Shown one piece after another: positions 1 through 39,413 of a stretch of DNA of 39,413 bases. Position 1 is the stretch's first letter. Every line of letters starts with the position of its first letter. The stretch is from Saccoglossus kowalevskii (lineage: Eukaryota > Hemichordata > Enteropneusta > Harrimaniidae), in the NCBI RefSeq assembly GCF_000003605.2, contig NW_003142306.1:92184-131596 (forward strand). The letters run 5' to 3'. The notes under the pieces were generated by a model, which saw only the letters and a list, made by a program, of their open reading frames with translations, searched no databases and was not told the origin of the DNA. The position numbers were made by a program, and so were the translations under genes.

Positions 1-387
1 ATTATTAGGAAAATACAGACCTTCATCAATACTTGTCTTAGGCGTATCCTCAGAATTTCCTGACCTGAGGTAATTAGTAACCAAGACTTGTGGGAGATTG
101 CTCATCAGCAACCCATTGAGGCAGAGCTCTTGCAGAAACGATGGTGGTGGATTGGCCACACCCTACGGAAACGAATGCCTAATATTACTAGACAGGCATT
201 GACTTGGAATCCTCGTGGAAAAAGGAAGAGGGGAAGGCCTCGTAACTCATGGCGCAGAGTCATGGAGGCAGATGTTAAGAAGATGGGCCGCACATGGAAA
301 GAACTGGAGACGCTGGCTCAGGACCGCTCTGCCTGGAGGAACCTGGTTGACGGCCTATGTCCCAGGAGGGGCGATAGGCGTAAATAA
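1..387 (+). mobile_element. 3' end of a non-LTR (LINE) retrotransposon ORF, broken
   Basis: One frame runs from the window edge to the TAA at 385-387. It reads KIQTFINTCLRRIL, then a TGA stop at 61-63, then PEVISNQDLWEIAHQQPIEA, the block WWWIGHTLRKR and a basic R.GRPRNSWRR motif, ending in LAQDRSAWRNLVDGLCPRR. This order (INTCLRRIL, W.GHTLRK, RGRPR..W, AQDR..W) is the usual C-terminal tail after the reverse transcriptase domain of LINE polyproteins in many invertebrates. The TGA stands where related copies normally have Trp, so this copy looks dead. The 5' part lies outside the window. A-rich TAAATAAATAAAAATAAAT follows the stop and may be the element's 3' tail. The clade (RTE-like or other) cannot be settled from this piece. 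Confidence 0.8.
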
Positions 388-3300
388 ATAAAAATAAATA
401 TACAATACCTTGTGCGCAATTATTGTATCATACAGTAATCATGGAAGCAGGGAGATAAGCACCAGTTCGACCAATATGACAGGAATAGTTTATAACGCAC
501 GTGACAATGGATACGTCGTTGCTTCGCGTCTTAATTACTATTGAGCGTACAATCTGGTTTCTCGGTGTATAATTAATAATAATTAACTTATTCCTACAAG
601 TAAGAATTGATTGCTATTGCGAATGATAATAAACTGACTCGTTACTACTGTGTATATAAATCATGATACTAAAATAACAAAAAAAATCTTGATAAGAAAG
701 ATTTGATTGTATCATATTGACACGTGACAAAATCGTTAACATTGATGGGCTTGCTACTCCGTATATAACGTGGTGTTGAATCGTTAACAAGGCATCGTGA
801 TTTTGCCCCCGGGCCAAAGTATATCACAGGAACCACGTTTAGTCGCTGGCGTATTAAATAAGTCATGTTGTTACCCTGTTATTAAACATTGCGTACACAG
901 TGTCATTTATTCAAAATACTGCCGCAATAAATCATTGTTTTAATATAGTAATGGAAATTTAAAATAAAATACAACACTGCCACAATGACGGGCTCCTAAC
1001 ATAAAGCATTATATACATATACTATGAAGGAGAATATTCAATCACGTGATGAGATCTAATATTAAATGTTATTATTTCATTCTCGATTTGCAAAAAATGG
1101 CATCTGTGCTGAACGTGTGCCAGTGTTTCACATATATACTGCTTATTAAATTGATTCCTTGAATTCAGTGTCGTTGGTAAATCCTATAATGAACACTTTG
1201 ATGTAACTTTATCTAAATATCTTTTATTCATACATAATTGAACAAATTCACATTTTCTGATAAACTGGTTTTAATTTCCGCTTTTGAATAAGCAGGGGTA
1301 GAATTTTATCGCGACAGATATATCCGACTTGGCGTCAGATATGTGTTATCCAAGTCCTCAATTTAAATTGTGAATAGACAGTTGCAGTTACATAACACAC
1401 ACCTTTTCCGAGAAAAAAGCGTCATTCAGTTTTGTCAGGCAATATCTCTTTTTTATTAGGAAACAATATTTTGTTACGCTTCGTTTGACTTCCATAAAAT
1501 ACGATTCAGCTCTCACGCCGGAAATATCTGATTTAAATGGTCTATCATCGTTTTGCTTCCTAAGCATGGACAGATCAACTCTTGACTAGTCAGTATTCGT
1601 TATTGCTGAACGAGTGAGAAATATTCGAATGCTTAGAATTGATAGAGGCAGTGAAACCACATGATGGCGCTGTTCACATTGATCTTTTAAGAGATAGAAT
1701 AAGTATTTACAAGCGTAATAGGTATTTCGAGTCGATATTAGCAATTGTTGTTTTATATTACGACTCGGGATGTTCATAGCCCACGACGGCACGAAATTGC
1801 ATGGGTGGGCGAGATCTGCTCACAAACCTTGCGCCGTAGGCACTACCTTGCTAGGGGGTCCGCGGACACGCTCCCCTTAAAATGTTGAAATATAGACCCT
1901 GTGAAACGCTATTTCCTTTATTTTGAGGCTCAAATTTTGCTAATACAAAAGTTTTCAGCTTGATTTGGGGGGCGAAACTTAAAAAATATAGAACCTTTTA
2001 AATTTTTCTTATCTATAGGATCATGGAATCACCATGGTATTACCCGCTACCTCAGACATTAACACCGATTCGATCAATATACGTACAGTTGTTTTTACCA
2101 ATATCGCCCTCTAGAGTGCATGAACATGTGATCCTATCATTTGAGATAATGTCTTCCGATGTATGGCCTTCAATAACATTGCGATAAACACATCGACAGT
2201 TGATAATGCAAATAATATTGACCTTCGCTGTTTTAGATGCAATATTTTATTGAGAATATATATTTCGAATAATATACATTTATATTTGTCGTGACCTTGA
2301 TTGTACATTGTGTACATTTACGACTGTTTCGTGACTGTACGTATAAATTCATGTATGTGTATTTTTTGTAGTACAGTCATTAAACGTATGTTCCGTAATA
2401 TCCGACGCTGACGCCAAGTATAGATCGGAGAAACATTATAACGCGTGGTTATCTGCGAGACAAATTTATAACACATTCTCAATTTCCCTTTTTTCAGCTT
2501 AACATTGGTGTGATACTGTGCTGTGTCTACCCTGTACTTGATTTTAATAGTCTACTGTGTCCTGTAATTTTTCGCTAACATTTGTTTCAAAATTTTAGTT
2601 ACTTATAACACCTATTTTTGGAATTGTTTTTTTTAATATTTTGAAACAAATAAACACCATTTCTCTTTGGTTACAAGTTTTGGTCAACATTTCAAAAAAC
2701 AAATATGAAAAAAAAAATATAAAAATTGTGGTTTTATTTTGTGACAACATTTGACTTTGACTCAAAAGGTTAAAAGTTCAGTTATAAATGAATGCACATA
2801 TCAGGATTGTTCACAGACGTACTTGTATGTTTCAACGTCATTGATATATAGTAAACTGATTATGCCGTGGATAATGTCAAAGTCATATATCTCTTTAAAA
2901 GCGGAATATTGTTATTTAAGTAGGCTGCTTCTAATGTTTTTATCTTTCAACTTTCTTGGGACTAGTCAATTCAATACTAGTCCCTGGAGCGTGACGTTTT
3001 TATTGTACATGGTTCAATTAGTGCCATAAAACACATATACACTTTACAAGAAGCTTGGCTGATCACTAAATTATCCTTGTCTGATATGTTTCATATATTT
3101 GATATACGCATGTAGAGGTTTCTTTTCATTTTAGCGTAAATTACCCGAAGGACGTATCATTTTAGATATAATTTTTAAATTTAGCATTTTCAGTCATGAT
3201 TGCCGCTGACACTGTCTTACTTTTAAATATTCGCCAGTGCTATCAATTCTCAGTGTTTAATACTGAGAATGATGGAATGTGTTTTATCATGCCGTAAAAA

Positions 3301-3580
3301 TAAGATATGTATCCGTAACAGAGACGCCCACTCTAGATTTATTTGAACTTTCATCTTGACCTCAAGAATGAGATTATTTCCTCCGTAAGTTCTCGTTACA
3401 AAAATTCCAGTGAGGGATTAGAAAACGGAAATTGTGAATTTAAAGTGAATATTAATATCGCGACCGTTCGATGTTCGATGTGAATTGCCTACTTTGTCCG
3501 ATGAACGTATATTAATCAAGATGTCAATGACGTGAATGTCATTGTTTGTGCACTCTATTTAGACTTTTTTAATTTACTGG
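388..3580. other. Non-coding, no gene seen
   Basis: AT-rich sequence with stop codons in all frames at short intervals and no recognisable exon. The only structured piece is the G/C-run repeat near 1.8-2.0 kb, listed separately. The open frames here are short and look random. Confidence 0.6.
1797..1995. repeat. Possible dispersed repeat with a G-run/C-run hairpin
   Basis: A GC-rich island in AT-rich sequence. It contains GGGGGTCCGCGGACACG followed at once by CTCCCC, which can fold on itself, and then a stretch on ATTTTGAGGCTCAAATTTTG. This layout resembles a dispersed repeat I recall from marine invertebrate genomes, but a family could not be assigned. The borders are approximate. Confidence 0.3.
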
Positions 3581-3581
3581 T

Positions 3582-3670
3582 AAATGGCGATGGTCGGCGC
3601 GGAGCACGTATTCAAACGTTGCTACGGGTCTAACATCGAACTCGACGCAGCGCGACGACCACCGCCTTAA
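3582..3670. mobile_element. MITE family B, diverged copy
   Basis: The right end GCGCGACGACCACCGCC-TTAA matches the ends at 4129, 31752 and 32705. The left end (GGCGATGGTCGGCGCGGAGC) is an imperfect inverted copy of it. TTAA is preserved on the right (3667-3670) and degraded on the left. It has no coding capacity and is probably an old non-autonomous DNA transposon. Confidence 0.6.
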
Positions 3671-4065
3671 ATTTACCGAAAATGTTGTGTGATGTACGGG
3701 ACCTATACTACGGGCAGTCAGTTCCAGACATGAGTCACTGAAACATTGACATGTAGAAAAAATATATCTAACGGTTCGTGGGGAAATTTACACACGCCTG
3801 ACATAGTATTTACAACGTTGCGTTCTAAGTGGGTTAGTTATATAGGATATGGCGTACAATTATGACATATGTGCTGTAACATTCAAATACCGAAGGTTGT
3901 CGAATGTAGCCGAATCCCGAATAAGTTTCAGTAGCACACATGAATGTGCAGACGTCAGGTCACTGTCACCTTGGAATAAATTATGCTCATCTTTACAAGT
4001 GTTCATGTGCTTCAAAGATTTGGAGATATTAAACAAAATTTGGCACAATGTATTGAAGGACAACG

Positions 4066-4129
4066 TGTAAAATGCTTTGTTTGTCTACATGAAATGCGAA
4101 CACACGCAGCGCGACGACCACCGCCCTTT
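4066..4129. mobile_element. MITE family B, half copy
   Basis: About 64 bases align, in reverse orientation, with the left half of the complete element at 32573-32705. Shared parts include CGTGTAAAAT, CTTTG, TACATGA, GAAC and the terminal GCGCGACGACC.CCG..CTTTAA. The other terminal repeat is missing, so this is a truncated copy. Confidence 0.7.
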
Positions 4130-4583
4130 AACTACCAATACAATCCGCCAGCTATGTTTTTTTTAATAATATTATTTTTTGATGACTAACAATCGACGTG
4201 AATATACTTGTCGTTCAACTTGTTCATATACCACCTTCTATGTGGAGATGTACAATGATGCAGCATCTGTTTGACTGACACCTGAATTTAAAGTTGATTA
4301 ATTTTACAGTTAATGTCAAGCTCGGGTGATATTTTATTCACACAATAAGCCTTTGGTAACGCACATATTAATCAACGTTTTTGTCAAAGCTCATGTTATT
4401 TCCCGGTGGATGGTGTGAGTTCGAACTAAGGTTAGTTAGTGCACGGACTGTCAAGGTCAAACTGCTGAATAATTGTTTAAGTTGGTTTGTACTGTATTCT
4501 GTAATTTACTATATAACGATGATGATTGTAATATTATTTCGTCAGGGTAATTATACTATTTTATAAACATGTTATTATATTAT

Positions 4584-4799
4584 TATACTGTAAAGGGGGT
4601 AATTATTCACTGGGTTTTAATTTAGCTTATTTCGCTGACTGGAAAAATGCGCTAAATTAAAACACAGTGAATATGTAAAATTTAGAATAGAACACATTAT
4701 CTAAATGACGAAACCGTGAATTTAAAACCCACTGAATATGCCTGAAATGGTAAATCAGTGAAATTTAAACCCAGTGAAACTTAGTCATTTTACAGTATA
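4584..4799. mobile_element. MITE with TATACTGTAAA terminal inverted repeats
   Basis: The left end TATACTGTAAA (4584) is matched in inverse at 4789-4799. Behind both ends lies the sub-terminal motif TTCACTGGGTTT (direct on the left, CCCAGTGAA on the right), and further CACTGGGTTTTAA / AAACCCACTGAA units lie inside. The element is about 216 bp with no ORF. A TA or TATA target duplication is likely from the flanks but cannot be proved from one copy. Confidence 0.75.
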
Positions 4800-7700
4800 T
4801 TATCATATATTGTAATTCATTTAAGGTTATTCGATATTAGACTCTTTAGTCTATTATGTACTGTATGGAGGGTTGGCAAGGGGTATTTTTGTAAGCTATA
4901 ATCAATTGTTTTTATTTTTGTAATAATATAATATAAATAAATAAAAAACGTAAATTCGTAGACAGAGGCAAGGCGTAAAACTTGATCAGCTATTTTATTC
5001 GTCCGTAATTTATACAAAGATCTTATTTTTTGTAAGCGTATAAAGCATTTTCCACATTAAATGTCGTAATTCATACGCAATGTTCAATTGTGTTTCCTAA
5101 ACACTAATTATCAAGTACATTATAAAAATGTAAAATGTAATTAGGAATTTGCTTTAGCTTTAAAATAAAAAAAACATTTTTTTTACTGTAAATGGAACTT
5201 TCAAGTTTATATCCTGTAAAAACGTAAAATGCATTTTTATTTTCTGTAACCTGTTCCAGCTACCCCATCTTGTCCGCTCCTGTATATCTGAACTGGAAGA
5301 GTGCAATAATGAACTTCATTTAAATGTATGTTAGTACGGCATGACATGGCGTATTCTAATACGTTGTTTGGCATACTGTTATTAACAAATAGTCACTATC
5401 CTTAAAATTACACATGTGCGTATGGATGATGCTCTGTTTTTTGTCCCAACGCCACTAGGTGTAGCGGAATAATACGTAACATGAACAGGTGCAAATGACA
5501 GAGTATTCATATCATATTTATATGACAGGTTAAGAGGAGATGACCAGTAAATCTGCATATTTCACGGTTAGGAGATTACCTGAGTATACTAGTAGTCAAG
5601 AAAGTAGACAAGACCGGTGAATAAACCCTGTTATGTAACAGCTATTTTAGCACCCTGAATTTGAATAGCTACAGTTCCACAGTTCTGTCCACGGTGCTTC
5701 ACGGTGGCTGTTGAATTGACAATTGATGTGAGATCGGAAATTTTGTGGAATAATAGATATATATTAATAGGTTGAAATTCACTATTTTATAGACAGTGGT
5801 TAAGTCATTGAGTAGAATGTAATTTAACATCGCATATTTGCCACAAATCATCACCTTTTCCAGAACAAACTTAGAACTGATAATGATAGTAAATAGTAGA
5901 CAATAGAGCGCCTCTTCTGGGAAGGCAAAATTGCAAATATATTCTTTGGAAGGTGCTTAATTGAATCACCTCATTTTAATAGGAAAATACTTGTTATATA
6001 CGAGTCACTATACAAATTTAACTCCTTTTCTAACACATTTATCAGAAATGTAAAGATAAAAATGAATGTTGAAAAAGAAATCATAAGCGAAAATCATTTT
6101 ATTCTGAAGTGGGGCTCGCTGACTAGCTATTTGGGCGACTAAGGTCCGCAATGATTTGCTTAATGGAGACTCTCATACTTGGTATATTGTTTAGATATGT
6201 ATAAATGTTAATTGTGTGTAACTTACTTTGCTGAAAAAATTCCACAGTCGACGTGAGGCCATGTGACGTATATACTGCATAAAAATGCATTGATTGTTTT
6301 CAACAATCGCGTGCGACGACTTTGACGCGTTAAAACAATGTAATTAAAATTTACATTCTTCATCCCAACTTTATAATTTGATTTGACGTACTCTGTATTC
6401 ATCACGTGACTATATCTTAACACGATTTCTGTTTACATACTCGGTATTAAAAGAGAAATATTATGCAAAATATTGTTATCGTTATATGAGGGCTTAGTGG
6501 TGGTATTTTTATTATTATTATTTGAAAATAAAATAACCCACCGTTGAAAAAATCGCATCACTTTGGAGCAGAAGCAGATCTCTCTTGTTTAGTCTTAATA
6601 CTGTTTATAAGTAGTTTCGAATTGACTTATGTGTGAATATTTTCCATTTTCTTCAGTTTGTTGCACGTATTCACCTTGACCTGTCGTCTACCCTATCCTG
6701 TATTAATCGTGTTTGTGTGCAACTGTGTCAAAATAGTGTTTTGTACTTGACTTTCAAGCTAGTCTGTAAGCGTTATAATGAAGCCATAGCTGCATCTTCT
6801 ATCTAGTGAATACAGTACACTTCAGATGGTGACTTCTATTACCCTAAACGGTGCGCACAGATAAGTAGGGTGAACACGCTATTATTTCAGCTGGTGAAGA
6901 TTGCAGTGAAGGGCTATTGGAAGTAACAAAACACGTATGTTCATTGACGCTACATATAATTCAAGACCGTGAAATATCCTACTTGGGTTGTTAAGGTCAC
7001 ATCCGTGTAATATGTTGTGATCATCGTCTACTAAATGAGAATATATGGATATATGTGCACACACAAAAAGTGTCGGGTCACTGTGAAACAATTTGGGCGA
7101 TAATTGAATGTCTGACAGACCATTCTTGCGTTTATTAGGTAATATGCAAAACTATTTTCTCAAACATTATTGTGCTTGTGTAGTATCGGTAACTTTATCA
7201 TGCAGATTATTTTCTCATTCAACGTTATTTTATTTCATTTTTTATTTCAGCATACCCAGCTGACCGCAATAAAATCACTGCTAGGCCCCTACGTTAGCAA
7301 AGTTCGCATCAATTAGTTATTATGAGTCGTCACTAGGCAACGCCCCATAGTAACAACAGTGTTGTTGCCGTTTGGCATGTATAACATTCGCTATGTGTGA
7401 AATTAAACGCAGGAGACATTACCATCAAAACGATCAATCACCATTTTGACCATATGTTTACTTACAATGTGTTTGTATCTACAAATCAGAGTGACATCAT
7501 CATGATGTGACAGTACACAAGTTAGTAGGAAGTTGATCATGATTGTCTTTATACTTATTTCTTCATGCCAAAATAATATTTGTTTCCATGTAGGTACATA
7601 TTACATAATACAATTGCCACATAAAACTGTTTCTTTTTATATTATTCTCAAGTTAAAATGTAACATCGATCAACGAACCTGTTTCATATTGTCCAATGGG

Positions 7701-7910
7701 AACCTGGAACGATATCTCGTCGTTATTACAAATAGCACCACATTCTAGGGTTTCACGCAAGAGTATGGTAAATTCCTACATAATAAATATCAATGTTTGT
7801 TCGGATAGGAACATAGATTGTATTCTTATTTTCTCTGTAAAAAATGTATTACGTAATAATAAATAACTTACCTCAAAAATCGTGTGTGTGTGTGCAACAA
7901 CTGTTATAAC
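4800..7910. other. Non-coding, no gene seen
   Basis: AT-rich, with no recognised exon, RNA gene or repeat. The short open frames do not show domain-like sequence. Confidence 0.6.
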
Positions 7911-8060
7911 TGAATGAATGAATGCATGAATGAATGAATGAACGAATGAATGAATGAATGAACGACCGAACGAATGAATGAATGAATGAATGAATGAATG
8001 AATGAATGAATGAATGAATGAATGAATGAATGAATGAATGAATGAATGAATGAATGAATG
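7911..8060. repeat. AATG tetranucleotide microsatellite
   Basis: About 37 units of TGAA/AATG with a few interruptions (a GCATG, several AACG units). A short GT run lies just before it (about 7882-7894). The Phe-Ile-His-Ser repeat frame on the minus strand is a product of the repeat, not a gene. Confidence 0.97.
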
Positions 8061-10214
8061 CTTATTTTTCAAATTTAGTTTCTAGTGCGACGTTCCACAA
8101 AACACTTCAATATTCATCTGCACTAACCACGTGGCACCAATATTGCCAAAGTGCTTATTCTTGTTTACCACACAGCCAGGAAATTCGAAAACACGGACAT
8201 ACCACATCGGATTTCTGCCCCATTAGGTACTCATAAATGGCATATGCTTGTTCATTAATTGAAATAGGCATCCTAAACTACTTGAATCCACAGCGTGCTG
8301 CTAAGGCGGTCATAAAAGAACTATTATTGAACTGTTTTTCAACTCAAATAAACTGTCTCACTATTATCGATCATAAGACACGTGACCTTCATGAATACAT
8401 ATATTTCGATTACTTAGATATAATGTCACACGCATATAAATATACATACAATGAGCACTATACAATATCATGTTTATAATGCACCATTTTCCATTATCTT
8501 TGTGGGAAGCTAGCATTATTTTTTTACAATTCAAACTTTTCACTTTAAGCCGGTGTGATCAAAAGACCAGGAATAACAAAGAAGCACAATAGGTCACTTT
8601 CTCTTTTTTTTAAGGAACGCAAATGATATTTTTCGTTATTTGCTTGATGCATACTCATTTTGCAATGGTTTTACATGGTCACTATATCGCCATGAATTGT
8701 GAAGCTACCCCCAGTCAAAGCTGTTGTCTATTGATTTGTGTTCTTGGACTGTAATTCACTTTATGTATGTTGTGTCAGTGTCAATGACTCCTACCTTTAA
8801 TTATAAAAATCGAGCATGTTAAAATTAAAAAAATCAATGACAACTGAACACCAGCTAGTAATGATTCTGTTATATTAATAATATTGGTGATATTGCATAT
8901 GTGTTGCTCAGTTCAACAAACGGATAAATATGTTCCTATCTAAGAGCTCCAACAATTTTAGAATATGACAACACAGAACAGGCTAGATCAATATATGTCA
9001 TCGGCTTGAAGTGCCGTGGTATAGACTGGATCTTCCCAAACCACAAAGTTTTTAGACAGTTTTAGTTTTTTAGTCTGTTAGTATATATGAATGATATGCT
9101 GTTGACTAGGTTCTGTGGGCGCGGGTGTACATCCCCACCACAGACTCCGTTCTGTTTTAATTATTGTTCCGATCTAATTGGTTGCTAAAACCAATGAAAT
9201 GTATAAATAAATCACGTCTGTCATCCAATTAGCGTGCTTCTACTAGAGAGTGCATTGCTATATTTGATTGGTTGGTGACTCTACGCTATTTCAACGCGAT
9301 ATGTGTAAGTAATTGATTGGTCAGATGTAGTTACAAACATTGAAGGCAGTATAATAAATGCGACTGGGGTCTCTACTTACTTCTGAGTTTCTAATAACAA
9401 CAATGTTGTTTTTGTAATAAATCATATCAATGTGTGAATAAATGTGATTTATTATTATTATCTGATATATAAACAATACAGAATTACGGGTGTATATCAT
9501 CGTGTTTACATTTAATTAAAAGTAATAAAATAATGTTTGTCGTCGGAAATGAAGTAAATATATCAATGACAAGTCAGGTTACAGATTCAAGGTATTGCAA
9601 TAATGTAATAAGATATCCGTTAAATGTGCAGCATACTTGTATAAATACATCGTAGGCGTATAGTCGTTGCCAAAGTTGAAGCGAGACATTCAGAGCATTA
9701 CAATGCTCTTAATATACATTGAAATATACCCGTTGATGTTTGAGATGTGTTGTGAATTTTGTATTTGATACAATACGTTTCTTCACTTTGTGAATCGCAG
9801 TAACATACCATAAGTATCATATATGAATACAACAACAATTTCCACTAAGCGACCACGAAATTTTAACGGTCAAACATTTATAAAACAGTATGCTTAAATT
9901 TATGTTAATTATGCCTATATATTAGTGACTGTTACGCAATTAGTTAGGAATTGTTATAGACTTAGAAGTGGCCAACTTGATGACCTTGTACGACACTGAG
10001 ACCCACACTCGTTTATTTGTTTATTTATTCCACTTTAAACTGTAACAATCCCCGGCACGATAAACAGGAAGAACACCAATAGATAGTGTTAAACTGCAAC
10101 CATCAAGTGCATTTCTCCAAGCGTCATTTAAAAACATATATTTGTGAACATCTAAGCCTACAAGCTTTGATGGCAATCAAGCTAATAATATAATGCACTA
10201 AAACGTTACTTTAC
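8061..10214. other. Non-coding, no gene seen
   Basis: No exon recognised. It contains the CCAAT-box cluster at about 9.18-9.32 kb, described separately. The rest is AT-rich with short random frames. Confidence 0.55.
9177..9440. promoter_or_regulatory. CCAAT-box cluster with TATA-like and AATAAA motifs (promoter or solo LTR)
   Basis: Five CCAAT/ATTGG pentamers fall within 144 bp: ATTGG at 9177, 9267 and 9316, and CCAAT at 9191 and 9225. A TATAAATAA lies at 9202. Downstream are CAGTATAATAAATGCGACT and GGGTCTCTACTTACTT, then a TTTTGTAATAAATCA poly(A)-like signal near 9415. Such spacing is seen in promoters and in LTRs. No coding exon follows on either strand nearby, so a solo LTR is at least as likely as a gene promoter. 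Confidence 0.3.
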
Positions 10215-10490
10215 TTTGTCATAGTGTTTGCCACATTGTTTGTCACAGTGTTTGTCACATTGTTTGTCACAGTGCTTGTCACAGTGTTTGTCACAGTGTT
10301 TGTCACAGTGTTTTTCATAGTGTTTGTCACAATGTTTGTCACAGTGTTTGTCACATTGTTTGTCACAGTGTTTGTCACAGTGTTTGTCACAATGTTTGTC
10401 ACAGTGTTTTTCATAGTGTTTTTCACAGTGTTTGTCACAATGTTTGTCATAGTGTTCGTCATAGTGTTTTTCACAGTGTTTGTCACAGTG
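10215..10490. repeat. Minisatellite: 23 copies of a 12-bp unit
   Basis: The consensus TTTGTCACAGTG is repeated 23 times over exactly 276 bp, with scattered variants (CAT for CAC, TTTTTC for TTTGTC, ATTG for AGTG). Because 12 is a multiple of three and the unit lacks stops, several frames on both strands stay open (Asp-Lys-His-Cys, Val-Phe-Val-Thr, Thr-Asn-Thr-Val). These are shadows of the repeat. It lies about 370 bp beyond the stop codon of the receptor gene. Confidence 0.97.
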
Positions 10491-10785
10491 ATGGAGACCG
10501 GCTTCATTAGAGTAGACATGTATAAATTCACACCAATAGTAAAAAGTAGTGATTGCATATCTGGCTAATCTACAAGCTAACCCCAAACAGTAATACAATG
10601 GACGGAATATGATAAAGAGTGTATATTGCGGAAGGTGTGAATTTTACATTTCGAGTGCATTATTTACACTGGTGAATCGAGAGTACAAATGTGCTGATGA
10701 GGTATTGTCATATTAAAAGGAGTATCTTCATTGAAATATATATATATTACTCAATAACATATTAACAATACATTAACAATTTATG

Positions 10786-10791
10786 TTTAAT
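10786..10791 (-). terminator. Candidate poly(A) signal ATTAAA of the receptor gene
   Basis: ATTAAA on the minus strand about 70 bases after the stop codon of the receptor. No AATAAA was seen closer on that strand. The true cleavage site is unknown. Confidence 0.3.
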
Positions 10792-10860
10792 TCGCAACGG
10801 TTACCCAAATATGTATAGATACATGGCAACAGGGAGTCCGTTAACAAACCAGCTTCTTTC

Positions 10861-10920
10861 CTACTTCCATGCTTGTGCGATTTTTTCTTTTGTTATGTAT
10901 TCATCTGAAACGGTGGCAAT
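10861..10920 (-). CDS. Terminal exon: C-terminus and stop
   Basis: Phase 0 in: IATVSDEYITKEKIAQAWK and TAG. The acceptor is a strong polypyrimidine tract ending in cag. The short tail is acidic to basic with no PDZ-ligand-like end. Confidence 0.88.
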   Translation of the reverse strand: MATVSDEYITKEKIAQAWK

Positions 10921-13900
10921 CTGAAAAAAAAAATAATGTAAATATTGCGTTTTCAATTTGTGAGAATGTATTACACTTTGGATATAGAGAATGAAAAATA
11001 AAAGTTTCGCAATTAAAAATTCAACGCACATAAGGCGTGAATGTCACTCCTAATAAATATACAGATAAATCAACATGTTTGAAGTTTAATCTCGAAATAG
11101 GTAATTTAATTTGTCACCTACCTTTGCACTAGTGGCAGTAGTTGATTTAGTTTCTGACGAAGAAGAATATCCTGAACTGAAGACACTCGTGCCTCTTTTT
11201 CGATGCCAGGCTGATTTCACTTCGTCGTTCATCACACAGTGAAAAATAAATACGGCAAACCCCTGTGACAGATAACATGTGTAATGTGAATCGTATGGTG
11301 CATATCCATGTATATTACCTTGATGTCTCGCAATATCAACTGCCGCTCTGATAACAGTGGAATGACGTACCACTTTAGAGCAACAACGCATAATAATGTG
11401 CAGTGTGTAGTCACTTCCATGAAGTAAAGTAGACAGTGGTTGATTTGAACGACATTGCATTCACTACATACGTCATTTTTACATCACAGACACGCTGCGT
11501 TACTAGAGGGTGCGAATTATCGGAATGACGTATTACGCAAGACATCCACTCTTATTATTATGCATGCATTATTCAAAACATGTTTGTGAATGTATGTACC
11601 ATTATATCGAAATATAATAAACTCAATGTGTATAACATGTGAACAATCAATTTATAAGATATAATAGGTCATATTTTTTAATTTCTGTATATTTATTAAA
11701 AATTTAAATTGGACTGATACAACAATCCGTTTCAGAGTACCGATCTCTCTTCCCTCCCAAAATATTACATTACATCTACGTAAATATTTGTATTTATAAT
11801 CATTATAACCTTAATCATTGACGTAGATATTTGGGACACGGGTAGCCTGGTACCAAAATAGAAACACCCCTAGTAATGTTAGCATTATATACGTCCTGCT
11901 ATATATAATAAAGTATAATTGTGTATACGTAATGTTTCTTTCACTTTACGTGTTGCGATCGAAGTTAATGTCGTTACCTGTGTTGAGTTTAGTATCACGA
12001 ACAGGTATTGGAAAAACACTGTGTGTTGACTGAATGAAAAAATTCCGAACATCCACGTCAGCCCCAATATTGGCAGAAGCAGGACACTAGCACGCAATCC
12101 AGACCTGTATTTGGAGAGACAATAGCTTACTGAAACTGCGATATGTTTAAACATACGGTTGTGTTTTACGCTCTGAACGTATTTCTTTCGCAACATTGAT
12201 TTAATTATCTGTCTGAAAAAATATTGTAAATACCAGTAACTGATCAACTTTATTCAAACTGTTGCTTATATTGCATGTCAGTTTTATGACAATGTGTACA
12301 ACATATATACTCTGCGTCTTGTGTACGATCAAGAATATATATATTATTGACGAGTAAAGACTATGGCGTACAACTGATTAAACCCACAGAATATTTGTGT
12401 GCGATATTGTATGATTTTTTTTATAACTTACTTTATTTTTTCAATTTCCGTCTTTTTTGCCGTTGCTCGGATAGTCATGAAAGCTCGCATAACGGCGATC
12501 AGTACAACACAGTTCACCTGCAAGATAAGTAAGAACATCGATCGATAAGTGTGTAATTAAACCTGTGTATGTTAATAAAATAGAGTGTTTCCCATAACGG
12601 GTTTTAAATTATCTTTATGGGGGTGTTCACCTTTAATATCACAGATCACACGTACCGTGCGAACAGGATATAGATATAACGACTTCCAATAAAAGACAAC
12701 TCTCTCTAGTTACCCAAGAAACGTATATATATATATATATATATTAATGACAACTACCATATACACCAGTCCTATAAATAGCGCCCTCTAGTGATGGCAC
12801 GCTTATGTGACGTCAAACCGACGTGTATGGGGAAGACAATGTCGACTTTGCTTAGTTTTGTTGTTCGTCACCTACAGTATAGTAAACATCTCAAAACATA
12901 ATCGCTATAGATGGACGACTAAAGATCAAAACGATAATGACGAATTGAATGGCCTTAACGTCACCAATTAGAGTCATAGAAACGCTCGCCACCAGAGGGC
13001 GTAACTTACTACGATTACGTTAAAAGACGAATGAATATTACGATGCTAAAAAATAAGTGCATCTTTTAAAGCCATACATGACATACCACTTACAAGAGTG
13101 TGCGATTTCTCTTACAAACACGGCATAGAAATTACCAACACAATAGCTTAAATTAAAAAATATTCGAAATATATCCCACACATTGTTAAACCCTGAAAAT
13201 TGATTTACAACCCCACTCAAACTAGCGTCTTCAAGACCTGTTTTAAAAATGCAATTACTTCATTATTTTGGCTTCGTTGAATGGCAGAAGAAATGGAACT
13301 CGCAGAAAGTTTAAAACATGTCCGGTTACGGCAATCATCCGGGATATGATTATGACATCCACAACAAACCGGGATAATTCTTAAGTATGGTCTTGCATTG
13401 AGTTTTACGCGTTTTATGTCGGAAACATTCCCGTAAATTGCAGTTATATCATATTAGCGATGTATTTGTCTCGGTCTATATAATGAAAGCAATATATGAT
13501 TATAACTAAATATTCAGTTCGGTTGTCACATGGGATTACGAAGTTGAACTGCACTGATTTTACTGTTGTGGCAAAATAAAAAAAAATAAATGCCGGGAAA
13601 AATGGGCTACTCACCAATATAACAAACATGGCCGGGCCAATGAATGCAAAAATATGACCGTCTCCTGTAGACAACCAACAGCTACAATATAAATTCGATA
13701 ACAAGCATTGAATTTACCAGTTGACGAATATATATTTTTACTGATCAATATATAGTTTATCTTTATCTCACTCGCTATGCAGCTCTAACAAGTAATCTGA
13801 GTTTCCACAATGCAACGCAACCTATAAGAAATGGCTAACTCAAGAATTATACATATACACTTGGCGCTAGAAATATTGTACCAATTACTCTTGCAGTTGA

Positions 13901-16900
13901 GTTCAATTGTTTCAACACTCGGTACATGTGACGAGGGTATCAAGTGCATATGATAGAAAAACAAACATTGAGACACCGCCAATTTAAAGCGGGGGAGTCG
14001 TCACCTACGCATGCGTCAGGTGGCATATCGTGTCATTGTTTACAAACAAGCTTCTACCCATGAGCCTTTGCGTTATTAGCATGTGTTGTTATCATCGCCT
14101 GGGACTCAAGTCCCACGCGTGCACAGGTGACGACCCTCCCACTTTAACGCTGAAACAACACAAAACACGCAACCCTGTTTTTAGTTGTTATACATGGAAT
14201 TCCACTCAACTGTATAAGTCATAAACAACATTTATAGAGAAAATGTGTGATTGAAACTCACTATGATGCAGTTCCATAATTCTCGAGTCCAGTTGCCATA
14301 GATACAGCTACTATTACCACTGGTGTGACGTAACCGATACAGTAAAAGGACACCAGTCTGTAACGACCATGCCAAATGTTCCGTACCTTGACGTATAATT
14401 GTATTCCCTGAGCTAGCATCCAATGGAATACAGCGAGGTAAAGGTAGTGTAGAAGAATAGCTATAAAAGTACATACTGCCTGTAGGAGGCAAATTCAAAT
14501 CCATGTTAACGTCATACATTTTTTCATAACTTGCTAAAACTGTCGTATTGTGTCTTAGGGAAACTTCTCCAGTGAAATACAGATTAATATCATTTCAGAC
14601 GAGTTATATTGTGACACGTAGTAGGCAAACTGTGAGAATACATTCTGAAACGGTTTGTGCAATTAGAGTTTTGAAACGATTTAACAAGATGTCAGATGAA
14701 CTTATTAGCGCGGACTTTACAAAATCTAATTTGCAAATATCAACAAGAAATTACCAAAAACAATTACAAATACGAACGTTTAGCTCTATGGTTATACAAG
14801 AAATCGACTATTCTGGGTGCAGCGAAAAACAAAATACTATGACAGGTGGTCATTGTATCATGGCAGCGTGTATCGTGCTGTATGGAATTCAAAACATCAT
14901 TACCGCTATATACCATGGGTAGATTGAATACATATTAAACTGACATATCGCAGTATAAAGACTGTGTACGTGACTATATTGCTACAAATTGACTACAGTT
15001 TTGCACATGGGCAGAAGTGTCTTTAACTTTTGACCTCGTAGCAGCAATACACACTTGTTTTGGGAGTCGTTTTTTTTAAATATCTGCCAAAATAAATATA
15101 TTTTGGGTATTTATAATAATTGCAAAAAGGCAAAACTGCTGACATCTGCTCCTTCTCAGATGAATTCGAATTCGTGTAAGATATCCCGGTTGAGTAATGT
15201 GCTTCATCGAATCGTTCACATGAGCAAAAACATGCTAACCTGATTATGCGCGGCGTCAGCACCTGCCAAGAACGTGATTTGGCCGGCAGCTAGTACCGCA
15301 GTGAGATTTAGTAATATCAGGAAACGTTCAGACTTTAATCTAGATTTTAAAATAAAATGAGAAGTTATTGCTTGTTAAAATGAAGTTCTCTAAATTGCAA
15401 ACATCCCCGGGCGTAATAAAAAACATCAACCTATGTATCTCAATAATTCATACACTCTTGAAAGTATTTGCTGTTACATGCACGCTCAGTTATGTGTTAA
15501 ACTCACAATAGAAACAATTTATTTTACGAGCGCAAATTGCGCACATGGGAAGGTTTATTGAGATGATTTCATACACGCGCCATTGCAGCCATTAGAAACG
15601 TGCTTCAGAGAACAATGTTTTCTCATTCCAGCATTTTTGAATCTGAGAATGGTTCATATCAGTTTACGGTTGCGTGTTTACAACAAATGTTGCATTATCA
15701 GTTGTAATAGCTAGGGCGTTGTGTTGCGGCTCGTACAGTGAATCGTACAGTGTTACAGTCCCCGACATTGGGTAAAGCTCACCTGAAGTAGATTATTGAA
15801 CCAATCGTCAGTATGATACCAAAAAGTGAAAGTGAACATCCTATATATGTTAGTACATTTAGAACGTCGTTGTGCATTTCCATACCCTGTATATAGTGGA
15901 ATACATAGTTATGTGTTAAATGTACGTAAACCGTACGATGAATTGACAGCCAGTGTGAAATAACATTTGTTGTTTCAAATGAAAAGAACAAGAAATATAC
16001 AACACAACAACTAGACCTCGCCATGAGTTGGTGCCTTGAAGTAATGATTAATAATAATGATCGGTTAATAATAAAGATGTTGACTCACTTGCACTGCCAC
16101 AGGCATCATCAATATCGCGAAATTCGTTAGATGAGACCATCGGCAGGACACGTGTGATTCTGTTGTTTCTACAATATCCGAACCGTACGTCGACCACTGG
16201 GGAGTGTCAGTCCTTTTTAAATAAAATAAACGAAAACAATATTGTTTGTGTGCAATGCCTCTAACAGAATGTTATTGGCGCTAAAATGTGTTTAATGAAA
16301 TCAATCATCGATTTGCTCTAGTAATTCAATAATTTTATTCGCATGGCTGGTTTTGGGAAATGATATGCTTGAATGGCTATCTGACATTATCACATTAATC
16401 TTACGTAATTAGTGTTGTCACATGTTCAATTTTGGGGGCGTTTCATCGACAGGAGAGATTAGGGAAAGGCGTAAGTTGTGTTAGCGCACATGTTAGCCTG
16501 TTTTACGAAAAGTGCGGGAACACTTAGTACGGGCTGTAACAAAACGCTAAGTACGGGCTACATCTGACTCGTTTTTACGACCCGGTCTCGACTCTTAATA
16601 CACGCTTAGCTCGTGCTAAACATCCAAAACACCCTTGTATTCAATGTTCATTTGGAAGATTTACTAATATATTCATAAATATGTTTTTCGGTATGCTATT
16701 TCCGACATATGGTAATCAACGCGAGCACATCCAGAGATATTATTCTCGAGAAACAATGGAATGACGATGTAATAATATGACAGAACCCCACACCCTCCCC
16801 GNNNNNNNNNNNNNNNNNNNNNNNNNNNNNNNNNNNNNNNNNNNNNNNNNNAAATAAGTGACTGCCTGAAAGTACCATTACTGTTGTTCAAATTTCATTT

Positions 16901-19900
16901 CACTCGGCAAGTATATTCATGTACGCCAAGGGGAAAATATCATACTTCTAAATATTGTTTATTTCGAAAAACTGTACTCCTGAAGGGACTACTTTGTTTG
17001 CTCGCAGACCTCATTTGCATATGGGTTGTGGAAATACCGATTTTGATTTCAGGGACGAATCAAAATAAACTGCAGTACATATGTAATAATCCCTGTTATT
17101 CTGCAATTTGTACTTTCTGAATAAGCATTGTTATAACATGTATACATTAATTACCCCCCCCCCCTCGTCATTTTAAAAATCAAGTAGCGTATTTTTCTCT
17201 ATTAAATACATATTTGTGATAGAGGCATATAAAATACATAATGGTTATTTTGGATAAGTACCTGGTTACTGTACTGAGTAATCATAGTTGATATGACTGA
17301 AGATTTGTATATTCCCAACACGTTTGGGTCCTTATTAAGCCGTGCTAACTGCGCACCCCGTGCGTAAACACAAGTGGTTCTAGCCGTTATGCAAATATAT
17401 GAGATTAGCTTAAAACCTGTATCCTGAACACGACTATACTCTCCGCTATAAATCTTCCATGTACTAATCTACCTCTTTCTTTTATTTTATTTGAATATCC
17501 AGACAACAAATATTGCCTTCTCTCTCTTTCTTTACCCCCTGAAAAATATTCCATAAATAATAACGCGTGAAACTGAAATTGTTAGTAATCACAGGTTCTT
17601 GTAGATGCGAATATATTCGTAAGAGAAAAAATCAATTCAAATTAATAGCGATCGCAGAGTTCAGTAGATAACAGGCGTATATGAATTGGCTATTATAATA
17701 ATGCTGAGTAAATGGGAATACAAAGTAGATTGTTCGAGAATTAGTTTCAAATATACACATCTTTCACACCACGACTTAACAAGTTTGACGTACACGAAAT
17801 CCGGGGGGGGGGGTTTACATACGAGCAGGTGAACGTACGCTGAAGAAATCAACTTGGAATCAACTTGATGACGTTAACGTAGAGAACACCTGCGTGCCAT
17901 AAACCAGCAAAATTGCCTTGTGGTATTTTTAATGAGTACCGGCACCGTCCTGTGATGTTTATGACGCCAATTACGAAGCAAGTATATAACGTAATAAGGA
18001 TATTTTTAATTGCCGACTTGGTGTAAGTTGAGAAATTGAGTTTTGAATCAATACTTATAGTCAGTTCATTTCTTGATGTTTTCAAATGAACACCAGGTGT
18101 TTCTATATAATTATAATTTTACCATAACCATACAAATGAGTGTATAGTTAAAAATTATACGTATTATCACTTTTTGCTGCTCCTAATTAGCATGCACAAG
18201 TGAATGTCCATACTCACCCGTAATCCAAAAAGGAGCAGAAAATCTCTTCATTGCTCTGTAAAATACCAAGAACGTTTGCAAATATATGTATTGTACGTTT
18301 ATATTGTATGCAAATAGCTCAGTTGATTAGAAACTATACTATATGATGTTGACAAATTTGACAGAGAAATAATCTTATCATTCATCAATAGTCAATTGCA
18401 TATTATTTTATACCGATATGTCGCATATCTGATGAAATAAAGACCGTCATCATACCAAAGGTGAGGTCATTATTGAAATCTGCGACGGAATATTCAAGAG
18501 TCTTAAACTACAAATGATATACATGGCAATAAACTGAATAATGCTGTGTACCTGTTTAGGAGCAATGAGTTTATGTTTCACCAATATCGGATACTCTGTA
18601 TTCACCGATCCTATTATCTTTAGACTCGGGTGTACGTGCATTGATATGACGTCACTGTTCAGCTTTGCATTGCTTGTACCTCTGGATGAATAAGCACAGG
18701 GTAAGCACTATTATGGGTTGTATTGTTATTGTTTTTTTTATTTTGCGGTTTTTGATGAGAAAAGTCAATAAATATCAATAAACTATAAACAAATTTCTGC
18801 ATGTCTACCTATTTACTCAACACCCCATCCCAATTTGTAGCTTATCTGTAGCATATTAAATTATTCAGCCATCACCAAATACACTAATAAAATTTAAAAA
18901 AATGTTTGGAAACTAATATTTCCCCGACGGTATTTTACCTTGATTGAGTGACGATGTCAGAGGTTACGTTCTCCATTAGTAAGTCGTCAACAGATTCATA
19001 TCTGGCGGCCACGATTACAAAATTGCCGTTAACCGTGCCATCAATGGCCGAGGCCGGCAACTCAATATAGGATGAGTCGTCATTGGTAGCTGAGCCATCA
19101 AATCGGTAACCTCGAAATCCGTTCTTTTCGAACACCCGAGCTTCATAGTCTAAAACGAAAAGTAAAATACAGATTGTATGTTAAATGTATGGCACGGAAT
19201 AATAGAAACGTTCGTCGCTGATCATTGACCACACAGTGTAGCTCAACACTACATATACCTGGGTCTCCCAGCTCAAAAGCATCGCCAGAGTGCGTTGTTG
19301 TATTTTTACGTTCTGTATCACCAAGACGATGCAAATGTAGAACACATTCACTGCGTCTACATGTCTCCTGCGCTAATTGGGTGTCAGCACCTCAATGAAT
19401 CTTGGCAACAGATACAGCAGACATCCGTGTGACAGATAATACACATAGTCTATGTATAAACGATCTCACTGCATTTTTTAATTATAAAAATACCACAGAA
19501 ACGCTGCTGATACGCGTACCCCGATTACTGAATAACACGATATAGCAGGTTTGATGTGTTTCTACAATGTATTTTTACAAGAATTGTTTTCTGCTGATAC
19601 GTCGCAAAATTTGAATAAATTGGTATGGTACTACTACATTGCATTCTGCCGACAATCATGAAGAAAACATATGTGCGCATTATTCGCTGTGTGACTTTGG
19701 CCTTGCTCTATTCAATTTAATCCCAGAAGCCAGTGATTATATGAGTCAATCAATTATTCAATTTGTTTGGCGATGAACTTGTCAGGAGAACTGTGGCGAC
19801 GAACTTGTCAAACGAACTGCGCTTTCTTTGTAGACCCTTCATTTGCTTCGTGTCATATGGCTAGGAAAATTCTTCACGCGAGTTTTAGTTTATTATTTTA

Positions 19901-22900
19901 CACGTTTGGTAGTATCCTTGTTCTCGTAGTTTAATAAAATAAACACTGTGAAATAAAACGCGCTGTAAATACATATTCAAATTGTTGGCACATAGCTTCA
20001 GTACGCTATGTTATATTATAAAGGATATATCTTTAATTTTGCTTCGTTTTGGCCATCTTTTATTCCCACACATTTGATAGAATTTCGTTAGTAAATATCC
20101 GAGTGATGAGGATAGAACAAGACATCAAAGAGCTTAACCGTCTGTCGCATGCATCAGTACTCAGATTTCTTTAGGCAGCGATTCTCGTGCAAAACACTGA
20201 ATTGAGACTGTCCAATATGTAACTGACATCATACATTTAACACGTGGTAGTATTGAATACCCAAGTGATAGCCTATGCCCGGGAATAAGTTATTACGTAT
20301 ACTATAGGCGGATTTCAACGTGATTTATTCGACATGTAGAAACGTACGACTGGGTGACCGTGCGAGTCACGAATCACCTGTGAACGAGCCTCACAATTAC
20401 CGATTTAATCGCACAGTACAATAACCCGTAACTAGTCTATTAAGAAAACTGTTGCATCTCACCAATGTTTTCAGTATGTGTCGTAACAGCAAATCCAGGC
20501 ATAGAGTCAATTAGAAATTCTGCGGCTTCATTCGATACAATATCTACAGTTTCCAATACTTCCAAAACACCAACCTGTATAAAAATTGAGACAAACGGTT
20601 CTTAATGATCTTTGAGCTCTGAAACAAATATAACGGTTCCTATGCTAATAATTACCCAGGTACACTGCGATAACTAGCGGTAAAATAAAACAGGTGAAAA
20701 TAAATGAAATACTTATTATACTAAGCTACACATACAGTGAGCAGCACTAATGAAGTGTTGCCTTGGTAACGAATGTATTTCATTGAGATACGGGGTGTTA
20801 ATGAACAACGCAATTTCCTTCCATCAAAGATACTGAGAAGGTATACCTCCACGTCAACAGGAAGAAAAAGTTAATGTAAATTGAATTTGTCGGTATTCAT
20901 GAAACATTTCTAATAACCGGCCATTATGGTATAATGGGAGTTACTATTTATACAATTTGAACAATTTTATTTTATGCGACTGATATGTGTTACTAGTTTC
21001 GTACGTTCATGATAATACTGTATTCCGGTATATATACCAGTAAAGCTGATGAATTTAGCATTTCAGGTGATGAGTACGCGAAGAAAATTTATACATAGTG
21101 TGCATGTGTTTTTTTTATCGTGTCACGTGACTGCGTCTGACAAATCGGATTGGCCACTTCAGAAATGCAATATATTAAATATAAAATGTGCACGACAACT
21201 CTGATTAGTAGACAGTTTTATCCATTCAAATAGAGCACCGTTAACCGAGGCGAAGGTGATGTTATTATTGATTTTTTAGGGTTGATGTCGATATAACAGT
21301 GAATGTGAGTTCTTGCACAAACCTCATGATCAAAAAGGTCTACCATATTCGCCATATCAGTATTTTATATGTTAAGCACTACAATACCTCACGTTAGTTA
21401 AAATATTAGAAGTAATTTTAATGCAGAAGTTCATTTCATTTAATTTAGGGTATTATTTCAATATTTACCGTGTATTTGATTGGGTTACAGTGTCGGTTAT
21501 TTCATAGAGAATGACTCAAACTTGTTGTCACTCCATTCCCTTCCAGCATACTTAATATTGTATTGTAAAAATACGTAGTGTTCTGCGCTGCAATTACCAA
21601 ATGAAGCATTTCACAGGAAATTGGGAACTCAGTAATAACATGACCTAGTTTTCAAATAAAGCGCTTAACCTCAGATAGAACTTTCATACTACTGTAACAC
21701 TATTTATTTTCATTGGCGTTTCATTTCACTATTTTGATGCTTTAGGCAATTTCACTGGGTTTTTTAGTTCACGACATTAGCTGGGAAACAGTGGGTACTG
21801 CCGTTATTCTACATGCTCACGTGGATTCAATTTAGCGAATTTTAGTTTTCAGTGAAAATAGCGATATTAAAAACCAGTAGATAATTAATGTGCTAACAGT
21901 ATTCGTGTGAACACTTAAATTCTCATTCAGGTAAGTTACAATTCAATTAAATTAAGTTCACTATGATGTGATCTACCTCACGACCATGATTACTCATTAA
22001 GCAATTACAGTAAAGTGAGTGTGTTACTATGGACCGAAATTATTAAATTATTTAGATGTTATATTATATATTGTTATACCGCCGCTATAATGACCAAAAC
22101 AAAACATTGAAAATGTTTTCTCATAGTATAATAAAATACATTTTATACACATATTAGCCATTCTTCCAATTTTAACTCGTATGACAACATAATGAATCGA
22201 AGCCTGGTATTGAGATATTTTACATTTCAAAACTGTTGTATTAAGTTGCACTATGATACCTGCAAGACTCTCAATATCATCTACCGTAAGTACTTAATGA
22301 GTATAATGTCAAGTAGATTCTGGGAAGTCAAGTGTTCATACGTGTCCTTTTACATATTGACATTGTGAAGTAGTCGCTAATGATCCGTAAAATTGGACAA
22401 AAGAACACTGTACGTAACCTTACTATTGAAATAACAAGAAAAAAAAGCAACGTGAATAGCTTTCAAAGGTTGTGATAAAGTTTAAATAATTTGTTTTTGA
22501 CATTTTATTCTGTTGATCTATCAGGATAATATTTTGGATGAAATAAAAGTTTTGTTTTGACAGCAAATATAGAAGTATTCTTTCCATGTACAAGCGTTAC
22601 GGATTTATGAATACGTATAAGTAATCACAATCTCATGGTTTGGTAGTTCATCAGACTAATATAGGTTTGTTAGGTTTGCTGTCAAAATAATATGTTTATT
22701 TAGAGTTATTTAATGAACAACCGTTACACCGCCGATATTGCAGAAGACATCGAGCCGAAGGCGAATCCATTGTGCAATACCAAGTGATAAACTAACTTTC
22801 ATACTTCCACCAAGGAGGTCATGTTTTTGATAGCGTTAGGTTGATGGACTCAGTCTGTCTTTTAGTAACATTAAGAAACATGTTATGGAAGGACTGCTTT

Positions 22901-25900
22901 GATATTTTTAATATGTGCGTTGCCGCCCAAAAAAGAACTATTAAATTTTGTTGGCAATTTGTATCACTGTCTGAACATGTAAGTAATTCAAAGGATTATT
23001 TATCAATGCAATACATATTTTTGAAATATGTGAATATAACTCCATAACAAAAGTGTTTGGCAATATGATTCCAATGTGTTCTATGTATATAGTTTGATCC
23101 GGAACATGTCATAATTCTGGCTACTATGAGCAGAACAATGTAAATGAGGGGAGGTGAATTTTCAGACACTGTAAGGTAACAAGTAAAGACACATGCATCC
23201 AACTAAACCTAAATTTTTGCTAAATCTGTGTCTTCGCCCAGGGAAGAAACCATTTTGGTTGATATCAGTTATATCCCGGTACTTCCATCCAGAAAAAAAC
23301 ATATCGGTGGATTTTCAAAGTGAGAAATGATACAGACATGTAACTAACACCAAATTGTAGTCAAAACTGTGCTGATTCTTTACTATATCATTCTATTCAA
23401 CGGAGTTCGTGACTCTTTATTACACACGGAGCTAGATCCGATAGTAACCCGCTATTCGAAAGAAAAAAAATTGCCAGTAACTAATGAAGGAATAGTTATA
23501 TATGATAATTCATGAACCTTGTTTCAGAATAGCGGGATTTATTCGCGGAGTTTCTTGTTAGTGGTAACATTGATACAGAGCTGTCGCAATTTACTTCAAA
23601 GAATACCGACAATAAATCGTACCCGAATGATTTTGTTTTATCAAGATCTAATACGCAAACAATTATTTAAATATACTCAAACTTTTTCACATTCCCTCTC
23701 TATTCATTTTTCATCGTGAATCCCCCCACGCTTTGTTAAAATCGACGGGTGTATTGATGCTTTCAAGTGGGATGTCGTCATATATTTGTTATTACTGTAC
23801 AACGTGGCGGGAATCTACTTTACCCTGGTGTTGAATGTAATCATATTGCTATATTTCGTTTATTTGAATTCCACTGATAGTTTATACTGAACTATTAACT
23901 GTTATTTAAAAAAAACGTATTGGCCCGAACCGATCCAATTTCAAGAATATGTAATTTAAGCCTAAATTACTTCGTAGCAAATGCGATAAATGGTGTAATT
24001 TTCATTAAGGCTAATAATTGACTGTATTTAAATGACTTTCGTGGGCATGATAACTGTAACACTGATTGGCTAAATACATGGCATTAACGCTGGTGAAATG
24101 GATTACTGTAAACATGAACATCACTCAAAACTCCCATCTCAACTTTCAGCTATCTACATTCAAATGTTTTTTCCTAATCCCGATTGCACAACTCATCCAG
24201 TCTCAGCAATCACTTTTCTTCAGTTTTTAGCTGGGAAAGTGTTGCTATGAGCTATGTCAATTGATTTATGTGTGTGGTTTTTTCCACTGCGTTCAACTGG
24301 CACGTGAATTATTGAACAATATATGGCGAAATTCTGTATGAATGATAGAAAAGACGGGCTATAACGCTAAGGCATACTCGAACTTCACAAATAGCATTAC
24401 AGTTCCTGCTCCAACCGCCGATCAATAAGTTGTTCCGCCCAGACTTTCTTCGAAAATTGTGCCCGCCTGTTGCTACCGTTTATGACGTAACAACAGTGCA
24501 CGAGCATTTGCGAAAACAGAAAGTGTAGCGCAGTCCCAAATGTATTCAGGCTGAGAGTAATCGATGCCATACATAGCAGAAAAGCCATTTGTATTGACTG
24601 GCCACTTCTGGATACACCTGGGAGTGACCTTTGTTTAGCCCCTCGTCAAATGCATCGGGAAGTGTGTGGCGGGTCTAAAACAAAACACATACACACATGC
24701 ATACTTTGAAGTCATTGATTGCGTGTTACATACATTTTTAGAAATTATTATTACCTGTATTTTTACCAAATACCACTTTGTGAATGGTATTATATCTGTG
24801 CTATGCACATTTTAGTTCATACCTGGTTCTTGCTTTGACGTTCTCTCCAGAAATATGTAAGATTACGTTTCAACAATGCGCTGCAAGATTCCAAGAGATC
24901 CTTTGCCAACAAAAGAAATGTGTATATTTAGTAGAATGTTATAAAACTAAAAAATAAATAATCAAATGTCATATACTTTGTTGCGATATATTTAATTATG
25001 TTCACAATTACTAGACTAAGTCACTTGAAATGATATCTTTCAGTGTTGCTTGACTGATTTGACTTGTACGACTTTGTATGAAATGCATTTTCGATTACAA
25101 TACAATCAAGTACAGTATGTTTAGCGTACAGACAAGGTACTCACATCTGATTACGAATGACACCATACAAACCTTGAACAATTGCTGCTGTTCAAATGGC
25201 GCATCAAGTGTGCTAATTAAACTTTCGTCATTCGCGATCACTTGTATGTTGTCCAGAATATGTTTAATTTCTTGCTCTGTAACATCTTCTCCGATAACCG
25301 ACGTTTCTTCCCGCAGTGTAGCGACCTACAACAGTAAACATACCACACAGTGTGTAAACATTACATCACCATTACCGTTTACCATCGTACATAGGAGAGC
25401 AAAAGCCGTTACTAATTTGAACAATATACGTCATATTTACGTCGTATTCTAACAATATATATTGTTTACATTGCAGTTGACATCTATATTACGCGTAACG
25501 GAATTGTTATCGCGTTACTGAACGTAAGCGAAGACGTAGATACGCATATTGTAAAGTGCTTTTTACTGGCATTCCAAATTGTTATCTCTCGAAAAATTAC
25601 AAGCAAAAACGTTGTTTAATACAAGTCGATATCAACACTGAACTGCCTTTATACATACTTCGTGATATTATCGTAATAACATCATAAAACTACACTATAT
25701 AGGTGTAAAAGGCGAGTTTGTTCACAGGATTCAGTTTGAAAGGTGTCCCATATTTGTTATTTTCTGCCAAAAATATTGTATAACTGGAATTCTACAAAAA
25801 CCTTGTTTTAACATTTCTGGACTAGAAACAAATTTTCTTTGAGCATAATCATGTCAAACTTTTCTACTTTCAATTTATGATATCCTGCTGTGTACAGCAG

Positions 25901-28900
25901 CAAATTGTTTGCTGAAGAGATGATCTTGGTTGGTGGGTAGTACTACATCAACATGTATGTAATGAATGCCGAATTTATGTACATGTTCTTGTATGTATAG
26001 TAATATAACTTTACCAAGACGATATTGTACGTGGAGAGCATTTCTTATATAATTAGATAAAGAGATCATTTTAAAGAAATAATTCCACTTGGTAAGGTAA
26101 AAATATGAAACATATTATTAGTTAGAAGGGTTTCGATCGCAGGAAAAGAAATTTCAGCATCACACAGCATTCCTTTTAAATCATTAAAACTCTAACCAGT
26201 TTAAAATGGTAGCTTTAACCACGCCGATAAAACCTTTCATTTATGTAGTCTAAAATAAAATAATTCTTTAATAATACGATTCTCGTATGTAGTTTGTCAT
26301 CGGAGGTCAATATTAATGTATATATACTTTATTTATTGTATAAGATATATATTGCATCTTAGCATATACAACCTATCGCATATGTTACCAAGGAAACAAA
26401 TAACGATTGAATGTCGACAGTAATTATTATATCATATATTAAAGCTGCTTCTTACTCTCATTTTTATAATAAAATGTCTCATCTCATGTTACCCTGAATT
26501 ATTATACATTTTAATAAAGAAAATAGATTGGTTGTTACACACGGGGTTTTGAATCACGTGGTACTGCCGCGAATCAACCATAAAGGTAGTTGGTAATTAT
26601 TTTGTTTTAATTAAAGCGGGAGGGTCGTCACCTGCGCACGCGTGGAAATTCACGCTAATGGGAAGATGCTTGTTTGTAAACAATGACACATGATGGTCAT
26701 CTGCCACATGCGCAGGTAACGACTCACCCGCTTTAATCAACAAAACAAGGTGTTTCGGGTATGGATTCATTCACCAGTGAAATATAATTTGTTTTAGTAC
26801 AGTCCTAACATTATCGACTACGGTATGTATGAGGGCGAGAATTAGCGGGATATTCTCCAATTATTCCCCTAACAGTGATTCAATTTGGATTTTCAGACAA
26901 GTGCCAATTTGTATGGAATCCGGGTTAGTCGATCAGTTCTAGACACTATGTGATTTATTTACAATCCCAACAACAACGTTTTTCAAATATGTACGAAAAC
27001 AGAATGCGCTCTGTCGCTAATGTACAATCCGGATAATTATAGAACATAGCTGTATATATAGCCACAAATCATCAATGCTGTTACTGATAACAGCAATTGC
27101 AATAGACGTGTTTTCAACACTTTTCCCTCTTGTTCGACAATGAGAAGAAGAGAACCGCCGGTACTTTCACACACAAAAACGCTGAACTATACATCAAACA
27201 ACTCGTTGACTATATTATTTCAAAATGTTTCGCCATTATACATCATTATTAAATTGTTGTTTATATAAAAAATACAGAATCTGCTCCAACTTTTGCGTAT
27301 AATTCAGTAATGGAGGAATAGAATAATCCTGTCTTAAATTCAATAAAATTTTATGAAAGATGCAATGCGATATTCACGCTCAGATAGATATACTGATATA
27401 TGAAACACCATACCTGTTCAATTAGAGAATTATATTCACGATTTGAATCAGATGTGTTGATTTGTTGACCAGATGAAGTGGTTGATGATCCTGTATTACT
27501 TTCTGAACTGGTAGATGGTACGTTTTCTGAAGTACTACCATCAAAACTGGTTGATTCTTCTGTGCATGTGGATGAAGAGGTATTTATCATTACACCCATG
27601 TCATAAATAAAAAAAGTGATAGTTCATGTAGAACAATGTGCTAATATTAATTTCAACGCAAGAGGCATAAATATTTCCGTTAAAACTTCACAAATTGTCA
27701 CAACATAAAAAGTCAAATGAAAATGAATCTTTTCAATCATTTTGATGCAAATGTTTTTAATGTCAAATCTATCACTGAAGTGTGTGTGAACATATTAATT
27801 ACAAAACGGATGGTCTAATATGCGGATTGTGTGTAGATAACTAATAGATAACTGTCAAATGTTCCAATCAAAGAATGAAACACCCACGGTCCACATTGCC
27901 TTATTGGATGAACAATTTCCCAATTTTGTTTGCATGAATGATAACGGTACTACTCAACATGAAGAGTGGCTACCTCGGGGCTCGGGGTATTTTTTGTCTT
28001 ACCTATGACGTATATCATGAATGTACACTCAGCCATATTGCCAGATGGATCGGAAGCATTATAGACAACAGGATGTTTACCAGGTGTAAAGAAGTCACCG
28101 GGACTATGACTTGAGAAAACACTAACGCTTTGAGAATTGTCCGTGGCAGAGATATCAGGCCATGTTACTTGTGTTCCATACGATAGTATGGAGTCAACAG
28201 TTTGGTCTGGTGGACATGATATGATGGGTGGTTGGTCATCTGAAATAATAATACAAATGTACATTAACTGCAATGACAATTACTATATTGCGAATTCGTC
28301 ACGTGGTGTGTATTTATTAACTGCGAAACGGAAATTAAGCTAATTAACAATTCCGAATTTTATTTATATTTAGTATTTTTAATATCACGGCCTTTGTTCG
28401 AACCCCGTCTACGTGATTTATTCTTATCACGGAGAAAATGAGTATAATTTTAATACAATTTATGAAAACAATTTAGCAGTCTAAACCGCGACAACTAATA
28501 GATCTGGTTATAGAAAGGATGTTCAGATATTTAAATGTTTTCAGAATAATATGGTTCTGAGATGTATATTATGATATATTTGTGCTAAAAATGCTCAAAC
28601 TAAACAGAAATGCAGCTACAATGACAATACAATTGCCTAATACCGACAATAATAGTAAATACTATGATGTTAGCAGCGTCGTTCGATACTGTCTTCGTGC
28701 ATACTTTCCGGTATCCTCGTAATAACCTTATTATTATACATCTTTTCCTCCCAATGATACATCATGGGAATGGCAAACTCAAACAAGTTTAGAACAGATT
28801 TAGCGAACTTATTCGCGTGAAGTCCGGTCAAACCCTAGAGGACGCTCACGCGCGTAATCTGGACTTCGCATTTCCTAATATGGTAGGATGAGAATACCCA

Positions 28901-29887
28901 GTGCGGTGACATATGTATAATAATGTGAGGTTATTACGAGGATACTGCAAAACATGCACGAAGATAGTTCAGCGGGAGTATCGAGCGACGCGTATCGCAC
29001 AACTTTTTAACCCAGGAATACATCATGGAAATGCCGAAATTACGACAAGCTGTAATTTATGGCGGTGAGAGATGTATAATAATTCGTATTATAATTTGTT
29101 TATAATTTGTTGCATTGTTCCCATGTATTTCAACAGGTACTAAGTATGCTACTATACCAACATATACACCGTCACCATATACGAATACGGTAGTGCATAT
29201 ATCGTACCAATGTTTATTAATTTTGTCTTGTTTTCTTCATTCATGGTTCGCATTTTTCACATCTACCATTTTATTTTGAGTAAATGCCGAAAGGAAATTG
29301 GATGATTCGGTTTAGATTAATGTTAATGATGGTTGTTGCGTTGTCAAAAGTTCGTAAGATTAGTTTGGGTCGTGTCGAATTTTGTGCTGGTTATATATTA
29401 ATACAAATGATGTGAAAGTATTCGATTTTTGTAGTCGTGTTTGTTTGATTGCACCCAATTTGCAAAGCAATTGCCATAAATAGAAGACAAACTGAAATGC
29501 AATTTAGCAATAAATACTAATATATTTTACCCATTAACAAATAATGAAGACGTCACAGTTCCTATCACTTCTCATTTTTGTGTATCTTAGCTACTGTAAC
29601 AACATCACTATAGAGGGATGAGATCGTCGGGTGAAACTATTTTCACTTACCTAAGACTTCAATAGTGAATTCACAGCTTGCACCAGGCATGCCAGTAGAG
29701 CTCATCTCCTGGTACATTAGAGTATGTATGCCGATGCTGAAGAAATCTCCACTACCTAGGTTCGAGTTCAGCGTAAGTACTATGTTTGGATCGCTGCTAA
29801 CGGGTAATGTCCATTGTATTATTGCACCAGCTTCATCCACATCGGCTGTTGCAGTTATCGCATTTGGACAGGTTAAACCAGATGTTA
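10861..29887 (-). CDS. HYR-domain adhesion G protein-coupled receptor (17 exons, 5' incomplete)
   Basis: A cell-surface receptor with a large ectodomain that is expected to cut itself at the GPS and signal through G proteins by its tethered agonist. The model joins 17 exons: 29651-29887, 28003-28239, 27414-27559, 25173-25325, 20463-20574, 18939-19140, 18552-18654, 18218-18255, 16089-16212, 15783-15886, 15240-15339, 14262-14479, 13615-13681, 12432-12517, 11978-12104, 11122-11262, 10861-10920. All use GT-AG and all phases agree, giving 750 residues and a TAG stop. Residues are numbered from the first full codon. Domains: HYR 1-78, HYR 80-157, Ser/Thr-rich stalk about 159-200, GAIN about 205-436, cleavage Leu437^Thr438, seven helices about 455-700, tail to 750. 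The HYR modules usually mediate adhesion. Start codon, signal peptide and any further N-terminal domains were not found. The ligand is unknown, and the subfamily within adhesion GPCRs is not assigned. Confidence 0.93.
11122..11262 (-). CDS. Exon: end of TM7 and proximal tail
   Basis: Phase 0-0: GFAVFIFHCVMNDEVKSAWH, RKRGTSVFSSGYSSSSE, TKSTTATSAK. GF.VFIFHC...EVK..W is the family's TM7/helix 8 junction. It is followed by a Ser/Thr cluster that could be a phosphorylation and arrestin site. Donor AAAG|gtaggt. Confidence 0.97.
11264..11977. other. Intron between the TM7 and tail exons and the TM6-7 exon
   Basis: Non-coding intron of the receptor gene. It is AT-rich and holds no structured element that I can see. 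Confidence 0.8.
11978..12104 (-). CDS. Exon: transmembrane helices 6 and 7
   Basis: Phase 2 in, phase 0 out: SGLRASVLLLPILGLTWMFG, IFSFSQHTVFFQYLFVILNS, TQ. It carries the LLLP.LGLTW.FG signature of TM6 and FQYLF.ILNS.Q of TM7. Acceptor ctccaaatacag, donor ACAG|gtaacg. Confidence 0.97.
12432..12517 (-). CDS. Exon: rest of TM5 and third intracellular loop
   Basis: Phase 0 in, phase 2 out: VNCVVLIAVMRAFMTIRATA, KKTEIEKI. It completes TM5 (FVIL-VNCVVLIAVMR) and gives a short basic loop. Acceptor ttatcttgcag, donor TAAA|gtaagt. Confidence 0.95.
12724..12745. repeat. AT dinucleotide microsatellite
   Basis: An uninterrupted TA run of about 11 units in the intron upstream (by gene orientation) of the TM5/ICL3 exon. 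Confidence 0.9.
13615..13681 (-). CDS. Exon: second extracellular loop and start of TM5
   Basis: Phase 2 in, phase 0 out: CWLSTGDGHIFAFIGPAMFV, IL. This is the highly conserved CWLS..DG.I..FIGP block of adhesion GPCRs. Acceptor atttatattgtag, donor ATTG|gtgagt. Confidence 0.97.
13984..14147. mobile_element. MITE family A, copy 1 (in a receptor intron)
   Basis: The ends TTAAAGCGGGGGAGTCGTC and (inverted) TTAAAGTGGGAGGGTCGTC face each other, with TTAA at both edges (13984-13987 and 14144-14147). The inside shares GTGTCATTGTTTACAAACAA with the copy at 26611-26736, which is in the opposite orientation. It has no ORF. TTAA edges suggest a piggyBac-type target, but the family is not proved. It lies in the intron between the TM3-4 and ECL2 exons. 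Confidence 0.88.
14262..14479 (-). CDS. Exon: transmembrane helices 3 and 4
   Basis: Phase 0 in, phase 2 out. TM3: AVCTFIAILLHYLYLAVFHW, MLAQGIQLYVKV. Linker RNIWHGRYRLVSF. TM4: YCIGYVTPVVIVAVSMATG, then LENYGTAS. The Cys in AVC pairs in the family with the Cys of CWLS in the next exon. Glu of the usual WML.EG is Gln here. Acceptor tttgcctcctacag, donor CATA|gtgagt. Confidence 0.96.
14480..15239. other. Intron between the TM2 and TM3-4 exons
   Basis: Non-coding. The + strand open frame of 124 codons here has no recognisable domain and I do not treat it as a gene. Confidence 0.7.
15240..15339 (-). CDS. Exon: transmembrane helix 2
   Basis: Phase 2 in, phase 0 out: LKSERFLILLNLTAVLAAGQ, ITFLAGADAAHNQ. 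It corresponds to the family's L..K.L.L.L..A...F..G helix and following loop. Acceptor aaaatctag, donor TCAG|gttagc. Confidence 0.95.
15783..15886 (-). CDS. Exon: transmembrane helix 1
   Basis: Phase 0 in, phase 2 out: GMEMHNDVLNVLTYIGCSLS, then LFGIILTIGSIIYF. It has the adhesion GPCR TM1 signature H..VL..LTYIGC.LSL. Acceptor ccactatatacag, donor TCAG|gtgagc. Confidence 0.96.
16089..16212 (-). CDS. Exon: GPS cleavage site and tethered agonist
   Basis: Phase 2 in, phase 0 out: TDTPQWSTYGSDIVETTESH, VSCRWSHLTNFAILM, MPVAVQ. The cleavage motif His436-Leu437^Thr438 is intact and is followed by TNFAILM, nearly the latrophilin agonist sequence. The second Trp (415) and Cys3 (432) are present. The position of Cys2 after YG holds Ser420, and Cys4 in C-x-C-x-HLT is Trp434. 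The acceptor must be the weak ttatttaaaaag|G at 16213. The nearer CCCCAG 16 bases on would break the frame. Confidence 0.93.
16213..18217. other. Intron inside the GPS, with an assembly gap
   Basis: An intron of about 2 kb between the 38-bp exon and the cleavage exon. It holds the N gap, an 11-bp C run near 17155 and a G run near 17803. No extra exon is needed here, since the phases of its two flanks match directly. Confidence 0.8.
16802..16851. other. Assembly gap of 50 N
   Basis: Fifty N bases, probably a gap of arbitrary length. It follows CCCCACACCCTCCCCG, a C-rich stretch that may have stopped sequencing. It falls in an intron and does not interrupt the receptor's coding frame. Confidence 0.99.
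18218..18255 (-). CDS. Exon (38 bp): first Cys of the GPS
   Basis: A 38-bp exon, phase 0 in and phase 2 out, reading SNEEIFCSFLDY plus a split Gly. It supplies GPS Cys1 (residue 403) in C-S-F-L, where the family has C-x-F-W, so the first conserved Trp is Leu (TTG for TGG). Acceptor ggtattttacag and donor CGG|gtgagt are both good. Confidence 0.87.
18552..18654 (-). CDS. Exon: GAIN subdomain B, second part
   Basis: Phase 2 in, phase 0 out. With the preceding split Ser it reads SDVISMHVHPSLKIIGSVNT, then EYPILVKHKLIAPKQ. It corresponds to the L-S-x-V-I-S-V-x-V strand and the PV.I...H segment that precedes the GPS. Acceptor agctgaacag, donor ACAG|gtacac. Confidence 0.93.
18939..19140 (-). CDS. 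Exon: GAIN subdomain B, first part
   Basis: Phase 1 in, phase 2 out: RVFEKNGFRGYRFDGSATND, SSYIELPASAIDG, NGNFVIVAARYESVDDLL and MENVTSDIVTQS. The pattern F....-I.LP..A........ with V...Y.....L is typical of the beta-rich GAIN-B half. It has one N-glycosylation sequon (NVT). Acceptor gactatgaag. Confidence 0.93.
20463..20574 (-). CDS. Exon: GAIN subdomain A, second part
   Basis: Phase 0 in, phase 1 out: VGVLEVLETVDIVSNEAAEF, LIDSMPGFAVTTHTENI. The pattern L..V..I........F..S.......T.NI leads to the VFEK.GF strand in the next exon, as in other GAIN domains. Confidence 0.9.
20575..25172. other. 4.6-kb intron within GAIN subdomain A
   Basis: AT-rich intron with no supported exon. A stretch at 21.7-21.9 kb contains CACTGGGTTTTTTAG and GAATTTTAGTTTTCAGTGAAA and may be a decayed relative of the 4584-4799 element, but clear terminal repeats are lacking. 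Confidence 0.6.
25173..25325 (-). CDS. Exon: GAIN subdomain A, first part
   Basis: Phase 0-0, 51 codons: VATLREETSVIGEDVTEQEI, KHILDNIQVIANDES and LISTLDAPFEQQQLFK. This is the amphipathic helical part of the GAIN domain. The donor AAG|gtttgt is weaker than the others in the gene. Confidence 0.88.
25326..27413. other. Intron between the stalk exon and GAIN-A
   Basis: Non-coding intron of the receptor gene. It holds MITE family A copy 2 and otherwise nothing recognised. Confidence 0.75.
26611..26736. mobile_element. MITE family A, copy 2 (in a receptor intron)
   Basis: The left end TTAAAGCGGGAGGGTCGTCA and the right end, read in inverse, TTAAAGCGGGTGAGTCGTTA are bounded by TTAA at 26611-26614 and 26733-26736. 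It has the same interior as the 13984 copy in reverse orientation, about 38 bp shorter. Confidence 0.9.
27414..27559 (-). CDS. Exon: Ser/Thr-rich stalk
   Basis: Phase 1 in, phase 0 out. It reads ESTSFDGSTSENVPS, then SSESNTGSSTTSSGQQINTS, ending NREYNSLIEQ. It is strongly Ser/Thr-rich, so probably O-glycosylated, and has an Asn-Thr-Ser sequon. The last residues begin the helical GAIN-A subdomain (EYNSLIEQ joins VATLREETS). Acceptor ccacatgcacag, donor ACAG|gtatgg. Confidence 0.88.
28003..28239 (-). CDS. Exon: second HYR domain
   Basis: Phase 1-1, 237 bp. It is a canonical HYR module: DQPPIISCPPDQTVD, VTWPDISATDNS, then PGDFFTPGKHPVVYNASD and PSGNMAECTFMIYVI. The two Cys, W, TDN, the G..F..G...V.Y strand and the D.SGN.A.C signature are all present. 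Acceptor attatttcag, donor ATAG|gtaaga. Confidence 0.94.
28676..28991. mobile_element. 316-bp element with long terminal inverted repeats
   Basis: The left end GCGTCGTTCGATACTGTCTT continues with CGTGCAT and GGTATCCTCGTAATAACCT. The right end carries the inverse: AGGTTATTACGAGGATAC, ATGCACGAAGATAG and GTATCGAGCGACGC. The arms are about 65-75 bp with small indels, around a centre of about 170 bp with no ORF. It sits in the intron between the two HYR exons. Superfamily unknown. Confidence 0.88.
29651..29887 (-). CDS. Exon: first HYR domain
   Basis: Phase 1 in, phase 1 out, 237 bp. It reads VTSGLTCPNAITATADVDEA and continues with IIQWTLPVSSD, GSGDFFSIGIHTLMY and SCEFTIEVL. The HYR pattern is visible: CP near the start, W..P, G..F..G...V.Y, and a second Cys in C.F...V. 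The usual A.D.SGN loop is replaced by QEMSSTGMPGA, so it is the more diverged of the two. Acceptor atatttacag, donor TTAG|gtaagt. Confidence 0.88.
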
Positions 29888-30020
29888 CTGTAAATATGTT
29901 TAAATAATTGTGAATATTCACAATCCAACGACATATCAAACATTACTGCAAATGTCGTCATAACACCAACAACAAACGTTAACTTTAACGCATGACCGGA
30001 CCATTAAGCAACTGGTGCAT

Positions 30021-30280
30021 TGGTATTGTGTGCATTTATTTTGTTTGGTAATATAATATGTGCTTCATCGATTATTGAATGTTCCTTCGAAATGAGACCG
30101 GGATGTCTTGATTGATTTATACATTAGCGCATGCTTATAATGGTGTATATATGATGGTGCGTTGTATTGTGCGCATTGGTTTTGTTTTGTAATAGAATAT
30201 GTGCTTTATCAATTATTGAATGTTCCCTCGAAATGAGACGGGATGTCTTCATTGCATGCTTACAATGATGTATATATGAC
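30021..30280. repeat. Tandem duplication of a unit of about 130 bp
   Basis: Copy 1 (30021-30154) and copy 2 (30162-30280) share ATTATTGAATGTTCC.TCGA, AATGAGAC.GGGATGTCTT, GCATGCTTA.AATG.TGTA and TATATGA. Copy 2 lacks a short stretch in the middle. It lies just upstream of the first HYR exon. Confidence 0.9.
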
Positions 30281-31718
30281 GTATTTATTTAAATTGTGAG
30301 TAATGCCGCCCATACTTACAGTGCAGGGTAGAACTGCAAACAATGTACACACTAATTACCCGTGTGAGCAGACAAACCTGAATACAAACAATAGCAATAC
30401 AATTAGTTTGCATTGTGTTATTATGTCCACTTTCATTACCAAATATATATACAAGACAAGGGATATTCTTATATACTTTACTCCAGTGGGTTGACCTGTG
30501 ACAACTGACCTTAAATTAGTACATTCATTGGTGCACAACGACGTCGGATTGCTCATTTATTTGAAATTGGAAAAACAAGTCACGCTTTTTTGCATTTAGA
30601 CTTACACACATTCTACGGGTTAAATATTGGTCTGTAATGTACACGTATTGTAAGTGCACTGTGCATGTTATAACTTACAACACATACATTATCTAATAAC
30701 GTAGATATAGGATCTTACGGTAAGTTTTGCAAAAGGAATACCTGATGGCTAATTTAAATATTGTCGTTTTTGACTATTGAAAGCACTTCATGTATTTTTA
30801 ACTTCAGTCACGTTAATGACCTGTGATTCGCACTAGATGGCATTACGCTTTGTTTTGTTTTGTTTTTTATCTACTTGTTTAATAGCTACGTACAAATAAA
30901 TGCAGACATGTCACCGAGAATCTGTTGGACGGTTTGACAGGCTATAATTAGATCAATAAAGCAGAGATACAACCAGAAAAACACATAATAAACGTAGAAG
31001 CAGAATCCACAGATTGTAAAATCACCTTTGGGTTGACCAAAAAAGTAGCCTAAATGTAAGCTCACAAATGATTCATAGGTTATTATAATACGCTTTAAGT
31101 TAGTAACTCTGGAAGAATGTCTGCATCACTGATGATTTTTTAACTTGTTTTCCCATGTTGCTACCTTACACTGAGTATACATTGCGCATTACTTGTTGTT
31201 AATTATTACAATTGGCGATACTAAAATTTTGATATGTCATATGTCTGATTTTACTTCCCTAAAACTGTTTTTTTTTAGTTCAATGTAGTAATGAAATGTA
31301 ACAAACTATGGAAATAGACAGAACATTTTCTTTACGTCAGTGATTCGATAAATTAATTGTTGTGCACAGAATTGTGAATAATGAACACGAAGCTACAAAC
31401 ACCCAAATTAATTAGGGACAAAAATATTATATGCAACAAAATCCGAAATCCCACAATCGCACTACCAACGAAACACAGTTCGCAAGAGATAAAATAAGAA
31501 TGAAATACTAATTTAGATTTGCGCGAGATATATGTGTCTCATATAAACAAAGTTATCGACCTTGACTAGGGACGTTACCAAGCTTAAATTAGGTGTTATT
31601 TTAGGTGATGTGAAGGTATTGAAGGAGTCGCCGCTCAGGTCAAACCTCATACTTGTGATTTCCATTAGAAGAGCGCATTGGATTGTGAGAAAATCAATTT
31701 TTGTTAACACAAAGGTCG

Positions 31719-31753
31719 CGCACGTGCAGCGCGACGACCACTGCCCTTTAATC
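31719..31753. mobile_element. MITE family B, end fragment
   Basis: GCAGCGCGACGACCACTGCC followed by CTTTAA matches the right end of the family B elements. No partner end was found within the preceding 200 bp. Confidence 0.6.
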
Positions 31754-32572
31754 TTTCGCGAGATAGTACATCTGACATACAGTGATGATTCATGCGAATT
31801 CAACAACCTCGTTCAAGGACCAGGATGACATACTTACACCAGTGAAATGGACAATATTATTTTAGCTAGCCTAGAGCTGAGTTGATTTAGAACATATTAT
31901 GGTTGTTTGTTACGCTATATTAAAATACTATACATGCGAGGAAATGAAAACACGATGTGTTCTAGGTACGAGTGCAATGGAACGGTAAACACAATTACAG
32001 TCTCCTATAAACCGACTTCATTTCCGGTAAAATGTGATTAGTTATTAACCTTCAATGATCACTATTGGTTATTATCTCAATACGTGAGTAAATATTGCAT
32101 TGCATTCGGAATTGCTCAGTGTATATTGAAAATTACCAGAGAAACGGGTTTGTGTGATTACTAAAATTGAATGCCAACACGCAGCTCAATGACATCCGAC
32201 ATAGGTCGCACAATGGTTAATACGTGATGTAGAATAACTTCTTTTCAACTAACTGACACGTCATTACAGTCTCCGGGCAATTAGCAAACAGACATCTCCG
32301 CAACTAACTATGATAATAATGATTGAATGATGTTGCCATGGTTACCACATTATATACGAAACGTAAGCACTTTGAGATCAAAGTTAGCATTTTAAAAAAA
32401 ACACTGTGTGGTTGAATTACCGACCCATTTCAGGCCTTGTCTTTAGATTTTTTTGCATGTGTGATGGATGAGTGTCTGTATCTGTGGAAAGCCCACACCA
32501 ACTTGGCTATGCTCATTCACATTACACAGTGGCTCGACCTTCAAGCAATATATACCAAAAATATAAATATTA

Positions 32573-32705
32573 TTAAAGAGCGGCGGTCGTCGCGCAGCGC
32601 GAGTTCTAATATCATGTAAAAAAGCAAAGTATTTTACACGCGTTGTGCACGTCGCTATGAGTCCCATATCGAACAGGACGTGGCGCAACGACCGCCGCCC
32701 TTTAA
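32573..32705. mobile_element. MITE family B, complete copy
   Basis: 133 bp bounded by TTAA on both sides (32573-32576 and 32702-32705). Left TTAAAGAGCGGCGGTCGTCG and inverted right TTAAAGGGCGGCGGTCGTTG form inverted repeats of about 23 bp. It has no ORF. The end sequence resembles that of family A (TTAAAG, G-rich, GTCGTC), so the two are probably mobilised by related transposases. Confidence 0.9.
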
Positions 32706-34122
32706 CATTTCCAAGAAATATTATTATTTTAGTACATTAAGATTAATCATCAACACATTAGTAAGAAACTATATCAGACATATATATCTCACACAAAGTA
32801 CACGGATGTAATATTTGGTTGCAACGTCTGGCACACGTTCACAGAATAATACCACACAACTAATGTTTTCACATCGTCTTAAAATTTCATTTATCTTAAT
32901 TTTAATTCGTTAACCTGTGACCTTCCTTGAGGATGTTATGCTTAGACTAATATCATATAATTACAAAATATAATTACGCATATATTGTAAGGCTTTGCAT
33001 TCCAAGCCTACGACCATGAATAATAATATATCCCAATATTTTCATTTTATATTTATGAAGGTGTGAATGAAATAAATGGCAATATCACGTGACAATACAC
33101 AATAAAGTTTGTTTTATATGTATTAAACACTGTAAATATCTTACTAAAAGTCGTGGACTTTAACCATGCGCGGTACATATGTATGTGTAATTCAGTACAT
33201 CTGGAACATGGATAATTATTTTAGTTATTCGCGGCTCGTACCGACAATAGCGTATTGTAATGCGAGAAGCAATCTTGCGTGCGTAGCGCGAGGAGAAATA
33301 GCAATATTACCGAACGCTATCGCCACTATTAGGAGCGTAAGACCTCTTTATCATACGCGTAACTGCATCAGTACAAAAATCGCCCAACTGACCACAAAAA
33401 GCGACAAATGGAATTGGAATTGCCCATTGCTAACTTTTAGCAATGGTTCTTTGCCGTATACGTGTAAAAAAAATAGCGAGTCGGAATAGTTTTGTCGTGA
33501 TTATGAATACTGATTACTACAAAGGGACCAGCATTCGCAAGGCAGCGATCTCTGGATTCGGAGTTGCGTTGTCATTGTAAACAAAATAACACCGAATCGA
33601 AAACCGTAAAACAATATGACATTGCGAATATCAATGTTGCTCATATGATTACACAATACTATACCATATCACAATTGCTCTGTATATAATTATTTCCACA
33701 TTACTCTTTGATGTATAGACATTTTGTTCTGTGTTTCAAATGTTTCAACTGTATGCACAGTCTCTCGTTTAAAATCAATAATGTCAGACACATATCTGAA
33801 TCATGTGTATCCATGACAATACCTTATATCTATGGTTACTGAAGTGACATTTGATGTATACTTTCATAGATGTACGCAAACCATGAAACTGTTGCATCGA
33901 ATGACTCAGTATACATTTGTTTTGGTTGATCTTTTTAACTATTTGTGATTCAAATATTTGAAAATTGTGTTCTATAATTCATAACGACGGGTTACCTTGT
34001 TTCGAAATTATCAATGTTTTTTTTATAAATGTTTTTGATCCGGGAACAGTTCTGTTGTCTCTCCTGATTTGTTTTGTATGTGCAAATTGCAAGGACTAAC
34101 ACATAGTGCATTTTTTCCACAG

Positions 34123-34363
34123 AAGTCATATTCATGTTTGGGACTACACGACAGGGCTATCTCTCTATCAAATGGGAATTAAATTGGCTATCCTGGCGTC
34201 AACCAGGCTCGGTCGAACACAAGCACATGCAGACATTAACCAAGGTTCCTCAAAAGTCGCATTCGTTAGTGATATTTTGGCAAGTGGAAATGACCTTTCC
34301 ATTGAGTCTATGGCACACAAACCCTATTTGAACTTGGGTCCACCGATTATGAATGTGATGTAA
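34123..34363 (+). CDS. Unrecognised coding-looking ORF or terminal exon
   Basis: The frame SHIHVWDYTTGLSLYQMGIK, LAILASTRLGRTQAHADINQ, GSSKVAFVSDILASGNDL, SIESMAHKPYLNLGPPIMNV, M ends at TAA (34361-34363). It is richer in G+C than its surroundings and has a balanced amino acid make-up. A strong splice acceptor (gcattttttccacag) lies directly before 34123, which would make it a phase-2 last exon of a + strand gene. I found no upstream exon and I do not recognise the protein. It may equally be a relic of a mobile or viral sequence. The function is not known. Confidence 0.35.
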
Positions 34364-37300
34364 AAACCACTATACCAGTGACCGGTATCAATGTTACTCG
34401 CAGTAACTATATGTCATTATGGTAACGATTTTACGGTCAGAGCTTCTTAAATAACGTTTCTGTTATTTTTACGATGTAGAAACATTACAGTGAACTTATC
34501 ATAAGCAAATTATAATGAATCCAGTCAACATATAAATGTAGTCTAATAATTTCGAGAAAGATGTGTAACTGTCATGCATTTGTATGTTTCAGATAAAAAC
34601 ACATGATTAATGTTCGAAAGGAGTGAGCACATCCTCCACATGTGGAACACAGCAAGTAACAATTTGAATCACATTCAAGTGGTTGGTTACATATGATACA
34701 CAACTCATCACCTGTCAAAGTGATTTATGATTTTTATCCAGTTTATTACACCCGCGGGACAAACTGCTTGAATGTCATAAACGAGTCGCGCACTTAAAAA
34801 AATCTTGATTTAATAGTTAGAGCATTATTGTTGTATTACTTTATTTTGTAAGTATTATTAATGTTCTGATAGATGTATTGTTCTCATATTTTTACATTGG
34901 GCGTTTGACGCCGTCTGTGGTGTTTAGCCGCATAACATAAACGATGTTCACAAGAACAGTTATTGGTGTAGGGAATTGTTTTATACCACAGTCTCAATTG
35001 TGAATGAACATCAAGTAAAGATTGAATAGTCTTATACTAGTACGTTTATCTCACCGAACTACGTGACATTACGTAACGTCATAAATTTTATATTCTGTTG
35101 ATTCCGTTCACCCGTTTTGCAGGTTTCTGATCGCCAAAACTAGCTATCAATATAATGTTCTTATTTGGAAGTTTTAGGTAAACTATGTTCATGATATAAT
35201 TAGAGTTATTTCAAAGAGAAACATCAAAATAGGAAATTGTCATAATTCAAGTTTGCCAGACTGAAAAATGAAAATATATATTGAGGAAAATAAATATTCA
35301 GTAAATAAAGCCATACCGAACTCATGGTTAAATTAGAAATTCATATTACCTTGTTTGTTTGCGAATGACATATGGTGAAATTTATTTTGCTGTTCACTTG
35401 AATTACTTGGCTTTAATGTGAAAACTGACAGACGAAAAACAAAAAATAAAAGACTCGAATTTAGAATTGAGGCAGTGTAAACAATATAAACTACATATAC
35501 TATTGTCTCCTGCAAAATGGTAATATTATTGCCGTGGCCGTTAATATCTTACTGTTTAAATATGATTTGACTATGTGGTGTACTTTTTAACTGATTGTTT
35601 TGAAGCATTGTACCTATCAATTGTTTTGACAGATTTGGATTTGTGCATTCCATGTGCGACTATGTCTTGGATATGTTGTTATTTCTACTTTAGCAGAATG
35701 CGGACTGCTCAGTCAGCCATCGTTCCTATGGTGATGCAGCTATACAGTCATCAAAGCATTATGTCAGAGTAAAAGAACCGTTACACATAAGACAAGTGGT
35801 TGCTGTGCGGTACGATTAAAGGTATCCCTGATTGAACGTATCCAAATAAGACATCATGCTAAGTTGATAATACGCAAAACTGTGAAAGTAATGGACAATC
35901 GCGATAATGAGCCACGACAAAAATAGGAAAATAGGCGAAATCTAAGAATGGAATTCAACAATTAGAGTCATTGCAGTATAACGTCATGGTGTAATTTACC
36001 ATCAGATATTGAATATGCCAATTAAATTGGACGTACAATATAACATTACAATCATACATTTCTTCTAAGAATTGTCACAGGAAGTGCAATTTGATACAAA
36101 CAGTTCTTGTAATTCGAGTTTCGAAAAAGTATACACAGTATAATGGGACGGTTATTTAACTTACAGAGGATGGAAATTATACACTATAATGGACACCTTC
36201 TTTTCACTCTACAGACCGGTGACAATTACAGTAGCATGTGTGAACTAAACTCAGATTCCACTATACCATTATCACAGCTTTTTGCGCCGTATTTTCTCAA
36301 TATTCAGTTACTGTGGTCGTCATTTATGCACTACACTATAATTATATAAGACATTGCTGTGTGCACTGCACTATATTTTTGTAAGGAACTGCACTATATT
36401 TTCGTAAGATATTGCAGTATACACGGCACAATATTTTAGTCATTGCTGTCTACATATCACTCTAAAATATCACGCATCAACGGCGACCAACAATAAAACC
36501 AATTGACATATTTAAATGTATTTTCTGGCATATCTTCTTTGTTTAAAATTTGATTTTTCTAAATTTTGTTTCCAATGTTATGCATTCCATAATCCTGTCT
36601 AGGTATTTAATGTAACCGAGACCTCAGTACAGATCATTGCTCTGCAGATGAAATGAATTATTTGCTAGGTTCCAATATATTTGTTATAGAACATCATAGA
36701 AACTTTACTTTAACCATTTCACTGCATCACACTTCTCGCCCAAATTTTCAAATATACATCAATATTTCTGTAAATGAACCATAATTTGGGAGTCAAGAGA
36801 CAAAATTTGAGTCAATTTTCAAATTTGAGAGTTGGTTGCTTAGTTAATTGGGTTGTTAATGCGAACACGGAAAATAAAAATGAACTACTTGACATTCCCC
36901 ACTTTCTTTCAACCAATCATTATGACGTAATTTTTACTATTAAAATATAATTAATTACCACGTAAAATACAATTTATGCAAATCTAGGCTCTACAAATGC
37001 AACCCGGGATATTGATGATACATAGATTAACTAAAACTGGAGCCTTAACAATAGGTGACCAATAGTACATTTCATATCACGTGTCAGCCACACGTGGATC
37101 TGTGTGTATATGCCCTGCGAGGCGATGTACTTACATAACATTCATTACAACCAATATTTGAAGCATCCACGAAGACACGCATAAATCATTATCATTTGGA
37201 ATTATACGTTATTTTTAAATTGGAAGTTAGTATTGATATTCAAAGAAACATCAACTGTGTCGCTGCAAGCATTTTAATAGTATGTGTATTGTATAACAGC

Positions 37301-39413
37301 ATATATGTTCTATCATAAGTGTGAAATAAGTGAACGTGAATTATATATAAGCTTAGTTGAATACCTGATAGTTTGCTAAAATGCGAAATCTTGATATTCT
37401 TAACACATGTATTAATCCTAAACCTTCTATACGAATACTTATACGCGTGCATTCAATATTTCTTTTTCCTGACTGGAATTAAAAATATTTAAATTCAATG
37501 CCCACAATTTATAGCTGGGTTTATTGTGGATTAGATGTGAGTCATTATTACACGTGTCATTATTACACGTACTTCGATGCATTATTATGTTGTGGGAATA
37601 ACAGGATTCAGCAGTGTTGCCCGGGGCCTATTGCAAGACATCATTTTATCGGTCACAATTAACAGTATATTGGGACCAGCTCTTGATGTTAGCTGTTCCA
37701 TAATCAATATATATAGAGAAAGAAATTTCATGAATAGGTTATTTATGCGCGTTCACGTAAGTGTGGTATAAAATATAGTATTTTTTACCGTTTGATGTTT
37801 TTCAAGAAAACTCTTACTTTGCAACTAACACGAATGTTTTTATAAGTTTCATAACATATCGTCACTCTAAAAACAGTTCACATGTAAACGTAACGCATAT
37901 CAAACTATATCTATTTCATGGCGAAATCAAACAAAGCTTCACCGCCCGGGTAAAGTATTGTGTAACATCGATCGGCATTGGAAAACGAATCTGAATTTCT
38001 GAACAAAATAGCTATTAAAATGAGGGAAGCTGTGAAATATTCTACAACCCGAATATCCTTGTGCTAATTAATCGCAATTTGTATCTTAGATTGATTTTCT
38101 AAAGTAATATGCACGCCATTGTATAGATCGTTGAGCGGCATAACAACACAAAAGCCATGCATTGAAGATACGATGTTTGAAATGAGATAAGTTTACATTA
38201 TGGCACAATGTTGATAACACACAACAAATATTGAAGCCGATAGTAAGAAACGTTAATTAAAGTTCTTTCTCTTTCTCTTCCCTTACTTTACTACTTAATT
38301 TTAGCTTCACAACCACACAGTAATTGATCGCATCTATGATATTCGTATGTGATTTTGCCAGAGCAGAAATATAAGAATATGCTTTTTATTATTCTTTTGA
38401 ATAATTCCATAGTTCTTATTAAATTGAACATGTTTTCTGTTTAAATACTGTATACATCGCCAAAGAAACAAACACATTTATTCAGGTCATAGGTCGTAAA
38501 CATGGAGGCTGTCAACAAAAGTACACCAACATGCATATACAAATTCGCTGTAATCTATTCAGACAAATCATTCTTGTCCTAACTAGTCTATTTAAAGTTA
38601 TATTCATTTGTTGAGCTCTGCACAAAGTATAACGTATATAACAATTACACGAACTTATTTCATTATTAGTATGTAGATTCTGTCTCCATGGAACACAATG
38701 AAAAACATTTTTAATTACAACTAACTTAAAATTATGTAAATAAATTTTAACTCGTTTCTTGACTTTATAAGATACTATATATTTTTTTTTAACTTGTGGT
38801 AGGATTAATTGAGTAAATCTATGTTAGTATATATATGTATCATGATGGAGTAAGTGAATAATGAGTTTGAAATTAAATACATTAAGGTGCAACTTTAAAT
38901 GTGGAAGCAAATCAGTGTCTATTGTTGTGAATTCGTTAATGAATTAGGTCTGTCATGTAATGGGGGTATTAACAGGAATTACTTGAACCAGTATCACAAG
39001 TGTCTGAATTCCAATTATAGTTACCATAACATTGATAAATTCACGGTACGAATAGAGCGCAGACCCAAATGATGGCGCGAAAAACGATGCTTGCATTATT
39101 TCCTCTCAAAATCCATGTGACATCAAAAGCTGAAATGTAGTTCAATGCATTAAATGTAGTCGTCACAAAGATATCTCAACGTCAAATCGGTCGCGTTACT
39201 AATTTATTTTTCAAATTCACCATTCTCTATGAATACTTAACTATTGCGCTATGTAGTAAACTCAGATTTTTTAAACGCGTTGAATTTCATCAGTCTTACG
39301 CACAATACAATGATGCACATTGTACACTAATTTTCTCCATCAAATATATTTTAATATATTATCCGGTTGTTGTTCTAATCGTATGTATCTGACGTAACGT
39401 GTAGACCAACGTT
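34364..39413. other. Non-coding or unresolved upstream stretch
   Basis: AT-rich, with no supported gene. Near 36.35-36.45 kb a short unit GCACTATATTTT.GTAAG is repeated two to three times. The 5' exons of the receptor, if they lie in this window, would be here, but only the weak candidate at 35350-35424 was found. Confidence 0.5.
35350..35424 (-). CDS. Weak candidate upstream exon of the receptor
   Basis: 75 bp, open in the frame FTLKPSNSSEQQNKFHHMSF, ANKQ. It has a pyrimidine-rich acceptor (gtttttcgtctgtcag) and donor CAAG|gtaata. Phase 1-1 would join it to the first HYR exon without a frame break. It contains an N-S-S sequon but no known domain, and an open 75-bp segment with these sites can arise by chance. 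Confidence 0.25.

Follow-up and report, generated by a model that had tools for sequence, protein, structure and literature searches.

A minus-strand adhesion GPCR gene of Saccoglossus kowalevskii with two HYR modules and an unusual GPS

Does this stretch of hemichordate DNA encode an adhesion GPCR that carries HYR modules outside the cell, and how might such a receptor be activated? The window analyzed here is the whole stretch of 39,413 nucleotides, and its minus-strand locus is a real adhesion GPCR gene with two HYR modules as its outer sensor. For the open question of how a GAIN domain retains and then frees its tethered agonist, a naturally occurring receptor pair lacking one of the two disulfides, alongside relatives from this genome in which both are kept, provides a ready-made comparison. 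The HYR sensor is an added module, one not found reported for human adhesion GPCRs in the portions of the literature covered.

Gene structure and domain content

The original prediction described 17 exons with matching phases, and these were re-derived at the same outer ends (29887-29651 to 10920-10861, minus strand). An AG precedes 17/17 exons, a GT follows at 16/16 internal donors, and joining the exons in matching phase gives an uninterrupted 762 aa reading frame that ends in TAG. The exons and frame of that model therefore hold, but an internal exon at 24900-24823 and a start exon had been overlooked; as drawn, the 17-exon model opens inside an exon and has no ATG. The added exon (78 nt, phase 0-0) has AG/GT borders in both the gene and a tandem paralogue, where a tblastx match lies at the same place, and because it is phase 0-0 the joined frame stays open without it. 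No Rfam families or tRNAs were found in the window. The features are as follows.

30468..30475, minus strand: TATA-like box TATATAAG, candidate promoter element, read in the sequence 55 bases upstream of the candidate ATG
30320..30413, minus strand: candidate first coding exon with hydrophobic leader MQTNCIAIVCIQVCLLTRVISVYIVCSSTLH and phase 1 donor (upstream scan)
29651..29887, minus strand: exon, HYR module 1, phase 1-1 (splice/frame; Pfam HYR 36.9 bits)
28003..28239, minus strand: exon, HYR module 2, phase 1-1 (splice/frame; Pfam HYR 57.9 bits)
27414..27559, minus strand: exon, Ser/Thr-rich linker, 49 aa (splice/frame, composition)
25173..25325, minus strand: exon, GAIN subdomain A (splice/frame, paralogue, Pfam)
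24823..24900, minus strand: added exon, GAIN subdomain A helix DLLESCSALLKRNLTYFWRERQSKNQ, phase 0-0 (tblastx, borders, GAIN score)
20463..20574, minus strand: exon, GAIN (splice/frame, paralogue)
18939..19149, minus strand: exon, GAIN subdomain B (splice/frame, paralogue, Pfam)
18552..18681, minus strand: exon, GAIN subdomain B (splice/frame, paralogue)
18218..18255, minus strand: exon, start of GPS with cysteine 1 and the following Phe, CSF (splice/frame, paralogue)
16089..16212, minus strand: exon, remaining GPS, predicted HL|T cleavage site and putative tethered agonist TNFAILM (splice/frame, Pfam, ADGRD1/ADGRL3 alignment)
15783..15886, minus strand: exon, TM1 (splice/frame, Pfam, paralogue)
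15240..15339, minus strand: exon, TM2 (splice/frame, Pfam, paralogue)
14262..14479, minus strand: exon, TM3-TM4 (splice/frame, Pfam, paralogue)
13615..13681, minus strand: exon, extracellular loop 2 Cys and TM5 (splice/frame, Pfam; assigned by alignment)
12432..12517, minus strand: exon, TM5 end and intracellular loop 3 (splice/frame, Pfam)
11978..12104, minus strand: exon, TM6 and TM7 start (splice/frame, Pfam)
11122..11262, minus strand: exon, TM7 end, helix 8 and Ser/Thr-rich tail (splice/frame, Pfam)
10861..10920, minus strand: last exon, TAG stop (splice/frame)

The predicted domains were all recovered over their Pfam cut-offs in the 762 aa: HYR at 3.7e-25 in two stretches, GAIN at 2e-10, GPS at 1.8e-7, and 7tm_2 at 7.1e-49. 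Scanned singly against HYR (PF02494, cut-off 21.7 bits), module 1 preceded by the candidate first exon scored 36.9 bits (4.7e-9) and module 2 57.9 bits (1.3e-15), and each module has one Cys pair. Matches of this strength far exceed what chance would give. With the added exon, the GAIN score rose from 40.9 bits over half of the profile to 57.4 bits over profile positions 6-210 of 210 (cut-off 26.5). The GPS scored 32.0 bits (cut-off 22.5), with HLT matching the H-X-S/T pattern, and is directly followed by what reads as a tethered agonist, TNFAILM, as in ADGRD1; the secretin-like 7TM region scored 166.7 bits over positions 3-250 of 250 in 7tm_2. At E up to 0.1, the 788 aa model yielded nothing beyond these four families, and the pentraxin-like N-terminal domain typical of ADGRD is absent from this model, the N-terminal end of which is not fixed. 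HYR module 2 had no match among solved chains at E up to 10. A Ser/Thr stalk had also been proposed; it is present but short (49 residues, including 22 Ser/Thr, 8 acidic, and 1 Pro), and no such exon was recognized in the paralogue with a scan whose best row in the window was the stalk itself.

A tandem paralogue and the loss of two GPS cysteines

The paralogue lies in tandem on the same contig (C3325:69111-58796) and has the same HYR-HYR-GAIN-GPS-7TM exon order. The two genes share 299/546 compared residues, with a dN of 0.355 and a dS too high to compute (Nei-Gojobori gave -1 and YN00 gave no value), and we read the synonymous sites between them as apparently saturated. Lengths are equal modulo 3 in 11/12 compared exons, and the added exon is kept as well. 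Because the paralogue repeats the exon order at a dN of 0.35 and an uncomputable dS, the exon model is considered conserved. Divergence is faster in the HYR modules than in the remaining parts (dN 0.51 vs 0.30), and HL|TNFAILMMPV is identical in both genes.

These comparisons bear on two other readings of the locus. That the model is a pseudogene or chimera, pieced together from a decayed copy or from exons of neighboring genes, is highly improbable: introns of up to 4.2 kb do leave room for such a reading, but the open frame, the matched phases, and the collinear, strongly diverged paralogue oppose it, and we reject it because the paralogue conserves the exons. A larger receptor, with more HYR or other exons upstream of 29887 and a noncoding leader candidate at 30413-30320, is unlikely but deserves more weight. 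The first-exon scan gave no row at the stricter donor threshold, and among the 12 rows obtained after lowering it, this candidate was the only one in the phase required by exon 1 and had the highest hydropathy, a value equaled by a shorter row that begins at this ATG. Its donor is middling (2.9), an Arg interrupts the hydrophobic stretch, an overlapping phase 2 frame scores nearly as high, and the paralogue has no similar leader, its best phase 1 candidate being a different, shorter peptide; all but the overlapping frame are points in favor of the larger receptor. Nevertheless, an HYR profile built from 8 modules of this genome, run on the 964 open frames (>=25 aa) of the window, returned only the two known modules, the best of the remaining rows standing at E 0.54, despite 9.5 kb of upstream DNA. 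The paralogue's phase 1 candidate also argues against additional exons, as it has a strong donor (8.7) and lies 0.8 kb upstream of HYR module 1; it ranks 2 of 10 rows in hydropathy, 4 of which are phase 1.

The receptor identity given in the original prediction is thus upheld by profiles, splice structure, and paralogue, but the most unusual feature, the loss of a GPS cysteine pair, had gone unnoticed. Two disulfides beside the cut site are thought to stabilize the GAIN domain, and to our knowledge the second is otherwise nearly universal. Cysteines 1 and 3 are kept in the gene and its paralogue, while cysteine 2 is replaced by Ser and cysteine 4 by Trp, leaving G-S where G-C is usual and C-R-W where C-x-C is usual. 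With these substitutions, one of the two disulfides bracing the cleavage site cannot form. Both receptors therefore depart from the four-cysteine, two-disulfide pattern of GAIN subdomain B, which is usual in adhesion GPCRs and not formally defining. Sequencing error at the two positions was considered and rejected, since the paralogue carries the same substitutions. Cysteines 2 and 4 are kept in all 9 remaining GPS motifs of the 11 readable in the genome.

The remaining landmarks of the site are preserved. HLT and TNFAILM are intact in the sequence of the gene, where His and Thr of the cleavage motif are retained along with the Gly that precedes lost cysteine 2 and a Phe two residues past cysteine 1, a position occupied by Tyr in the paralogue. 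A His-Phe-Gly geometry is tied to GAIN cleavage in passages of PMC13062082, and the Phe two after cysteine 1 may be the Phe of that geometry. For the worm receptor LAT-1, the portion of PMC3776922 considered here describes a mutation disrupting the predicted GPS disulfide pattern that abolished surface expression and activity, a result by which GPS disulfide loss could harm folding or cleavage. In contrast to that mutation, the cysteine loss here is paired and common to a diverged duplicate.

Relation to solved receptors and to other HYR proteins

Among solved chains, those nearest to the 762 aa are ADGRL3 (2.9e-64) and ADGRD1 (1.4e-63). For the GPS plus 7TM, the best is ADGRD1 (4e-60), and the bit scores of ADGRD1 (207), ADGRL3 (192), ADGRL2 (162), ADGRE5 (153), ADGRG6 (118), and ADGRF1 (116) give a similarity ranking that is rough because the solved chains differ in length. 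ADGRD1 (GPR133; chain 8x9s_R, which we take to be human) shares the identical agonist start TNFAILM and the Leu after the GPS Phe (CSFL / CAFL), but by alignment keeps GPS cysteines 2 and 4, and its N terminus carries a pentraxin-like domain, not HYR. ADGRL3 (latrophilin 3; 7wy5_R) shares the GAIN-GPS-7TM order at about equal overall similarity, whereas all four of its GPS cysteines are kept in the alignment and its exterior consists of lectin, olfactomedin, and HormR domains.

Within the genome the combination recurs: HYR exons lie upstream in 3 of the 7 receptors for which upstream DNA was analyzed, this DNA being partly covered for 4/7, the window gene included. At C2221:1183-1173 kb, HYR exons are found on the same strand as, and upstream of, exons for a GPS and a class B 7TM and probably belong with them to one gene; compared with the window gene, this receptor has three apparent HYR exons, GPS cysteines 2 to 4, and an H-T-T cleavage site. 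In other invertebrates, too, automatic database annotations may pair HYR with GPS and 7tm_2. Hyalin is an HYR-containing extracellular protein; it, SRPX2, and HycP share the Pfam module PF02494 with this gene but are not known to be seven-helix receptors. SRPX2 is listed with HYR in part of PMC11788884, and Clostridium HycP has 23 hyaline repeats according to a section of PMC3723904.

The original claim that HYR is absent from human adhesion GPCRs agrees with a 2026 review of the family, which has neither "HYR" nor "hyalin" in the first 300,000 of its 412,533 characters. The sole paper that the literature searches linked to both "adhesion GPCR" and "HYR domain", PMC12716839, may name HYR on these receptors; "HYR" in the excerpt of PMC6626334 denotes the hyrax, an animal. 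Like this gene, amphioxus adhesion GPCRs are invertebrate receptors with extra extracellular domains. The text of PMC2246102 covered here, figures aside, describes gains of domains missing from mammalian adhesion GPCRs (Somatomedin B, Kringle, C-type lectin, SRCR, LDLa, Ig I-set, CUB, and TNFR) and mentions neither HYR nor hyalin.

Proposed activation of the receptor

We consider it probable that the gene encodes an adhesion GPCR in which binding of a partner by HYR, self-cleavage predicted at HL|T, and release of the agonist lead to G-protein activation. The two HYR modules would bind a partner located in the matrix or carried by an adjacent cell, and the short Ser/Thr linker would connect them to a complete GAIN domain. 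Most likely, this domain cleaves its own chain at HL|T, and the severed outer part remains attached until a ligand or pull strips it off, whereupon TNFAILMMP would enter the seven-helix bundle and activate a G protein. With one disulfide fewer, the cut region may be easier to unfold and less force may be required.

A somewhat unlikely alternative is a receptor that cannot cleave itself for want of the second GPS disulfide and whose agonist is reversibly exposed from an intact chain. The missing disulfide begins at the Gly-Cys step, the geometry of which sets the position of the catalytic His, and uncleaved receptors signaling through reversible agonist release have been described, both according to passages of PMC13062082. 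Against this, a His no longer needed for cutting would be free to drift, but both paralogues retain His and Thr in H-L-T despite synonymous sites that appear saturated. Returning to the cleaved receptor, we suggest tentatively, as a rather doubtful extension, that the pair dropped the second GPS disulfide as a unit while the cleavage motif and tethered agonist stayed unchanged, giving a "softened" GAIN domain that would let go of its agonist under low force at an HYR-mediated contact. Both paralogues have the Cys of the added exon, with no evident partner, and this residue could possibly cross-link two receptors.

Exon model and tandem paralogue

The 17 exons of the minus-strand gene were re-derived from the sequence, with outer ends (29887 and 10861) that match those of the original prediction. 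AG precedes 17/17 exons, GT stands at 16/16 internal donors, the phases are compatible, and joining the exons gives an uninterrupted frame of 762 aa that ends in TAG. The original prediction missed one internal exon and has no start. The predicted two HYR modules, GAIN-GPS and seven helices were recovered by Pfam in the 762 aa protein, with HYR at 88.5 bits (two stretches), GAIN at 40.9, GPS at 32.0 and 7tm_2 at 166.7, all above cut-offs. Scanned separately, HYR1 (with a candidate leader attached in front) scored 36.9 bits and HYR2 57.9 bits.

The window is part of a 719 kb contig (assembly 572 Mb), and a PF00002 search found more class B 7TM exons elsewhere on this contig, on the strand of the window gene. 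The features used here are as follows.

C3325:69111-58796 (loci L016 and L017 on the same contig): tandem paralogue, with HYR1, HYR2, GAIN exons, GPS and TM1-TM4 in the stretch read
24900-24823, minus strand: added exon, 78 nt, phase 0-0, with AG/GT borders in the window gene and the paralogue

Among window exons E1-E12, 11/12 are collinear in the paralogue; each of these agrees in length modulo 3 with its counterpart, and the lengths themselves are the same or almost so. A counterpart of E3, the Ser/Thr linker (the predicted stalk), was looked for in the paralogue and not found. Identity is 299/546 compared residues. dN between the two genes is 0.355 overall, higher for the HYR modules (0.51) than for the remainder (0.30), and dS was not computable (Nei-Gojobori gave -1 and YN00 failed), which we read as saturation of synonymous sites. 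Because of the collinear exons, their lengths modulo 3, and this dN against an uncomputable dS, the paralogue confirms the exon model at the level of genomic sequence, independently of transcripts. Identity to the window gene over the TM3-4 exon is 72% for the paralogue, 51% for the receptor on contig C410, which comes next among five other receptors of this genome, 42% for ADGRL3 and 34% for ADGRD1. One paralogue intron begins with GC.

A translated comparison of the two genes showed a conserved stretch between exons 4 and 5 of the original prediction. The added exon there encodes DLLESCSALLKRNLTYFWRERQSKNQ in the window gene and DLIESCGFLLQLPLAEMWKDRQKKNK in the paralogue, where it is also present. 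Once it is included, the GAIN match covers profile positions 6-210 instead of 102-210 and rises from 40.9 to 57.4 bits. The ectodomain model without leader has seven cysteines, at 6 and 71 (HYR1), 87 and 150 (HYR2), 263 (added exon), and 441 and 470 (GPS). Cys263, numbered in the 788 aa model and lying in GAIN subdomain A, is single and has no evident partner; the paralogue has Cys at the matching position.

GPS disulfides and cleavage

The GPS reads CSFLDYG...WSTYGSDIVETTESHVSCRWSHL|TNFAILM in the window gene and CAYLDFG...WSTVGSNIIDQTDLYITCQWSHL|TNFAILM in the paralogue, and HLT and TNFAILMMPV are unchanged in both. When aligned to the ADGRD1 and ADGRL3 chains, cysteines 1 and 3 are kept, whereas cysteine 2 (after Gly) and cysteine 4 (of the CxC before HLT), both Cys in those chains, are Ser and Trp. 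GPS disulfides pair cysteines 1-3 and 2-4, according to structures and database annotation. Both have one end anchored at CxCxHL|T, according to a review (PMC13197933). Since both partners of the 2-4 pair are replaced, one GPS disulfide is, as read from the sequence, wholly missing in the window gene and its paralogue.

These are the only 2 of 11 GPS motifs readable by pattern in this genome that lack cysteines 2 and 4, although other substitutions could have slipped past the pattern. Both cysteines are present in the remaining nine (C3325 at 35.5 kb, C2221, C4305, C3985, C410, C3976, two on C1303, and C1055). For the window and the loci of the seven receptors compared below, the pattern required C at position 3 and allowed either C or W at position 4; for 15 further short stretches it was wider, accepting W as well as C at position 3 and S or Y as well as C or W at position 4. 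Cysteine 2 was free throughout. Those 15 gave four GPS motifs, ten stretches without a match and one chance match. On contigs C644, C2607, C3372, C221, C4658 and C2445, each class B seven-helix match is contained in a single open frame (669 to 1093 aa) and is thus apparently intronless there; no GPS pattern was found in the roughly 0.6 kb upstream of these matches.

The window gene retains the cleavage-related His, Thr, Gly before missing cysteine 2, and Phe two residues after cysteine 1. A His-Phe-Gly arrangement is tied to cleavage in PMC13062082, and the Phe of the window gene probably corresponds to the one in this arrangement. The paralogue has Tyr at that position; a Tyr in human E3 is noted in the same source. 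The main rival is a receptor that stays uncleaved; because His, Thr, Gly and Phe are present and linked to cleavage, and Tyr has a precedent in human E3, we favor self-cleavage. The window receptor would then be a self-cutting adhesion GPCR switched on by its tethered peptide, and the absence of one disulfide from the strands that have to detach before the agonist is released would probably reduce the force required.

HYR modules and the start of the gene

HYR modules are abundant in this genome, since 150/150 scored PF02494 candidates (of 226) match, giving at least 150 matches besides the window's own two. Upstream HYR exons occur in at least three of seven receptors examined (the window gene, the paralogue and C2221, among these and a third gene at C3325:29-35 kb, C4305, C3985 and C410), a lower bound because upstream DNA was partly covered for the window gene, the third gene, C2221 and C4305. 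C2221:1183212-1173106 (loci L020 and L021), with at least three HYR exons and H-T-T at the cleavage site, is apparently another HYR adhesion GPCR, its exons being assigned to one gene by strand and distance. Contigs C165, C1189 and C1892 carry long series of HYR matches, which often have equal scores and mostly follow one another every 0.4 to 0.5 kb or so, a layout like that of a hyalin-like gene.

A literature search returned no title or abstract with HYR modules on an adhesion GPCR, although PMC12716839 may mention them; HYR is not named in the accessible portions of a 2026 family review or of the amphioxus paper (PMC2246102). The core of the window receptor is known, its sensor is unusual, and the missing disulfide is common to the duplicate.

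A scan of 9.5 kb upstream for first exons of 40 nt or longer, running from an ATG to a donor that scored 2 or more, gave 12 rows, one of which is a candidate leader.

30413-30320, minus strand: candidate leader exon, with the highest hydropathy among the 12 rows, tied with a shorter row sharing its ATG

It is the sole row in phase 1, as needed by exon 1, and its ATG has a TATA-like box 55 bases in front of it. It stays a candidate because its donor scores 2.9, its hydrophobic part contains Arg, and an overlapping phase 2 hydrophobic frame scores nearly as well. Additional upstream exons may lie beyond the window, but within the window no HYR exon was found besides HYR1 and HYR2.

At the other end of the gene, a minisatellite (10215-10490; 23 copies of the 12-base unit TTTGTCACAGTG) lies directly downstream of the last exon, with several frames open. 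An open frame at 64-387 (plus strand), which had no Pfam matches at E up to 5, looks like the tail part of a protein from a non-LTR retrotransposon. A tetranucleotide array of TGAA (37.5 copies) occupies 7911-8060.
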